Assembly: GCF_013386165.1 (NCBI RefSeq)
Contig: NZ_JACAOS010000001.1
Span: 707,229-771,228 of the forward strand
Length of the DNA stretch: 64,000 bases
Direction of reading: 5' to 3'
From: Pseudomonas gingeri
Lineage (GTDB): Bacteria > Pseudomonadota > Gammaproteobacteria > Pseudomonadales > Pseudomonadaceae
Under the pieces are notes generated by a model. It searched no databases. It was given only the letters and a program-made list of their open reading frames with translations, and had not been told where the DNA came from. Below, one piece after another: positions 1 through 64,000 of this stretch. Within the stretch, counting starts at the first letter, position 1. Each line of letters starts with the position of its first letter. The translations under genes were made by a program, and so were the position numbers.

Positions 1-150
1 GGAGTTCGCCAATGCGATAACCGTCAGTTCGCCCTCTGCCTTGGCGGCAGCGACAAGTTCCGCCGAGGCGGCCGATGCATTTTGCGCGCAGCCCAGAGCT
101 GCGGAGATGGCTGCTGTTAGAGCAACGACTTTGAATGTTTGACGTGGCAT
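1..150 (-). CDS. ABC transporter substrate-binding protein (5' end only)
   Basis: This is the first 50 codons of a minus-strand gene that leaves the window on the left. The product begins with a Sec-type signal sequence (MPRQ..., a hydrophobic stretch to about residue 27, then SAAS). The mature start AELVAAAKAEGELTVIAL is typical of family-1 extracellular solute-binding proteins, which capture a ligand in the periplasm for an ABC importer. The ATG is preceded by a good ribosome-binding site (AAGGAAG). The substrate cannot be told from this fragment. Confidence 0.6.
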   Translation of the reverse strand, partial: MPRQTFKVVALTAAISAALGCAQNASAASAELVAAAKAEGELTVIALANS

Positions 151-730
151 ATCACTTCCTTTTCGATGTCCGGTAGAGGGAAATTTGACGGCGGAAGATC
201 AGGGCACAGCGAACTGCCTTGGCGCAATGGCAAGGTTGTTATATCTATTATGTAAACAATCAGTCGGTACCTGGCCCAGGCTGGCAGGACAGGAAAGAAA
301 GGTAACTTTCAGAACTTCAATTGCATACTACTGTTGGCGCTGTGCCTGCGCAATCGTAGTGGTGATTTATGACTCTTTCGCGACAAATTGGTCGTAATTG
401 GAAATGTACGGAGCGAAATTTTAGTGAAAGCAGGCGCCCAGTGTAGGCGGGGAGATTGCAGATGTTCCAGATAGAGCTTTATTGCTGTTGGTGGTAGAGA
501 AATAGGTTATCGGATTCGTTTTAGGGGGCTTGTTTTTGCCGGTGGGCTTGAGCTGATATCTTATTTTTGTCTGGCTCCAGATTCGGATGGAGGTCGCATT
601 ATTTGATAATAGCTATACAGCGTAAAGCCGTCTTTGTGATGCAGTAAGGTTAAGTTGGCAAGGCGCGTTGTAGTTATGGGCAGTCGAAACTCAGCGACTT
701 ACAAGATGTGTGCCCTATCGGGCGCACAAA
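151..730. other. Intergenic stretch without a convincing gene
   Basis: About 580 bases lie between the divergent solute-binding-protein gene and the porin terminator. The stretch is richer in A and T than the flanking genes. The only long open frame (185-397) begins without a ribosome-binding site and encodes a composition unlike a protein. I see no RNA gene or repeat. It probably holds the promoter of the minus-strand solute-binding-protein gene. Confidence 0.5.
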
Positions 731-760
731 AAAAGGCCCATCACCAGGATGGGCCTTTCT
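731..760 (-). terminator. Rho-independent terminator of the porin gene
   Basis: A 10-bp perfect stem (732-741 with 749-758) with a 7-nt loop ends on the minus strand in a run of seven T. It lies 40 bp beyond the oprD-like stop codon. Confidence 0.8.
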
Positions 761-799
761 TTAAACGAGCGTCACATCATCAAGCAAGTAATCAGGTGA

Positions 800-2152
800 T
801 TACAAGATTTTGAATGGGTACTGAGTGATCAGGCGGAACTCGTTGATGTTGCCTTCGCCATCGTCTGCGTTGCCGCGGTGCCAAGCTTGGCGTGCGCGGA
901 AGGACAGGTCTTTCAGAGGACCGGTCTGTACAACGTACTTGGCTTCCACGTTGGTTTCGAAGTGATGGCCATCTTTACCATAAAGGCCGGCGTACGAACC
1001 GGTAGGATCCGCATGGGTGCCGTCGATGCCTTCACCATGGACATAACGTGCCATGAAACTCAGGCCTGGGACGCCGTAAGAAGCCATTTTCAGGTCGTAA
1101 CGAGCCTGGATGGATTTCTCGCCAGGACCGTTAAAGTCGGAGTACTGGATGGAGTTGGCCAGGAAAATCGAGTCACCACCGCGGTTGCTGCGATCACCTA
1201 CACCGATGTAGTCAAACGGTGTATCGCCGTGTACCTGTTGGAATGCCAGGGTAACGGTGTGTGCCTGGAGGAAGGAGTAAGCAGTCGCGAACGAGAACGC
1301 AGTGTTGTCGATCTTGCCTGCCAACGCCGAACCGGTATCGGTCGTGCGATAGATGTTGAAGTCGAAGTTCAGCGACTGATCGCTAGCCAGGGGCAGCGTG
1401 TAGTTCGTGTTGACGTAGTACTGATTCCACACGTCCTGAGCTTTGGCGCCATAGAGAGAAACGGTCAGGTTCTCATTGATGCCGTACTTGCCGCCTGCAT
1501 AGTCGACGCTTTTAACATCGAGTACATTGCCAGAGCCTGTTTTGGCAGCATAGGTAGTACGCAGATCTTGCGACAGCGAGGTCTGATCCTGGCTGCTGCC
1601 TGCATAGAAGTGACCGGCTTCGAGATCGAGGTCTTTGATCTCACTGCTTTGCAGTTGGAAGCCACGACCGGTCTGTGCGAACAGGCGGCTGCCGCCCAGA
1701 GCGAAGACTGGAGCGGTGGTCGGTGCTTGGTCGCCGAATTTCAGCTCGGTTTTGGAGAAGCGAACTGCAACAGCGGCACCGGCTTTACCGAAGCTGTTGT
1801 TGTTGTCGCCGTTGGCTTGACGGCTGATGTTTTGCGAACCAGCTTTATCGTCATCGCCGCTCAGCAGGTAGCCGGCATCGCCGAAGCCTTCAACCTTTAC
1901 GCCAACCTGACCTGTGGTGTAACCCGAGCTGAATTTGCCCAGGAAGCCTTGGGTCCAGTCGATCGCGTCATTGTTACCGTGATCCTGTTTGGTCCGGTTG
2001 AAGTAGTAGTTCTCGAGAACTACACCAGCCGAAGCACCTTCAACGAAACCCTTGGCATCAGCCTGGGAGGTTACGAACGGGTCGGCCATAGCCACTTGGG
2101 AACCTGCTGCAGAAACAGCCAGGGCGATCATGCTCCACTTCATCACGCGCAT
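800..2152 (-). CDS. oprD: OprD-family outer-membrane porin
   Basis: The 450-residue product is a substrate-specific porin of the outer membrane, the family that takes up basic amino acids, peptides and small acids, and in P. aeruginosa carbapenems. A signal peptide ends near residue 23 (QVAMA|DPFVTSQ). The mature part shows alternating beta-strand patterns and ends in an aromatic/hydrophobic strand (ITQYPFKIL), as outer-membrane barrels do. An AAAGGAG ribosome-binding site precedes the ATG. The gene stands alone, has its own terminator, and lies beside the HIT-slyX-aspS block as oprD (PA0958) does in P. aeruginosa. The symbol rests on that synteny; OprD paralogues are hard to tell apart by eye, so the substrate is not certain. 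Confidence 0.82.
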   Translation of the reverse strand: MRVMKWSMIALAVSAAGSQVAMADPFVTSQADAKGFVEGASAGVVLENYYFNRTKQDHGNNDAIDWTQGFLGKFSSGYTTGQVGVKVEGFGDAGYLLSGDDDKAGSQNISRQANGDNNNSFGKAGAAVAVRFSKTELKFGDQAPTTAPVFALGGSRLFAQTGRGFQLQSSEIKDLDLEAGHFYAGSSQDQTSLSQDLRTTYAAKTGSGNVLDVKSVDYAGGKYGINENLTVSLYGAKAQDVWNQYYVNTNYTLPLASDQSLNFDFNIYRTTDTGSALAGKIDNTAFSFATAYSFLQAHTVTLAFQQVHGDTPFDYIGVGDRSNRGGDSIFLANSIQYSDFNGPGEKSIQARYDLKMASYGVPGLSFMARYVHGEGIDGTHADPTGSYAGLYGKDGHHFETNVEAKYVVQTGPLKDLSFRARQAWHRGNADDGEGNINEFRLITQYPFKIL

Positions 2153-3114
2153 CGTGATTTGCTCCTTTGGTTTTTAGGAAGAGTACTGCCGTCCCACCTG
2201 TATTTTTGTCTGGGCGGCTCTTTCTTTTTTGTGTCGGCGCAAACTTATATCACGCTGACAAACTTGGCGATACTTGCACACCTATCCTTGCGGCTTCTTT
2301 ACGAGCCTGTCGCAAAAAGCTAGCTCCATGTCGCAAATTCACAGCCTTTATACAGCGGCTGTACAACTTCAGCGCTGTTTCCAAAAGCATGAGCATAGAA
2401 AAAAATGGTCTATGTCCAAGCCCTGAACTCTCCATGGGGCGCACTGTGCAGCGTTGTTACGATGTCGCAGGGGCTTCAGCGTCCGGGCCGACCCTCTGTC
2501 GCGACTATTCACTCACCAATGCAACAAGCATGCACAAAGTGAAAAATTCGTGAGAAAAATTTTACCTGGCACCGTCATCACGCTGAAACCCTTATGAAAC
2601 CTAGGGCGGTTGGCATTTTCGTCGGGGCTTGACGTACTGCTTTTCCTTGTGCTGCTAATCCGTTGAAAATCCATGGAAAGCGAAAAACGTTACCGCTCCA
2701 CACTCCGACTGGGTAGTCGGTGGCTAAAGCGTGCACTGATAGTAGCCGCAGTGTGCGGTTTTGGTGCAAAAAGTTGATTCACAGTGTCGATGCACGCATC
2801 GACTGCGGGCAAGGTGACTTTTTTGTCATTTAGGTCAGCTCTCGCCGTTCATGAGGTAGGCAGAGGATTTCAGAAAAAAGTGACATTTTTGTGGCTGACT
2901 GGGTTTTTTTCTGGCCGGTGTGCAATTTTGTGGTCTTTGTGTTTCTGGAAAAGCGCCATTTGTTCCATTCTGGCGCAGCCCGTGCCCCGTATTCGCCCAT
3001 TTGCCGCGATCCTTGGCCAGGGCCGTGAATCGGCGGCCGATCAGGGGTATCCTGACGGCCTGTCGCCAGGCCTTTGCCGGGCGCAAACCTATCCGTTACG
3101 CAGGAGTATTCACG
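2153..3114. other. Long divergent regulatory region, no gene seen
   Basis: About 960 bases separate the porin gene (minus) from the HIT gene (plus). Several open frames cross it on both strands, but none has a ribosome-binding site with protein-like composition. AT-rich tracts lie near both genes and probably hold the two divergent promoters. I see no clear RNA gene. A long leader or small RNA for the porin is possible but not shown. Confidence 0.45.
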
Positions 3115-3546
3115 GTGTTCGTTCTCGATTCGCGCCTTCAACAAGACACCTTGCCGATGGGCGACCTGCCGTTGTGTCGTGTGCTGCTCTCCAATGATGC
3201 GAACTATCCCTGGTTCATCCTGGTGCCACGGCGCGGGGATATCAGTGAAGTGTTTCAACTCGAGGCCGCCGACCAACAGCAATTGTGGCGCGAGACCTCG
3301 GAGTTGGCGCAGTTGCTACAACAGGCCTTCAACGCGGACAAGATGAATGTCGCGGCCTTGGGTAATGTGGTCAGTCAGTTGCACATGCATGTGATCGTCC
3401 GTCGCCGTGACGATGCGGCATGGCCGGCACCGGTCTGGGGCAAACATCCGGCTCGGCCCTATAGCGAGGAGGAGGTCGTGGTGATTCGCGAGCAATTGCG
3501 CGTGGCGTTCCAGCATGACCCACGTTTTGTGCAGGCGGGCCTATGA
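3115..3546 (+). CDS. HIT-domain (histidine triad) hydrolase
   Basis: This 143-residue protein belongs to the HIT superfamily of nucleotide-phosphate hydrolases/transferases. The catalytic triad motif is visible as [11 protein letters not shown] (H-x-H-x-x pattern, about residues 88-93), preceded by [12 protein letters not shown] chose the GTG at 3115 because CAGGAG lies 8 bases upstream and the resulting start MFVLDSRL matches Pseudomonas HIT proteins. The reading frame stays open further upstream, but that part looks non-coding. The gene overlaps slyX by 4 bases (ATGA), so the two are translationally coupled. The substrate is unknown. Confidence 0.85.
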
Positions 3547-3749
3547 ACCTTGAAGATCGTGTGACCGAACTGGAAAGTCGCCAGGCGTTTCAGGATGACA
3601 CCATCCAGTCGCTCAATGATGTGCTGGTGGCGCAGCAGCGTGTGGTCGAGCGCCTGCAATTGCAGATGGCGGCCCTGCTCAAGCGCCATGAGGAAATGAT
3701 GGGGCAGTTCGAGTCCTTCGAGGAAGAAGCGCCGCCGCCGCACTACTGA
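3543..3749 (+). CDS. slyX: SlyX family protein
   Basis: A 68-residue, highly charged, alpha-helical protein with heptad spacing ([20 protein letters not shown]) fits the SlyX family, a short coiled-coil protein of unclear function in gammaproteobacteria. The PPPHY tail is typical. Its start overlaps the stop of the HIT gene and a strong bidirectional terminator follows, so HIT-slyX form a two-gene operon. Confidence 0.9.
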
Positions 3750-3767
3750 CAGCCATCTCCAGACATA

Positions 3768-3807
3768 AAAAAACGCGAGGCAGCCTGGCTGCCTCGCGTT
3801 TTTTTGT
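3768..3807. terminator. Bidirectional terminator between slyX and the cold-shock gene
   Basis: A long GC-rich stem (AACGCGAGGCAG with CTGCCTCGCGTT) is flanked by an A-run on the left and a T-run on the right. It can end transcription of both converging units. Confidence 0.88.
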
Positions 3808-3813
3808 AGCCGA

Positions 3814-4419
3814 TCAGCGCCGCGGCAAGGCCGCGATCACGTCTTCGGCTTGCAGGCCCTTGTCCCGGTTCATCACCGAGAACTCCACGCGCTGGCCTTC
3901 GACCAGGACGCGATGGCCTTCGCCACGGATGGCGCGGAAATGCACGAAAATATCATCGCCGGAGTCCCGCGAGATAAAACCGAAACCCTTGGAGGTGTTG
4001 AACCACTTCACGGTACCGGTATCGCGATTGCTCATGTCGTAGTTGTGGGAAGCCGCCGCCGGGGAGGATTTCTTGTAGAAACTCACCGCCAGGTGCAGCA
4101 ATACGGCAATCACGGCGGCCAGCAGACTCGGAAGCACGGCGGGTTGGCCGCCGATCAGGGTCAGGGGGGCGAGCAAGGTGAGGATTTGCAGTGCCACGGC
4201 GATGATCAGCAGGATGCTGACCAGGATTTGCAGTTGATGCCGTGGACCCTTGTTCCAGTAAGGAATGACTGGCGCGAGGGTAAGGTTGAGCAAGCCGAAG
4301 AATGCCAGGTACAGCGCATCAGGTTGTTGCAGGTAAGGCAGGGCTTCGGATCGCAGGCTGGGTATAAAGGACAGCAGCAGGGCAACAGCGCCCGTTAGCA
4401 GGTGGACGATTTTCAACAT
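3814..4419 (-). CDS. Membrane-anchored cold-shock domain protein
   Basis: The product has two parts. About 120 N-terminal residues hold four hydrophobic helices, and the C-terminal 70 residues are a cold-shock nucleic-acid-binding domain with RNP1 (KGFGFI) and RNP2 (IFVHF). The domain starts at [12 protein letters not shown] and is complete. The neighbour in P. aeruginosa at this place (PA0961) is annotated as a probable cold-shock protein. I place the start at the ATG giving [12 protein letters not shown] 18 bases upstream would add six residues, but there is no better ribosome-binding site there. What a membrane-tethered CSD does is not established. Confidence 0.82.
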
Positions 4420-4786
4420 TTTGATTGACTCACTCAAGACGGATCACAAGGACGAGCGGGTGACACACGGTTCGCTTCTGGAAAAAAGGTGAGGCGTTGG
4501 GCACGTGTGGGCATCCGCCTATGCGCCACTGCCAGAGAATCGACAGCCACGACACAGCCTCTATTTAACAGCAAAGCCCATGCCTTCTCAAACTTCGAGG
4601 CCGGGCCGCTGTCGGAGAGTGTGCGCGGGGGCCACGCCTGCGCCGACGCGGCCCGCGGGCCAGACACCTGGCGTGGTGGCCATGGCGGATTTGTCGCAGT
4701 CGCTGCGGCTGTGCGAGTCGTAGGCGCTTGCTAGAGTGGTCCTGCACCTGTGAAGACGATGATCCATTCTGACCAAGGGGATACAT
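4420..4786. other. Divergent promoter region of the cold-shock and Dps-like genes
   Basis: About 370 bases carry no gene that I can support. The open frames here are continuations of frames inside the neighbours. The right edge holds the AAGGGG ribosome-binding site of the Dps-like gene. Promoters for both genes must lie here. Confidence 0.45.
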
Positions 4787-5257
4787 ATGGCTATTGATAT
4801 CGGTATCAGCGAAGCAGACCGTAAATCCATTGTTGAAGGTCTTTCCCGTCTGCTGTCGGACACCTACGTGCTGTACCTGAAAACCCACAACTTTCACTGG
4901 AATGTCAGCGGGCCGATGTTCCGCACGCTGCATTTGATGTTCGAAGAGCAATACAACGAATTGGCCCTGGCCGTTGACCTGATCGCCGAGCGCATCCGTG
5001 CCCTGGGTTTTCCTGCACCGGGTACCTACTCCACCTACGCCCGTCTTTCCTCCATCAAGGAAGAAGAAGGGGTGCCGAGTGCCGAGGAAATGATCAAGCA
5101 ACTGGTTCAGGGCCAGGAGGCGGTCACGCGCACGGCGCGGGGCCTCTTTCCGTTGCTGGACAAGGTCAGCGATGAGCCGACCGCGGACCTGCTGACCCAG
5201 CGCATGCAGGTGCATGAGAAAACCGCCTGGATGTTGCGCGCCTTGCTGGAAGGCTGA
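4787..5257 (+). CDS. dps: Dps-like ferritin-family DNA-protection protein
   Basis: This 156-residue four-helix-bundle protein is of the Dps/miniferritin type, which oxidises and stores iron at subunit interfaces and protects DNA in stress. The first ferroxidase ligands are visible in [11 protein letters not shown] and the following helix [22 protein letters not shown], with D and E spaced as in the family. Length and order match PA0962 of P. aeruginosa. The gene has its own leader and strong ribosome-binding site, and is followed by a hairpin. Regulation by OxyR or RpoS would be expected, but I cannot see a site. Confidence 0.88.
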
Positions 5258-5261
5258 GTCC

Positions 5262-5304
5262 ACGCTGCGCGAATGAAGCCATTGGCGTTTTATTCGCGCA
5301 GCGT
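5262..5304 (+). terminator. Hairpin downstream of the Dps-like gene
   Basis: A perfect 13-bp inverted repeat (5262-5274 with 5292-5304) with a 17-nt loop starts 5 bases after the stop codon. It lacks a T-tract, so it may be a weak terminator or an mRNA-stabilising hairpin. Confidence 0.45.
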
Positions 5305-5505
5305 CCCAGCGCCCTTGGGGTATTGGCGACGGCGCAGGCTTTCGCCCGGCCCCGGCCCCAGGCTTTTCGTTGTTCTTCCTTATTAATGGACTCTTCCTAC
5401 GGAGGCTGTGGTGCAGTCTGCTGGATAGGGTTTTTTACTTAATGTTTTATGTCAGGAGGTTTGCCAGGAGCGCCTTTATTCAAAGGTGTGCAGCGACGGA
5501 GTGCG

Positions 5506-5850
5506 ATGAAAATGGTTCAGTGGGTAGGGCATGAGGTGGGGAGTTCCGGTTGTGTGCGCAAGACACGGGTGGATCCCCTGTTACTGGATTTCGATATTGG
5601 GTTGGCGAAGCCAGTTTCGCGCTCGGTGCGTTTGAATGGTTTTGCCACCTGCTTGCGGTTGGAGGAGGTTTATTGGAAGGTACTGGCCGATATTGCCAAT
5701 ACCCATGAATGTACGGTCAATGCCTTGCTGTCCAATGTGGACATGGAGGTTCATCTGCGGTACGGCGGCGTGAAAAATTTCAGTGGTTTGATTCGTGTGG
5801 TCTGTGTCGTCCATCTGCTGACGTTGGGCGGTTTGTCCCGGGGTCGCTAG
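5506..5850 (+). CDS. Ribbon-helix-helix domain protein (RHH_4 type)
   Basis: About 114 residues. The segment RSVRLNGFATCLRLEEVYWK followed by ANTHECTVNALLSNVDMEV and FSGLIRVVCVVHLL is the pattern of the predicted DNA-binding RHH_4/COG4321 family, where the strand RSVRLNG and two helices make a dimeric ribbon-helix-helix fold. I place the start at the ATG at 5506; the ATG at 5512, with GGAG ten bases upstream, is equally possible, and an upstream ATG at 5449 lacks a ribosome-binding site. The gene stands alone between dps and the aspS operon. Its target is unknown. Confidence 0.7.
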   Translation: MKMVQWVGHEVGSSGCVRKTRVDPLLLDFDIGLAKPVSRSVRLNGFATCLRLEEVYWKVLADIANTHECTVNALLSNVDMEVHLRYGGVKNFSGLIRVVCVVHLLTLGGLSRGR

Positions 5851-5914
5851 GCCTGTCCGGACGTCTCGGTGGGTTGGCGAGACGGCATGGGCTGGGGCGC
5901 TGACCGGTCCACGG

Positions 5915-5943
5915 CTGCAAAGGCTCGATTTAACGGATATAAT
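5915..5943 (+). promoter_or_regulatory. Likely sigma-70 promoter of the zinc-ribbon/aspS operon
   Basis: A perfect TATAAT -10 box lies at 5938-5943, with a weak -35 (CTGCAA) 17 bases upstream. The downstream leader runs about 70 bases to the zinc-ribbon gene. Confidence 0.55.
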
Positions 5944-6016
5944 CCCGCTCTTTGCTGCATGGCCCATCACGGGCTCGGGCAGCAGTGATGTTGTTATCTG
6001 ATTGCCGAGACGCCCC

Positions 6017-6238
6017 ATGCCCATGTACGACTACCAATGCGCTTCCTGCGGTCATCAACTGGAAGCCATTCAAAAGATCAGTGATGCACCGCTGGTCGAC
6101 TGCCCGGCCTGCCAGGCACCGCAATTGAAGAAAATGCTCTCCATGCCAGGGTTTCGCCTGAGCGGGACCGGCTGGTACGAGACGGACTTCAAGACCGGCA
6201 GCAAGAAAAACCTGGCCGGTGGCGATAAAGCCGACTGA
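6017..6238 (+). CDS. FmdB-type zinc-ribbon protein
   Basis: The 73-residue product has two CxxC knuckles (CASC near residue 9 and CPAC near residue 33) in the order of FmdB/CxxC_CxxC_SSSS regulatory zinc ribbons. It ends with the conserved SMPGFRLSGTGWYETDFKTG. ATG 6017 (MPMYDYQC) is chosen; ATG 6023 would also fit. It lies directly upstream of aspS, a constant pairing in Pseudomonas, and probably shares its promoter. The molecular function is not known. Confidence 0.85.
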   Translation: MPMYDYQCASCGHQLEAIQKISDAPLVDCPACQAPQLKKMLSMPGFRLSGTGWYETDFKTGSKKNLAGGDKAD

Positions 6239-6321
6239 AATAAGCGACACGAGCGGGCGCTTGTCGCGTTGCCAAGACAAGACCTCCACCGAATTCGAAC
6301 GAATAGAAGCGAACCACGACC

Positions 6322-8097
<1,776 letters not shown>

Positions 8098-8109
8098 GAC
8101 GGACCCGAG

Positions 8110-8136
8110 GGCGCATCCACTGGATGCGCCTTTTTT
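8110..8136 (+). terminator. Rho-independent terminator after aspS
   Basis: A GGCGCATC / GATGCGCC stem with a tight loop is followed by six T, 13 bases after the aspS stop. Confidence 0.88.
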
Positions 8137-8223
8137 CAAGGTCGAGATTTTTTATTGCCGGCCACTGCCACAAGGCAGGGCGGGCAACGTTTCAAAGAGC
8201 ATAAAGAGAATTCGGAGCGAGTT

Positions 8224-8970
8224 ATGGCGGGTCATTCCAAGTGGGCAAACATCAAGCACCGCAAAGAACGTCAGGATGCCAAGAAGGGCAAGATCTTCAC
8301 CAAGTGGATTCGTGAACTGACCGTTGCCGCTCGTCAGGGCGGCGGTGATCCGGGCTCCAACCCACGTCTGCGCCTGGCGCTGGACAAGGCCCTCGGCGCG
8401 AACATGAGCCGCGATATCATCGATCGTGCGGTGGCCCGCGGTGCCGGTGCGGCCGACACCGACGATATGGTCGAGCTGAGCTACGAAGGCTACGGCCCCG
8501 GCGGCGTGGCGGTCATGGTCGAGTGCATGACCGACAACCGCAACCGTACCGCGGCGGCCGTGCGCCACGCGTTCAGCAAGTGTGGTGGCAACCTGGGGAC
8601 CGACGGTTCCGTGGCCTATCTGTTCGAACGCAAGGGGCAATTGTCTTTCGCCCCGGGCATCGATGAAGACGCGCTGATGGAAGCGGCGATGGAAGCCGAC
8701 GCCGATGACGTGGTCACCCACGAAGACGGCTCCATGGACGTGTTCACCTCGTTTGCCGGCTTCTATACGGTGCGTAACGCCCTCGATGCGGCGGGATTCA
8801 AGGCGGCGGACGCGGAAATCGTCATGTTGCCGACCACCAGTGCCGAGCTGGATCTTGAGGGCGCGGAGAAGGTGCTCAAGCTGATCGATATGCTCGAGGA
8901 CCTGGACGACGTGCAGAATGTCTACTCCAATGCCGATATTCCCGAATCGGTAGCCGAACAGCTCGGCTGA
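8224..8970 (+). CDS. yebC: YebC/PmpR family regulatory protein
   Basis: The 248-residue product begins [14 protein letters not shown], the hallmark start of YebC/TACO1 proteins. P. aeruginosa PA0964 (PmpR) at the same place represses the PQS regulator; other members help ribosomes through proline stretches. The acidic C-terminal domain ([27 protein letters not shown]) is complete. The ATG at 8224 follows a GGAG. It leads the ruvCAB genes by 16 bases, so co-transcription with ruvC is likely. Confidence 0.93.
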
Positions 8971-8986
8971 CCCAAACGCAGGCGCT

Positions 8987-9511
8987 ATGACTTTAATTCT
9001 TGGTATCGACCCCGGTTCGCGCATCACCGGTTATGGTGTGGTGCGCGATACCGGGCGTGGCTGCGTCTACGTCGCCTCGGGCTGCATCCGCACCGGCAGT
9101 GGCGAACTGCATGAGCGTTTGCAGATCGTCTACCGCAGTGTCCGCGAAGTGATCCAGACCTACGGTCCGGTGACCATGGGCATCGAAAAGGTGTTCATGG
9201 CAAAAAACGCCGACTCGGCGCTCAAGCTCGGCCAGGCGCGGGGCGCGGCGATTGTCGCCGGTGCCGAGGAAAACCTCGAGATCGCCGAGTACACCGCGAC
9301 GCAGGTCAAGCAGGCCGTGGCCGGCACCGGGGGCGCCAACAAGGAACAGGTGATGATGATGGTCATGCACTTGCTCAAGCTCACCACCAAGCCGCAAATC
9401 GACGCCTCGGATGCCCTGGCGATTGCCCTGTGCCATGCGCACACTCGTTCCAGCCTGTTGCCCCATGGCCTGGGCGCCGCACGTAGCCGTGGCGGTCGCC
9501 TGCGTCTCTGA
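8987..9511 (+). CDS. ruvC: Crossover junction endonuclease RuvC
   Basis: RuvC is the dimeric, Mg-dependent resolvase that cuts Holliday junctions bound by RuvAB. The four acidic catalytic residues are visible: D in [14 protein letters not shown] in [22 protein letters not shown], and the pair in [14 protein letters not shown]. The length of 174 is normal. It lies just behind yebC and about 115 bases before ruvA. Confidence 0.97.
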
Positions 9512-9625
9512 TAGCATCATCGCCTCAAACAATTTTGCTTGCCGATAGCGTCACGCCGGATAAGGTAGTGCGCTATCGTTCCGAGTCTTCAGCTACTGGT
9601 CTGGCCAGAAATAAGGATCTGATAC

Positions 9626-10240
9626 GTGATTGGACGTTTGCGCGGCACCCTGGCAGAAAAACAGCCGCCGCACCTCATCCTTGATGTGAATGGCCTCGGC
9701 TATGAGCTGGAAGTGCCGATGACCACGCTTTATCGTCTGCCGTCGGTCGGCGAGCCGCTGACCCTGCACACGCATTTGGTCGTGCGCGAGGATGCCCAGT
9801 TACTCTATGGCTTCATCGGTCGGCGCGAGCGTGACTTTTTCCGCGAGCTGATCCGCCTCAACGGCGTCGGGCCGAAGCTGGCCCTGGCCTTGATGTCGAG
9901 CCTGGAAGTCGATGAGCTGGTGCGTTGCGTGCAGGCCCAGGACACCTCGGCGCTGGTGCGCGTGCCCGGTGTCGGCAAGAAGACTGCCGAGCGCCTGCTG
10001 GTGGAGCTCAAGGATCGCTTCAAGGCCTGGGAAACCGTGCCGAGCATGTTTGCCCTGGTGCCCAACCAACCGGACGGCGCACCTGCGCAGCCGGTGGCCA
10101 GTGCTGAAAGCGATGCGGTCAGTGCGCTGATTTCCCTGGGCTACAAGCCCCAGGAAGCGAGCAAGGCGGTGTCGGCCATCAAAGACAAAGGCCTGAGCAG
10201 CGAAGACATGATTCGTCGTGCCCTGAAGGGAATGATCTAA
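9626..10240 (+). CDS. ruvA: Holliday junction DNA helicase subunit RuvA
   Basis: This 204-residue protein binds the four-way junction and loads RuvB. The N-terminal OB domain ([27 protein letters not shown]), the two helix-hairpin-helix motifs ([33 protein letters not shown]) and the C-terminal RuvB-contact domain ([16 protein letters not shown]) are all present. It starts with GTG. The ruvB start codon follows its TAA with no gap. Confidence 0.97.
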
Positions 10241-11299
10241 GTGATTGAAGCCGATCGTTTGATAACCGCCTCCGGCGGGCGTGACCGCGAGGAGGTCCAG
10301 GATCGCGCCATTCGGCCATTGAGCCTGGCCGAGTACATCGGCCAGCCGACGGTCAAGGAGCAGATGGAGCTGTTTATCCAGGCGGCGCGCGGGCGTGGCG
10401 AGTCCCTTGACCACACCCTGATCTTCGGTCCGCCGGGCCTGGGCAAGACCACCCTGGCCAATATCATCGCCCAGGAAATGGGCGTGTCGATCAAGAGCAC
10501 CTCGGGGCCGGTGCTGGAGCGGGCCGGAGACCTGGCGGCGCTGCTGACCAATCTCGAACCCCACGATGTGCTCTTTATCGATGAAATCCACCGCCTGTCG
10601 CCTGTCGTCGAAGAGGTCCTGTACCCGGCGATGGAGGACTTCCAGCTCGATATCATGATCGGCGAAGGGCCGGCGGCGCGTTCGATCAAGCTCGATCTGC
10701 CACCCTTCACCCTGGTCGGTGCTACTACCCGCGCGGGCATGTTGACCAACCCGTTACGTGACCGCTTCGGTATCGTCCAGCGTCTTGAGTTCTATAGCAC
10801 TGCAGATCTGGCAACTATCGTTACCCGTTCGGCGGGGATTCTGGGTTTGCCGCTGGACCCGGAAGGCGCGTTCGAGATCGCCCGACGGGCCCGGGGTACA
10901 CCGCGGATCGCAAACCGCCTGTTGCGGCGGGTGCGTGATTTTGCCGAAGTGCGAGCCAAGGGTCATATCACCAAGGCGGTGGCGGACCTGGCCTTGAATC
11001 TGCTGGATGTCGACGAACACGGTTTCGATCACCAGGACCGGCGCCTGTTGCTGACCATGATCGAGAAGTTCGACGGTGGTCCGGTCGGGGTGGACAGCCT
11101 GGCGGCGGCGATCAGCGAGGAGCGGCACACCATTGAGGATGTGCTCGAACCTTACCTGATCCAGCAAGGCTACATCATGCGCACCCCCCGTGGACGGGTG
11201 GTGACCCGGCATGCCTATCTGCACTTCGGTTTGAATATTCCGTCGCGCTTGGGTGAGATGCCCGTGGTAGACGAGTTCCTTGATGCGTTGGACGAGTAA
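10241..11299 (+). CDS. ruvB: Holliday junction branch-migration ATPase RuvB
   Basis: RuvB is the hexameric AAA+ motor that pulls DNA through the RuvA-bound junction. Walker A ([11 protein letters not shown]), Walker B (LFIDEIHRL), sensor 1 (GATTRAG) and the arginine finger region (PLRDRFG) are in order, followed by the winged-helix DNA-binding domain ending [18 protein letters not shown]. Start is GTG immediately after ruvA, and the length of 352 is normal. Confidence 0.97.
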
Positions 11300-11437
11300 A
11301 AGCAGTATTGGGGCTGATTTATTCGTGGTTTGCGTTGTCCGAAGGGCACGTGTCACGAATCTTCATGCAAAAAGTCGTCGAAGGATGAAAAACAGTTGCC
11401 TGGCCGGATTGGCAACCTGAGGAGTAAGCACTAGAGT

Positions 11438-11905
11438 ATGCGCGCGCAAAACGGGGTTCAGTCGTTCGCACATCGCTGTCGCGTTTATTACGAGGACACC
11501 GATGCCGGCGGCATCGTGTATTACGTCAATTACCTTAAGTTCATGGAGCGGGCTCGAACCGAGCGGCTACGGGCACTGGGCTTTGCCCAATCGTCGCTGG
11601 CAGGGGAGAACCTGTTGTTCGTCGTGCATTCCAGCGAAGCGCGTTACCACGCGCCGGCGCGATTGGACGATGAGCTGTTGATCAGCGCCGAGGTGATCGA
11701 GCTGAACCGTGCGAGCCTGCGCTTCAAGCAGCAGGTCAGGCGTGCTGATGATGAAACGCTGCTCTGTGAAGGGCGGTTCCTGGTGGCCTGTGTGCGCGCC
11801 GATAGTTTAAAACCCCGGGCCATTCCAGAAGCCTTGCGTTCGGCCTTTGCCGACACAAGCGGCGCGGGTACTCACTTAGAGCAGGAGATAAAGCGTGGAA
11901 GCTAA
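11438..11905 (+). CDS. ybgC: Tol-Pal-associated acyl-CoA thioesterase YbgC
   Basis: A hot-dog-fold thioesterase of 155 residues, first gene of the tol-pal cluster. The active-site motif [26 protein letters not shown] is intact, with the catalytic Asp in EDTDAGG. Family members hydrolyse short acyl-CoA or act on acyl-ACP near phospholipid synthesis. The gene overlaps tolQ by 11 bases, which marks it as part of the same operon. The 138-base gap after ruvB should hold the operon promoter. Confidence 0.92.
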
Positions 11906-12590
11906 CGTCGTCGACCATTCCTCCATGTGGAGCTTGGTCAGCAATGCCAGCATCGTGGTGCAATTGGTCATGCTGATCCTGTTGGCCGCCTCGGTCACCT
12001 CATGGGTCATGATTTTTCAGCGCAGCAACCTGCTGCGCGCCGGTCGCCGGGCCCTGGAGAGCTTCGAGGAGCGCTTCTGGTCGGGTATCGACCTGTCCAA
12101 GCTCTACCGTCAGGCCGGCAGCAACCCGGATCCGGACTCGGGCGTGGAACAGATCTTCCGTGCCGGCTTCAAGGAGTTTTCCCGTCTGCGCCAGCAACCG
12201 GGCGTTGATCCGGAAGCGGTCATGGAAGGCGTCTCGCGTGCCATGCGCGTGGCCATCTCCCGCGAAGAAGAAAAGCTCGAGCAGAGCCTGCCGTTCCTCG
12301 CCACCGTCGGTTCCGTCAGCCCGTACATCGGCCTGTTCGGTACCGTCTGGGGGATCATGAACTCCTTCCGTGGCCTGGCTACCGCCCAGCAGGCGACCCT
12401 GGCCACCGTGGCCCCGGGCATTTCCGAAGCACTGGTGGCTACGGCGATCGGCCTGTTCGCGGCGATTCCGGCAGTTATCGCCTACAACCGCTTCGCGGCC
12501 CGTGGCGAGACCCTGATCAGCCGTTACTACACCTTCGCCGATGAGTTCCAGGCGATCCTGCACCGCAAAGTGCACACCAGCGAAGAGTGA
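11895..12590 (+). CDS. tolQ: Tol-Pal system inner-membrane protein TolQ
   Basis: TolQ is the three-helix inner-membrane subunit that with TolR forms the proton-driven motor energising TolA. Helix 1 lies near residues 15-37, and helices 2 and 3 in the C-terminal half ([17 protein letters not shown]..., [20 protein letters not shown]), which is the MotA/ExbB signature. The start is GTG inside ybgC, with GCAGGAG upstream. Confidence 0.96.
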
Positions 12591-12604
12591 GCAGGTAAAT
12601 CCCC

Positions 12605-13057
12605 ATGGCCCGAGTTCGCCACAAACGCAAGCCGGTCGCCGAGATGAACGTGGTGCCCTACATCGACGTGATGTTGGTGCTGCTGGTTATCTTCATGGTG
12701 ACCGCGCCGATGCTCAATCAGGGCGTGAAGGTTGATCTGCCCAAGGTTTCCAGCGAAGCCTTGCCGCAGGACAACAACACCCAGGTCCTGACCATCTCGA
12801 TCAAGGCTGACAAGACCTATTACTGGAACCTTGGCAGTGAAGTCGACACCGAAAAACAGCAGGACAGGGCCATGACCCTGCCGCAGATGACCGACGCGGT
12901 GACCAAGATCATCCGTGCCGGCACCGAAGGCGGCAAGCGTACCCAGGTGTTCATTCGCGGTGACAAGACCGTTGACTATGGTTCCGTCATGGGTGCCATG
13001 GGCGGTCTGCAGAAGGCCGGCGTCGGTAATGTTGGCTTGATTACCGAGGCCCCCTGA
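12605..13057 (+). CDS. tolR: Tol-Pal system protein TolR
   Basis: This 150-residue protein has a single N-terminal membrane helix carrying the essential Asp (PYIDVMLVLLVIFMVTAPM) and a periplasmic ExbD-like domain. It shuttles with TolQ to convert the proton gradient into force on TolA. Its TGA shares one base with the tolA ATG (TGATG), so the two are translationally coupled. Confidence 0.96.
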   Translation: MARVRHKRKPVAEMNVVPYIDVMLVLLVIFMVTAPMLNQGVKVDLPKVSSEALPQDNNTQVLTISIKADKTYYWNLGSEVDTEKQQDRAMTLPQMTDAVTKIIRAGTEGGKRTQVFIRGDKTVDYGSVMGAMGGLQKAGVGNVGLITEAP

Positions 13058-14121
13058 TGCACCAACAGCGAGAGCCGTCCGCGTCGGAAAGCTACTTCTG
13101 GCCGAGCGTCTGGGCGATTGGCCTGCATATCCTGATCTTTGGCATGCTGTTCGTCAGCTTTGCCATGACGCCGGATCTGCCGGAGGCCAAGCCGATTGTC
13201 CAGGCGACCCTGTATCAGCTGAAATCGAAAAGTCAGGCGACCACCCAGACCAATCAGAAGATTGCGGGTGAGGCGAAGAAATCCGCCGCACGCCAGACCG
13301 AAGTCGAACAGATGGAACAGAAGAAGGTCGAGCAGGAAGCGATCAAGGCTGCGGAACAAAAGAAAGAGGAAGCGGCTCAAAAGGCCGATGAAGCCAAGAA
13401 GTCCGACGAGGCCAAGAAAGCGGACGAGGCTAAAAAGGCCGATGAGGCCAAGAAAGCCGACGACGCGAAGAAGGCTGCCGAGGCGAAAAAGGAATTGGCC
13501 GATATAGCCAAGAAGAAAGCCGACGACGAAGCCAAGAAGGCCGCTGAAGAAGAGGCCAAGCAGGCCGCTGACGACGCGAAGAAGAAAATCGTCGAAGACG
13601 CCAAGAAAAAAGCGGCCGAAGACGCGAAGAAGAAATCCGAAGCTGACGAGGCGAAGAAGAAAATCGCCGAAGACGCGAAGAAGAAAGCGGCTGCCGATGC
13701 TGCGAAGAAGAAATCGCAGGATGCGGCGCGTAAATCTGCCGAAGAGAAAAAGGCCCAGGCCCTGGCAGACTTGCTTTCCGACACGCCGCAGCGCCAACAG
13801 GCCCTGGCTGATGAGCAGGGTGATGAAACGGCGGGCAGTTTCGATGATCTGATTCGTTCCCGGGCGGCAGAAGGGTGGGCACGTCCTCCTTCGGCGCGTA
13901 AAGGGATGACGGTGGTGTTGCAAATCGGCATGTTGCCGGACGGCACGGTGACTTCGGTCACGGTGGCCAAGACCAGCGGCGATGGCCCGTTTGACGCCTC
14001 GGCGGTAGCGGCGGTCAAGAATATTGGTCGTTTGACGGAAATGCAGGGAATGAAACCGAGCGACTTTGCTCCCTATCGTTCCTTCAAGATGACATTCACA
14101 CCTGAGGATCTAGCCTTGTGA
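13057..14121 (+). CDS. tolA: Tol-Pal system protein TolA
   Basis: TolA bridges the inner membrane and the Pal/TolB complex. It has one N-terminal membrane helix (about residues 14-34), a long charged helical domain II made of repeated EAKK/DAKK units (about 80-245), and a compact C-terminal domain III (about 255-354). The low-complexity helix gives strong lysine, alanine and glutamate bias and long spurious frames on the other strand. The length of 354 is typical for Pseudomonas. tolB begins inside its stop codon (GTGA). Confidence 0.96.
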
Positions 14122-15419
14122 GAAACCTTCTTCGAACAATGCTTGTCGTGATCTGCTGCCTGGCAGGGATGGCGATGGCGGATGAAAAGAACATTCTGGT
14201 TACCAGCGGCAGCGATCGGGCCACGCCCATCGCGGTCGTACCGTTCGGCTGGCAGGGCGGTAGCGTCCTGCCGGACGACATGGCCCAGATCATCAGCGAC
14301 GACCTGCGTAACTCCGGTTACTACTCGCCGATTCCGAAACAGAACATGATCAGCCTGCCGACCCAGGCCAGCGAAGTCATCTACCGTGACTGGAAGGCCC
14401 TGGGCGCCCAGTACATCATGGTCGGCAGCATTGTTCCGGCCGGCGGTCGCCTGCAGGTGCAGTACGCACTGTTCAACGTCGCCACCGAGCAGCAAGTGCT
14501 GACCGGCAGCGTCTCGGGCACGGTCGATCAGTTGCGCGACATGTCGCACTACATCTCCGACCAGTCGTTCGAAAAACTCACCGGCATCAAGGGTGCGTTC
14601 TCCACACGCATGCTCTATGTCACGGCTGAACGCTTCTCGGTGAACAACACCCGCTACACCCTGCAACGCTCGGACTATGACGGTGCACGCGCAGTGACCC
14701 TGCTGCAATCGCGCGAGCCGATCCTGTCGCCGCGTTTCGCCCCGGATGGCAAGCGTATCGCCTATGTGTCGTTCGAACAGAAGCGTCCGCGCATCTTCGT
14801 CCAGCACATCGACACCGGTCGTCGTGAGCAGATCACCAACTTCGAAGGCCTCAACGGTGCACCGGCCTGGTCGCCGGACGGTAATCGCCTGGCGTTCGTG
14901 CTGTCCAAGGACGGCAACCCGGACATCTACGTGATGGACATGGCTTCGCGCCAGATGAGTCGCGTCACCAGCGGCCCGGGCATCAACACCGAACCGTTCT
15001 GGGGCAAGGATGGCTCGACCATCTACTTCACCTCCGATCGCGGCGGCAAGCCACAGATCTACAAGACCAGCGTCGGTGGCGGCGGTGCGGAGCGCGTGAC
15101 CTTTATCGGTAACTACAACGCCGCGCCGAAGCTGTCGGCAGATGAGAAGACCCTGGTGATGATTCACCGCCAGGACGGCTTCACCAATTTCCGTGTGGCG
15201 GCCCAGGATTTGCAGCGTGGGACAGTAAAAATACTGACAGACACCAACCTTGATGAGTCAGCCACTGTCGCACCCAACGGCACCATGGTAATCTACGCCA
15301 CCGCCCAGCAGGGCCGGGGAGTCTTGATGCTCGTGTCCATCAATGGACGCGTAAGGCTCCCGCTTCCTACCGCTCAAGGCGAAGTCAGAGAACCTTCCTG
15401 GTCCCCTTACCTGAACTGA
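14118..15419 (+). CDS. tolB: Tol-Pal system beta-propeller protein TolB
   Basis: Periplasmic TolB has a signal peptide ([25 protein letters not shown]), an N-terminal alpha/beta domain, and a six-bladed propeller marked by repeated PDG and SPDG turns ([31 protein letters not shown]). It binds Pal and TolA and takes part in outer-membrane constriction. It starts with GTG overlapping tolA by 4 bases, and its 433 residues are full length. Confidence 0.96.
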
Positions 15420-15472
15420 CGCGGCGCTTTACGATTTTGCTTAACACACTGGGGTTCATTAGGAGTTTTACG

Positions 15473-15970
15473 ATGGAAATGCTGAAGTTTGGTAAATTTG
15501 CTGCGCTGGCTCTGGCCATGGCTGTAGCTGTAGGTTGCTCGTCCAAAGGCGGCGACAATGCCGGTCAAGGCGCTGTAGATCCAAACGCTGGTTACGCCGC
15601 TAACACCGGTGCAGTTGATGGTTCCCTGAGCGAAGAAGCTGCTCTGCGCGCTATCACCACTTTCTACTTCGAATACGACAGCTCGGACCTGAAGCCAGAA
15701 GCCATGCGCTCCCTGGACGTTCACGCCAAGGACCTGAAAGCTAGCGGCGCTAAAGTCGTTCTGGAAGGTAACACCGACGAACGTGGTACTCGCGAGTACA
15801 ACATGGCACTGGGCGAGCGTCGTGCGAAAGCCGTTCAACGCTACCTGGTACTGCAAGGTGTTGCTCCAGGTCAGCTGGAACTGGTTTCCTACGGTAAAGA
15901 GCGTCCAGTTGCTACTGGCCACGACGAGCAGTCCTGGGCTCAAAACCGTCGCGTCGAACTGCGTAAGTAA
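15473..15970 (+). CDS. pal: Peptidoglycan-associated lipoprotein Pal/OprL
   Basis: The 165-residue lipoprotein is anchored in the outer membrane. The lipobox AVGC puts the lipidated Cys at residue 22. The OmpA-like domain that binds peptidoglycan is complete ([10 protein letters not shown]..., [25 protein letters not shown]). I chose ATG 15473 because AGGAG lies seven bases upstream and the signal sequence then starts correctly. The gene reads with a codon bias of high expression, unlike its neighbours. Confidence 0.97.
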
Positions 15971-15976
15971 TTCGTC

Positions 15977-16798
15977 ATGCGAACGTGCCGTCGTGCTGTA
16001 ACTGTTTTGGCTCTCAGCCTTATGCCGCTTGCGGCGTGGGCTGCGGTTCCTGTGGTCGATAACAACTCCGGCAACAATAGCGGTGGGAGTTATCCGCCTG
16101 CGGGTTACGGTACGAACGGCGCCTATGCCGGGGGAGGGGTTTCGACCCCTGTCTCGGCACAGGGCGAGCTGTTCAATCAATTGCAACGCATGCAGGAACA
16201 ACTCGCGCAGCAACAAGGCGTGATCGAAGTTCTGCAAAACGATGTAGCGCGCATGAAGCAGGAAAACCTGGAGCGATACCAGGATCTTGATCGGCGCATA
16301 GGCAGTGGCGGCGCTCCGGCGGCTGCGGCTCCTGATAATTCTGCAACCGGTGGCGATGTCAACGCCGCCGCCGGTGCTGCACCTGCTGCCCAGGCCCCCG
16401 CGGCCAGCAGCGAGCCGGGTGATCCGGCCAAGGAAAAGCTCTACTACGACGCTGCCTTCGACCTGATCAAGGCCAAGGACTTCGACAAGGCCAGCCAGGC
16501 GTTCAGCGCTTTCCTGCGCAAGTACCCCAACAGCCAGTACGCCGGCAACGCGCAGTACTGGTTGGGCGAAGTGAACCTGGCCAAGGGCGACCTGCAAGGC
16601 GCCGGCCAGGCGTTTGCCAAGGTCAGCCAGCTGTATCCCAAGCACGCCAAAGTGCCGGATTCGCTGTACAAGCTGGCGGACGTAGAGCGTCGCCTGGGTC
16701 ATACCGACAAGGTCAAAGGTATTCTGCAGCAGGTGGTTTCCCAATATCCGGGGACTTCCGCCGCGCAGTTGGCACAGCGCGATCTGCAGCGTATGTGA
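15977..16798 (+). CDS. cpoB: Cell division coordinator CpoB (YbgF)
   Basis: This periplasmic 273-residue protein has a signal peptide to about residue 24, an N-terminal trimeric coiled coil (QGELFNQLQRMQEQLAQQQG, with heptads to about residue 103), an Ala/Pro-rich linker, and TPR repeats from about residue 155 (YYDAAFDLIKAKDFDKASQAF). CpoB links Tol-Pal constriction to septal peptidoglycan synthesis. It begins six bases after pal and is the last gene of the operon before a strong terminator. Confidence 0.94.
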   Translation: MRTCRRAVTVLALSLMPLAAWAAVPVVDNNSGNNSGGSYPPAGYGTNGAYAGGGVSTPVSAQGELFNQLQRMQEQLAQQQGVIEVLQNDVARMKQENLERYQDLDRRIGSGGAPAAAAPDNSATGGDVNAAAGAAPAAQAPAASSEPGDPAKEKLYYDAAFDLIKAKDFDKASQAFSAFLRKYPNSQYAGNAQYWLGEVNLAKGDLQGAGQAFAKVSQLYPKHAKVPDSLYKLADVERRLGHTDKVKGILQQVVSQYPGTSAAQLAQRDLQRM

Positions 16799-16820
16799 CG
16801 GCCGACGGCCTGCTTGAAGA

Positions 16821-16845
16821 AACCCGCGCTTGTCGCGGGTTTTTT
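16821..16845 (+). terminator. Terminator of the tol-pal operon
   Basis: An ACCCGCG / CGCGGGT stem with a 5-nt loop is followed by five to six T, 22 bases after the cpoB stop. Confidence 0.9.
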
Positions 16846-16962
16846 CGTTAGAATTCACGCCCTTTTTTATGAAACACGCTGTCCTGGACTGTGCGATTGC
16901 AGGTTCATGGCGGTGCCTGACTGAGGCGGACGGCCTGTTTAGCTGTTACGCCCGTGGCGACT

Positions 16963-17610
16963 ATGCAAGACACATTGAGAATCACCGAAGTTTTTTACTC
17001 GTTGCAGGGTGAAACGCGGACGGCTGGGCTGCCCACCGTTTTCGTGCGCCTGACCGGTTGCCCGCTGCGCTGCCAGTACTGTGACAGTGCCTACGCTTTC
17101 AGCGGTGGCACCCTCATGACCCTGGACAGCCTCCTGACCCAGGTGGCCGATTACCGTCCGCGTTATGTCTGCGTGACCGGCGGCGAACCGCTGGCCCAGC
17201 CCAATGCCATTCCCTTGCTCAAGCAGCTCTGTGACGCCGGTTACAGCGTGTCCCTGGAAACCAGTGGCGCCCTGGATATCTCTGCGGTGGACACCCGGGT
17301 CAGCCGCGTGCTCGACCTGAAGACGCCGGGCTCGAAGGAATCGCATCGCAACCGCTACGAGAACATCGATCTGCTGACCCCCAACGACCAGGTCAAATTT
17401 GTGATCTGCTCGCGGGAGGACTATGACTGGGCGGTGTCCAAGCTGATTCAGTACGGTCTGGAAAAGCGTGCCGGCGAAGTCCTGTTCTCGCCGAGCCACC
17501 ACGATCTGCCGGCCCGTGAGTTGGCCGACTGGATCGTTGCGGACAACCTGCCGGTGCGGCTGCAGATGCAGTTGCACAAATATCTATGGAATGACGAGCC
17601 GGGGCGCTGA
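16963..17610 (+). CDS. queE: 7-carboxy-7-deazaguanine synthase QueE
   Basis: This radical-SAM enzyme of 215 residues makes 7-carboxy-7-deazaguanine in the queuosine pathway. The cluster motif is seen as [16 protein letters not shown] (C-x3-C-x2-C), preceded by FYSLQGE, which binds SAM or substrate. The ATG at 16963 is chosen because it gives the family start [17 protein letters not shown]; a GTG nine bases upstream is possible. It precedes queC by one base, so the two form an operon. I looked for a preQ1 riboswitch in the 100-base leader and do not see one. Confidence 0.93.
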
Positions 17611-17611
17611 T

Positions 17612-18301
17612 ATGACCACCCAAGCAAGCACTGACAAGAAAGCGGTAATCCTTCTCTCCGGCGGCCTGGATTCGGCCACCGTGGTGGCCATGGCGCGCGC
17701 CGAGGGCTACAGCTGCTACACCATGAGCTTCGACTACGGCCAGCGGCACCGTGCCGAGTTGCAGGCGGCCGAACGGGTGGCCCGTGACCTCGGGGCGGTC
17801 GAGCACAAGGTGATTGGCTTGAACCTCAACGGCATCGGTGGCTCGGCCCTGACCGACAGCAGCATCGATGTGCCCGAGACGCCGGGCGAAGGTATTCCGG
17901 TGACCTACGTGCCGGCGCGCAACACGGTGTTCCTGTCGTTGGCCCTTGGCTGGGCCGAGGTGCTCGGTGCCCGGGATATCTTTATCGGCGTCAACGCGGT
18001 GGACTATTCCGGTTACCCGGACTGCCGTCCCGAGTTCGTCGAGGCGTTCGAAACCCTGGCCAACCTCGCGACCAAAGCGGGTGTCGAGGGTAATGGTTTC
18101 CGTATCCAGGCGCCGCTGCAGAACCTCAGCAAGGGCGATATCGTCCAGGCCGGTATCAAACTCGGAGTCGACTATTCCCTGACGGTATCCTGCTATCAAG
18201 CGGATGCTAACGGCTTTGCATGTGGGAAATGTGACAGTTGCCGACTGCGTGCTGAAGGCTTCGCAGCGGCCGGAATCAGTGATCCGACACGTTATTTTTG
18301 A
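17612..18301 (+). CDS. queC: 7-cyano-7-deazaguanine synthase QueC
   Basis: QueC is the ATP-dependent enzyme that turns 7-carboxy-7-deazaguanine into preQ0, the step after QueE. The PP-loop SGGLDSAT is near residue 18, and the zinc-binding cysteines are at the end (CYQ...[12 protein letters not shown]). The length of 229 is normal, with the start ATG one base after queE. It is the last core gene before the tRNA-Lys integration site. Confidence 0.95.
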
Positions 18302-18319
18302 TTTTTTTCATTTAAGGTG

Positions 18320-18347
18320 TTGAATTACCGTTAGAAATCAGTATTAT
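18320..18347 (+). promoter_or_regulatory. Promoter of tRNA-Lys
   Basis: A TTGAAT -35 (18320) and TATTAT -10 (18342-18347), 16 bases apart, lie just upstream of the tRNA gene. The -10 is followed by a GC-rich stretch, as expected for a stringently controlled tRNA promoter. Confidence 0.6.
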
Positions 18348-18364
18348 ACGCGCCACCACACAGC

Positions 18365-18440
18365 GGGTCGTTAGCTCAGTTGGTAGAGCAGTTGGCTTTT
18401 AACCAATTGGTCGTAGGTTCGAATCCCACACGACCCACCA
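18365..18440 (+). tRNA. tRNA-Lys (anticodon TTT)
   Basis: The 76-nt gene folds into a full cloverleaf. The acceptor stem GGGTCGT pairs with ACGACCC, CCA is encoded, the D arm is GCTCAGTTGGTAGAGC, the anticodon loop is CTTTTAA, and the T arm is GTAGGTTCGAATCCCAC. It lies downstream of queC exactly as PA0976.1 does in P. aeruginosa, one of the two PAPI-1 integration sites I recall from the literature. The gene is intact next to the integrated element. Confidence 0.98.
18421..18440 (+). other. Probable attL of the integrated element (3' end of tRNA-Lys)
   Basis: Tyrosine integrases of this ICE family recombine within the tRNA 3' end, which the element restores. The integrase gene starts within 2 kb of it. 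The second copy (attR) is not in the window, so the exact core length cannot be set; the range given is only the last 20 bases of the tRNA. Confidence 0.6.
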
Positions 18441-18457
18441 TATTTGTTGTAGAAGAA

Positions 18458-18500
18458 AATCCGGAATGCCCACGAAAGTGAGGAGTTCCGGATTTTTTTT
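18458..18500 (+). terminator. Terminator after tRNA-Lys
   Basis: AATCCGGAA pairs with TTCCGGATT across a 19-nt loop and is followed by a run of eight T. It ends the tRNA transcript just inside the element. Confidence 0.8.
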
Positions 18501-18830
18501 GCCTACAAAATGGCACGTTGAGCGGTTCTGAAGTCGTAAAGGGCGCAACACTTACTTGCTGACATGCAGCCGTCTGCCTCGAACATTAGTTTCGAGTTGG
18601 CGTGATGTCAATATGGAACACTCGACTTGCAGGAGCGAGGCTAGAGCGTTTTGTCAATCTGCAGCTTGTCTGCCCTGCAGAATCTCTGAGCACGCTGGGA
18701 CCTTTCCCAAAGGTCTGACAGACTATTCTTGACGCGTATTTGTTGAATTTTAGGCAGCCGCGTATGTCCAGACAGACAGTGCCGGTTCTCATGCCTGTTA
18801 GCTGCTACAGCGATCCTGCAATGGGCTGCA
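18501..18830. other. ICE left-end region without a gene
   Basis: About 330 bases lie between the tRNA terminator and the integrase stop codon. Only short frames without ribosome-binding sites occur. This is where integrase arm-binding sites would lie, but I see no clear repeated motif. Confidence 0.4.
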
Positions 18831-20183
18831 TCAGCCCCAGCTGTAGCTCTTGATACCCACCCTGCTGATCATCAGCGTGAACAACACGGACGACTCAGAC
18901 CCCTCATCCATGGATGGGGGCTGGGGTATGCCGAGATCCTCCCACCAGGTACCTGGACCATCCCATGTGAGCTCGTGACTGAGGCCGGTACCGACTGGGA
19001 GAATGGCCTGCTCCAGTGAATATCGTTCTGAACTGATGCTGGCGACTTGAGTCAGCAGTTTGGAGACTGGCGGTGATTCAGGCGGTAGCAGCAGGGAGGG
19101 GGGGGCCCCGACCACCTCAATTGCCGCCGGCGCCGGTGGGACCTCCGGTATGTGGGGTATGAGCGGTGGCTCGCCAGGATCGGGCAAGGTATTGGCCGGG
19201 GAGGCGGGAATGTGTTCGTCGACGCGTCTTTCGAACGCAATTGCTCCCTGGGCCAGGCTGCGCTCATGAAGTACGGCGCGCATGTGATCGTAATCGACCT
19301 CGATGTAACTCAAGGTGGTCGCGATATTCGAATGGTTCAGCAGGTTCTTGGTCAGGTGGATATTGCGCTCGGGCTGCCTCATCAGGTCGGTGGCCAGGGT
19401 ATGCCTGAACCGGTGCGGGGTCATGCGCACCCCAAGCGACGTGGTCAGCTTGCGATACATGCCCTCAACTTGGTCGATATTCATGACCTTGGATCGATAG
19501 TGTCTGGAGAACCGGTTGACGTTGAACAACTGATCGCCAGGAGCGAAGCCAATTTCATCTGCGGCATCCAGCAAGCGCCGTATGTGCGGTTCCAGGCCCG
19601 CCATGATCGGTATGGAGAATTCGCGGTGTGTCTTCTCCGTATCGGCCTCTACCCGAATCAGTTTGTTGAGCCAGTCGATGTCCTGGTAGCGAAGCGTCAG
19701 CAGCGCGTTCAGTCGAATGCCCGTGTAGTAGAACATCTCGAAGGCAGCCAGCCAGAACCAGGCTGGGGTGACTTTGCTGCGTTTTTTCGAGCAGCGCTCT
19801 TCCGAAACCATTGCCTTGAGCCAATCACGCGCAATCTTTATCGCGTCACGGGCGATCGTCTTGCTCGGTCGCTTCGGCGGAATCACCGCGGTTTTCTTGA
19901 ACGGGTTGGTCGTCGTATGGGTTAGTAAACCCTGTTCCAGGGCATAACCCCAGACAGTGCGCAGATGGTTGGAGTAGGTGTTCCAGCTCTGCTTCGACAG
20001 GCCGTTCTCCAGAAGCGCCCTTCGGCATCCAAGAACGCCGCGGTGATCGATGTCTTCCGCCGCGATCTCTGTACCGAAATACCTGAGCAACGCTCGGGTG
20101 GACGCCAGGTAGATTTTTCCGCTCGACTCCCTCAGGTCGTGAGTGAAGATGTAATCCTTGGCCAGTTCCAGTGGAGCGGTCAT
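18831..20183 (-). CDS. Tyrosine site-specific integrase of the ICE
   Basis: The 450-residue recombinase has an N-terminal SAM-like core-binding domain (to about residue 110) and a catalytic domain with R in YTGIRLNALLTLRYQDID, the HRFRHTLATDLM box (H-x-x-R) and LLNHSNIATTLSYIEVD with the nucleophilic Tyr. About 130 C-terminal residues after the catalytic domain are rich in proline and acidic residues and have no recognisable fold. The gene lies next to tRNA-Lys and its start overlaps the relaxase stop by 4 bases, so both may be made from one transcript. It should integrate and excise the element at the tRNA 3' end. Confidence 0.9.
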   Translation of the reverse strand: MTAPLELAKDYIFTHDLRESSGKIYLASTRALLRYFGTEIAAEDIDHRGVLGCRRALLENGLSKQSWNTYSNHLRTVWGYALEQGLLTHTTTNPFKKTAVIPPKRPSKTIARDAIKIARDWLKAMVSEERCSKKRSKVTPAWFWLAAFEMFYYTGIRLNALLTLRYQDIDWLNKLIRVEADTEKTHREFSIPIMAGLEPHIRRLLDAADEIGFAPGDQLFNVNRFSRHYRSKVMNIDQVEGMYRKLTTSLGVRMTPHRFRHTLATDLMRQPERNIHLTKNLLNHSNIATTLSYIEVDYDHMRAVLHERSLAQGAIAFERRVDEHIPASPANTLPDPGEPPLIPHIPEVPPAPAAIEVVGAPPSLLLPPESPPVSKLLTQVASISSERYSLEQAILPVGTGLSHELTWDGPGTWWEDLGIPQPPSMDEGSESSVLFTLMISRVGIKSYSWG

Positions 20184-22057
20184 TCAGAGCCCTCCGCTGA
20201 TCCAGAGATCAGACTCAAGCTCACATTGTCGAAGGGCAATTCGTTGAACACGGTCAGGGGATCGATCAGCAAGTATCCCTTGAGCTTCTTTGTACTGCGC
20301 GGACCGATGACGTTGCAGGTCCAGATATTGAGGCTCTTGTCTGTCTTTCGATGAAGTTTCAGTTTTTCAAAGCTTCGCTGCACCAGTTGCCAAGCTTCCA
20401 CTTTTTGGGCCTTTGCCTGTGCTTCGATGGCAGGGAACTCCTGTACGAAACGCTTGAAAATTCCTGGTGTTACCAACATTGCGGTTCCCGTCACGGTATG
20501 CACAAGTGCCTTTGTGTCGTTGATGATGATTCGCCGGGAGACGAGGCCATTCCTTAACCATTCAACAAATCCCTGACCCAGCTCGATCTTATGGCTCGGC
20601 ATCGGAGCCATATCTTCGGTGCTCGCTACAGGTTCACTTCCCGCGACTGAAGGCTCGATTGGCTGGATTTCTTCCAGTTTCGAAGGTGCGGTCTGTGCCG
20701 CTGAGAGTGGATCCTCTGGGTGGCCTTCTAGTGGCGCTGTGATATTACCCAGGAGGGCCATAAGCGCGTCAATTTCAGCAGGATCATTGGTGGGGGGGGC
20801 TGAAGGCTTTAGTACAGGGGCTGAAACGTTTGTAGTGTGGAGCGCTGGACCAGTGCTGTTGCTTTCTGGTAGGCCCGGGTCGAGGGATTGTTTGACCTCC
20901 TGTGGCTCCTCGGTGGTTGAGCCAGCATCGACTTCCAAGGTGCCCGAATAAACCGGGGGGCGGTCAGTCACATCATTCCAGATCAGTGCCGGCGACAGCT
21001 TGAGTAAGGTGAATGTGTTGCGCCAGCCATTCCCGTTGTCGATCGTGGCCCTCCAGATTGCTTTGTCTTGGGCATTGGTCTGGATGACTCCCTGATCCTG
21101 GAGCATGTTGAAGAACGGTGCATTCGAAGTAGGGACTCCATCGACACCCTGTGTCAGCAGATAGGCACGTAGCTGATCGGCTATCGGCTTGCTGACCAGC
21201 CATAAGGCGTCCTGAGCCAGCCATCCATCTGAAGGTCCGTCAGGTTGGTTCAGCTTGAATTTGTCGCGTACCAGATAGCGCAGGCCATCTGCCAACTGCC
21301 GTTGCAAGGATTGCTTGGGCGCGACCAGCGCTCGAGCAGGATTGCCGCCAAGCTCCTGGGCAACTGACGCCCGGTCGGCCTGTACCACGATTTCACCCAG
21401 AATGCCGGCGTTCTCGTATTGGCCGGCCAGGATGAAGATCAACTGCGACCACACTTCAGGAAAGTCGCTGAGCCAGTCCAAGATGTCCGGTGTGAGCACC
21501 TGTGCATAGATCAGCGCGGCCGCTGCGCCGTGGAGCTGGTAATTGCGTCCCTTCACATAGCGGAATCGGTAGGGACGGGTTATGGGACCGTGCCACGGGT
21601 GCCAGGTCTTGCCGCCCTGCAGCTCGATATGCACGTCGACGGCGATTTTCCCGAGGTCGTGAATCAGTGCCCCATATGCCGCCGCCGCAGTCCAGGCTTC
21701 GGCCTGTGCCGATTGCGACTCCGGTGGTGCGCCGATCGGCAGTAGGTAGGTCTGTCGGATCTTCAAGGCATAGGCGACGATTTCCAGGCCGTGGTCAAGC
21801 ATGCCGCCGGGGTGCGCGTGGTGGTGGTTTTCCGAAGCAGGGAGCTGCTGGACCAATTCCGCGTAGCGCTCAAGTGGACGTCGGTAAAGCTCGACAAACT
21901 GCTGGCGGGATAACGATGCGCGCTGCCAGATGTTTTCCAGTAGTTTTTGACGACGCGGAGTCGCAAGTAGCTCCAGGCCTTGGGCGGGTTGTAGGTAGCC
22001 GCTAGGTGAGGGGGCCGCGGTAGCTTGGGCTTTGCCGCGCCGGAAGATTGAGAACAT
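20180..22057 (-). CDS. MobH-family conjugative relaxase (TraI_2 type)
   Basis: This protein of about 625 residues nicks oriT to start DNA transfer. The N-terminal TraI_2 domain holds an HD-hydrolase-like set of metal ligands: HHHAHPGGMLDHGLEI near residue 80 and GALIHDLGKIAVD near residue 130. The C-terminal 120 residues (GQGFVEWLRNGLVSRRIIIND...) match the TraI_2 C-terminal domain. The middle (about 370-500) is a proline-rich linker. I chose the ATG giving MFSIFRRGKA because GGAG lies 7 bases upstream; a GTG 12 bases further out is less likely. Confidence 0.88.
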   Translation of the reverse strand: MFSIFRRGKAQATAAPSPSGYLQPAQGLELLATPRRQKLLENIWQRASLSRQQFVELYRRPLERYAELVQQLPASENHHHAHPGGMLDHGLEIVAYALKIRQTYLLPIGAPPESQSAQAEAWTAAAAYGALIHDLGKIAVDVHIELQGGKTWHPWHGPITRPYRFRYVKGRNYQLHGAAAALIYAQVLTPDILDWLSDFPEVWSQLIFILAGQYENAGILGEIVVQADRASVAQELGGNPARALVAPKQSLQRQLADGLRYLVRDKFKLNQPDGPSDGWLAQDALWLVSKPIADQLRAYLLTQGVDGVPTSNAPFFNMLQDQGVIQTNAQDKAIWRATIDNGNGWRNTFTLLKLSPALIWNDVTDRPPVYSGTLEVDAGSTTEEPQEVKQSLDPGLPESNSTGPALHTTNVSAPVLKPSAPPTNDPAEIDALMALLGNITAPLEGHPEDPLSAAQTAPSKLEEIQPIEPSVAGSEPVASTEDMAPMPSHKIELGQGFVEWLRNGLVSRRIIINDTKALVHTVTGTAMLVTPGIFKRFVQEFPAIEAQAKAQKVEAWQLVQRSFEKLKLHRKTDKSLNIWTCNVIGPRSTKKLKGYLLIDPLTVFNELPFDNVSLSLISGSAEGSE

Positions 22058-22243
22058 GGCCAACTCCACGAAAGATTCATGGGGCGGGCTTTTCCTCTAT
22101 CTGGAGGGTGTTGCTCAATGGGAAAGCATCATCAGCAGCGAATAGTATTTTTGATGGCTTAATGATGTCGCAAGGCATGACAGTCTGAGCTGTGTGGAAA
22201 ACAAGCTTCCATGGAGCTAGGATCTTGGGGCGGTTCACACGTT

Positions 22244-22261
22244 CTTGCCCAGCAGGGCAAG
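22244..22261. repeat. Perfect 7-bp hairpin upstream of the relaxase gene
   Basis: CTTGCCC-AGCA-GGGCAAG lies in the 277-base gap between the divergent relaxase gene and the next gene. It has no T-tract. It could be an operator or part of an oriT, but nothing else supports either. Confidence 0.35.
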
Positions 22262-22334
22262 ATTGACCCCTTAGTCAGTTTGGAAAAGCACCGGCCACAA
22301 CCGTGACGGAAAAAACGCTGCCATGAGGACAGCT

Positions 22335-22883
22335 ATGACCCAACTTGATAGCAGAATCAGCTTGACCTTCCGTTCCAACCTTGCAGCAATCACCACGCTG
22401 ATGGAGGCTGGGCACCATACCCATGCAATTGCCCTAATTTATTCGGCGATCGACCACATGTCTTGGCTGAACACAACTGGCGAGCCAGGTGGTCGAGGCT
22501 TTAAGGATTGGGTGCACCGATTTTTGTTCAATGGCGACACTTTTGACTTCAACGCTGAGGACCTGTGGGCGGCAAGATGCGGCCTCCTTCATACGGGAGC
22601 CGCGGAGTCCGATCTTTACAGGGGCGGTAGCGCGAAGCTGGTCTATTACGTCCTCGGTGAATCACTACCGGATGAAGGCATGCTCAATCCCGTACTGACG
22701 GCGCATGGCATCGCTCGCAGCCAAGTCGTGATCGTGGACTACTACTGGCTCTCGACAGGATTCGTTGATGCATTGAGCCGCTTTCAAGATCACTTACTGG
22801 CAGACGTAGCGGCACATACTCGGGCCGCCGAAAAAGCAGCATTGCAGATGGTTTTCCAAGTCTCCAGCGGCGTCTCCAGATGA
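22335..22883 (+). CDS. HEPN-like protein of unknown function
   Basis: The 182-residue protein is mostly alpha-helical. I do not recognise it for certain. The stretch EDLWAARCGLLHTGAAES contains R-x4-H, the active motif of HEPN ribonucleases, within a helix pair, after an N-terminal helix that looks like the first HEPN helix (HTHAIALIYSAIDHMSWL). The start ATG at 22335 has GAGGA five bases upstream. It lies 107 bases before an AbiJ-NTD4 gene in the same direction, so the two may act together. If the HEPN reading is right, it would be an RNase used in phage defence or as a toxin. Confidence 0.5.
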   Translation: MTQLDSRISLTFRSNLAAITTLMEAGHHTHAIALIYSAIDHMSWLNTTGEPGGRGFKDWVHRFLFNGDTFDFNAEDLWAARCGLLHTGAAESDLYRGGSAKLVYYVLGESLPDEGMLNPVLTAHGIARSQVVIVDYYWLSTGFVDALSRFQDHLLADVAAHTRAAEKAALQMVFQVSSGVSR

Positions 22884-22990
22884 TCGAGGAAAAGTGCTCC
22901 AGATTCACCACAGCTACAGCCTAGAACTGGGGCCAAGCGCGTAGGAGGACGCTCACCTAGCATCCTCGAAAACAGACAGGGAATCGTTTT

Positions 22991-23800
22991 ATGAGGGATT
23001 CATTTTCGAAGCGTCACGGTTTTGCATCTGTCCAAGAGGCAGAAATCACCATCCGCGAAGATGCACCGCAGGAGTTGAAGGAATACCTGATTCAGCTCGT
23101 TTATGAGTGCCGCCTGGAGCCGTCAGACCTACGTGAAATCATCTGCCAAGCCCTGAAAGTTCTGGCCAATAAGCAGAACTGGAGCGAGCGGCCCAACATC
23201 CACCAAGAAAACGTGCAGCTGTTGAGCGAGTGTAAATGGTTCAAGGTGTATGACGTGATCGAGCGCGTAGCTGAATGTCTCCGCCAGAGGAACTACCCCC
23301 AAGGTGTGTACCAGTACTTCACTGAAGAGTTGAACGAGTTTTTTGTTGAGCATGGCATTGGGTGGAAGCTGCTCGATGGTCGTGTCGAGATCCGAGGTCC
23401 GGAGTCGTTTGAAGTGATCCTAAGATCGGCCAGGGAAACGGAGCTGCAAGCCGGGCACCACACGGCTAGCAGCGAGTTGCACGAGGCAATCTCTGATCTC
23501 TCGCGACGGCCAGCACCTGATCCTACAGGGGCCATACAGCATGCAATGGCTTCGCTGGAATGTGTCGCCAGGCAGCTTACCGGTGATCATCAAGCAACTC
23601 TTGGGAAGATCATGAATGATAATCGCATGCTCATCTCACCCCCTTTAGACCAAGCGGTGATCAAGACCTGGGCGTATGCGTCGGAGTTCGGCCGGCACCT
23701 TCAGGAAGGGAGGGAACCATCCTTTGAGGATGCCGAATTGGTCGTCGGTTTGTGCGCTTCGGTGAGCAACTATCTGATCAAGAAGTCGAATGCTCAGTGA
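22991..23800 (+). CDS. AbiJ N-terminal domain 4 protein, likely abortive-infection type
   Basis: The N-terminal 110 residues (MRDSFSKRHGF...EITIREDAPQELKEYL..., RPNIHQENVQLLSECKWFKVYDVIE) match the AbiJ_NTD4 domain as I remember it. That domain is found fused to HEPN or other effector domains in phage-defence genes. The C-terminal 130 residues are helical (TGAIQHAMASLECVARQLTG..., IKTWAYASEFGRHLQ) and resemble an Abi-C/HEPN-type domain, though the active R-x4-6-H motif is not obvious. An AGGGAA ribosome-binding site precedes the ATG. The gene sits in a small accessory block of the ICE with a second HEPN-like gene and ParDE. Confidence 0.7.
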   Translation: MRDSFSKRHGFASVQEAEITIREDAPQELKEYLIQLVYECRLEPSDLREIICQALKVLANKQNWSERPNIHQENVQLLSECKWFKVYDVIERVAECLRQRNYPQGVYQYFTEELNEFFVEHGIGWKLLDGRVEIRGPESFEVILRSARETELQAGHHTASSELHEAISDLSRRPAPDPTGAIQHAMASLECVARQLTGDHQATLGKIMNDNRMLISPPLDQAVIKTWAYASEFGRHLQEGREPSFEDAELVVGLCASVSNYLIKKSNAQ

Positions 23801-23867
23801 TGGCGTTGGGCGTGGGCTTTCCCGACGAACAAAAGCGTAGCGAATCCGTGCAAGTAGGAAAAATATT

Positions 23868-24236
23868 ATGACTGAAATTTTGCTGATGATTATTGCTAGC
23901 TTGTTGGCGGTGATGTGCATCCTAGGCGTAGGGATTTTACTTAATGTTTCCCGAGTCAAGTCTGGAATTTCATCGCTCATTCAGGTCATGGCTGCTCTTC
24001 ACGACGATAATGAGAATAGGTTTAAAGAGAGTTTCGAGTGGACGAAAGCTAACTTGGAGCAACTGGCCGGGACATCCATTGCCATTGAGCAGAGCATCTC
24101 GGATATCAAATATGTTACTGATGTGATTTATCGGTACAAATTGCCAAATGCGGCTGAGAGACGACTCTTGGATCAGATTGAAATCGACAACGACGTTTCG
24201 ACCGGAATCATGAGTGCTGGCAAGGGGGAAACCTGA
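23868..24236 (+). CDS. Small membrane protein of unknown function
   Basis: The 122-residue product has one strong N-terminal membrane helix (EILLMIIASLLAVMCILGVG) followed by a soluble helical part with coiled-coil character (about residues 40-100). I do not recognise a family. It follows the AbiJ-type gene by 67 bases in the same direction and is more AT-rich than the host. It may be the last gene of that block, since a terminator-like hairpin follows. Confidence 0.55.
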   Translation: MTEILLMIIASLLAVMCILGVGILLNVSRVKSGISSLIQVMAALHDDNENRFKESFEWTKANLEQLAGTSIAIEQSISDIKYVTDVIYRYKLPNAAERRLLDQIEIDNDVSTGIMSAGKGET

Positions 24237-24344
24237 ACGGTCTTACCCAAACACGCAAGCCAATCGAAGGATCGTTGCCCAATCAGTCGGCCATCGTGCG
24301 GGCTCTAGCATCGTTAGAGCGGGAGTGTGAATGCCTTTTGCTTC

Positions 24345-24367
24345 AAGCCCTTTCAGGTAGGGCTTTT
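24345..24367 (+). terminator. Terminator-like hairpin after the small membrane gene
   Basis: AAGCCCT pairs with AGGGCTT over a 7-nt loop, followed by TT and an interrupted T-run. It lies about 110 bases beyond the membrane-protein stop and before the converging toxin gene. Confidence 0.5.
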
Positions 24368-24428
24368 ACCCTTCTGGACCATTCCATTCGCTTTTCGAGA
24401 ACCCTTTCCCTTTGGACCATTTGCTCCA

Positions 24429-24785
24429 TCAATCATCGGGAAGATGCAGCCTGGCCTCCATTGCGTCATGTAGCAGCCGAACAACCTCAATGACCTGGTC
24501 GTCGGCCAATCGGTAGAACATGACGTGCCGAGGCCTTTGCACCATGCCATTTGATGTGGCTGCGCGCTTGCGGGAGTGGCACAGATGAAAGCTTCTCAGG
24601 CCGGGAGTGATCTCGTCACGCAGACTGCTACCGATCCTATTCGGCACTGTAGCCAGGTCCTCGATCGCTGTGCGGATAAGCTCCCCGTACCTGAGCCGAG
24701 CCGTTGTGCCGAACTGCACCTGCGAATGCCTCAGAATATCGGTGATGTCCGCTAAAGCGGTGTCGGTGATTCGGTACTGCACCAT
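24429..24785 (-). CDS. parE: ParE/RelE-family toxin
   Basis: The 118-residue basic protein starts MVQYRITDTALADITDILRHS, followed by ARLRYGELIRTAIEDLATVP and a C-terminal strand (VIEVVRLLHDAMEARLHL). This is the pattern of ParE toxins, which poison DNA gyrase. It begins 2 bases after the antitoxin stop. The pair probably stabilises the ICE. Confidence 0.85.
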   Translation of the reverse strand: MVQYRITDTALADITDILRHSQVQFGTTARLRYGELIRTAIEDLATVPNRIGSSLRDEITPGLRSFHLCHSRKRAATSNGMVQRPRHVMFYRLADDQVIEVVRLLHDAMEARLHLPDD

Positions 24786-24787
24786 GC

Positions 24788-25078
24788 TCAGTGTTTCTCG
24801 GCGACGGAGAGGGAGGCGGCTTCGCCAATGTCTGCCAGCAGCCTGCCCAGGCCTTCACTATCTACCTCCACAAATCGACCCTGCTCCAGATCCATCAGTC
24901 CGATCGAGGTGGCATGTCTCAGGGCTTCTACTTTGGCGGCTTCTTCCGCTTCGCGCTGCTCCAGGAGACGGAGGCCTTCGCGCAGTACCTCACTGGCGTT
25001 CTGGTAACGACCAGAGAGCACCAGGTCGTTGACGACCTGTTCCAGGTGGTCGGTTAGGACGACATTTCGAGTAGCCAT
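24788..25078 (-). CDS. parD: ParD-family antitoxin
   Basis: The 96-residue protein has the ribbon-helix-helix start TRNVVLTDHLEQVVNDLVLSGRYQNASEVLREGLRLLEQREAEE, typical of ParD, then an acidic toxin-binding tail. It lies first in the operon and should bind its own promoter in the gap at 25079-25200. Antitoxin-first order and tight spacing support a working pair. Confidence 0.88.
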   Translation of the reverse strand: MATRNVVLTDHLEQVVNDLVLSGRYQNASEVLREGLRLLEQREAEEAAKVEALRHATSIGLMDLEQGRFVEVDSEGLGRLLADIGEAASLSVAEKH

Positions 25079-25214
25079 GGTGTGCTCCAGTGGTGGGAGG
25101 AAGGGACGCTTTTCGATGTTGGCATATTATGCCAGCAGGCTTGCAAGTTCGCCAAATCCGGCGTATATCTGATATCAGGACGCCTCTATGAGAAAGGGCA
25201 AAGGAGACATCACC

Positions 25215-25598
25215 ATGACCGTACAGAGCTCTCAGGGACTTGCAAGCCGCTTGGGCTATGGCCTTGGTCGAGGTGTGCGGTTTTTCCTGGCGGATGAAAA
25301 CGTGGTGCTTCGTTGGACAAAGAGACTGGTGCTTTTTGCTGCAATCCTGTTTTTTTCGACAGTACTCTTTCACTGGCTTGCTGGCGCGATCATGACGATG
25401 GTGAGCTTTGGGCTTATTCTGTGGGCGGCTGTGAAAGGAGATGCGTCTGTTCTTCTCAGTTCATCTGATTCTGAGTGTTGGGGGGGCCAAGATCATAACG
25501 AGAGCCTTCATCAAGATCACCAAGAACAGGCAATCTGGCGAGATGGACCTGAAGGTTGGGGATATTACAGAGTCGATGATGTGCGTCTTGATTTCTGA
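25215..25598 (+). CDS. DUF3742 family ICE protein
   Basis: The 127-residue product has an RLGYGLGRGVRFFL start, two membrane helices (about residues 38-75) and the C-terminal motif WRDGPEGWGYYRVDDVRLDF, which is how DUF3742 proteins of ICEs end. The family occurs beside the TraG gene in this ICE type; its role is unknown. ATG 25215 is chosen for the AAAGGAG ribosome-binding site eight bases upstream. It converges on TraG across a shared terminator. Confidence 0.78.
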   Translation: MTVQSSQGLASRLGYGLGRGVRFFLADENVVLRWTKRLVLFAAILFFSTVLFHWLAGAIMTMVSFGLILWAAVKGDASVLLSSSDSECWGGQDHNESLHQDHQEQAIWRDGPEGWGYYRVDDVRLDF

Positions 25599-25608
25599 CT
25601 ATTGATAC

Positions 25609-25636
25609 AAAAAAGGAGGACACAGTCCTCCTTTTT
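25609..25636. terminator. Bidirectional terminator between DUF3742 and TraG genes
   Basis: AAAAAGGAGGAC pairs with GTCCTCCTTTTT over a 3-nt loop, with A- and T-runs on either side. It ends both the plus-strand DUF3742 gene and the long minus-strand transfer operon. Confidence 0.9.
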
Positions 25637-25637
25637 A

Positions 25638-27170
25638 TTAGCTCTTTCCGCCGACCGAACCAATAGCTTGTTTTCCAATGGAACCGCCAGTAGCTCCGGC
25701 TTTTTCCACTGGTTGTGAACCACGCGATAGCCCATCAAGAACACCACCTGCTTGAAATCCGGCCCATGCTAGGGCTGTCATCCAGAAGAGGGGTAAAATG
25801 ATGAACATTGATCCCATGACGAAATTGAGAATTGCGTCCTGTGTAGCTGTGTTCAATCCCATTACCGGATCGAAACTAAGGTGCGGTGAGCCTGAGCCGT
25901 AGAGTGCGTCCAGGATCGTGCTGTCGACCCACCGGGCGAGTTGAAACCAGAAATCGACGAATATAAGTGAGAAGAAGACGACACTCATCGTCATGGCTAT
26001 CTTCAATTGATATGCACCGATGATCAGGACTATCGGGATGCAAATCACCATTGCCATTTTCAAGAAGGCCATAATCATTGGCAGTGCTTGGCGAACCATA
26101 TCCATTGCTGGGAAATAGCCTAATGCTCCCAGCGCAACGCCTAACGTTCCCCCTGCACGAGCAGCACCATTCCAAACGGTCCCTCCGATCTGTCCGCCAT
26201 AATCGGTGTAGACGTCGCCTTGGACCTGACTGGTGGGGGACACCAGTTGCCGAATGACTGCCTCGTTGACCTGATCAGACGACAGCCACTTTGCCCAGCC
26301 AAGCAATTTTGTCATCAGGTCTGGATCTACCTGGGCCTGCAGTCGATCTTTCAAGCCAATGCTTCCGTCGGACCACCATTGCTTGCAGGTCGGATATCCG
26401 CCGCCGCCCGTGACCTCGGGTAGTCCTGCATCCCGGGTTGCGTTGTAGGGCCATGAGGTTCGTGGTGTCTTGGAGTAGTCGGTGTCGTAGTAGCCCGCCG
26501 TGTTGAGGAAGAAGTGCGAGCCGATCCAGCTCAGATCCTGCAGCGTATCGGACTTGCTGGCGGCAGATCCGAGATCCGGTTGTCGCATGAACAACCGTGC
26601 CCTGGAGGGGCCGTAGCAGTCATGGGTGAAATCCGCGACCTCCTGGGCAAGCAGGGGATTATTGATGCGAGAGCTGTCGACCTCCATGCGCATCTGCCTC
26701 AGGTCGGTCCCGCACGGAATCGCAGCGACGGCACCGTTGGTGAATGCCTTGGACAGCGCATGCATGAAAGCCCACCAGACAGGCATCTGTGCGCTCTTGC
26801 CGGCCAGAGAGCTGAATGACGTGTTCCAACCTGTGTCTGTCGGCGCCGGTAGGTTGTACTGACATTGCTGTGCCCGGGTTTGATCAAATTGCAGCGTGTC
26901 GAAGCTCACGTTCACGGCCGGAACGCCGCATAGCGCCACGACTACGTACCCGACATAGATGCTGGTCTCGATTCTGGCCAGGGAGAGAACGCCCTTATTG
27001 CCCTCATCCGCGCCTTCACCGCGGACCTTGAGCCATTCTCGTATCACGATGATTGCGAAGGGCAGGGCGAACAGTCCCGTGTCCTGGATCATGTCCCAGA
27101 TGCCGTTGTTGATGATCCAGCCGACCAGGGTCAGGTAGTACTCAAGGTAATCATTGGTATACAGGGTCAC
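25638..27170 (-). CDS. TraG N-terminal domain mating-pair protein
   Basis: The 510-residue inner-membrane protein is of the TraG-N family, the polytopic mating-channel component of F-like and ICE type IV secretion systems. Membrane segments appear near residues 32-50, 75-95, 345-420 and 455-485, with a long periplasmic loop between. The first part (YLTLVGWIINNGIWDMIQDTGLFALPFAIIVIREW) is characteristic. It is the last gene of the operon and overlaps its upstream neighbour by 4 bases. The length is short compared with F TraG, as usual for this ICE family. Confidence 0.85.
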   Translation of the reverse strand: MTLYTNDYLEYYLTLVGWIINNGIWDMIQDTGLFALPFAIIVIREWLKVRGEGADEGNKGVLSLARIETSIYVGYVVVALCGVPAVNVSFDTLQFDQTRAQQCQYNLPAPTDTGWNTSFSSLAGKSAQMPVWWAFMHALSKAFTNGAVAAIPCGTDLRQMRMEVDSSRINNPLLAQEVADFTHDCYGPSRARLFMRQPDLGSAASKSDTLQDLSWIGSHFFLNTAGYYDTDYSKTPRTSWPYNATRDAGLPEVTGGGGYPTCKQWWSDGSIGLKDRLQAQVDPDLMTKLLGWAKWLSSDQVNEAVIRQLVSPTSQVQGDVYTDYGGQIGGTVWNGAARAGGTLGVALGALGYFPAMDMVRQALPMIMAFLKMAMVICIPIVLIIGAYQLKIAMTMSVVFFSLIFVDFWFQLARWVDSTILDALYGSGSPHLSFDPVMGLNTATQDAILNFVMGSMFIILPLFWMTALAWAGFQAGGVLDGLSRGSQPVEKAGATGGSIGKQAIGSVGGKS

Positions 27171-27544
27171 AGCCCACCCCCTCGCTGAAGCAGTACTTTG
27201 CTCAGCTCAATCAGCAATACCAGCAGAACTACCAGGATCTCTACCCTCAAGAAACGCACTTGGAAGCCGGGCTCGGGTAGGCGAGCCTTGAGTTTGAGCC
27301 AGGCCACCGTCAGCGCGGTATAGAGCACCAGGCGCCAGGCCAGAAGGTACCAGTAATGGTTCGAGCGCCATTCTTGCCACTGCTGCAGGTTGTTGAAGAG
27401 TTGAAGAAACACAGCATTCAGCAGAACGACCAGGAGTGTCATGGCCACTAAGACGGCCAGACTGATCAAAATGCCACGGCCGAGCCGACGGAGGAGCGAG
27501 TGCGCGGGGGCAATGACAGGATCCTGAATATCGGTCATGGTCAA
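27167..27544 (-). CDS. Small ICE membrane protein (PFL_4712-like position)
   Basis: The 125-residue protein has three or four hydrophobic helices (ISLAVLVAMTLLVVLLNAVF, WYLLAWRLVLYTALTVAWL, ILVVLLVLLIELSKVLL). I do not recognise a named domain. It lies between the PFL_4711-like gene and TraG and overlaps TraG by 4 bases, so it is part of the mating-pair operon. Confidence 0.7.
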   Translation of the reverse strand: MTMTDIQDPVIAPAHSLLRRLGRGILISLAVLVAMTLLVVLLNAVFLQLFNNLQQWQEWRSNHYWYLLAWRLVLYTALTVAWLKLKARLPEPGFQVRFLRVEILVVLLVLLIELSKVLLQRGGGL

Positions 27545-27548
27545 TGCC

Positions 27549-28910
27549 TCACTGCCGGCTCTTGGCCGGTGACTGCAACTGATTCAGACGGTCCGTTTCC
27601 GGATCTCCCTGGAACACACCGCGCGAATTTTCAGCTCGAGCTTTGGCGCGGTCGATGATAGTCATCGGCGAGTTCTTCGCGAGCTGCTGACGCATGTCCA
27701 GCTCGATCTTCAGATTGCCGATTTCCTGCTGCAGTGATGAGCTCTGTTGGTTGACTGCCTGGAGCGCAAGGTCATTGGCTGCGACGTTGGGTTCTTTGCT
27801 ACCGGCCGACAATGTGCGTTGTAGAACCAGGGCCTTCTCCAGGACGTCGGAGAGCGCGACCTCTGAGGCCAGCCGGCGGGCCAGGACGTCCTGGTCACGT
27901 TCATCCTTTAGTGCGGCAACGACGCCACGAGTGATGGGTAGTGAGTCACTGCTCGCAGCGGCCAGATTCTCCGCAGACATGGGCTTGTTGCCGGTCAGCA
28001 GATCCTGCAGCGCCTGCAGTTTGGTGTCGTAGGTTTCCTGGATCAGTGGGGTGAGACCTACGCCGGCGGCGGTGACGGTTTTAGGGCAACTGTCACAGGT
28101 CTGTTGTTGCTGCTCGCCCAGGACACGGTTGGCGAAGGTGCTGGCTTCCTGGGGGGAGGCCCAGACATTGCACACCAGGCCGTTGCTGCAGGTGTCCTTA
28201 CTGATTGATGAGGTATCGGTGGCCGCACGTTTGTTCAGCAGGTTGTAACCCGCCTTTGTTACGTCTCCAACAATGCGGATCGGCTGCTGGCCAGAGCCAC
28301 CAGCTCGATCACCGCCCACCCATGTGACACCATCGTTGCCACCTTTCTTTTCGACTTGTTCAACGGTGGATACTGCATCGGTATTCGTCGTCAGAGCCTG
28401 GCTCATTGCCTGGCCTTCGGCGATTTTCCCCCAGCCCATTTGACCGCCAGCGATGTCCGCCATCTTCTCGCCGATTGCTCGGCAGGTACCTTTGGAGCGG
28501 TCAAAGTCGAGTCGAGCCTGCAGAATGCCGTTGGTGATCAGGTTGTAGAGCGCTGGGTTTGCCCGCTGGAGAATCAGTGCCGGCAGAGAGGCTACGGCAC
28601 CGGTGGCGTTCGAAAGCACCGAGGTCATGATGTTCTGGAATCCGGACGTGGCTCCGTTCAATTGGTTTTCCAGAGTGTTGCTCAAGTTCATGTTTCCGCA
28701 GACCAGGTTGTTGTTCCAACCTCCGCCGACCGAAATGCTGTCCATGTTGCCGGCGCTGCCCATTGTCACTGCGTTACCGCCGCCAATGCTGTACAGCACG
28801 TCGTCACCGATGACACTGCCCGAGGATGACGCGTTGATGGGATCAGCCGCGAAAGCTGCTGCACAGGCGAGACTGCAGACGAGTCCGATCGCCCAGGGAG
28901 TGAGTTTCAT
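27549..28910 (-). CDS. Integrating conjugative element protein, PFL_4711 family
   Basis: This secreted protein of about 453 residues has a signal peptide (MKLTPWAIGLVCSLACAAAFA|ADP). Conserved cysteines (VCGNMNLS, CRAIGEKMAD, CSNGLVCNVW, CDSCPK) suggest disulfides made by the DsbA-like protein of the same operon. A helical glutamine-rich part follows. Members are found only in ICE transfer operons, at this place, and probably form part of the outer channel. I chose the ATG with GGAGCAC upstream; an ATG 24 bases earlier overlaps the previous stop. Confidence 0.85.
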   Translation of the reverse strand: MKLTPWAIGLVCSLACAAAFAADPINASSSGSVIGDDVLYSIGGGNAVTMGSAGNMDSISVGGGWNNNLVCGNMNLSNTLENQLNGATSGFQNIMTSVLSNATGAVASLPALILQRANPALYNLITNGILQARLDFDRSKGTCRAIGEKMADIAGGQMGWGKIAEGQAMSQALTTNTDAVSTVEQVEKKGGNDGVTWVGGDRAGGSGQQPIRIVGDVTKAGYNLLNKRAATDTSSISKDTCSNGLVCNVWASPQEASTFANRVLGEQQQQTCDSCPKTVTAAGVGLTPLIQETYDTKLQALQDLLTGNKPMSAENLAAASSDSLPITRGVVAALKDERDQDVLARRLASEVALSDVLEKALVLQRTLSAGSKEPNVAANDLALQAVNQQSSSLQQEIGNLKIELDMRQQLAKNSPMTIIDRAKARAENSRGVFQGDPETDRLNQLQSPAKSRQ

Positions 28911-28930
28911 GTTGTGCTCCGATCGAGAGT

Positions 28931-29866
28931 TCATAGGAAGTCCGTGCTACCGAGAAAGGTCTGCCCACGCCGCTCACAGCAGGAGTACGGGCGCCAGAGT
29001 GCCCAGGCATACCCGCCGTCCTGGGAGTCGATGTTGGGGGTGATACTTGGAAAGGTTGCGCAAGTGGGGTTGAGGGTCGGGGTCAGTTCTTGCCATTTGC
29101 CAGTTAAGGCAATGCCTTCAAGCAGTGCTCCTGCCGGCCAGTAACCTGGCATTGGGAGGGCGAGCATTGGCAGGTAGACGTGGACCTGCCCGATCCGGGT
29201 CGTGATGTCGCCGGCGCGCTGTGCGATGACTGCGCCGGTTTTGTAGTCGTCGACCTGGTGGAGGAAGCCACTACGAGGGTAGAGATTGCCCCAATTGCTT
29301 GCTGTGAGGAGGCTGCTGACTTCACGCATGCCAGGAATGAGTGCTTCGGGGTATACGGACTCGGGCACTCCGTATCGCCAGGCAATGGGGTCGAGGGTGC
29401 TGAGGAAGTAGGGAACTAGCGGCAAGGTCGCCCCTTTGCAGACATAGCCTGAGGCGCTGGCGAACTGGCTGAATGTGGCTCCGCCCGGGTGGCCGATCAC
29501 ATCGGCCTCTTTGAACTTCGTGATGTTGTTTTCAGCAACGTGGTTGGTGGTCCCGTCGTTGCCGGCCTGGGCCATCGGGTTCGGCGAGCCAAGAGGGGAC
29601 ATCTCGATCCAGGGGTTCATTCCTGTGTTCGAGTAGGCGGACACCACGGCATCAGGAACGTAGTGGCGGACTTTCGTCGAGGTTTTGACCGTGCATCCAA
29701 AAGGGGTGCAGAGCAACCAGTAACAGATGCCGACTACCTGGTACTCAAGGCAGGTGGGGGAGAGTGTCGAGGCGACGATAGCGGCTGTGTTGATCGCGGC
29801 TGATGCGGTGAACGACAGGCTGAAGGTGATGGCCATCGATAGGGGCCGGAGCAGATGGCGTCTCAT
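28931..29866 (-). CDS. TraU-like integrating conjugative element protein, PFL_4710 family
   Basis: The 311-residue exported protein has a signal peptide (to about residue 26) and the TraU-like cysteine-rich start CLEYQVVGICYWLLCTPFGC. TraU-type proteins act in the periplasm in mating-pair stabilisation and DNA transfer. The gene overlaps its upstream neighbour by 4 bases (ATGA) and lies just ahead of the PFL_4711-like gene. Confidence 0.87.
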   Translation of the reverse strand: MRRHLLRPLSMAITFSLSFTASAAINTAAIVASTLSPTCLEYQVVGICYWLLCTPFGCTVKTSTKVRHYVPDAVVSAYSNTGMNPWIEMSPLGSPNPMAQAGNDGTTNHVAENNITKFKEADVIGHPGGATFSQFASASGYVCKGATLPLVPYFLSTLDPIAWRYGVPESVYPEALIPGMREVSSLLTASNWGNLYPRSGFLHQVDDYKTGAVIAQRAGDITTRIGQVHVYLPMLALPMPGYWPAGALLEGIALTGKWQELTPTLNPTCATFPSITPNIDSQDGGYAWALWRPYSCCERRGQTFLGSTDFL

Positions 29867-30294
29867 CGTTGCATGCTCCGTGCTCGATCAATCAGTCCCA
29901 CCGCTTTTGCCACATCGGGCTCGCCATATACGACGTAGCTGCGATCGACAACAACGGCTGGGATTTTCCTGATTCCCAGGCTCCAGGCGTCCGTAACGCC
30001 TTGCTGGGCACTGGCGAGATCTTTCTGGAGCTGCTTCCCGGCCGGGGTGGCCAGATAGCGTTGAATGGATGTCGCAGCCTGGCTCGGATCTGCGGGGAGC
30101 TCGCGAGAGAGTTGTTCCTCGAGGCGTCGCTGCTCATCAACGAGGATAATGCGGGCTCCCGCAGAAGCTGTGACCGGATGTCCACGGTCGGTGATCACCC
30201 AGGTCTCAGCCTGTGCAAGAGCTGATATGAGCATCAGGGCGAGAGGCAGAAACCTGTGCGTTGAGTCGCGTTGTAGAGATGGATGCCGGGTCAT
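29863..30294 (-). CDS. TrbC/TraW-like integrating conjugative element protein, PFL_4709 family
   Basis: The 143-residue protein has a signal peptide ending near ALAQA|ETWV and a C-terminal thioredoxin-like segment (RKIPAVVVDRSYVVYGEPDVAKAV) without cysteines, as in F-type TrbC proteins. It normally follows the DsbA-like and ATPase genes; here that part of the operon is 24 kb away because cargo has entered just upstream of this gene. A new promoter upstream (30300-30860), or read-through, must drive it and the next four genes. Confidence 0.83.
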   Translation of the reverse strand: MTRHPSLQRDSTHRFLPLALMLISALAQAETWVITDRGHPVTASAGARIILVDEQRRLEEQLSRELPADPSQAATSIQRYLATPAGKQLQKDLASAQQGVTDAWSLGIRKIPAVVVDRSYVVYGEPDVAKAVGLIDRARSMQR

Positions 30295-30553
30295 GACGCC
30301 GTACCTGAAATGGGTTCAGGTGCAGGAAACCGGATAGGGGCATTGAGCGCAGCAAAAAATAGGAATTCGGTCGGTCTTGTTTTTCTGTTTGTGGGCCCCG
30401 GCAGCCCTTGAATACCGTAGTGCCCTCATGAGGCGGTTAGCGATTGGCTCGTTAAGATAATCAGTGATCGGCGAATCACATTTGGCATCTCTCCTACAGG
30501 ATTTTCCGGCAGCCACCAATGGTGGTGCCAGCCGGGATCGCGTATAGACAGAA

Positions 30554-30697
30554 CTAGTAACTGGCATAGATCAGCGAAGTCGCTGGCAAACTGGGGGTTA
30601 ATAGTGGCACCAGTTGTTGGTCCAGCAACGCCAGTTGTGCCGCAATGCGCAGGAGTAGGCTGATAATGATCAAGATGTCGCGAAGTGTTTTCAGCAT
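30554..30697 (-). CDS. Small hydrophobic peptide, 47 residues
   Basis: A short gene begins MLKTLRDILIIISLLLR, continues as a hydrophobic helix with a few charges, and ends SLIYASY. GAGG lies eight bases before the ATG, a good spacing. It lies in the gap between the cargo and the PFL_4709-like gene, in the operon direction. A membrane-active small protein or an ICE accessory peptide is possible. I know no family, and chance is not excluded for so short a gene. Confidence 0.4.
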   Translation of the reverse strand: MLKTLRDILIIISLLLRIAAQLALLDQQLVPLLTPSLPATSLIYASY

Positions 30698-30874
30698 GTG
30701 AATCGCCTCAATTGGGATGCTGTCAGGCTGCTGTCACGACCGCTTCGGTTCCACTTGATGTTTTCCCGGGCCGGGTCACGACAGGTCAGGCGTCAAGTGT
30801 GAGGCGATAAATAACCATTTATTGAGTGGGGTTTCCGAAACACAACAGGCTCTGCCCGGGGAGGGCGGGGTGGT

Positions 30875-31381
30875 ATGAATAACGAACTGAAAGGGAAAAT
30901 TGACATGTCGATGACAGACCCGCTCGCCGCACTTGTAAGTCTTCAGGTGGAGGTGCGTAGAGGAATGCCTACCCATCCCACTGAAAATTATCGAACCGTT
31001 CGGGTTGCTGTGGATGAGCACAATGGTCGTGTGAGGTACACCTACGCCAAGATCGAGCACGGACGAGTGAAGGCTCTGTCAATGTTCGTGACAGTAGACC
31101 CCATAGGCGGTATCGCTTGCTTCCAGGTCGGATATGCTGTCCCGGAAGCATATCGTGGAAGAGGTTGGGCAACTGAGATCCTAGGGCAGGGTATTGAAGA
31201 GCTTCGTAAAGGCCTAGGCCGTCACGATGTTAAGCAGTTCTATGTCGAGGCTGTTGTGGGCAGCTCCAACCTGGCATCGCAGAAAGTTGCGGCCAAAGTA
31301 ATCTCACAGAGCCCCCTGCAGACGACCGACTGCTATTCCGGTGAGGCGGCATTGGCGTACACCCGACTTATAGAATGCTGA
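30875..31381 (+). CDS. GNAT-family acetyltransferase
   Basis: The 168-residue protein carries the acetyl-CoA motif A of the GNAT fold (FQVGYAVPEAYRGRGWATEIL, with R-G-R-G-W), preceded by the expected strand pair and followed by the helix GQGIEELRKGLG and a strand with QFYVEAVVGSSN. The substrate cannot be named. An ATG at 30905 with AAAGGGA upstream is an alternative start, ten residues shorter. It is the first complete cargo gene after the transfer-operon break. Confidence 0.75.
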   Translation: MNNELKGKIDMSMTDPLAALVSLQVEVRRGMPTHPTENYRTVRVAVDEHNGRVRYTYAKIEHGRVKALSMFVTVDPIGGIACFQVGYAVPEAYRGRGWATEILGQGIEELRKGLGRHDVKQFYVEAVVGSSNLASQKVAAKVISQSPLQTTDCYSGEAALAYTRLIEC

Positions 31382-31395
31382 AGGAAAAAACGACA

Positions 31396-31566
31396 ATGGT
31401 GATACACATTGCACCACTGCTGGACTCCGATCGCCTGGGCGGGCCCACGGCGCGCCTGGTGCCGGTGCGCAGCCGTCGAGAGCCGTTGCGCACCTGGGCC
31501 AGCTTGACGGCGGTAGGGCGGTTTGCCGACGCGCTAGGGCTGCGCGGCTTCACAGTCGAGCTGTGA
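31396..31566 (+). CDS. Small protein of unknown function
   Basis: This 56-residue product (MVIHIAPLLDSDRLGG... to GLRGFTVEL) has AAGGA ten bases ahead of its ATG. An upstream ATG at 31375 overlapping the acetyltransferase stop is the alternative. It is arginine-rich and reads like a real but short protein. It ends exactly where a converging pseudogene ends. No family is recognised. Confidence 0.4.
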   Translation: MVIHIAPLLDSDRLGGPTARLVPVRSRREPLRTWASLTAVGRFADALGLRGFTVEL

Positions 31567-31761
31567 TTACACGCCCGGGGCTTGGGCGGCTTTGTCCAGT
31601 GCTCCGGCCAGGACCTGCGCCGGAGCGCTGAGCGCGCTGTAACTGCGGGCCAGCTCTAGTTCCCGCGTGCCCGACGTGATGCGCTGGTACTAGGCATGCT
31701 GCTGGCGGAAAACCTGCAGGGACTTTAGCTCAAACGGGGAGAGGTCCAGGCTGATCAACAT
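31567..31761 (-). pseudogene. Small gene interrupted by an amber stop
   Basis: On the minus strand a 65-codon frame begins MLISLDLSPFELKSLQVF, meets TAG at codon 24 (31690-31692), and continues as protein-like sequence (QRITSGTRELELARSYSAL...) to a TAA. The frame and composition stay intact on both sides, so this looks like a gene with one nonsense mutation. The function is unknown. It converges on the small plus-strand gene with no gap. Confidence 0.5.
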
Positions 31762-31804
31762 CGGGCTACCTCGGCAGCATCACGCCTAAAGGGAAAACCT
31801 CAGA

Positions 31805-31837
31805 CGAAAAAAAACCGCCTTACGGGATAGGGCGGTT
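31805..31837 (-). terminator. Minus-strand terminator without an obvious gene
   Basis: AACCGCC pairs with GGCGGTT over an 11-nt loop; read on the minus strand it is followed by eight T. It would end a transcript coming from the right. Confidence 0.6.
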
Positions 31838-31873
31838 CTCTGTAAACCTCGGTTCGCGGCCTTGGCTTACCAT

Positions 31874-31894
31874 CTCACTGGATGCATTGACGTG
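31874..31894 (+). repeat. 21-bp direct repeat, copy 1
   Basis: An exact 21-base word centred on GGATGCATTGACG recurs 365 bases to the right (32239-32259) in the same orientation. The flanks differ, so it is not a large duplication. Confidence 0.7.
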
Positions 31895-32238
31895 GATTCA
31901 TCATAACCACGCAAGTGCATTTGTGCAATTGCAGTAATACCGCGAAAGCGCGTTATTCGTCGCCTCACGCACCTACACGGCGTTTTCTGGTCAGGGGTAG
32001 AGGGAGCCACAGCTCCGGGAAATTAACGTTTTATAAAATTGCTGGAGGCCCTTATCTGCGGGGCTTGGCAAATATTCACGGTGACATGGACAGCACGGAA
32101 AACTGGGTTACTATGACCTTGCTCGCACGTTAGTGCAGACAGTGACGTTTGGCTGGTTATCTCCAAGGTTTCATGCTCCCTGACACGGCTTCGCACCCGT
32201 GCCGGAATGATGTTTCGGGGGGTATAACAACCGGCCGC

Positions 32239-32259
32239 CTCACTGGATGCATTGACGTG
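32239..32259 (+). repeat. 21-bp direct repeat, copy 2
   Basis: This is the second exact copy of the word at 31874-31894. It lies 70 bases upstream of the start of the 32-residue gene and may be a shared regulator or RNA-pairing site. Confidence 0.7.
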
Positions 32260-32328
32260 TCATCCGAAAGTTCGTGTGGTCCGGTATGCGTTCTGGAGGT
32301 TTGGCCCCCTACCTGGAGGCCAAAACGT

Positions 32329-32427
32329 ATGAAAATTTTCCTACGTGTTCTGAGCCTCGTATGGAAGGCGTTTCAAGCGTTTCGCTTGTACGACTTTCTG
32401 CGAGATCACTACGACGACCTGATGTAA
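32329..32427 (+). CDS. 32-residue small protein with strong RBS and own terminator
   Basis: The gene encodes a peptide starting MKIFLRVLSLVWKAFQAF and ending in an acidic tail (RDHYDDLM). TGGAGG lies nine bases before the ATG. A UUCG-loop terminator begins 15 bases after the stop, so this reads as a complete small transcription unit. The N-terminal half is a basic, hydrophobic amphipathic helix, as in membrane-acting peptides such as type I toxins. That is only a resemblance; no family is recognised. Confidence 0.5.
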   Translation: MKIFLRVLSLVWKAFQAFRLYDFLRDHYDDLM

Positions 32428-32442
32428 GGTCTTAGTGGTGGA

Positions 32443-32476
32443 AACCGCTCTGACTTCGGTCAGGGCGGTTTTTTTT
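32443..32476 (+). terminator. UUCG-tetraloop terminator
   Basis: A 12-bp stem (AACCGCTCTGAC with GTCAGGGCGGTT, one G-U pair) is closed by a TTCG loop and followed by eight T. It is one of the strongest terminators in the window. Confidence 0.92.
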
Positions 32477-32720
32477 ACCCAAAAAAGCTCATGCAATAAG
32501 CTGGGGCTTTATTCAACCGTTGGCCCGGCTAGGTGTTCGGTTGGGTGCAACTTTCGCCCTTCCAGAGCGACAAGTCACCCTTTCCACTCCCAGCTCCACG
32601 AAAACGGAGAATGGCTCTATGAGCTATTGGTCTGAGTCGCGGGCGGCCCTGGTCGACCTTTCGGCAAGAATCTGCGTGCTCTGTGAAGCGCCCTGAACTC
32701 CTGCTCCGGGCCTGGGAAAT

Positions 32721-32810
32721 TGCACTCCACTTGACCACCCGTTTGCATTCGACTTGACCAGTCGTTTGCATCGGACGTGACCAGGCATTTGCATTGGATT
32801 TGACCACTCG
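32721..32810 (-). repeat. Left-end repeat array of the IS21-type element
   Basis: Four tandem variants of a 22-23-bp unit, of the form TTTGCATTCGACTTGACCAG, lie end to end (starts near 32720, 32742, 32765 and 32788). The same unit, inverted, forms the right end (36802-36864) and the solitary end (54529-54591). Confidence 0.85.
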
Positions 32811-32830
32811 CCTAGCGAATGATGGGAAGG

Positions 32831-33871
32831 CTACAGCAGCGCTACGGGGGGCACTACCTGGGGTGTGCCATCAGCGATGCACATCCACCCCCAAGTTCTG
32901 AGTGCCGACGTCTTCTTAAACTCCTCGACCAACTCGCCCGCGATTTCCCCGATGTCTTCCCGCAACTCGAACTGCGGACGCATTGCGTGCAGAACGTCAA
33001 TTCCCATATCCCCGGCAAGAAGCTTGCACATCAGCCTGATACGAAGCTTCCAAGGCAAGGTTTTTCCGCGCCTTTCCGGATGTTGGTAAACCATGGTGTT
33101 CAAATGGGCTGATGCGTGGATGTAGTCAGCGCTGTTCATCCAGATCTGCAAGTGCGCAGGCACGCCAAGAGGTAAGACGTTGAGCGCCAGCCAATCGATT
33201 AGGCCAATGGCAACCCCGCGCGCCTGAAGCTCCATCGCCAGCATCAGAAGTACTTTGTGTAGGGAGTTTGCTGCCTTGATAGCAACAGATTTTCGACCAA
33301 GATGATCCGCTTCGACCACTATCGCGATCAGCGCAGCGAGGGCATCCAGGCTTGCCCTGCGTTCGAGTTTTTCGAGTAGAACTTGAGTGATTGGCTCGCG
33401 CTGAACACTGTCCCAAATCATGTTGCTGGTGTTGTGGTAAAGCACCAGTTGGACTTCGGTGTTTAGCGTTCGGAAGTAACTGTCGAAGTTGATCTCCTGT
33501 TTCCGGGAGATCTCTTTCATCAACGTCCATATGGGGTGGTTCAGGTCGCGGGAGGATCCAGGTGCTAGCACCTCCACTCTGCTCAAGGTCTCGGCCTTGG
33601 GCGAGATAATTTTCTGTTCGTACCTAGACCACTTGCTTCGGTAATGCCGGATCGTGCCATTCGTATTTCTTCGAAACGACTCTTTTTCGAAGTACAGCTC
33701 AAGGGCATAGGCCGTTTTGAGGCCTGTCCGCTGCCTCAGGCCCTCAAACCAATAGCCCACAGCAAGCATTTTCACCGTGTTGCTTCGGGGGGTGCTATTT
33801 TCCGGAATTGATTTGCGCAAGCTGTCTGCGAACTCCGAATAAATTTTTGCAATTCTATTAAAATCAGACAC
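32831..33871 (-). CDS. Passenger gene of the IS21-type element, unknown function
   Basis: The 346-residue protein has no motif that I know. It is mainly alpha-helical, with a basic N-terminal part that could bind DNA (RHYRSKWSRYEQKI) and leucine-rich helices in the middle (SLHKVLLMLAMELQARG). It ends only 20 bases inside the left terminal repeats, so it belongs to the element. It is divergent from the 87-residue gene across a 112-base promoter region. It may regulate or aid transposition, or be selfish cargo. Confidence 0.65.
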   Translation of the reverse strand: MSDFNRIAKIYSEFADSLRKSIPENSTPRSNTVKMLAVGYWFEGLRQRTGLKTAYALELYFEKESFRRNTNGTIRHYRSKWSRYEQKIISPKAETLSRVEVLAPGSSRDLNHPIWTLMKEISRKQEINFDSYFRTLNTEVQLVLYHNTSNMIWDSVQREPITQVLLEKLERRASLDALAALIAIVVEADHLGRKSVAIKAANSLHKVLLMLAMELQARGVAIGLIDWLALNVLPLGVPAHLQIWMNSADYIHASAHLNTMVYQHPERRGKTLPWKLRIRLMCKLLAGDMGIDVLHAMRPQFELREDIGEIAGELVEEFKKTSALRTWGWMCIADGTPQVVPPVALL

Positions 33872-33983
33872 TTAAAGATCCTCAATCGATCTTTGTACCG
33901 TAAAAAATGTAGACGCCTTACGGCTGGAGCGCAAGGGGGCAGTTTATTACTATTAACTGTGACCAAACCGGACATTAAGTGCG

Positions 33984-34247
33984 ATGCGCGAGCCCCTTGA
34001 AATCCAAAATCTGGCATCCGAATTAGAGCTTGATCTCAAAGATCGATATGGCCTGATGGTGGGTGGCAGTGCGCTGTGGAGAGAGTTGGGATACGCGTCC
34101 TATGACGCGTTTCGAAAAGCCAAACAGCGCGGGACTATCGACGTTCCCCTGTTTGAGGTGCCCAATCGTCGGGGCTTCTTTGCCCTGTCCAAAGAGGTTG
34201 CATGTTGGATTGCCACGCAGCGCTGCGCACGGCAGCAGACCGTATGA
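33984..34247 (+). CDS. Small DNA-binding-like passenger protein
   Basis: This 87-residue protein has a likely helix-turn-helix: SALWRELGYASYDAFRKAKQRG, followed by a beta hairpin (VPLFEVPNRRGFFALSKEV) as in small winged-helix excisionase or AlpA-like proteins. It lies between the divergent 346-residue gene and istA, so it may be the element's regulator. No named family can be assigned. Confidence 0.55.
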   Translation: MREPLEIQNLASELELDLKDRYGLMVGGSALWRELGYASYDAFRKAKQRGTIDVPLFEVPNRRGFFALSKEVACWIATQRCARQQTV

Positions 34248-34488
34248 ACTAGGCATATGAGGAGTATGGCAATGAGACCAGGCTAGGAGTTAGCCGGTGG
34301 ATTTGGAGCACAAAAAAGCCCAGGGGTGGAGCCCTAGGCTTTTTTGATGGTATTAGGTTTTTCAGCCCTATGCGCCATCATTCTGTGTTCCCTCGCGTTC
34401 GGCGTCAAGTCGACCACCTTCCGTTTGTCTGCAATTTTCACACGGCGCGACTTGTGAGGCATTTACATGCCTGTCGCGAGGAGAACAT

Positions 34489-36039
34489 ATGAGGCTGCCA
34501 ATAGGTACGCAGCGCGAGGTGCTACGTCTCGCGAGCGACCCCAAGCTTTCGAATAGAAAGATTGGTCTATTAGCCAAAGTGTCCCACAACACTGTTCGCA
34601 CCATTCGCGATCAGTTGGCTCAGTGCGGGCAAAGCTGGGAAGAGCTAAAGCACCTTGACGACAAAGCGCTCGCGGAGCGTCTGCATACCGAGCAGAGAAC
34701 CTCATCTCAAAGGAAGGTCTACCCGTCATGGCCCGTCGTCCATGAAGAGCTAAAACTTCCTGACATCACCTTAGAGCTCCTATGGCAAGAGTTTCGTACG
34801 AGCGAGCCAGAAGGCGTGTCTTATGCTCAGTTCACGCGACTCTATCGTGAGTGGGTCAATAGGCAAAAGCTGAGCATGCGACAGATTCACCTCCCCGGAG
34901 ACAAGTGCTTCGTGGACTTTTGTGGCAGGACAATGCCCGTGACCAACCCGGACACGGGAGCGATTAGCCAAGCCCAGGTGTTCGTGGCAACGCTAGGCGC
35001 CTCGGGATACATTTTTGCCACCGCTGTGAACAGTCAAACGACCCCAGACTGGCTCAGATGCAACGTTCTGGCCCTGGAGTTCTTCGACGGGGTTCCCCGG
35101 TTCGTTGTGCCTGATAATTTGAAGTCAGCAGTGACTAAAAACACGAGAGATGTGGTGACCTTAAATCGTGCCTATGCCGAGTTTTCTGAGCACTACGGAT
35201 TTCAAATTTACCCCGCCAGACCGCGTAAACCGAAAGACAAGTCGCTAGGTGAGATTGCCGTTCAACTGGTACAGAGGTTCGTTCTCGCAAGGCTGAGAGC
35301 GAGCACGTTTTTTTCCCTAGAAGAGCTCAACGAGAAAATCAGCTACTGGGTCGATGAGCTAAACAATCGTATCACACGGACGTACCCGAAGAGCAGAACC
35401 AGCCGCTTCCTTGAGCTTGATTATCCAGCCCTCAAGCCCCTTCCAGAACAGCGATACAGCTACAGTCAGTGGGTGTATCAGGTTCGGGTAGGCAGCGACT
35501 ACCACGTAGAATTTGAAGAGCACAGCTACTCCGTCCCTTATCACTTTGCGAATCTTCTTGTCGATTTACGCGTGCGACACGATTGGCTCGAAATCCTTCA
35601 TCAACGCCGTGTCATCGGCTCGCACAAGCTCAATCGCCAGCGCGGCACTAGCACCCTCAGAGAGCACTTGGCCCCGAATCACAGCCATTTTCAAGACTCC
35701 CAGCCGGAAGCGCTGATGGTATGGGCTGAGACTGTCGGGCCGGAAACACTCCGTTTCGTGAAGGACAACCTCAATCTAAGGAAAGATTTCGCGACAGGTT
35801 TGAAGGCCGTTATTGGCCTGAAACGCGACGTTCGCACGGGTGCGATCACGCCGTCTCGCCTTGAATCCGCGTGCGGCTATGCCAACAGCTTGAAAATCCT
35901 GAGTTCTGAGCGGCTACGATCGATCCTTCGGAACGAATCTGACCTGCGTCCCAACTACCAAAGATCCGCCCCCTTGGTCGAACACACCAACATACGCGGT
36001 GCTGAATACTACGCCTCACAAGGAGATGAGCCGCTATGA
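34489..36039 (+). CDS. istA: IS21-family transposase IstA
   Basis: The 516-residue DDE transposase has an N-terminal helix-turn-helix (REVLRLASDPKLSNRKIGLLAKVSHNTVR) and an rve catalytic core with D in GDKCFVDFCGRTMPV, D in VPDNLKSAV and E in KPKDKSLGEIAVQL. The C-terminal part (YSVPYHFANLLVDLRV) binds DNA in this family. All catalytic residues are present. It overlaps istB by 4 bases. Confidence 0.93.
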   Translation: MRLPIGTQREVLRLASDPKLSNRKIGLLAKVSHNTVRTIRDQLAQCGQSWEELKHLDDKALAERLHTEQRTSSQRKVYPSWPVVHEELKLPDITLELLWQEFRTSEPEGVSYAQFTRLYREWVNRQKLSMRQIHLPGDKCFVDFCGRTMPVTNPDTGAISQAQVFVATLGASGYIFATAVNSQTTPDWLRCNVLALEFFDGVPRFVVPDNLKSAVTKNTRDVVTLNRAYAEFSEHYGFQIYPARPRKPKDKSLGEIAVQLVQRFVLARLRASTFFSLEELNEKISYWVDELNNRITRTYPKSRTSRFLELDYPALKPLPEQRYSYSQWVYQVRVGSDYHVEFEEHSYSVPYHFANLLVDLRVRHDWLEILHQRRVIGSHKLNRQRGTSTLREHLAPNHSHFQDSQPEALMVWAETVGPETLRFVKDNLNLRKDFATGLKAVIGLKRDVRTGAITPSRLESACGYANSLKILSSERLRSILRNESDLRPNYQRSAPLVEHTNIRGAEYYASQGDEPL

Positions 36040-36782
36040 AGTCAATCCTCGATACTGCCCAAAACCTCATGACTCTTGGTCTGCACGGGATGGCCGTGGC
36101 CTACGAGCGACAGCTTGAAACACCGGCGCTGCTGAAAGAACCATTCGATACAAGGCTTGGTTTAATGATGGACGCCGAAAATAGCGAGCGTGAGAGCAGA
36201 AAGGTTGGACGTTTGCTAAAGGCCGCGAGGCTTCGTGAGAATGAAGCCACAATGGACAGCATTGAATTCAAAGCATCCCGAGGCATAGACCGGAATACTG
36301 TCATGACCCTCGGAGAGTGTGAATGGTTAGCGCGACGTCAGAATGTGATCATCACAGGCGCCACGGGCACTGGCAAAACTTGGCTCGCTTGCGCACTCGG
36401 AAACCAGGCCTGCCGCCTTGGGCGAGCGACGCTGTATCGCACCGCCAGCAAGCTTTTTGAAGAGATCTCACTTTCTTACGCTGACCACACCATGCCCAAA
36501 CTACGTCGGCAATTGATACGCGCAGAACTATTAATCATCGACGATTTGGGCATCGGTGGCATTGACGCCCAACTCGGCCCGTTCCTCCTAGACGTTATCG
36601 ACCAGCAGTCACAGAACGGGTCATTGCTGATCACAAGCCAGTACCCGAAAGAAAAATGGTATGACCTGTTCTCTGACCCCACGATTGCCGACGCAATTCT
36701 TGACCGTATCGTTCACAAGTCCCATGTCATCGAACTGAGGGGCGAATCGATGCGAAGGGTAAAAAGTCGCAAACGGGCGTAA
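36036..36782 (+). CDS. istB: IS21-family helper ATPase IstB
   Basis: This 248-residue AAA+ protein of the DnaC/IstB type has Walker A (ITGATGTGKTWLACALG) and Walker B (LLIIDDLGIGG). It forms the oligomer that selects target DNA and activates IstA. It ends 20 bases before the right-end repeats begin. It looks intact, so the element may still move. Confidence 0.93.
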   Translation: MKSILDTAQNLMTLGLHGMAVAYERQLETPALLKEPFDTRLGLMMDAENSERESRKVGRLLKAARLRENEATMDSIEFKASRGIDRNTVMTLGECEWLARRQNVIITGATGTGKTWLACALGNQACRLGRATLYRTASKLFEEISLSYADHTMPKLRRQLIRAELLIIDDLGIGGIDAQLGPFLLDVIDQQSQNGSLLITSQYPKEKWYDLFSDPTIADAILDRIVHKSHVIELRGESMRRVKSRKRA

Positions 36783-36801
36783 GAGCATCCAGAATACGTC
36801 T

Positions 36802-36864
36802 ATGGTGGTCAATACGAATGCAATTGGTCAAGTCGAATGCAAACAGGTGGTCAAGTGCAATGCA
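36802..36864 (+). repeat. Right-end repeat array of the IS21-type element
   Basis: Three variants of the ~22-bp unit, seen here as GGTCAAGTCGAATGCAA, run to the right tip TGCA. They are inverted relative to the left array. Confidence 0.85.
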
Positions 36865-36951
36865 ACCGCCTGTTTTTCAATACCTTTCGCCATATCGGAA
36901 TTCGGCCATTTGCTATGCCCATTTTGGATCGTCTTCCTTTATCCGACATGA

Positions 36952-37161
36952 TCAGAATGGATCTGGGCCACCCTCAACACCGGTAAAAGTGATTTCAGGC
37001 GGTTCACCCTCCCGCTGCCATCCGAATTGATAAAGCAGCCATTGGTAGGCGCCTTCCTGGCGGTCAGCCACGAGCAAAAGCGTCCATCCGACCCGGAGTA
37101 GTAGGTTCGCGTTTTCTTCACTACGGGTACTGGTCAGTTTAGTCGTTTTGTCGATGCTCAT
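36952..37161 (-). CDS. Small hypothetical protein between two IS elements
   Basis: The 69-residue product (MSIDKTTKLTSTRSEENANL... to GVEGGPDPF) has GAGGGG six bases before its ATG and normal protein composition. It lies between the IS21-type element and the IS256-type element; the latter begins 56 bases upstream of its start and probably cut away its promoter or partner gene. The function is unknown. Confidence 0.5.
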   Translation of the reverse strand: MSIDKTTKLTSTRSEENANLLLRVGWTLLLVADRQEGAYQWLLYQFGWQREGEPPEITFTGVEGGPDPF

Positions 37162-37217
37162 CTGGCACCCCTCATGCTGAGACCATTGATGAAAGCTAGC
37201 CTTGAATCCGACTGACC

Positions 37218-38584
37218 GATCGTGTCCCAGGAAGTGGTGTAACTGAACCAACCGAAGGCGCCCTGCGGGCGAAAGAGGTTGGTCATCGTGGTTTTTGGCT
37301 AACGTTGTGTTTGCGAAGACCTAACGAACACCAGGAAAACCACGATGACCAAATCCACTATCGCATTGACCGAGCTGGTTGAGAAAGGGGCAGACGCCGA
37401 TCTGCTCAAGCAAATGATTCAGTTCGTTGCCCAGCGCATGATGGAGCTCGATGTCGAAGGCCTCTGCGGCGCCGGCTTCGACGTCAAAAGCCCAGACCGG
37501 GTGAACAGCCGCAACGGCTATCGGGATCGCCTGTGGCAAACCCGCGCCGGAGACGTTGATCTCAAGATCCCCAAGCTGCGCCAAGGCAGCTATTTCCCTG
37601 GCTTCCTTGAACCTCGGCGCACCGCCGAGAAAGCCATGGCCGCAGTGATTCAGGAAGCCTATATCCAGGGTGTTTCAACTCGCTCCGTAGACGAGTTGGT
37701 CAAGGCCATGGGCATGACCGGTATCTCCAAGAGCCAGGTCTCGCGACTGGCCGGCGAGATTGACGAGCGTGTCAACGCGCTCCTGGATCGCCCACTTGAA
37801 GGTGACTGGCCCTACCTCTGGATAGATGCCACCTACGTCAAAGTACGGGAGGCCGGGCGTATTGTGTCGGTCGCCGTCATAATCGCCGTGGCGGTGAACA
37901 CCAATGGTGGCCGGGAAATCCTGGGCATGCGCGTCGGTCCCTCGGAAGCTGAGCCATTCTGGACGGACTTCCTGCGAAGCCTGATGCGACGTGGCTTGCG
38001 CGGTGTAAAGCTGGTGATCTCTGATGCCCACGAAGGGCTCAAAGCGGCCGTATTCAAAGTGTTTCATGCGACCTGGCAACGCTGCCGGGTATACTTCATG
38101 CGCAACGCCATGGCCCAAGCGCACCATGGCGGCGGCCTTGCTGCGCAAGGTGTTCGCCCAGGACAGCCGAACCGAATGCCATCAGCAATGGCGCCTGGTA
38201 GCGGATCAGTTACGGGAAAAGTACCCCAAGGTCGCCGTACTCATGGACGGCTGCGAGGATGAAGTGCTGGCCCACATGGCGTTCCCTAAGGCGCACCGGC
38301 AACAGTTGCACAGCACGAACCCGCTGGAACGGCTCAACGTCGAGATCAAGCGCCGTACGGAAGTGGTGGGTATCTTCCCGAACGATCCAGCCATTACACG
38401 GCTGGTCGGGGCGATGCTGCTGGAGCAGAACGACGAGTGGTGCCTGCAACGGCGCTATATGCAGTTGGAGGCTTTCGAGGCGGTCAGCGATAATCCGCAG
38501 GCCAAGCTGTCGGCCGTGATCAACTAAACGGCAAACTCAGTGGCCAGAGCCATGATGAGTTACACCACTTCCTGGTACACGATC
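37218..38584 (+). mobile_element. IS256-family insertion sequence (defective)
   Basis: A 1.37-kb element is bounded by inverted repeats of about 27 bp that share GGAAGTGGTGTAACT (left 37230-37244, right 38558-38572, inverted). It holds one transposase gene, which is frameshifted. No clear target duplication flanks it. Confidence 0.85.
37345..38527 (+). pseudogene. IS256-family (Mutator type) transposase, frameshifted
   Basis: The first 265 residues read normally ([25 protein letters not shown]..., [15 protein letters not shown] with the first catalytic Asp, [12 protein letters not shown] with the second). Near 38105-38130 the frame shifts. The rest, with the final Glu region (STNPLERLNVEIKRRTEVVGIFPND), continues in another frame to 38527. 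About 20 residues normally between WQRC..FMRNA and FAQD are missing, so a deletion caused the shift. The enzyme should be inactive. Confidence 0.88.
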
Positions 38585-38701
38585 CTCGCCCATCACCGTC
38601 TGATGTGATCGATCAAGTTGCGTGCTCGCACTCGTGCAAACGTACGACAAAGTCGGATGCGCCCAAGTTTCATCTCATTGTCTTAGGAGGGGAAAATAGA
38701 C

Positions 38702-38815
38702 GAAACAGAGCGTGATCGACTCTTCGAGCGATTCCATAGCCGTGGAAATGACCTGGAAGCAGGGCTGGGGTTGACCATCGTCCAAGGCGGTGCAGGCGAT
38801 TGGGGAAGAAGCTAA
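38702..38815 (+). pseudogene. Fragment of a sensor histidine kinase
   Basis: A 37-codon frame reads ETERDRLFERFHSRGNDLEA then GLGLTIVQ, the F and G2 boxes of a histidine kinase ATPase domain, before running into unrelated sequence and a stop. No start codon or upstream domain is present. It is a relic cut by neighbouring rearrangements. Confidence 0.55.
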
Positions 38816-39016
38816 ACAATTACGCTGACTGAAAGTTGGGTGAGCGCAGGCTTGAGAGGCTAGTTTTTAGGCCGGTAGCGGTCAGCCGTGCGCGGCGGAA
38901 TCGGCCAAGAGCAGACCTTCGTGGTGAACAGCGAAGTAGTCGCTTCAGGCTGAAAGCGGAAGTGCAGGATCGGTGTCAGCCGCCAGCGCTCACGGGGCGG
39001 TAGTCTATTTTTCCCT

Positions 39017-40966
39017 TCATGGCACAGGCAACACCTCCTCCTCTATGAACCACTTGCTCTTTCTGATGCTCTCCAGCGCAGCGTCTGGGTTTTCCGACCA
39101 GAGCACTAGCGCCAAGCTCTCGCGCGCCCGGCTGCAGGTGACGTACAAGAGCCTCAAGCTTCGGTCAATGGTTGTCTCCTTCTTAGCATCGACGTTGCTC
39201 ACGTCATTTTTGCTGAGATCCTTCGCACCAAACAACTTGTCGTAAGAGATTTGGAAGCTACCTGCTTCACTGTCGTCCATCACGACCATCACGTGAGGAA
39301 ACTCGGAACCCTTTACGACCTGATGCGTGGCGAGGTCTGTTTTTCCGGCTAAGTAGTTTCGGTAGCGCGCTAGCTCCTCCCAAGGGGCAGCAAATAGAGC
39401 ACACCATCCGCGTCGCATTCGAGTCTCCGACGGTTCCTTTGTGCGCGGAGGAGGCGCAGCAGGCGCGGGCGAATTGTCACTGAAGGCTGCCACTAAACGA
39501 GAATCTACTTCGAACAGTCGCGCTTCCAACACTGACTCCAGAATCTCCCTCACCGTGGCACTGGGTTTGGAACTGACCGTCGCAAAGCTCGAGATAGCTT
39601 GGAGCATTTCCATCGTGCGCAATCGTCTAGTCGCACCATCCTCTGGCAAAGAATTCAGGCTGCCATTCCGTCTCAGAACCTCCGTAGCCGCAAACTCGTT
39701 GATGCATCCGTCAGCTTCGACGCAAGCAGCTAGTTCCATCAATTCCTCTAACAACAGCCGCGCTACGGTTGGGCCTTTGTTCTCACCGCTTCCCTGTGGC
39801 GCCGCAGCGTTAGGGTCTAGGAGATCCATGGCTCGGTAAGCTTGGAGAAACCCCCCGCGAGTGGCGACAAGCTTGTGCTCAAGCGCAAGGATTTGGTGTC
39901 CCCGCGTTCTCCAGACGGTAGATGAAGTTGCGTCAGCCATGAGCTCGGCGCACAGTTCCTCCTTCTTTACTTTCTCATCAGAGCCGAGCTTCGCATCCCC
40001 CACAAACACTCGTACAACTCCGCCAGTTTTTTCCGTACGTGGATGCTGTTTGACACCAGTAGGTTGCTGCGTGCGGCCCTCATGCTCCGCCTCCCAAATC
40101 TTGTTTATCAGCGCAACGATTCGCTGTTGGCTGCGATGGTTCATCTGCAGCTCGGGACGACCCCACCCTTCTGGCACCAGTCCAGGCAGGTCTAAATGGC
40201 CATCCGTGTAGATTCGTTGCCGATGGTCACCCAACAACCCCAAAGTAAGTCCGTTCCCCTGTGGAGTGGCAACCTCCATCAACGCATCTAGGACGCCCTT
40301 CATTGTGTCTTGCGACTCGTCGATGAGGACTATCGGATGACGGTCTCTTAATATGGTTCGGAGAGTCGGCCTGTTCGCCAGCAGCCAAGACGCGGCATCC
40401 AGAACGTGTCTATGTTGGATTGCCCCTGAACCATACCTGTTCCGGTCCGGGTGGTAGATGAACTTCTCAGTAGTACGAAATTCTTCGATGTCCTGCTCAA
40501 TCTCTGCGAAGTTTGTTTCATCAGTGGCGCTGATCCCTCTTACCTTCTGGGAGGCTTCGAGCCTCTCCCGTTCCAATTGCTTCGTCTTGACTGCGATAAG
40601 GGCCTCTCTAATGTCGTCGTCAAACCCACCAATCAACTCCCAGCAGAAGGAGTGAATGGTCGAGACATTAACAAGGTCGTTATTACCCAAGCGTCCGTTG
40701 ATTACGGAGACAGCATTCTTGGTGAACGTAATCACTCGAATAGAACGACCAAGTAGCCGAAGGTTTCTCGCGAGTTCACCCCCAGAGTCATGGGGAACCA
40801 CACCCGTGAGCCGACGTAGAACCTCAACTAACGTCCTAGTCTTCCCGGATCCCGCGCCTGCAAACAGGAAGAAGCTGCGACCTGGCTTTTCCGTAAGATA
40901 GCCACAGATTTCCTCGACGACACCAGCATCGCGCTCATTACCATTGCGAATCAACCCGACGCTCAC
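39017..40966 (-). CDS. UvrD/Rep-like helicase, Gabija GajB-like
   Basis: The 649-residue superfamily 1A helicase has Walker A (AGAGSGKTRTLVEVL, residues 36-43), motif II (VLIDESQDTMKGV), motif IV region (NHRSQQRIVALI), motif V (VVKGSEFPHVMVVMD) and motif VI (LYVTCSRARESLALVLW). It is longer than typical GajB (about 500). Its start overlaps the stop of the OLD-nuclease gene by 4 bases, the gajA-gajB order of the Gabija anti-phage system. In Gabija the helicase subunit senses or processes DNA and works with the nuclease. Other OLD-plus-helicase systems are possible. Confidence 0.8.
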   Translation of the reverse strand: MSVGLIRNGNERDAGVVEEICGYLTEKPGRSFFLFAGAGSGKTRTLVEVLRRLTGVVPHDSGGELARNLRLLGRSIRVITFTKNAVSVINGRLGNNDLVNVSTIHSFCWELIGGFDDDIREALIAVKTKQLERERLEASQKVRGISATDETNFAEIEQDIEEFRTTEKFIYHPDRNRYGSGAIQHRHVLDAASWLLANRPTLRTILRDRHPIVLIDESQDTMKGVLDALMEVATPQGNGLTLGLLGDHRQRIYTDGHLDLPGLVPEGWGRPELQMNHRSQQRIVALINKIWEAEHEGRTQQPTGVKQHPRTEKTGGVVRVFVGDAKLGSDEKVKKEELCAELMADATSSTVWRTRGHQILALEHKLVATRGGFLQAYRAMDLLDPNAAAPQGSGENKGPTVARLLLEELMELAACVEADGCINEFAATEVLRRNGSLNSLPEDGATRRLRTMEMLQAISSFATVSSKPSATVREILESVLEARLFEVDSRLVAAFSDNSPAPAAPPPRTKEPSETRMRRGWCALFAAPWEELARYRNYLAGKTDLATHQVVKGSEFPHVMVVMDDSEAGSFQISYDKLFGAKDLSKNDVSNVDAKKETTIDRSLRLLYVTCSRARESLALVLWSENPDAALESIRKSKWFIEEEVLPVP

Positions 40967-43257
40967 AGGTAAACCTCCGATTCAAGATTGAGCTGCTCTT
41001 GGAGCCATTCAAGTGCGTCAGCGATATATTTCGGGCAAGTAATGACTTCACCCGAAGCAATTTTCTCGAAAATCGTTGCAGAAAAGTCTCCTTTGCTGAA
41101 CTTACCATGCATCAGCGTGTGGAGCTTTTTCGCCAAATCGGCATTGGATTCCGCGCCGGTCACTGTTGTCACGACCTTGCCAAGTGCTCCAGTAGGCTTC
41201 TTTATCTTCACCCCCTCTGGGCTGAACTTCTCCTTACCCAACTCCTTGAACCATGAAATGTTTGAAAGGATCAGGGAGTCTTCGAAGGAACTCGGCCAAC
41301 AGTTATCAGCCTCTTTCACAGGTAACTGCCACGTGAATCTGACCTTGCAGTCAGCCACCTCGCTCCAGACTAAACGGGCCTCTTGGGGTTCCTTGAAATC
41401 ATCGAGCTCAGTGCACTTAGGGTGCCATGTCCTAAGCGTCGCGTTCCCACACTTCAGCCCTGGTTGCCCTTCATTGGCGACAGCAGTAAGAGTGATTTTG
41501 CTGTTAGCGTCTGAAGACTCTTGCACGGGGTCAATATCAGTAATGATCACCGTTGGAATTCTCAGACGCTCCACCAGCGGGCGAAGCCGATGAGCGTGGC
41601 TACCGCCGATATCAAGGAGCGACACGTACCGACTGCTCAGCGCTCCGAACTGTCGTTCTATGAATAGAGGAACCAGCATACGCTCCGCCGTCCCCTCAAC
41701 GAAAACTGCCGCATCTGCGAACAGAAGATCCGTGTGCTGCACACGGAAGTATCTCTCGGCGAAGATCCGCGTATCGTCATCGTCACCAAAAACGTCACCC
41801 ATATTCACAATTTCCGTGCTGGGCATCGCCACAGTTTTTGACTTGGCAACGCGCCGCAGGTACCGCAGGTGAGCAAAGCTCTGCGCATGCGCCAGGTGAC
41901 TAGAGTGCGTACTGATGAGTAATTGACTCTTCAACGAGCCAGGTTCTGTTGCCGTCGGACTGATTAGTTTGTGCGCTTTATCCGAAAAGATGCGCTGGAC
42001 CTGGACATGTAGGTGCGCCTCGGGCTCTTCAATCATCACAATATGGACTGGCGCAGGCGAGCCCTTTGTAGGATTCAGCCGCGCCGCCTTAAACGACACC
42101 AACTGATAACTCAAGGACTGAAGGTTTTGATAACCAAGGCCGATTGAGTATTCCGGCAGCAGATCATCCACAGAGTCCTTGCTCATGCGGTACTGAACTG
42201 CCGTACCGTGGTCGAGGAGATCCGCGGTTTGAATGCGCGTGCGGAAGTGAATTTCGTGCGGGTCATGGAGACCGGGATATCCCAGAATCTTGACGTCCTC
42301 AACCGACGGAGCTAGAGCATCTCGAATCTTCTGGTCGAGGTCGGCCTGAGCGTTCGCGACCGCTTCGACTAGATCAGCACGATGCCCATGACCAGTGGCA
42401 GCGATGTTCAGATGCTGTCGCGCAAACTTCAACAACTGATTGGAGAAGAGGCCCACACGATGCGGACCGGATCCGGAACGCGTGTCCGCTTCTTCAGTGC
42501 CTAACCCACGCTGCGCCGGTACGAAGTCCACTCGAACAAGCCGGGAAAGGTGGGTTCGGTCAACAGGCGTCGCGTTGGATGCCAGAACTTGAGCCTTGTA
42601 CACCTTACCCTTCTCGATGGGGTTGTTCTCCGCGTCCAGCTTGTAAACCTGAACGCGACCAAGGTCACTAGGGTACCGGAGCCAGAAGTCCAGAAGATCG
42701 ATGGGCCAGGCGTGCGAGGCTTTGTCCAAGTCCTTCACAGGAGCCCGGGCCTCACGATAGCGCCACGCAAGTCGCTGCAGTTCGTCAACAGACGAGGCCG
42801 GCTCCAACCGAAGGCGAACGCCGACCGCACCACCTGTCCAGTTGAATTTCGAAAGGAAGGGTGCGACGAAGTGATACATCCCTTCCTCGGCATTGAGCCA
42901 GAGGTCCAACGTTGGCATTGAAGATCGTAGCGTCACGAGCTGAGCGTCCCAGTCGTCGACGGACGAATCAGCTGTTGCAGGATCCTCGGCCAAGCCTTCC
43001 CAGAGTTTCCCTAGGGCTCTCAGAGCAGGCCACTGCGATAGGCTGATATCGAATGCCCCAAACGTCGGCGCATCCGAGAGGAACTGGCGAAGTGCGGTTA
43101 GGATTGACGTCTTCCCACTGTTGTTGGCTCCAACAAGAATCGTGGTTTTTTCGTCGACGTCGAGCTTGACTCTGGTAAGGCGTCGAAACTGACAGAGTTC
43201 GACGTGGCTGAGGGTAATGCTCCCAGAAGTGACTGAGGTAGGTGCTTTGTCGGTCAT
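40963..43257 (-). CDS. OLD-family ATPase/TOPRIM nuclease, Gabija GajA-like
   Basis: This 764-residue protein has an ABC-type ATPase domain with Walker A GANNSGKTS (residues 43-51), Walker B IVMIEEPEAHLHVQ and the H-loop LLISTHSSHLAHA. A C-terminal TOPRIM nuclease follows, with E in VFVEGTAERMLVPLFIE and D-x-D in VIITDIDP. This is the class 2 OLD arrangement that pairs with UvrD-like helicases. It is about 180 residues longer than the best-known GajA, with an insertion inside the ATPase part and a longer tail. It is first in a two-gene operon, between mobile elements. Confidence 0.83.
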   Translation of the reverse strand: MTDKAPTSVTSGSITLSHVELCQFRRLTRVKLDVDEKTTILVGANNSGKTSILTALRQFLSDAPTFGAFDISLSQWPALRALGKLWEGLAEDPATADSSVDDWDAQLVTLRSSMPTLDLWLNAEEGMYHFVAPFLSKFNWTGGAVGVRLRLEPASSVDELQRLAWRYREARAPVKDLDKASHAWPIDLLDFWLRYPSDLGRVQVYKLDAENNPIEKGKVYKAQVLASNATPVDRTHLSRLVRVDFVPAQRGLGTEEADTRSGSGPHRVGLFSNQLLKFARQHLNIAATGHGHRADLVEAVANAQADLDQKIRDALAPSVEDVKILGYPGLHDPHEIHFRTRIQTADLLDHGTAVQYRMSKDSVDDLLPEYSIGLGYQNLQSLSYQLVSFKAARLNPTKGSPAPVHIVMIEEPEAHLHVQVQRIFSDKAHKLISPTATEPGSLKSQLLISTHSSHLAHAQSFAHLRYLRRVAKSKTVAMPSTEIVNMGDVFGDDDDTRIFAERYFRVQHTDLLFADAAVFVEGTAERMLVPLFIERQFGALSSRYVSLLDIGGSHAHRLRPLVERLRIPTVIITDIDPVQESSDANSKITLTAVANEGQPGLKCGNATLRTWHPKCTELDDFKEPQEARLVWSEVADCKVRFTWQLPVKEADNCWPSSFEDSLILSNISWFKELGKEKFSPEGVKIKKPTGALGKVVTTVTGAESNADLAKKLHTLMHGKFSKGDFSATIFEKIASGEVITCPKYIADALEWLQEQLNLESEVYL

Positions 43258-43583
43258 ATCTATCCATAGACGTCAGGTTGAAGCAACCAACGAAATTGTG
43301 TGGTTGCAGATACATGCGAGGGCGCGATTGCGCCGTGCCGCCTGGCCTGACCAACCCCAGTCTCTCGACGAGCCCTCCCTTGAGATTTATAACGGAATTT
43401 CAAGGCGAAACCCAATCAGAAATACCGACCTTCTGGGACTAACCCTGCGACTTGAGCTTGATTTGCGTCACTGCACCAATGAGCAGATGTCGAGCTCAGA
43501 CTGAGGAACACTTCATTCATGAGCAAAGTCCGCAATCAGCAGAGCTGACATCCACATCGGTGCGGTGAATGGCCGCAATGGGT
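43258..43583. other. Upstream region of the OLD-nuclease operon
   Basis: About 325 bases should hold the promoter of the minus-strand operon. A plus-strand frame (43217-43504, 95 residues) crosses it. Its part beyond 43290 has protein-like composition (RNTDLLGLTLRLELDLRH), but its start lies inside the nuclease gene and has no ribosome-binding site. It may be the tail of an older disrupted gene. Confidence 0.35.
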
Positions 43584-43763
43584 CGATTCTGTTGAAAAAG
43601 TCGGTCTCGGCTTTCACGAAAGAAAAGTACGCGTCTGAGATTGAAATCCATATTTTGAGCAGAGGGTACAGGACTCAGATTTCACGTAGCAGCGTGCAAA
43701 AATGACGTTTTCACCGCTCAATGCATGGACCGCCAGCCCGGGTCGACTTTTTCAACAGAATCG
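43584..43763 (+). mobile_element. 180-bp miniature inverted-repeat element, copy 1
   Basis: The element is bounded by perfect 20-bp inverted repeats (CGATTCTGTTGAAAAAGTCG and its inverse). It has no gene. A second copy with the same orientation lies at 47126-47304; they differ by one inserted base near 43670 and little else. Such non-autonomous elements move with the transposase of a related IS, which is not in this window. Confidence 0.85.
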
Positions 43764-44071
43764 GTCGACTTCTGCCGGTCACGACAGGCAGAAACCGGCC
43801 ATGAGCGGACGTTCGCTAGAGGCGTTTTTGTGGCCAGAGTCGAGTACGAAGGCAAGGGTCCGTAACAGAAGAAACTGTCACTATAAAACAGCTTTAATCG
43901 AAGGATTTACGTGCCCCACACCAGTGAAAGAATTAAATATAGGAATTTCAGGAGGTTATGAGGATTTACGGACAAGTCGAGATGAATAATCCGAGTAACA
44001 GAGCATGGTGCCATTACGCCATTTCGCATGGTTGGTATATGCTCTCGTAAAGATCAATCTTAGGGGGCACT
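43764..44071 (+). other. Leader region of the kinase operon
   Basis: About 308 AT-rich bases lie between the miniature element and the kinase gene. Just outside the element, TTCTGCC...GGCAGAAA makes a short hairpin. AGGGGG lies six bases before the kinase ATG. No gene is seen; a promoter for the kinase operon should be here. Confidence 0.45.
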
Positions 44072-45181
44072 ATGAACGATGAACCGAACGCCGCTTATCG
44101 CTTAGAGGGTATTGATCTTGAGGATGGTTGGATAGTAGGCAAAAGAATTGTCACAGGTTCAGAGGGCGGCGGCTCAGGTGGTTTCTTTTCTGTATCCTAT
44201 GAGGTTCGTAGAAATGGCCAAGAAGCCTTCTTAAAAGCATTTGATATTGTTAAAGCACTTCAAATAGCAGCGCAACAGGGAAAAACGCTAATAACGGCGT
44301 TGCAAGAACAGGCTCAAGCTTTCAACTTTGAGACTGCATTGCACGATTTGTGCTTAGGTGCCAAAATGAGACGTGTTGTCAAAATCCTGGCCCATGGACA
44401 AGCAATTGTTCCAAGACTCGAGAACGAACAAATTTTCCAAATTCCATACATGATTATGGAGTTGGCGGACGGCGGAGATGTACGCGGATATATAGGAAAA
44501 ACACTTGCGATTGATATGGCACTAAAGCTTACTTATCTCAAGGATGTAGCGTCAGGCATACTACAGCTGCATAAGGCAAAGGTGGCTCATCAAGATCTTA
44601 AACCATCCAATGTAATGGTTTTTGGTAATGAAATGGCTAAAGTTGGCGATCTTGGCAGGGCGAGCAGTCAGGATCTTCCAAGTTTGCATGACTCCAGTAG
44701 CATTGCAGGCGATTGGAATTACGCACCGCCGGAGCAGCTATTTCAGCATCCGCTAGTTGACTGGATGGATCGGCGCATGCGTTGCGACCTTTATCAGTTT
44801 GCTTCTGTAGTTACATTTGTTTTTTTTGGGACGACGGTCAATCTAGAGCTTATTAGTAGACTTCCTAACCATGTTAAGCCTTTCGCGTGGCAAGGGGAGT
44901 CATCTTCTTATTCAAATTCATTACCTTTCTTTATAAACGCGTTTGACGAGGCGTTAATAGATTGGGAAAAACTATGCCCTGAGTGGCTGAGCAGTAGTTT
45001 GATAGATATAATAAGGCAGTGCGGAACGCCGGATTATACTCAGCGCGGGTGTCGAAAAACACTTAGGCAGTCAGTTCCCACTTTAGGCCTTGATCGATTC
45101 GTTAGCGAACTCCAACGACTGATTCTGAGAGCCAGTATTGAGGCTAGAAACACGTCAAGCAAGCAGGCAGATTCACAATGA
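44072..45181 (+). CDS. Hanks-type Ser/Thr protein kinase
   Basis: This 369-residue soluble kinase has a glycine loop (TGSEGGGSGGFFSVSYEV, residues 28-45), the ATP-binding Lys55 in FLKAFD, a catalytic loop HQDLKPSNVMV (173-183; HQD in place of HRD), a metal loop DLG (193-195; in place of DFG) and APPEQL in place of APE. Catalytic Asp, Lys and Asn are present, so it is probably active. A 30-residue insertion follows the VAIK-like lysine. The gene is AT-rich compared with the host and overlaps the next gene by 4 bases. Bacterial kinases of this sort in cargo regions are known in phage-defence systems; the target here is unknown. Confidence 0.85.
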   Translation: MNDEPNAAYRLEGIDLEDGWIVGKRIVTGSEGGGSGGFFSVSYEVRRNGQEAFLKAFDIVKALQIAAQQGKTLITALQEQAQAFNFETALHDLCLGAKMRRVVKILAHGQAIVPRLENEQIFQIPYMIMELADGGDVRGYIGKTLAIDMALKLTYLKDVASGILQLHKAKVAHQDLKPSNVMVFGNEMAKVGDLGRASSQDLPSLHDSSSIAGDWNYAPPEQLFQHPLVDWMDRRMRCDLYQFASVVTFVFFGTTVNLELISRLPNHVKPFAWQGESSSYSNSLPFFINAFDEALIDWEKLCPEWLSSSLIDIIRQCGTPDYTQRGCRKTLRQSVPTLGLDRFVSELQRLILRASIEARNTSSKQADSQ

Positions 45182-46872
45182 ACCCACTCGGTTTAAAACG
45201 CGATATAATTCCTATTTGGAAACCATCTTACGAAGCTGCTAAGTCGCCTGAGTTGCTCGCGGTGAAAAAGCAGGTTTCTCAGATTAAGGCGGAGGCTCAA
45301 TCGGAAACTGTACTAGCGGATTTTCTTAGCAATAAGAACCTTGGAACAGCCGCAGACCTATTGAATGCCTCGATGCTCGAGGGGAAGTCGGAGCTTTCGA
45401 TCATTGCCGCAGAGTATGTTATTAGCTCAAAGGAAAAGCTTCCTGCTTTAGAAGCAATCAGTCGAAAAGTGTTAGGCCTCAAACCGCTTGATACTCACCT
45501 CAATCATCTAAATGAAATTGCCGCTTTACGATCGAGACTGATCAATATGCCGCAAAATCCAATCGCATGGGTTGATTTGGCTCGTGCATATACCGTAATA
45601 AATGAAAGAGAGAAATCAGAAAAAGCAATGTGGGTAGCGCTGCGATATTCCAATAACCATCGTTGGATATCCCGTATGGCGGCTAGATTATTTGTGCACT
45701 ATGAGGAGCTAGGGAAAGCGCATCGAGTATTATTGTTAAATGAAAACTTGCGATCTGATCCTTGGTTACTGTCTACGGAATTAGCGGTGGCGAGGTTGGC
45801 AGGGCGACCATTAAAGAATTGGAATCAGGCTAAAAAGCTCGTCACGGCATCAATAAATCCAATTCATTTATCTGAGCTATCGAGCTCAATCGCCACTTCA
45901 GAAATTTTGGGGGGTGCTGACAAGAAAGCTCGTGCTTTTTTTAAACAGTCTCTGATTTCACCAACCAGTAACTCTTTGGCACAAATAAAGTGGGCAGATC
46001 GCTCGTACAAGCTAGGGTTTGGAAAGCAAATAGAGGCGACTCTTGCTCATTCCAACAACGCCTATGAAGCAAAATACTGGGAAGCGTATGAAAAGAAAAA
46101 TATGCAGTTAGCTCTAAAACACGCTGATGCCTGGTGGAAAGAAGAACCTTATTCCGTTTCTCCTCCGCGCGCAATCACATACCTAGCATCAATTGTTAAT
46201 GACATGCCGTTACTACTTAGATCCGCCAACATCGCTCTAAAAGCCAATCCTAGGGATATCGTTCTAAAATTAAATTATTTATTTGCTCAGATCAGTACCT
46301 TGGGATACGCCTCTTCAGTAGATAGTAAAACCTTAGAAAAGGTCACGCGCACTCTTAGAGCTATAATGCATGGCCCGGATAAAAGCGAAGCGGCTCATGC
46401 CATAGCTAATATTGGTATGCTTGCTTATAGGACGGGAGAGTTTGATCTAGGTAAGGCGTACTACGACCACGCTGAAGAATATTTTGAGAAGACGAAAAAC
46501 CCCTCTCGACTTTTTCTCCTGTTGAACCATCTCAGGGAAGCGTTGATAGCGGATTCTGAATGGTCTGGGTGTATAGTTTCGAGGATAAAAAATTTTATAT
46601 CTCAACCTCAACCTGTCATCTCCGCCGCTGGTGAGTATTATCTCAATAAAATAGAATTGTTGGAAAAGCAACCAGGAACATGGAAAAATAAATTTTCCAA
46701 TGTTTTCATAGACGATGAGACATCTGATGAAGCTGCCGAGCCTGCAAAAATATTGTCATTGGAAGAAGCTTCAAAAAAATTCTGGCTTCCTTCCGACTTC
46801 TACACTGCGAATGAAGCTCTTCAGTTATTGAAAACTGAGCGTGACAACTCTACAGTAAAGTCTAGAAAATAA
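45178..46872 (+). CDS. Large helical-repeat (TPR-like) partner of the kinase
   Basis: The 564-residue protein is entirely alpha-helical with TPR-like units (NPIAWVDLARAYTVINEREK, AHAIANIGMLAYRTGEFDLGKAYYDHAEEYF, and others). There is no signal peptide, membrane helix or catalytic motif. It is translationally coupled to the kinase (ATGA overlap) and shares its low GC, so the two entered together. It is probably the kinase's scaffold, substrate or sensor. I know no named family for it. The two-gene unit lies between two direct copies of a miniature element. Confidence 0.7.
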   Translation: MNPLGLKRDIIPIWKPSYEAAKSPELLAVKKQVSQIKAEAQSETVLADFLSNKNLGTAADLLNASMLEGKSELSIIAAEYVISSKEKLPALEAISRKVLGLKPLDTHLNHLNEIAALRSRLINMPQNPIAWVDLARAYTVINEREKSEKAMWVALRYSNNHRWISRMAARLFVHYEELGKAHRVLLLNENLRSDPWLLSTELAVARLAGRPLKNWNQAKKLVTASINPIHLSELSSSIATSEILGGADKKARAFFKQSLISPTSNSLAQIKWADRSYKLGFGKQIEATLAHSNNAYEAKYWEAYEKKNMQLALKHADAWWKEEPYSVSPPRAITYLASIVNDMPLLLRSANIALKANPRDIVLKLNYLFAQISTLGYASSVDSKTLEKVTRTLRAIMHGPDKSEAAHAIANIGMLAYRTGEFDLGKAYYDHAEEYFEKTKNPSRLFLLLNHLREALIADSEWSGCIVSRIKNFISQPQPVISAAGEYYLNKIELLEKQPGTWKNKFSNVFIDDETSDEAAEPAKILSLEEASKKFWLPSDFYTANEALQLLKTERDNSTVKSRK

Positions 46873-47125
46873 ATAAAAATCCGTTTAAGGGGGGGCGAGT
46901 GTTCTAGGCTGCTAAAGAGTTAAGCCTGGACGACAAAACAAGATTTTGACGCTGTATTACCTGAGGCGTGTCATTGCTTCAGGTACCTGCCTTTATGGAA
47001 GTAGTGCTGTCAATTTACCTAGAACGACCTAGGTTCTGTAGACGTCCTCACGAGTTATAGATTAGAACCAACCATTCGTGATTGACCGATTCTGGCTGAA
47101 ACTGTCGTGAGCGGCAGCTATTGGC

Positions 47126-47304
47126 CGATTCTGTTGAAAAAGTCGGTCTCGGCTTTCACGAAAGAAAAGTACGCGTCTGAGATTGAAATCCATATTTTGA
47201 GCAGAGGGTACGGACTCAGATTTCACGTAGCAGCGTGCAAAAATGACGTTTTCACCGCTCAATGCATGGACCGCCAGCCCGGGTCGACTTTTTCAACAGA
47301 ATCG
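47126..47304 (+). mobile_element. 179-bp miniature inverted-repeat element, copy 2
   Basis: This is the same element as at 43584-43763, in the same orientation, with perfect 20-bp terminal inverted repeats. Immediately to its right another TTCTGCC...GGCAGAAA hairpin occurs (47312-47336), as beside copy 1, so both copies sit in similar target sequence. The 250 bases to its left hold no gene. Confidence 0.85.
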
Positions 47305-47429
47305 GCCGATTTCTGCCCGTTGCGAGAGGCAGAAAGCGACCCATTGCCGCCGGTCAACATTGGCTGAAATGGGTCGAACGTGGTTAGTCATGAGATGCCG
47401 CGTTTCGCAATTTTGCTGCTAGATTGTAA

Positions 47430-47510
47430 TCAGGAGATGGCATTCCTCCTTTAACCGCCTTCGTGCTGATGATGCCTACGTGAACCCTGGACAGGGTGCG
47501 TAGGTGTATC
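47430..47510 (+). promoter_or_regulatory. Fluoride riboswitch upstream of crcB
   Basis: The conserved core of the crcB RNA motif is visible: GGAGATGGCATTCCTCC, TTAACCGCC and GCTGATGATGCCTACG, in the right order and spacing. CCTACG (47475-47480) pairs with CGTAGG (47499-47504), and a further hairpin (CCTGTCC/GGACAGG) lies downstream. The motif binds fluoride and turns on fluoride-exporter genes; crcB begins about 115 bases downstream. Confidence 0.92.
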
Positions 47511-47623
47511 CGCCTCCTGTCCCCAATCTAGGACAGGATTATGATCCTACTACCACAGTCGCCACTCCCTTGTTGTGCTTACCTGCGAGCTGTTTGGCCT
47601 AGGTCTGACGGGGTGAGCCCACC

Positions 47624-48007
47624 ATGCTGAAATCACTTGTAATTATCGCCGTTGGCGCGTCACTTGGTGCCTGGTTGCGCTGGCTCTTGGGCATGAAGCT
47701 AAACGCTCTGTTTCCTACGATTCCCCCAGGCACAGTGGTTGCGAACATGGTTGGGGGCTACATCATTGGCCTAGCTATCGCGTTTTTAGCCGCATCCCCC
47801 ACCCTGAGTCCTGAGTGGCGTCTGCTGATCATCACGGGATTCTGTGGCGGACTTACCACCTTTTCTACCTTTTCGGCAGAAACAGTTGCCCTGATCCAGG
47901 AAGGCAGGCTGCTGTGGGCGCTTGGTTCGGTTTCATTGCACGTCGTGGGCTCGCTGGCGATGACGGCTGCCGGGCTTCTGTCCTATCAAATGATTGGCAC
48001 GCGTTGA
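47624..48007 (+). CDS. crcB: Fluoride channel CrcB/FluC
   Basis: The 127-residue protein has four membrane helices and the family motifs [29 protein letters not shown] and [15 protein letters not shown]. The last contains the Phe box and Thr/Ser track of the dual-topology fluoride channel. It lets fluoride flow out of the cytoplasm. It follows a fluoride riboswitch and leads a DUF190 gene by 10 bases. Confidence 0.95.
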
Positions 48008-48017
48008 GGAGATGGAA

Positions 48018-48341
48018 ATGAAAGGTTTTCTGGTGATTTTCTTTACCCAACAGAACCGTCGTTATCAGGGAAAGATGCTCGGCGACTGGATCGTAGATTT
48101 GGCGAAAGAAATGGGACTACGTGGTGCGACCCTATCTACGGGTATCGAGGGTTTTGGGCATACCGGTCGGCTCCACTCCTCGCATTTTTTTGAACTAGCG
48201 GATCAGCCTACCGAGATTCGCATGGCTATCACCGAGGACGAGTCTGAACGGTTGTTCAAGCAATTGGAGCTTGAGGAAATCTCGGTGTTTTACATAAAGA
48301 CTCCAATTGAAATGGGCTTCGTCGGCAAAAAAACCACCTAG
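48018..48341 (+). CDS. DUF190 (PII-like) protein, first copy
   Basis: This 107-residue protein has the DUF190 pattern: MKGFLVIFFTQQNRRYQGKML, GATLSTGIEGFGHTGRLHSSHFFELADQPTEI and a final strand with TPIEMG. The fold is ferredoxin/PII-like. DUF190 genes often lie next to crcB and are taken to be regulatory partners of the channel. ATG 48018 is chosen because GAGGAG lies six bases upstream; ATG 48012 is too close to it. Confidence 0.88.
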   Translation: MKGFLVIFFTQQNRRYQGKMLGDWIVDLAKEMGLRGATLSTGIEGFGHTGRLHSSHFFELADQPTEIRMAITEDESERLFKQLELEEISVFYIKTPIEMGFVGKKTT

Positions 48342-48444
48342 TCCGGCATCCTTTTACCAGGCAAGGCTTCAGGAAATCTTCCTGTGTTTAATAGCTCCGT
48401 AACATGATTTTACATTTTGAGCGGAGCTAGATAAGATCGACGGA

Positions 48445-48537
48445 TTGGAGATGGCATTCCTCCATTAACCAACCGCTGCGCCCGTAGCAGCTGATGATGC
48501 CTACAGAAACCTGATCAAACCAGGTCTGTAGGCGTTC
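48445..48537 (+). promoter_or_regulatory. Fluoride riboswitch upstream of the CLC-F gene
   Basis: The same core recurs: GGAGATGGCATTCCTCC, ATTAACCAACCGC, GCTGATGATGCCTAC. CCTACAGA (48500-48507) pairs with TCTGTAGG (48525-48532), which can act as the switching hairpin. The antiporter gene starts about 55 bases downstream. It gives the second half of the island its own fluoride control. Confidence 0.92.
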
Positions 48538-48590
48538 GCGCTCAGAATCCCTTTTTGGTCAGGCCCACTTACATTTTTGTGGCTGGCCAA

Positions 48591-49937
48591 ATGTCTAAAT
48601 TTCGACGACCTGAACAACTCGACTTACTGCCCTATATAGCGAAATGGCTTGCGCTCGCTGGCCTAGTAGCTCTTTTGGCAGGCTCTGCTTCTGCGTTATT
48701 CCTCCTTTCCTTGGATCATGCCACCCAGTGGCGAGAAACCCATCCTTGGGTGATCTGGCTCCTGCCAGTGGCTGGCTTCGCCGTGGGACTTGCGTATCAC
48801 TTGATAGGCAAACCCGTTGATGCCGGAAACAACCTGATCATCGATGAGATCCATGATCCTAAGAAGATAGTGCCTTTGCGCATGGTGCCGATGGTGCTGA
48901 TCGGAACCGTGGTTTCCCACCTCTTCGGTGCATCTGTGGGACGTGAGGGTACGGCGGTGCAGATGGGCGGCGCCCTTGCCGATCAACTGACGCATGTCTT
49001 CCGTCTACGCCGCGAAGACCGTCGGGTGATTCTGATGGCTGGCATCAGCGCTGGTTTTGCGTCCGTCTTCGGCACCCCCCTCGCTGGAGCTTTGTTTGGA
49101 CTTGAAGTGTTGGCCATTGGACGTATGCGTTACGACGCGCTTTTCCCTTGTGTGGTTGCGGCGATCGTTGCTGACCAGGTGGGACAAGCCTGGGGAGTGG
49201 TTCACACACATTACGTCATTGGCGAAGTGGTGCCGGTGCAGCTCTGGAGCGTTATGGCTGTGGTAGCCGCTGGGATTGTCTTCGGCCTTACAGGCCTGCT
49301 ATTCGCGACAGCGACCCACAAGCTCGGGGCCTTCGTTAAGCGGCTTATCACCTATTCACCATTAAGACCCTTCGCCGGTGGCCTGCTGATCGCAGTCGCA
49401 GTGTGGGGGCTCGGTAGTAACCATTACATCGACGTCGATAAGTACATCGGACTGGGCATTCCGAGCATCGTCCAATCCTTTCAAATGCCAATGGCTCCGT
49501 GGGATTGGCTCGAAAAAATGGTGTTCACCGTTGTCTCCCTGGGTACTGGATTCAAGGGCGGCGAAGTCACTCCGCTGTTTTACATCGGCGCCACTTTGGG
49601 GAATGCGCTGGCTCCCCTCTTGCACCTTCCCTTCGGCATGCTGGCTGGTATCGGCTTTGTCGCCGTCTTTGCCGGTGCAGCTAATACACCACTGGCAACC
49701 ATCGTCATGGCCATGGAGCTCTTCGGGCCCGAAATTGCTCCGCTTGCAGCCATTGCCTGTATCGCCAGTTATCTCGTATCCGGACATACCGGGATCTATC
49801 ACGCCCAGCGCGTCGGTCACAGCAAGCATCACCGTCCTCTTCCGGACGAGATTCGGCTCTCTGATATCAAGCAATTTCATGCTCAAACTGAATCCGCTAG
49901 CGAGCGGAAAGTGGCTCTTATGGGGGAAGAGAAATGA
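48591..49937 (+). CDS. CLC-F type fluoride/proton antiporter
   Basis: This 448-residue CLC transporter has GREGTAVQMG (the ion-path Glu motif) and VDAGNNLI, the stretch that replaces the chloride-type GSGIP selectivity sequence in fluoride-specific CLC proteins. About ten or more membrane segments span residues 20-420, ending with NTPLATIVMAMELFG. It should expel fluoride in exchange for protons. The riboswitch upstream supports this. I use the ATG giving MSKFRRPEQ; no strong ribosome-binding site is seen, and an in-frame GTG 12 bases upstream is possible. Confidence 0.93.
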   Translation: MSKFRRPEQLDLLPYIAKWLALAGLVALLAGSASALFLLSLDHATQWRETHPWVIWLLPVAGFAVGLAYHLIGKPVDAGNNLIIDEIHDPKKIVPLRMVPMVLIGTVVSHLFGASVGREGTAVQMGGALADQLTHVFRLRREDRRVILMAGISAGFASVFGTPLAGALFGLEVLAIGRMRYDALFPCVVAAIVADQVGQAWGVVHTHYVIGEVVPVQLWSVMAVVAAGIVFGLTGLLFATATHKLGAFVKRLITYSPLRPFAGGLLIAVAVWGLGSNHYIDVDKYIGLGIPSIVQSFQMPMAPWDWLEKMVFTVVSLGTGFKGGEVTPLFYIGATLGNALAPLLHLPFGMLAGIGFVAVFAGAANTPLATIVMAMELFGPEIAPLAAIACIASYLVSGHTGIYHAQRVGHSKHHRPLPDEIRLSDIKQFHAQTESASERKVALMGEEK

Positions 49938-50299
49938 CCGAACATCGCCAAGATCGCCTGACAGCTTTGCAGCTCTATTTCCCTGGCGCTAGTCGGGCTC
50001 GAGTTACAAATTTCTGGCATCACCTAAGTGCGCCCGCGCTTGCCCAACACCTTCTTAACGTCGCGCAAAAAGCCAAGATTGAGCAGGTCATGCTCAAACC
50101 GATTTCTGCAGGTTATTTGCCGGGACATCGCATTTCCCATCATCACCCGGAGCTTGGTGATATGAATCATCCCCAGTGTCTGGAATTGCTGGATACAGAG
50201 GGCAAGCTGCGCACCTTCCTGCGCGACCACGCTGACGAGTTGTGCAAGGTGCGAGCAGTTCTTCTCTTATGCGAGTTACCGCTCAGTGAGGCCTTGTAA
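49934..50299 (+). CDS. Unknown protein coupled to the CLC-F gene
   Basis: The 121-residue soluble protein overlaps the antiporter stop by 4 bases. It has a histidine-rich middle (GHRISHHHPELGDMNHP) and a predicted alpha/beta pattern ending in a hydrophobic strand (VRAVLLLCELPL), which hints at a small PII- or ferredoxin-like fold. I know no family. Coupling to the antiporter and the DUF190 gene downstream suggest a regulatory or metal-related part in fluoride resistance. Confidence 0.6.
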   Translation: MTEHRQDRLTALQLYFPGASRARVTNFWHHLSAPALAQHLLNVAQKAKIEQVMLKPISAGYLPGHRISHHHPELGDMNHPQCLELLDTEGKLRTFLRDHADELCKVRAVLLLCELPLSEAL

Positions 50300-50382
50300 T
50301 TCAGTTCTAAGAAACAGTTCGCAAATGAAGAGGCTTGGCCGACCAGGCGTTGGTCGGTCTCGCCACATTAGAGGATGTTGCC

Positions 50383-50706
50383 ATGAATGGCTTTCAACTG
50401 ACGTTTTTCACTGAGCAGAGTACCAACTACCAGCACCTTCCACTGGGAGAGTGGTTGGTCGAGTTCGCCAAGCGAGAGGGTGTGCTGGGTGCGACGTTAG
50501 TGAGCGGTACGGAGGGGTTGGATCATTTGGGACATTTGCATACCGCACATTTCCTCAGCGGTGCCGATCATCCCGTCACGGTGACGATATCCACTGATGA
50601 ACCTGGGTGCGACAAGTTGCTGGAGGCATTAGCCAAGGAGTCGTTTTCGCTGAGCTATATCAAATTGCCCATTGAGTACGGTCGAGTCGGCCAAGCGGAA
50701 AACTAA
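50383..50706 (+). CDS. DUF190 (PII-like) protein, second copy
   Basis: A 107-residue DUF190 protein (MNGFQLTFFTEQSTNYQHLP..., GATLVSGTEGLDHLGHLHTAHF..., LPIEYG), clearly related to the product of 48018-48341 but diverged. GAGG lies eight bases upstream of the ATG. Its presence with CLC-F mirrors the first copy's pairing with CrcB, as if each exporter has its own DUF190 partner. Confidence 0.87.
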   Translation: MNGFQLTFFTEQSTNYQHLPLGEWLVEFAKREGVLGATLVSGTEGLDHLGHLHTAHFLSGADHPVTVTISTDEPGCDKLLEALAKESFSLSYIKLPIEYGRVGQAEN

Positions 50707-50747
50707 AACACACCGTTTTGGACAGCTAACAAAAAAGGATAAACGCC

Positions 50748-51014
50748 ATGTACCGAGTTTATAACCTGCGTCCACAACCTGCTCCCGCTGGCTGGGCTCG
50801 TACCAACAGGCCGCTCCTCGTAGGACTGATTTTTTGGTCAATTTTTCTGGCGGGGATTGCAGGCAGCCAAAGGGTCTCCAGCGAGGGGTGGTACATCGTG
50901 ACCTCCCTCGAAGGCGCCTTAGTAACGATGCGCATGCCCAGTGAGAAGTCCTGCAAGGCCGACTTAGCCCACACCTGCGTGCCGGGCTACGAGCTGAGAG
51001 CACAGCAACGTTGA
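50748..51014 (+). CDS. Small membrane protein of the fluoride island
   Basis: The 88-residue protein has a single membrane helix (PLLVGLIFWSIFLAGIAG) and a C-terminal domain with two cysteines (SCKADLAHTC) that is likely periplasmic. AAAAAGGA precedes the ATG. Nothing identifies a family. It lies in line with the antiporter and enolase genes. Confidence 0.6.
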   Translation: MYRVYNLRPQPAPAGWARTNRPLLVGLIFWSIFLAGIAGSQRVSSEGWYIVTSLEGALVTMRMPSEKSCKADLAHTCVPGYELRAQQR

Positions 51015-51117
51015 GCGTAATGAGCGCGATGGCGGTGGGTAATCCAAAGATGAGATTGCGAAATGGAACTCACCGACGTCGGCTCATAAAAACCACTTTA
51101 GAAAATTAGGAGACCAC

Positions 51118-51459
51118 ATGAGCTCAGTGATGCTGAGCAGCGTATTCGGGCTTGTGATGGGTAAGTTTTTTACAGGATCAGTCTATGAATTCGCCGTGCT
51201 GTTCATCGTAAGCATTGGCGTGTCGTTGCTGACCTTTCATCTGCTCAATCAAAGGCGGGCCAGGCTACAAGCCCAGACTGCGTACTGCTGCTCCGTGATG
51301 GTTGCGTCAAACCAAATGCTGGAGCTTTTCCAGATGGCAAAGGAAGGGCAGTTCATGCCCTTGGTGGGAGAGATTCCTGAACTAATTATTGGAGGCTTCT
51401 TGGTTCCCGCAATTGCGGTGTCGGCAGTGCAGCTGTTCAGGATACTCATGGAGAGCTGA
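51118..51459 (+). CDS. Small membrane protein of the fluoride island
   Basis: This 113-residue product has two or three membrane segments (SVYEFAVLFIVSIGVSLLTFHLL, LIIGGFLVPAIAVSAVQLF). TTAGGAG precedes the ATG with good spacing. No family is recognised. It lies directly before the enolase gene and is probably co-transcribed with it. Confidence 0.6.
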   Translation: MSSVMLSSVFGLVMGKFFTGSVYEFAVLFIVSIGVSLLTFHLLNQRRARLQAQTAYCCSVMVASNQMLELFQMAKEGQFMPLVGEIPELIIGGFLVPAIAVSAVQLFRILMES

Positions 51460-51502
51460 CGTCCGACATAGAGGTCTCTCAACGGATTCACGTGGTTAAT
51501 GA

Positions 51503-52816
<1,314 letters not shown>

Positions 52817-52861
52817 TATCCACCGATTTGAGGCCAACCAGTTTGAAACGAGAGATACGTA

Positions 52862-53068
52862 ATGACCCCGTCAGAGAAGCTAGTCGACTGGAACAAGAGA
52901 TGGAGAATCCAGAGCGGCATTGTCATTTGTCGAAAGTGCGCGGCGCAGCAGCCCGAGACATTGAGTCATCAACCGTTCGCCCACGGCTCAGGCTGTGGTG
53001 AGGTCAGCTCGCAATTTTTGCAACCTTGGACTGACTTGGATGCGATCAGAAAGTCATTCGTCTTATAG
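52862..53068 (+). CDS. Small protein with a CxxC pair
   Basis: This 68-residue product has CRKC near residue 23 and a later SGCGE, which could make a small zinc site. GAGAGA lies before the ATG. It is between the enolase and pyrophosphatase genes in the same direction. No family is recognised. Confidence 0.5.
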   Translation: MTPSEKLVDWNKRWRIQSGIVICRKCAAQQPETLSHQPFAHGSGCGEVSSQFLQPWTDLDAIRKSFVL

Positions 53069-53173
53069 CCGGTAAATCTGTTGGTTTGGTCAGCGAAAAA
53101 AATCGAATCACGTGTATCCGTTGGCAAAAACGTCAGCGGCCTTAGCCTTTCATAGAAGCTTGGAGATATGAGC

Positions 53174-53704
53174 ATGAGCTACACGGACATTCCAGCTGGT
53201 AACGCCATCCCCGATGACTTTTTCACCGTTATCGAGATTCCCGCAAACCACTCTCCGATCAAGTACGAGGTGGACAAGCCAAGCGGGCAGATTTTCGTCG
53301 ACCGCTTCCTCAGTACGCCGATGTTCTACCCGGCCAACTACGGGTTCATTCCAAATACGCTGAGCGATGACGGCGATCCTCTCGACGTTCTGGTGATTTG
53401 CCCTTACCCGGTATCGCCTGGCGTTGTCATCCGCAGTCGCCCGGTTGGTGTGATGTACATGACTGACGAAGCCGGAGCGGATGCCAAAGTGATCGCAGTA
53501 CCTCATGAAAAACTCAGCTCGATGTACAGCGACGTCAAGGAATGCTCAGACCTCCCTGCGTTACTCCTCGCACAGATCCAGCACTTCTTCGAAAACTACA
53601 AGGCATTGGAGCCGGGCAAGTGGGTGAAGATGGGCCGTTGGGGGAGCGCGGACGAAGCGCGGGAAGAGATTCGCAAGTCGGTCGCGGCGTACATTCCGAA
53701 ATAA
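53174..53704 (+). CDS. ppa: Inorganic pyrophosphatase, accessory copy
   Basis: A family I soluble pyrophosphatase of 176 residues hydrolyses PPi to phosphate. The signature DGDPLDVLV is intact, as are [25 protein letters not shown] and [16 protein letters not shown]. Family I enzymes are very strongly inhibited by fluoride, and pyrophosphatase genes are known members of fluoride-riboswitch regulons. ATG 53174 is chosen for GGAG eight bases upstream; ATG 53168 is too close. A core ppa copy should exist elsewhere in the genome. Confidence 0.94.
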
Positions 53705-53813
53705 GTCATCCGCCAAATTGACTGCGTCAGCCGGGAGTAGGTACTGAGGGGCAAGTGATTTGCGATTGGCCTCTCAGTCGCTCGCAACATCAAATGTTCA
53801 GGGAAACACTCGC

Positions 53814-54239
53814 ATGGAAAAATGGGTGGCTTATGCCTTCATCTCAATGTTTTTTGCCGGGTTTACTTCTGTGATCGCCAAGATGGGACTCGCAGGGATT
53901 TCAGCTGAGCTTGGTCTAACAGTTCGCACCCTGTTCGTGTGTGCCTTTGTACTCGTATTCGCAGCCTGGGCTGTTCCGACACAGGAAGTGACCAGCATCA
54001 CAAGCCGAAATCTGTATTGGCTAGGACTGTCTGGCGTTACCACTGCCTTGTCGTGGATCTTCTACTACAAGGCACTCAAGGTCGGGGATGTCGCCACCGT
54101 GGCACTGATCGATAAAGGTAGCGTGGTCGTTGCCATGCTGCTCGCCGGTCTGGTGCTTCGAGAGGTCATCACAGTTCGCATGATCGCCGGTGCAGGTCTG
54201 ATCGTAGCAGGGCTGCTGGTCATCGCCAAAAAGCCGTAG
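53814..54239 (+). CDS. EamA-like half-size (DMT superfamily) transporter
   Basis: The 141-residue protein has five membrane helices and the EamA pattern (WIFYYKALKVGDVATVALIDKGSVVVAMLLAGLVLRE). Most EamA proteins have two such units; this is a single unit that must work as a dimer, as in small multidrug-type members. It is the last gene of the fluoride island. Its substrate is unknown; export of a fluoride-linked metabolite or ion would be a guess. Confidence 0.82.
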   Translation: MEKWVAYAFISMFFAGFTSVIAKMGLAGISAELGLTVRTLFVCAFVLVFAAWAVPTQEVTSITSRNLYWLGLSGVTTALSWIFYYKALKVGDVATVALIDKGSVVVAMLLAGLVLREVITVRMIAGAGLIVAGLLVIAKKP

Positions 54240-54528
54240 GTTCTCAAGCATTCAATTTTGGGCTGTCAGACACAGCGCGCGCTCCAGTCACGCGAGATCC
54301 CAAGCGCTGAGGATGGAAACCATCCATACGAAGTCCAGCGAGTAAAAAATTTGGGTAATGAGTCGCAGGTGTCACGGCTCTGTGGGCGGGTGTACCGCCA
54401 TGGATCACTCATCAATTTTGAATCGGTACTAGTTTCGTACGCCTCGGAATGACTGCTTCTGGCCGATTTTTGCCTGTCGCCACCGTTTGCTTTAGGTCGA
54501 GTCTAGCCAGTCATGGAGCTCATGTGCA
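54240..54528. other. Right edge of the cargo without a gene
   Basis: About 290 bases hold short frames only. A relic with GGCCGATTTTTGCC (around 54460) resembles the target sequence next to the miniature elements, so older insertions may have passed here. The IS21-type solitary end follows directly. Confidence 0.4.
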
Positions 54529-54591
54529 CTGGTCAAGTCGAATGCAAACGACTGGTCAAGTCGAATGCAAATGGGTGGTCAAGTCCATGCA
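54529..54591 (+). repeat. Solitary IS21-type right end
   Basis: Three units of the same ~22-bp repeat (two exact GGTCAAGTCGAATGCAA words and GGTCAAGTCCATGCA at the tip) repeat the layout of the right end at 36802-36864, in the same orientation, but without a transposase gene next to it. It marks the boundary of the cargo, 100 bases before the stop of the DsbA-like transfer gene. Confidence 0.85.
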
Positions 54592-54694
54592 ATTACTCAG
54601 GGCCGCTGTTCGGTGTGCCTAGCTGATCATAAGTGGCAAATTCGAGTCTCTCCACTGCCAAAGTTCGCACCTGGCAGGCTTGGTTGAGAGGCTT

Positions 54695-55345
54695 TCAGCG
54701 AACAGCAGCGTTGTTGATATTGTTTGCAAGCCAATCAATCGCGGACAGCAGCGTGACCCCGTCTGCCGGCCCCTCAAGCTTCACTGACTTGCCAGTTGTG
54801 TTGTCTCTGATCATCAAACTCGGGGTCGCTTCCACACCAAGTGAGCTTGCTTCTCGGGCTTGCTGGTCAATGTGCAAGGCGACCTGCATGTCATTGACCG
54901 AACAGGACTCCAGCTCGCTGCTGTTGATACCGGCGACGTCAAGATGGCCATCGAGTCCCTGGCCATTGCTGCGTGTCCGCTCGAAGGTCTGATCCACGGC
55001 CTGCCAGAATGCTGCCGGCCCGCCCAGTTTTCCGGCGCATTCGACACGTCGTGCCTCGCGTAAAGCAGCAGGGCCGTGAAACCCCAGTGGCAGGTGGTGC
55101 CACTTGAGGTTTACGTCTTTTTGCTGTTGCACCCATGACTTCAGGCTTGGGGTGTAAGTTTTGCAGTAAGGACACTCCAGATCTGCAAACTCTGTAATGG
55201 TCCACCGGGCCTCCGCAGGGCCGTAAACCCACGGCCCTTCATGAGTTGGTGTCTGCACCAGGTTCCTGATTAAGGGGACGCTCGCGACCATCAGCCCTGC
55301 AAGAACAGCGACCGGAATGATTATGCGGGAGGGAAGCTGCCTCAT
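54695..55345 (-). CDS. DsbA-like thiol-disulfide protein of the transfer operon
   Basis: The 216-residue exported protein has an N-terminal membrane anchor or signal (residues 8-28) and a thioredoxin fold with active site CPYC (FADLECPYCKTYTPSLKSWVQ). The helical insertion and cis-Pro loop (GVEATPSLMI) fit the DsbA/DsbC class. It probably makes disulfides in the cysteine-rich PFL_4710/4711 proteins. The ATG is chosen because it overlaps the upstream stop (ATGA). It is the last gene before the cargo break. Confidence 0.85.
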   Translation of the reverse strand: MRQLPSRIIIPVAVLAGLMVASVPLIRNLVQTPTHEGPWVYGPAEARWTITEFADLECPYCKTYTPSLKSWVQQQKDVNLKWHHLPLGFHGPAALREARRVECAGKLGGPAAFWQAVDQTFERTRSNGQGLDGHLDVAGINSSELESCSVNDMQVALHIDQQAREASSLGVEATPSLMIRDNTTGKSVKLEGPADGVTLLSAIDWLANNINNAAVR

Positions 55346-55641
55346 GCCGGCGCCCTGACGCATTTCGTCGGCGGTAGCAGTGCGTGTTTGCGCAAAGCTT
55401 CAATCAGCGAGGTCTCTGCCAGTTCGGGCTGGGGGTGGTGTCTGAACCATTCGTCCAGCACGAGCTTGAGTTGAGATTCGATATCACGCCGGTCCACGGC
55501 CCTCACCAATACCTGCTCCAGCTGCTCGATCAGCACAGGCGCACACACTTTAAGGGTCTGCAGAGCGTCCTCCCCAGGCGTTTGAAGCAACTGGGTCAGG
55601 TTTTCAATCAAGTTCTGAGTCAGGGTATTCAGTGTTCTCAT
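55342..55641 (-). CDS. Small conserved-position transfer-operon protein
   Basis: The 99-residue helical protein (MRTLNTLTQNLIENLTQLLQ..., VLDEWFRHHPQPELAETSLIEALRKHALL) has no motif that I recognise. It overlaps both the ATPase stop and the DsbA-like start by 4 bases, which fixes it as part of the operon. Confidence 0.7.
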   Translation of the reverse strand: MRTLNTLTQNLIENLTQLLQTPGEDALQTLKVCAPVLIEQLEQVLVRAVDRRDIESQLKLVLDEWFRHHPQPELAETSLIEALRKHALLPPTKCVRAPA

Positions 55642-58640
55642 ACTTGGCGCTCCATGGCCGTCGTTTGCTCGGGGAAAGTGATGGTGTACGGCTCGATTCC
55701 GCGCATCCGATCGAGGTCGGCTGCGATCTTGATGGCGGCGCCCAACTCGTCGACGCCCAGCTCTTGCATCACGTCGTATCGTTGTTTTTTCTCTTCGGGC
55801 TCGGTCATGGCCAGGGCGAGATACAGGCTCGGAGGAACTGCTCGGAACAGCACTTCCATGCTCTTCGATAGGATCACTCCCTCGGTGTATTTGCCGCTCT
55901 CCTTGCGGGCCGACAACATCAAGGACTTCTGAGCGGGTGTCAGTTCGCGGAACTTGGCAATTTTCTCCACTTCATCTGGAGGCATGTTCAAACAGATCCA
56001 CCACTCGATCATGTTCAGCATCGGCGCCGCGGCCGGCGGAAGGTCGTCGACGTTCTGCGTGGCCAACCAGAACCACGCACCGAGCTTTCGCCACATCTTG
56101 GTGATCTTGACTGCGTAGGGTGATAGCAGTGGGTTCTTGGTGATGATGTGTCCTTCGTCAGTGAGCTTGACGATCGGACGCCCCTTGTACTGATCACGTT
56201 CGGCGATGTTATTCACTGTATTCAGCAGTGAGATGTAGGCGATCGACAACTGCGCGTTGTAGCCCTCTCGGGCATAGGTGGCCAGGTCAACAATGGTGAT
56301 ATCGGCCTCGGGCCACGGCGTGCCCTCTCGGTTGAAAATTTCACCATCGGCGCCCATACAGAACATTTCCATGGCTTCGGCCATTTCCAACATGCGGTTC
56401 CGACGCGCTTCAGGCATCCCCTCTGTCATACCCGCCGCCTGCAGCGCATCGCGAATATCTTGCGTTAAAACCGTACGCTCAGCCGCCACACAAGTTTTCG
56501 CAGCCGCGAGGATGCAGTGGCGGATAGCACTTCGATCCGCTCGGGTGAGGCGTGCCTCTTCCTTTTCTTCGCCGCCAGTAATCATCAGGCGCGCAGCGAT
56601 CTCCAGTTCGCCCAGGATGTCGCGTTGATCATCCTCCTGGCTCCCGTCTTGACTGGTGGTGTGCGCGTCTGAGGAGTCCACATCATCCGCGTCGAGGACT
56701 TTGATCTGATCCGGTGCTTGAACCAGGCGCGCTGCGTCCGCAAAAGGAGCCAGGCTGACGCCCGAGCCGGGTGAGAGCTTGATGCGATTGACTGTCAGGC
56801 CCAGGCGCTGCGCGAACTCACCGGTCAATCCGAAGCTGTTGCCGGCTTCAACGATGAAAAGGCGCGGCCGGTAAATAGCGATCAATTGGTTGATCAAATT
56901 ATTCAAACTGGCGGACTTGCCAGAACCGGTCGGGCCGAACACGAATAGGTGTGCGTTCATCTGCCGATCCAGCTTGTTCAGTGGGTCGAAAGTCAGTGGG
57001 GCTCCGCCGCGGTTGAAAAAGGTGAGTCCTGGATGTCCCGTTCCTGTCGATCGTCCCCATACCGGCGCCAGGTTGGCGATATGCTGGGCAAACATCAGCT
57101 GGGTATACCACTGAAGTGCTCGGCGTTCATTGGGGTCAAAATTTCCTGGAAGCCACCGCAGATAGGAGTTCAGGGGGGCGACTTCATTGATCGGGTCCAC
57201 TGGCTCCATACCTGCACCCAGTAGTGCGTTGGCGAGCTGCAAGCTCCGTTCTTGCAGTTGAGCGTGATCCTGCCCCCGCAGATAGAAGGCTACGCTGCCC
57301 CGGTACAGCTTGTGCTTTCGCCCAAGGAACTCTCGTGCGGTCTTCACGTCTTCGCGGGTCAGGCTCGATGCTTGAGTATCACCGACGGCCTTGCGCGCCA
57401 AATTTTCCAGATGGCTCTCCAGTGTGTCCTGGGGGGTGATGATCAGTGTGATGCAGAGGATGGTGTCTTCCGGCATCTTGTCGAACAGCGCATTGAGTGC
57501 ATCCCCACCCTTGCGGGTCTCTCCGGTGATGTGCCCGGTCTTGGGGGGCTCTCTCAATCGATCAAGCATGACTACCCGGTGTGGGAGACCGTCGAAGTAC
57601 CAGAGCCCCGTGTCGGTGTCCGACAGTGGTTCGCGGTAGCACAGGTTTTGCGAGAAGTCTGTGCCGCTGGCCAGCGGCAGTTCGCCTTCCTCTGTCGCCG
57701 GGGCCTCTTTGCATACTGTCTCGTAGAACCGACGGATGTCTGCGTCTGAGGGGCCAAGATGGTCTGGACGAGGGTTGAACCAGTGGATAAGCCAATGGCG
57801 GATGGCATGACCATCCATGCGTTTGGTCCTGATGCCGGCGTTCGCCAGGCCGCCCACCAGGCGATCGCAAATTACCTTCAGGTAAGGACCTGGAGCCTGG
57901 CCGCGAACGTCTGCGTTATTGCCCTTGGTGCGTCGATAGACGACGAGTCGCACGCGGCGCTGCTGGCCTCTCCAGGGGAGCTGACTGACCTTTGTGTCTT
58001 CGAACAGACCACCAGGTTTGGAAATGGCCTCCAGGTGCTGTTTCATCAGCTTCAAGTAGAGCTCAGTAAATGCGCTGCCCCTGGCCCGTGGATGAATGTA
58101 GTTGTGCAATTGCTGCAGGTAATCGTCCCAACTGGTCTCGTCCTGGGCGTAGAGTTGCACGACCCACGGTGAGGTCTCCAGCTCATCACATGAGTCCTGC
58201 AGGGCGTTCTCCAACGCATCGCGGGCCTTGCGTAACCAGGCGGGATCTCGTCCTTCGGTCCCGATGGGTGTCAGCTCGAAGAATGCGGCGCGGGAAACAC
58301 CGTCCTCGAGGAGCATGGCTTTTTCCTCGGGTAGGTAGTCTACCCAGGGCAGCAGGTCCACGAACGAGGGATTGACCTCATACATCCGAGCCACATCGGC
58401 GGTCGTCGCCGGCTTTTTTTTCGGATTCCGCCAGTCATCTGGAGATGGGATGCCCAGGGCGGAGAGACGCTTAAAGTAGCGTTCGGTGATGGCTTCAAAC
58501 GACTCCGCCGCTGGCGTCTCGTGAGCCGCCTCTTCATTGGTGGCGAATGGGATCTCATGGCTGTCGGTTTCACCCGATTGAAGGCCAGGCTCTACTCGGT
58601 TTTGGCCCCGGTGTGCTTTGTAGCGTTCGAACAGCCCCAT
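55638..58640 (-). CDS. TraC/VirB4-like conjugative transfer ATPase (PFL_4706 family)
   Basis: This 1000-residue ATPase powers assembly of the mating channel and pilus. Walker A is FGPTGSGKSASLNNL (near residue 565), and Walker B lies in GRPIVKLTDEGHII, followed by WFWLATQNVDDLP, the motif C region. The N-terminal half is the TraC-type domain. The length and order (lipoprotein upstream, small gene and DsbA downstream) match the Pf-5 type ICE ATPase. It overlaps the next gene by 4 bases. Confidence 0.92.
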   Translation of the reverse strand: MGLFERYKAHRGQNRVEPGLQSGETDSHEIPFATNEEAAHETPAAESFEAITERYFKRLSALGIPSPDDWRNPKKKPATTADVARMYEVNPSFVDLLPWVDYLPEEKAMLLEDGVSRAAFFELTPIGTEGRDPAWLRKARDALENALQDSCDELETSPWVVQLYAQDETSWDDYLQQLHNYIHPRARGSAFTELYLKLMKQHLEAISKPGGLFEDTKVSQLPWRGQQRRVRLVVYRRTKGNNADVRGQAPGPYLKVICDRLVGGLANAGIRTKRMDGHAIRHWLIHWFNPRPDHLGPSDADIRRFYETVCKEAPATEEGELPLASGTDFSQNLCYREPLSDTDTGLWYFDGLPHRVVMLDRLREPPKTGHITGETRKGGDALNALFDKMPEDTILCITLIITPQDTLESHLENLARKAVGDTQASSLTREDVKTAREFLGRKHKLYRGSVAFYLRGQDHAQLQERSLQLANALLGAGMEPVDPINEVAPLNSYLRWLPGNFDPNERRALQWYTQLMFAQHIANLAPVWGRSTGTGHPGLTFFNRGGAPLTFDPLNKLDRQMNAHLFVFGPTGSGKSASLNNLINQLIAIYRPRLFIVEAGNSFGLTGEFAQRLGLTVNRIKLSPGSGVSLAPFADAARLVQAPDQIKVLDADDVDSSDAHTTSQDGSQEDDQRDILGELEIAARLMITGGEEKEEARLTRADRSAIRHCILAAAKTCVAAERTVLTQDIRDALQAAGMTEGMPEARRNRMLEMAEAMEMFCMGADGEIFNREGTPWPEADITIVDLATYAREGYNAQLSIAYISLLNTVNNIAERDQYKGRPIVKLTDEGHIITKNPLLSPYAVKITKMWRKLGAWFWLATQNVDDLPPAAAPMLNMIEWWICLNMPPDEVEKIAKFRELTPAQKSLMLSARKESGKYTEGVILSKSMEVLFRAVPPSLYLALAMTEPEEKKQRYDVMQELGVDELGAAIKIAADLDRMRGIEPYTITFPEQTTAMERQV

Positions 58641-59081
58641 TCAGTATTCCTCCGTCCGTTCGCCTGGCATGGCGTACTGCACGCGTTGGTAAAGTGGAAA
58701 TACGGTGGTGTATCCCGGCACGGGGGCAGGGTCTGAACCTGCGAGGTGGGGAAAGATGTACATCACCAGGTCTGGATTGGGCAGGCGCTTGAACTGGCTG
58801 TAGATCTCGTTCTGCGCCGTGCGGGTGAATGTGGCGTTCTCTTCCATCGGACGCGCCTGGCTGGGCTCCAGTGGCCTGCGTAGGGATTGCCGAGCGTCTA
58901 GCAGTTGGCGACTGCTGGCACTACCTGCCGATCCGCTACTACCCTGATTCCAGACGTCCATCATGTTGTTGTCCCCGTGAGGGAGCATTTCTTCCTTGCT
59001 TGTGGAGCACCCTGTGGCCAAGACAAAGGCCAGGCAGGCGCCAACCCTCAGACAGCACTCAGTCGAGATTTTCAGAGGCAT
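58641..59081 (-). CDS. Conjugative transfer region lipoprotein
   Basis: This 146-residue exported lipoprotein has the lipobox LATGC (Cys at about residue 25). The C-terminal segment (PNPDLVMYIFPHLAGSDPAPVPGYTTVFPLYQRVQYAMPGE) is typical of the TIGR03751 ICE lipoprotein. It is TraV-like in position and probably anchors the channel core in the outer membrane. It overlaps the TraB-like gene by 23 bases. Confidence 0.87.
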   Translation of the reverse strand: MPLKISTECCLRVGACLAFVLATGCSTSKEEMLPHGDNNMMDVWNQGSSGSAGSASSRQLLDARQSLRRPLEPSQARPMEENATFTRTAQNEIYSQFKRLPNPDLVMYIFPHLAGSDPAPVPGYTTVFPLYQRVQYAMPGERTEEY

Positions 59082-60552
59082 GACTGGCTCCAGTGTTGTA
59101 GTTGACCTTGCGGCCCTTGAGTTCGTAGTCGATGGTCAGTTGCTGATCCAGATGCACCGCGACCTTTGCCCCGGGCTGGACGTACACGGCGGCGAAGGCT
59201 TGGCCATAGAGTTTGTTCACCCAGCTGGAGACGTCGTTGACACCCTGGCCAATGATCTTGCCCATGGCTTCACCGCCCGACAGCCCAACGGTCCCTACTG
59301 CGCCGGTTTGTGTGTTCGTGAACGAGCTGCCATTCGGGTCCGACTTGATCAGAGACGCGGCGCCGGCGCCGGCGGCGGTGATCAGGACTTGAGAGCCGAT
59401 GTACTGGGTGGCGTTGCTTTTACGTTCACCGCTGATGCAGGGAATGCCATACGCATCGCTGATCCAGCCGAGGCCCCCCTGGATTGATTGCTGATTGTTG
59501 TTCTGGTTGCTCTGGCCGTTCTGGTTACCATTGGTTTCTTCGGGCGGTGCCGGCAGCGTGCGGATGGTGCCGTCGTTGAAAACGAAGGTCAGGCTCCGGA
59601 TCTGCCCGCGCACGCAAGAGAGTGTCCAGTCGCCAGAGGCGGTACCACTTGCCACGGCACCGGCGACATCGGGCAGGTCGATGCCGTTGGCTGTCAGGTT
59701 GTCCGGGCCGATCAGCACCTTGAATGGATACGGATCGTTGACGGTGCCATCAATCGGCACCCGGCCGATCAAGGCGGACATGGCCACCGACCCCATCAAT
59801 GTTGAGTTCTGGGGCAGGGTGTAGACCTTGCGGACTTGCTTACGGGCATCCTGAGGCGAGATCTCGTTCGCCACGTTCTGTGCTCCGGTGCTCAGGGCAT
59901 TCTGACCACGGTCCAGGGTTGGGCCGAAGGACGTGGGGAAGTTGAATCCATTTGCGGTCTGATTTGACCCCGCTGGAATCGGTTTGCCGCTGACGTCGAC
60001 CGGGGTTGCGTCCTGAGGTTCAATCCAGACGATGTCGAGACTGTGCGCTCCTTGAAAGTTTTGGCCATCACCAGGTTGTACCCCAAAACCGATGGGCAGG
60101 TCCGAGGCGCCCCCGGGAGTACCTTCGGTGTTTTGCTTGTTGCTGAGTGCGTTGAGTTGCTTTTGCAACGTTTCCACGATGCTTTGGTTTTGCCGCTGCG
60201 ACTCCTGTTTGAGCGACTCTCGTGCGCTATCCAGCTTGCTGTCCATGTTTTTGTCGATGTTTTGCAGGCGTTTTTGCAGTTCATCGTTTTGTTGTTTTAA
60301 ATCATTATTGTTCGTGAGGGACTTGGCGACCTCAGCTTTAAGCTGCTTGCTCTCGGCAACAATTGTCCGCAGCGTGTCAGTTGGGGTGTCCCCGTCGACA
60401 CCCAGCGTCTTGCCCTGGCCTTGGGTCAGCGGTGCTGGACCCACTGGACCTTCCTGTTTCGAGCTTCCGCCACTGAACATCTTGACCAGGATGATAATGG
60501 CGAGAATTGAGAATGGGATGACCAGGTACTTGAGAACCGGATTATTCTTCAC
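59059..60552 (-). CDS. TraB/VirB10-like channel protein (PFL_4705 family)
   Basis: The 497-residue protein has one N-terminal membrane helix (YLVIPFSILAIIILVKMF), a coiled coil (about residues 65-125), a Gln/Asn-rich linker and a C-terminal beta domain (GSVAMSALIGRVPIDGTVNDPYPFKVLIGP...). This is the plan of TraB/VirB10 proteins, which span the envelope in the channel core. The gene overlaps the TraK-like gene by 11 bases. Confidence 0.9.
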   Translation of the reverse strand: MKNNPVLKYLVIPFSILAIIILVKMFSGGSSKQEGPVGPAPLTQGQGKTLGVDGDTPTDTLRTIVAESKQLKAEVAKSLTNNNDLKQQNDELQKRLQNIDKNMDSKLDSARESLKQESQRQNQSIVETLQKQLNALSNKQNTEGTPGGASDLPIGFGVQPGDGQNFQGAHSLDIVWIEPQDATPVDVSGKPIPAGSNQTANGFNFPTSFGPTLDRGQNALSTGAQNVANEISPQDARKQVRKVYTLPQNSTLMGSVAMSALIGRVPIDGTVNDPYPFKVLIGPDNLTANGIDLPDVAGAVASGTASGDWTLSCVRGQIRSLTFVFNDGTIRTLPAPPEETNGNQNGQSNQNNNQQSIQGGLGWISDAYGIPCISGERKSNATQYIGSQVLITAAGAGAASLIKSDPNGSSFTNTQTGAVGTVGLSGGEAMGKIIGQGVNDVSSWVNKLYGQAFAAVYVQPGAKVAVHLDQQLTIDYELKGRKVNYNTGASHASENLD

Positions 60553-61447
60553 GGCGCCCTCCTTTTGGGTCGATCTGTCCGACGGCCGATGGCAGCAACG
60601 ACTCTGCTAACCCATGCCCACGGGTGACCAGGTAGACCGTCGTCGTATCACTTGCATCGCCCATTGCTCCGAGGTAAGGATGCTGGAATGTGGCGGTCAC
60701 GAAGTTGCCCATGAGATCTCTGGGGTCCATCGTCATGTGCTGGGCGCTGGTGTTGCGCAGTTTCACTGCCGTGACCCAGTAGCCGTCCAACCGCCATGCG
60801 CCCAAGGCTGTCGCTTCTACGGGAAGTGTGGGTAATAAGGTGGCGAGATCCAGGCGGTGGTTGATGTTGACCTGGGATATACCCTCCACGGCTTCTACCG
60901 TGCGCAGTGGGGCGTACAGCATCTGGGCTGCATATCGAGTGATCACCACGGGTATTGGCGTCTCACGTCGAGCAGGTGGAGGATCCTCGCTCGTATCCTG
61001 TTCGCTGGCGGTAGGAGATGGGGCGGTGCGGTTGCCTGCAGCCTTGACCGGGGTGTTGCCTTGTCCATACCGCGTGGCTGGACTCTCGCCGGCGACGATC
61101 TTGGCCGGTTCCAGAACCGGTTGATTTGCGCCTCCCGCTGTCGCGGCGATATCGACCAGCATGATCTCTCCAGAGGTCATGTTCTGCAGTTGCAGGCGGG
61201 TGGGCTCGATCGGCTCCTTGGCAAGTAGATACACGGCTCCTCCGGTACTTTGCACCCGCAGTTTGTCGGCCAGGCTGCGCGGGATTCCCACGCGAACATT
61301 CTGATCGACGAAGACGATCCGTTCTTGACCGACTATCAATGGCACGGCCAGTGGGATGCGCTCCCAGCGCAGAATTTCCACCGCCGAGGCTGGCTGCGCA
61401 TATCCAGCAATGAGTACGCCGGCAATCAATAAGGCTCGGATAATCAC
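60542..61447 (-). CDS. TraK/VirB9-like secretin protein (PFL_4704 family)
   Basis: The 301-residue exported protein has a signal peptide (MIIRALLIAGVLIAGYAQPASA|VEIL). The N-terminal domain (WERIPLAVPLIVGQERIVFVDQNVRVGIP) and C-terminal beta part (MTMDPRDLMGNFVTATFQHPYL) match TIGR03749 proteins. TraK-type proteins ring the TraB core at the outer membrane. It overlaps both neighbours. Confidence 0.88.
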   Translation of the reverse strand: MIIRALLIAGVLIAGYAQPASAVEILRWERIPLAVPLIVGQERIVFVDQNVRVGIPRSLADKLRVQSTGGAVYLLAKEPIEPTRLQLQNMTSGEIMLVDIAATAGGANQPVLEPAKIVAGESPATRYGQGNTPVKAAGNRTAPSPTASEQDTSEDPPPARRETPIPVVITRYAAQMLYAPLRTVEAVEGISQVNINHRLDLATLLPTLPVEATALGAWRLDGYWVTAVKLRNTSAQHMTMDPRDLMGNFVTATFQHPYLGAMGDASDTTTVYLVTRGHGLAESLLPSAVGQIDPKGGRREE

Positions 61448-62097
61448 TTGCGGCCCCCTGGAGCTGGTTCGGCGGAGGTTTCGATGCGTTGCGGGTTGCT
61501 GCTGTAGCAGTCCCAGGCCAGGCCGAAGGGGTTCTTCTCGGGATCGACGTCCGACCGGATGATATGCAGGGGGTAACGTGCTACGGCACGCTTCACCAGC
61601 TCGCCGCCGTAATGTTCATCTGCGCTGATATCGAGATTTATCGTCCAGTCGTTGAAACTGTTCTGCATAACATGCTGTTCTTGTTTGTCGTCGAGACCGC
61701 GACCAGGGATCTCGAAGACACCGCGCTCGCGTTTTCGCAGCTCCCCGCTATTACGGCGCAACTCGAAGTCCTTCTGCAGATAGGCCTTGCAACTAGGCGT
61801 CAGATAGCCTGTCAGACGAGCGATGTTGTCCTCGTAGTCCGTTTCACCGTCCGTTGGCCAACGGTTCATCTGCTGAAAGATGTACAGCCCAAACGAGTAC
61901 ACCGACTCCGGCGGGATATCCCACCATTTACGGGTGCTACCCGATCGGAGATCAGGCGGGACGTGGATTGTCAGGTCGTGCGGTGCGCTCTGCCATCCGT
62001 ACGCCATCCACAAGCCGAGTACGATCTGCAGGCCAATGACCAGGCGCAGGCTGTAGATGTGAGCCTGTTGCGAATCAACTTTCTTACGATAGCTCAT
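61444..62097 (-). CDS. TraE/VirB5-position membrane protein (PFL_4703 family)
   Basis: The 217-residue protein starts MSYRKKVDSQQAHIYSLRLVIGLQIVLGLWMAYGWQSAP, with one membrane helix followed by a periplasmic domain holding PPESVYSFGLYIFQQMNRWPTDGETDYEDNI, as in TIGR03746/TraE-like proteins. I chose the ATG that overlaps the upstream stop (ATGA); a start 33 bases earlier lies inside the previous gene. Confidence 0.87.
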   Translation of the reverse strand: MSYRKKVDSQQAHIYSLRLVIGLQIVLGLWMAYGWQSAPHDLTIHVPPDLRSGSTRKWWDIPPESVYSFGLYIFQQMNRWPTDGETDYEDNIARLTGYLTPSCKAYLQKDFELRRNSGELRKRERGVFEIPGRGLDDKQEQHVMQNSFNDWTINLDISADEHYGGELVKRAVARYPLHIIRSDVDPEKNPFGLAWDCYSSNPQRIETSAEPAPGGRK

Positions 62098-62480
62098 GCA
62101 CCTGCACCCTCCGTGCGATGGCAGGTCCACGTGCCATCGCGTGTGATGAGTCGGGAGGCATTCAAGGTTGGGAAGTGTCGGGCGATGTTCAGTTCGAACT
62201 GGCGATATACCCAGGTCTCAGGTCGACCGCGCTTTATGTTGCGCAGGAAGCGACTGGCAACGGTCAGCCCGAGGACACCGCCAATCAGAGCCCCAGCGAT
62301 GATGAGTGCCCAAATATGGGTCAGGATCGTCAGGGGAATACCTAGGATGAATCCGGCAATGCCACTGAAGAAAACGGTTGCCCACATTTCGTCGGCTGTG
62401 AGGCCACCCATCACCACTGGCTGGTTGTTGAGCCTGCCGGGCAGGAAACTCAAAGTGCCATCATCAAGTATGTCTGCCAT
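62094..62480 (-). CDS. TraL-like small membrane protein (PFL_4702 family, DUF3487)
   Basis: The 128-residue protein has a short N-terminus (LSFLPGRLNNQPVVMGGLTADE), two membrane helices (about residues 37-75) and a C-terminal soluble part (RPETWVYRQFELNIARHF). It corresponds in size and position to TraL of F-like systems, an inner-membrane channel part. Confidence 0.88.
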   Translation of the reverse strand: MADILDDGTLSFLPGRLNNQPVVMGGLTADEMWATVFFSGIAGFILGIPLTILTHIWALIIAGALIGGVLGLTVASRFLRNIKRGRPETWVYRQFELNIARHFPTLNASRLITRDGTWTCHRTEGAGA

Positions 62481-62492
62481 ATCCAGCTCCCG

Positions 62493-62831
62493 TTACAAGA
62501 TGCTGGTGGCTTGGGTGACTAGGTAGACACCTATTCCTAGGATCGCAGCCCCGACGCAGGCGGTGGCCCCGAGGTCCCGCCACTTCTTCTTGCCGTCGTG
62601 AATATCGTGATAAACACCGAATGCATGCCATGCAACACCGAGGAACATCACGCCTAGGAGTGCCAAACCGATCAGCATGAAACCGTCAAAACCATAGTTC
62701 TGCATTGTTTGTAGAATGCTGCCGCCTTGGCCGCGGGTGGGTGGCTGAGCTTGCGGCAGGGCCGCTAGGGCCAGTTGTGGGAGCGTAATCAACCCTGCAA
62801 CGGCATAGAGTGTTTGTTTGAGTCGAGACAT
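62493..62831 (-). CDS. ICE membrane protein, PFL_4701 family
   Basis: The 112-residue protein has a signal sequence (to about LALAALP), then two hydrophobic helices (FDGFMLIGLALLGVMFLGVAW, LGATACVGAAILGIGVYLV). It is pilin-sized and pilin-like and matches TIGR03745. It might be the pilus subunit of this transfer system. Confidence 0.85.
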   Translation of the reverse strand: MSRLKQTLYAVAGLITLPQLALAALPQAQPPTRGQGGSILQTMQNYGFDGFMLIGLALLGVMFLGVAWHAFGVYHDIHDGKKKWRDLGATACVGAAILGIGVYLVTQATSIL

Positions 62832-62849
62832 GGTTGAACTCCAATAGGG

Positions 62850-63089
62850 TTAGCTGAGTAGAAAAAAAGTGATGATCATGCAGAGCAGCAGGATGCGAAC
62901 AACTGAGGCGGCGGCGATGGATTTATCAAGGTTGTTTGTTGCCCAGCCCCGATAGCAGCTATAGATCGCCCAGGCGCCCCAAAGAAACGTTACGGCCACG
63001 GCACATCCAACGAAGAACACGTAGCTGACAGACGCAGGGAATCCTCCAGCAGCCAGAAAGGCCGTGGTTTGGGCTCCGCTCATGCTCAC
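62850..63089 (-). CDS. ICE membrane protein, PFL_4700 family
   Basis: The 79-residue protein has two hydrophobic helices (ASVSYVFFVGCAVAVTFLWGAW, SVVRILLLCMIITFFLL). It matches TIGR03758 in size and place. The gene overlaps the RAQPRD gene by 4 bases. Confidence 0.85.
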   Translation of the reverse strand: MSMSGAQTTAFLAAGGFPASVSYVFFVGCAVAVTFLWGAWAIYSCYRGWATNNLDKSIAAASVVRILLLCMIITFFLLS

Positions 63090-63442
63090 GGTTTACGTCC
63101 TTGCTTCAGGGTGTAATCGCCAGAAATCTCGGCGGGGTCGCGTGGCTGGGCTCGACTCGGGGTCAAGTAGCCCTCCAGGCCGTGGCGGATGTGTTCGATG
63201 TCACCGGCGAAGCGCTGATAATCGAAGAAGTAGCGCTTTCCTGGTTCATCGGCGACTGCCGCGCTGCGGCGGGCGGTGTCCTCCAGCGCGTTCAACTGGC
63301 GGATCATCACTTCCAAGTTCGCCTGTTCGGATGCCGAGGCTGCCGACGCATGGGGGACGTGCAAGCCGCAGCCAAGCAGTGCGATCAGGCCTGTTCGGGC
63401 AAGGCGGTAAGTGAGTGCAGTGAGGGACTGATACGGGTTCAC
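63086..63442 (-). CDS. RAQPRD family ICE protein (PFL_4699)
   Basis: The 118-residue exported protein has a signal peptide (to about residue 34), a helical middle (EQANLEVMIRQLNALEDTARRSAAV) and the name-giving motif SRAQPRDPAEISGDY near the end. The motif makes the family clear. It is found only in these transfer operons, and its exact role is unknown. Confidence 0.93.
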   Translation of the reverse strand: MNPYQSLTALTYRLARTGLIALLGCGLHVPHASAASASEQANLEVMIRQLNALEDTARRSAAVADEPGKRYFFDYQRFAGDIEHIRHGLEGYLTPSRAQPRDPAEISGDYTLKQGRKP

Positions 63443-63555
63443 GGCTAGGCTCTGGTAATTCCTGTTACCAACAGCTTGCCGGGTTCAGCCAGGCGCTCGC
63501 CGCAAGAAATCCATAATCGGCTCGTTATGGATTTCTTCCGGCTCCGTCGAGTCCA

Positions 63556-63867
63556 TCAATCGCTGGGGATTAGACGTTTGAAGAACAGCAGGTAGCCGGT
63601 GGGCAGAGCGATCCCATACGCCCACCCTTGTGCATTGTGGTTGCCGATCTTGATTTCGCCCTTGACCACCGGCTGGACGCTGACGAGCTCCCAGCCCTCG
63701 CGGCCCAGTCGGGCAAGACGTTCCTTGTGCTCCGAGTCTTGCAGAAAGGCCTGAATGTCCGGCTCGGTTGTCGGCTCTTCAGTTTTGAACACCAGGTAGT
63801 TTTTGGTATTCACGCGGTAGAGAAGGGGGGCGAATTCAGAGTGGTATTCGAATGCCTGCTGGCTCAT
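63556..63867 (-). CDS. Small ICE protein with a DUF4177-like segment
   Basis: The 103-residue soluble protein contains LARLGREGWELVSVQPVVKG and a final strand GYLLFFKRLIPS, a pattern seen in small DUF4177-like proteins. It lies 113 bases upstream of the RAQPRD gene in the same direction. The function is not known. Confidence 0.6.
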   Translation of the reverse strand: MSQQAFEYHSEFAPLLYRVNTKNYLVFKTEEPTTEPDIQAFLQDSEHKERLARLGREGWELVSVQPVVKGEIKIGNHNAQGWAYGIALPTGYLLFFKRLIPSD

Positions 63868-63901
63868 GTCAACAACCTCGATGTTCGGAGTTGACAGACT
63901 T

Positions 63902-64000
63902 TCAGTTCGGCGCGCGCGTGGGCAATCGAAAATAGGTGGTCTCTATGCGCGGGATTTCTGCGGAGTAGTACGAGCATCGACGTAGCGCTGCAGGATCGAC
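63902..64000 (-). CDS. 3' end of a minus-strand ICE gene (partial)
   Basis: The last 32 codons of an open frame enter from the right edge and end with IPRIETTYFRLPTRAPN and TGA. Composition and direction suit the next ICE gene of the operon, but the product cannot be named from so little. Confidence 0.4.
   Translation of the reverse strand, partial: VDPAALRRCSYYSAEIPRIETTYFRLPTRAPN

Follow-up and report, generated by a model that had tools for sequence, protein, structure and literature searches.

Two short, near-identical elements in a Pseudomonas gingeri genome enclose a protein kinase gene and a second gene for a helical-repeat protein, and the locus raises the question of whether this pair is an anti-phage defence system. 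The window (the whole stretch of DNA that we analysed, 64,000 nucleotides) contains a defence locus beside the pair. This neighbour, initially described as Gabija-like, is a true Gabija on the minus strand, formed by GajA (40963–43257; PADLOC E = 5.9e-246), an ATPase/TOPRIM protein with AAA_15 and OLD-like TOPRIM matches, and the UvrD-like helicase GajB (39017–40966; E = 7.9e-211); Gabija membership belongs to 39017–43257 and not to the kinase–TPR pair. The one conjugation gene tested, at 55638–58640, encodes a traC_PFL_4706-family conjugative transfer ATPase (1459 bits; cut-off 520.6), which agrees with placement of the pair in the cargo of an integrative conjugative element (ICE). The genes had also been called AT-rich. 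The stretch between the two elements has 44.0% G+C compared with 55.8% for the whole window, and each of the 6 half-overlapping 1-kb segments (of 127) that fall below 46% lies in or over this stretch. Its open reading frames (ORFs) of at least 100 amino acids are two, one kinase and one TPR gene, with no third.

The first gene (44072–45181, plus strand) encodes a 369-amino-acid protein with a Pfam Pkinase match (E = 4e-16) and a structure model with a mean pLDDT of 90.4. The catalytic loop HQDLKPSN (44588–44611, plus strand) runs from H173 to N180 and includes the catalytic D175. With both the HQD (D175) and DLG (D193) variants in place, the protein is a complete Hanks-type kinase, as first proposed; K55, E87, H173, D175, K177, N180, D193 and G195 are unvaried across 17 of 17 distinct loci and 78 aligned kinases. 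The stop codon of the kinase gene overlaps the start codon of the second gene (45178–46872, plus strand) by four nucleotides, ATGA, consistent with the translational coupling predicted for the two genes. The 564-amino-acid product is modelled as an all-helical solenoid (mean pLDDT 84.9). Pfam returned only weak TPR families, structure comparisons led to TPR solenoids in general, and neither revealed an enzymatic domain.

The helical repeats of this partner had been recognized from the letters of the sequence, but its description as unassignable to a family does not stand, as it matches PADLOC PDC-M71B (E = 1.4e-94, residues 7–476). The kinase matches PDC-M71A (E = 2.4e-96, residues 2–358). Both proteins thus match most of the length of the two genes of PDC-M71 (PADLOC-DB 2.0.0), adjacent and in the same order with the kinase first, and we see no difference in membership; a pair from Escherichia coli matches PDC-M71 as well. 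The initial annotation had proposed an undescribed defence module. The word undescribed has to be dropped, because PDC-M71 is already in PADLOC-DB, whereas the defence reading is supported by strict pairing and by hotspot, prophage and defence-gene contexts. By the published account, PDC entries are candidates nominated through guilt-by-embedding and not experimentally validated (PMC10855318). Searches of the literature, excluding preprints and most subscription journals, returned no paper naming ‘PDC-M71’, none on ‘kinase-TPR’ or ‘TPR-kinase’ defence and no phage assay of the pair.

Strict pairing of the two genes over 17 distinct loci is new here. The kinase gene directly precedes the TPR gene in all 17, from Pseudomonas to Deinococcus and Arthrobacter (Deinococcota and Actinomycetota), and the genes overlap or nearly overlap among these loci, so the pair is conserved together and in order. 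A search with the TPR protein gave 13 distinct loci, all 13 with the kinase directly upstream, and a reverse search of viral contigs with the kinase recovered the TPR protein directly downstream in 6 of 6 loci, 4 of them new. Among plasmids, 18 records match the kinase; three of them reach a cover of 80% or more, and precisely these three also contain the TPR gene. The distance matrix of the kinase correlates with that of its partner (r = 0.90; none of 2,000 permutations as high), a result that co-inheritance in an operon alone would also yield. The pair is not always intact: an IS5 copy between the genes in one E. coli strain shortens the kinase. In a Deinococcus wulumuqiensis plasmid record (H8), the kinase match covers half the length (residues 6–174) and a TPR match is absent at E = 1e-5. 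The TPR protein of one P2-like phage (L111) has zero matches among 50,697 phage records, the kinase P0001 has only 11 partial matches among phage records, and the pair of another P2-like phage (L110) has no near match in the E. coli genomes searched.

The surroundings of the pair in other genomes bear directly on its role. In a P4-like satellite the arrangement is psu-[pair]-int (Psu E = 4e-88), and in the two P2-like phages it is gpA-[pair]-portal. The psu–int region of P4 satellites and the gpA–gpQ region of P2 phages are described as anti-phage hotspots in PMC9122126, which places the pair in the first hotspot in one locus and in the second in two. Other loci are flanked by Eco29kI restriction–modification (R–M), SoFic, a PycC-like (Pycsar-type) cyclase and PDC-S02, and E. 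coli elements with the pair also carry AbiP2, a retron-type reverse transcriptase and a ThsB-like TIR gene. We counted 61 PADLOC families among 117 neighbouring ORFs (best E = 7e-139) and 5 among 117 control ORFs (best E = 6e-35), where controls are chromosomal without matching for mobile elements and counts are of families rather than proteins. On the hotspot placements and this comparison with chromosomal controls, the association with defence loci or hotspots is non-random, and these hotspot and defence-gene contexts are reported here for the first time. No firm defence neighbour was seen for L017 or L037 in the neighbour scans, nor for L018 among the best 25 of the 61 families in the pooled scan.

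It is conceivable that mobile elements simply carry the pair as accessory cargo with no role in defence. One locus, L016, sits among ordinary chromosomal genes of housekeeping type, and only 5 of 398 Pseudomonas genomes, including that of the window, carry the pair, both of which would fit such a reading; placement in the P2 and P4 hotspots and the excess of defence families among neighbours count against it, and we regard it as very improbable. The genes are not found only in housekeeping contexts, nor as a rule apart from one another, either of which would have spoken against a defence module. Alternatively, the pair could control lysogeny, induction or the exclusion of rivals by phosphorylating host regulators, with phage resistance as a secondary effect. 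Several copies do lie within prophages, a satellite, an ICE or mobilizable elements, and KKP of Pf prophages, likewise a defence system of Pseudomonas mobile elements that works through Ser/Thr kinases, is reported to govern prophage production (PMC11341870). However, elements unrelated to one another carry the pair, and it also neighbours Gabija, R–M and SoFic, so it is not bound to the life cycle of one element, and control of element biology seems improbable as its main function.

The bracketing elements could have offered a further route of mobility. Copy 1 (43581–43764) and copy 2 (47123–47305) lie in the same, plus-strand orientation, as first noted, and agree in 182 of the 184 columns of their alignment. 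They are short (about 184 bp) and non-coding and share their inverted repeats with an IS1182-family element, which identifies them as IS1182-derived miniature inverted-repeat elements (MITEs). The ends match an element of another genome (L072) with an IS1182 transposase at 6442–7524 (272.3 bits; cut-off 270) and matching ends at 5980–6011 and 7577–7604. One copy is flanked on both sides by GGTCGA and the other by GGCCGA. Flanking hexamers agree within a copy in 10 of 29 rows (shuffled mean, 3.8; none of 10,000 shuffles as high); the rows come from an end-motif filter on the loci analysed, and two non-matching rows from L069 are one element on both strands. Two separate insertions are favoured because each copy has its own matching hexamer, and on these flanking letters the MITEs probably inserted independently of each other. 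The outer ends of the pair carry GGTCGA and GGCCGA and so lack a shared target duplication, a weak distinction of one base. Composite transposition by the two MITEs is disfavoured by the per-copy hexamers, though not disproved. Cargo specific to defence between such MITEs was also considered and rejected; other close pairs hold different genes, among them short-chain dehydrogenases, a PAAR-type gene and an RND-type efflux pump (judged by eye from ORF starts). Neither the hexamers nor this mixed cargo supports the earlier suggestion that the MITEs spread the pair as a unit; loss of the pair by recombination between the direct copies is possible. Of 32 matching places, none besides those in the genome of the window and a P. 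gingeri relative extends left of 47415, and four relatives, compared over about 16 kb upstream, share with the window no matching stretch longer than 150 bp to the left of this position. The search yielded no clean empty site. Position 47415 lies about 110 bp past copy 2.

How the pair might act is suggested by the distribution of conserved residues in the TPR protein. Across its first six repeats, A helices are more conserved than B helices (0.62 versus 0.44; none of 20,000 permutations). An N-terminal R-x3-P-x-W motif (R8, P12 and W14; 45199–45219, plus strand) is unvaried in 17 of 17 distinct loci, and an arginine ladder along one side of a helix in the inner groove (45661–45687, plus strand) retains R162 and R166 in all 17 and R170 in 16; W196 and E233 are also unvaried. 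Conservation is thus centred on the groove-lining helices and the N-terminal motif, a pattern that, like the unvaried catalytic residues of the kinase, is newly described here. The pair is likely an anti-phage defence system; in the reading that we favour, to which we give an even chance, the TPR solenoid would be the sensor or gate and the Hanks-type kinase the effector. The partner would bind the kinase directly, recognize a signal of infection in the conserved inner groove and then free or direct the kinase. Phosphorylation of cell proteins by the kinase would in turn stop phage production and shut down the cell.

The roles could be reversed, with the kinase as the sensor of infection and the TPR protein, its phosphorylation substrate, as the effector or phage-blocking adaptor. 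The TPR protein is the larger of the two, and the unvaried R-x3-P-x-W motif, R162, R166, W196 and E233 could form an active surface, but the absence of a visible enzymatic domain in either search makes this assignment quite unlikely.

Several known kinase systems can be compared with the pair. The core of the window kinase matches the model of Stk2, a Hanks-type phage-defence kinase of staphylococci, at E = 4e-9; the match is confined to residues 129–258 rather than the full length, and Stk2 is not known to have a TPR partner. Several PD-T4-6 models also match (best E = 4e-20), but only the core aligns, whereas PDC-M71A is matched over nearly the full length. KKP comprises two kinases and a phosphatase, unlike the unit that the MITEs enclose, with its single kinase gene and single TPR gene; the joint toxicity of the KKP kinases is reported to be held back by the phosphatase (PMC11341870). 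DS-6 is also a two-gene system that requires kinase activity, but it pairs a HipA-related kinase with a DUF3037/DUF1829 partner (PMC13092281); the HipA family is absent from the Pfam matches of the window kinase. Both systems provide phosphorylation precedents for a toxin–antitoxin arrangement, in which the kinase would be toxic alone and the TPR protein a bound inhibitor, rather than a ligand sensor, that infection destroys, displaces or shuts off. The overlapping or nearly overlapping genes are in keeping with this. The kinase gene, however, precedes the TPR gene, and a groove unvaried across phyla exceeds what a plain inhibitor seems to need; we consider a toxin–antitoxin pair unlikely, if still a credible competitor.

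For the sensor itself, we put forward a more specific and rather doubtful version, in which the arginine-lined groove would capture a phosphate-bearing ligand (an RNA 5′ end, a nucleotide or a phosphopeptide) and gate the growth-arresting kinase through the R-x3-P-x-W motif as a docking site. In PDB sequences, the top natural-protein match of the TPR profile is IFIT1, a TPR protein of human antiviral defence and a binder of RNA 5′ ends (E = 1.4e-7), a match made of weak pieces, none significant singly (best i-E = 0.033), and equalled by that of a designed TPR protein. In this weak match R166 and R170 align with Arg and Lys in FRYAAK, which fits IFIT1 R255 and K259, both listed RNA contacts; R162 aligns with Thr, and TM-scores are 0.25–0.31. 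The likeness to IFIT1 is not evidence of shared function.

Few systems of kinase-based bacterial immunity are known, and their partners are quite different. Strict pairing, placement in P2 and P4 hotspots and unvaried groove and motif residues make of a catalogue entry a system in which defined mutants can be tested, and because an E. coli version lies beside AbiP2 and a retron-type reverse transcriptase, laboratory work would need no exotic host. Capture of a phosphate-bearing ligand, if true, would represent a new mechanistic type of phosphorylation-based innate immune switch, and a bacterial counterpart of IFIT-type sensing, coupled to an effector kinase.

The kinase gene (44072–45181, forward strand; 369 aa) and the gene for its tetratricopeptide-repeat (TPR) partner (45178–46872, forward strand; 564 aa) meet at a common ATGA junction, and the open reading frames, this junction and the element copies bear out the initial annotation, which had described a kinase gene and a helical-repeat gene between two direct elements. 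The unit between the elements has a G+C content of 44.0%, compared with 55.8% for the window, and third-codon-position G+C is approximately 40% in both genes, compared with 61% in crcB and 55% in the enolase gene. Upstream lies a locus with PADLOC matches to GajA (E 6e-246) and GajB (E 8e-211) that, judged by its sequence, is a true Gabija system. Downstream is a fluoride cassette with two fluoride riboswitches at its head (47424–47485 and 48438–48510), crcB (47624–48007), a CLC-type channel gene (48555–49937) and the enolase gene (51533–52816), and farther downstream still is a PFL_4706-type conjugation ATPase. The pair is apparently carried, beside Gabija, in an ICE; positions 32709–54603 are present in a relative (G070) at 100.0% identity. 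An IS21 transposase/helper pair and an IS256-type transposase occur upstream of the Gabija genes (34489–36782 and 37345–38262).

Using the TPR protein as the query against genome contigs, viral contigs, whole genomes and plasmids, we gathered 13 distinct loci after duplicate removal. These are the window with an identical P. gingeri copy (L014), four further Pseudomonas loci (L015, L016, L028 and L029), a prophage-like viral contig (L019), and loci from Citrobacter (L018), a betaproteobacterial MAG (L017), a P4-like satellite (L020), another gammaproteobacterium (L030) and Rhizobium, Deinococcus and Arthrobacter plasmids (L037–L039). The kinase gene lies directly upstream of the TPR gene on the same strand in all 13, counted with L014 in place of the window. 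With the kinase as the query, a scan recovered six viral-contig loci, of which two were already known through the TPR protein; in the four new ones the TPR protein directly follows the kinase (profile E 7e-70 to 8e-164), which brings adjacency to 17 of 17 loci. The junction is a 4-nt overlap in eight loci, an 8-nt overlap in two and a gap of 3–10 nt in six; at L113 its type hinges on the start codon chosen. On plasmids, kinase matches occur in 18 records; the three with at least 80% coverage are the three TPR records, and the remaining 15 reach at most 49%. Seven of the eight of these with a listed name are Ser/Thr kinases, and the eighth, from Deinococcus wulumuqiensis, is a hypothetical protein with a half-length kinase match in a plasmid record that yielded no TPR match. 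Kinase and TPR protein distances agree (r = 0.90; none of 2000 permutations as high), which is the expectation for co-inherited genes. The system is rare. Of 398 Pseudomonas genomes, 5 carry it, and a second TPR model found it in 2 of 369 class-level genomes; both counts include the genome of the window.

Both proteins match a two-gene PADLOC-DB entry, the kinase as PDC-M71A (E 2e-96) and the TPR partner as PDC-M71B (E 1e-94); in the next best kinase models, the core alone aligns. The TPR protein had no NCBIfam match at E 0.01 and only weak TPR matches in Pfam. PDC systems are described, in the cited portion of a Pseudomonas aeruginosa study (PMC10855318), as putative systems of guilt-by-embedding origin without experimental validation. 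The pair is therefore a member of a catalogued but candidate kind: a real, strictly paired kinase–TPR module of the unvalidated family PDC-M71, the candidate function of which is probably defensive.

The kinase gene of L111, a P2-like phage, has a DNA match in 13 of 5426 E. coli genomes, and in all four of those inspected at the locus the kinase is followed by an identical TPR accession. Both proteins of one E. coli record match PDC-M71A and PDC-M71B; its element also holds AbiP2 (E 2e-195) and a ThsB-like TIR gene (E 4e-132), and a retron-type reverse transcriptase (E 4e-71) scored in a sister record. Three E. coli elements with RepL and H-NS-like genes (L132–L134) have a common middle, composed of a DotA/TraY-like gene and the pair, and differing ends (AbiP2 or CoiA, TIR genes and a retron-type reverse transcriptase), and resemble a defence cassette carrier. 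In strain 0H26 (L131, 11902–15824), an IS5 copy between the two genes shortens the kinase C terminus and leaves the TPR gene intact. A MobQ relaxase gene was seen in L131, L133 and L134.

In the P4-like satellite, the pair lies between Psu (Pfam E 4e-88) and the integrase, and in the P2-like phages L110 and L111 it lies between replication protein A and the portal and terminase genes. Rousset et al. (PMC9122126), in the cited sections, identify psu–int in P4 and gpA–gpQ in P2 as hotspots of anti-phage systems, several of which were validated by cloning. The L111 portal is 83–85% identical to that of L110 and is in two pieces in different frames (L111:10806–11755); this prophage or its assembly may be defective. 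Other prophage contexts include endolysin and umuC genes near L019 and tail genes near L029 and L114.

Within approximately 8 kb of the pair, the known or candidate defence genes are Gabija in the window, Vsr, a C5 methylase and an Eco29kI endonuclease at L015, SoFic at L030, a PycC-like cyclase at L038 and PDC-S02 at L039. Against a defence context, the L016 neighbourhood holds, by eye, molybdopterin-type and transport genes; the flanks of L017, L018 and L037 have mobile-element genes or no firm defence neighbour, and a patatin gene at L028 (beside glmS) and a capP-like gene at L113 count as no more than weak pointers. We ran PADLOC at E 1e-25 on two sets of 117 ORFs. The neighbour set comprised 117 of the 122 ORFs that are 200 aa or longer and lie no more than 8 kb from the pair, taken from 16 loci, the window's own left out; the control set was 117 of 168 ORFs, drawn from 12 of the sixteen 16-kb stretches that we picked in related genomes at round-number positions. 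Neighbours matched 61 families (best E 7e-139; the best 25 inspected by name) and controls matched 5 (best E 6e-35), a comparison that gives a direction and not a rate, because it counts families rather than proteins, some neighbour matches are likely to be phage methylases and the controls are chromosomal. A three-gene module occurs on two unrelated elements (L018:12160–15495 and L072:2213–5639, the latter recognized by eye from ORF starts): a gene for a large serine recombinase and, after it, two ParB/RepB-like genes.

The bracketing elements (43581–43764 and 47123–47305) lie in direct orientation and agree at 182 of 184 alignment columns. Their ends are those of an IS1182-family element in another genome, which identifies them as IS1182-type MITEs. 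BLAST in the window's genome gave ten matches, which resolve into six copies, three matches to the inverted ends of these and a single 23-bp end on its own. Among 99 Pseudomonas genomes, 31 carry related copies, the genome of the window being one of them. Close MITE pairs enclosing unrelated cargo recur in other Pseudomonas genomes. The left and right flanking hexamers in 29 rows agree far above shuffled expectation, and this suggests that each insertion duplicated a short target. Each window copy has its own hexamer version, with a one-base difference between the outer flanks; the two copies therefore probably inserted independently, a likelier history than movement of the pair as a unit. According to the cited part of PMC3934969, integrons flanked by MITEs and bearing outer target repeats do exist elsewhere. 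The window's genome has a further pair of related MITEs, in inverted orientation (L031, C4:228000–244500; copies at 4877–5063 and 11074–11260 of that stretch), which encloses, by eye, approximately 6 kb of oxidoreductase and regulator genes. At L077:5248–6843, one ORF joins an IS1182 transposase N terminus to a GGDEF-EAL (c-di-GMP) protein, a fusion apparently made by insertion.

Eight kinase residues (K55, E87, H173, D175, K177, N180, D193 and G195) show no variation in any of the 17 loci or in a 78-sequence alignment (the window's kinase and 77 chosen from the best 120 of 404 homologues), and the model has an ordinary kinase fold; kinase catalysis is thus probably under selection. The TPR protein is modelled as a helical solenoid. 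With helices labelled A and B in alternation by us, conservation in the first six repeats is 0.62 on A and 0.44 on B helices (0 of 20000 permutations, with residues treated as independent), and of the 22 residues that at least 16 of 17 loci conserve within helices of the ten assigned repeats, 18 fall on A helices. In TPR solenoids generally, the inner groove is lined by A helices, and we infer that the modelled groove binds a conserved ligand. R162, R166 and R170, spaced by four, lie on one face, and the putative ligand is probably acidic or phosphate-bearing. R8, P12 and W14 are invariant even though the first 16 model residues lie outside helices; this N-terminal motif may serve to dock or gate the kinase.

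We propose an order in which the TPR partner would sense, the kinase would then act and the cell would stop. The proposal draws on precedents such as the KKP and DS-6 systems, as described in the cited parts of their sources, and on the lack of any recognized enzymatic domain in the partner; we consider this division of labour evenly balanced between right and wrong. That the pair has a defence role of some kind seems to us very likely.
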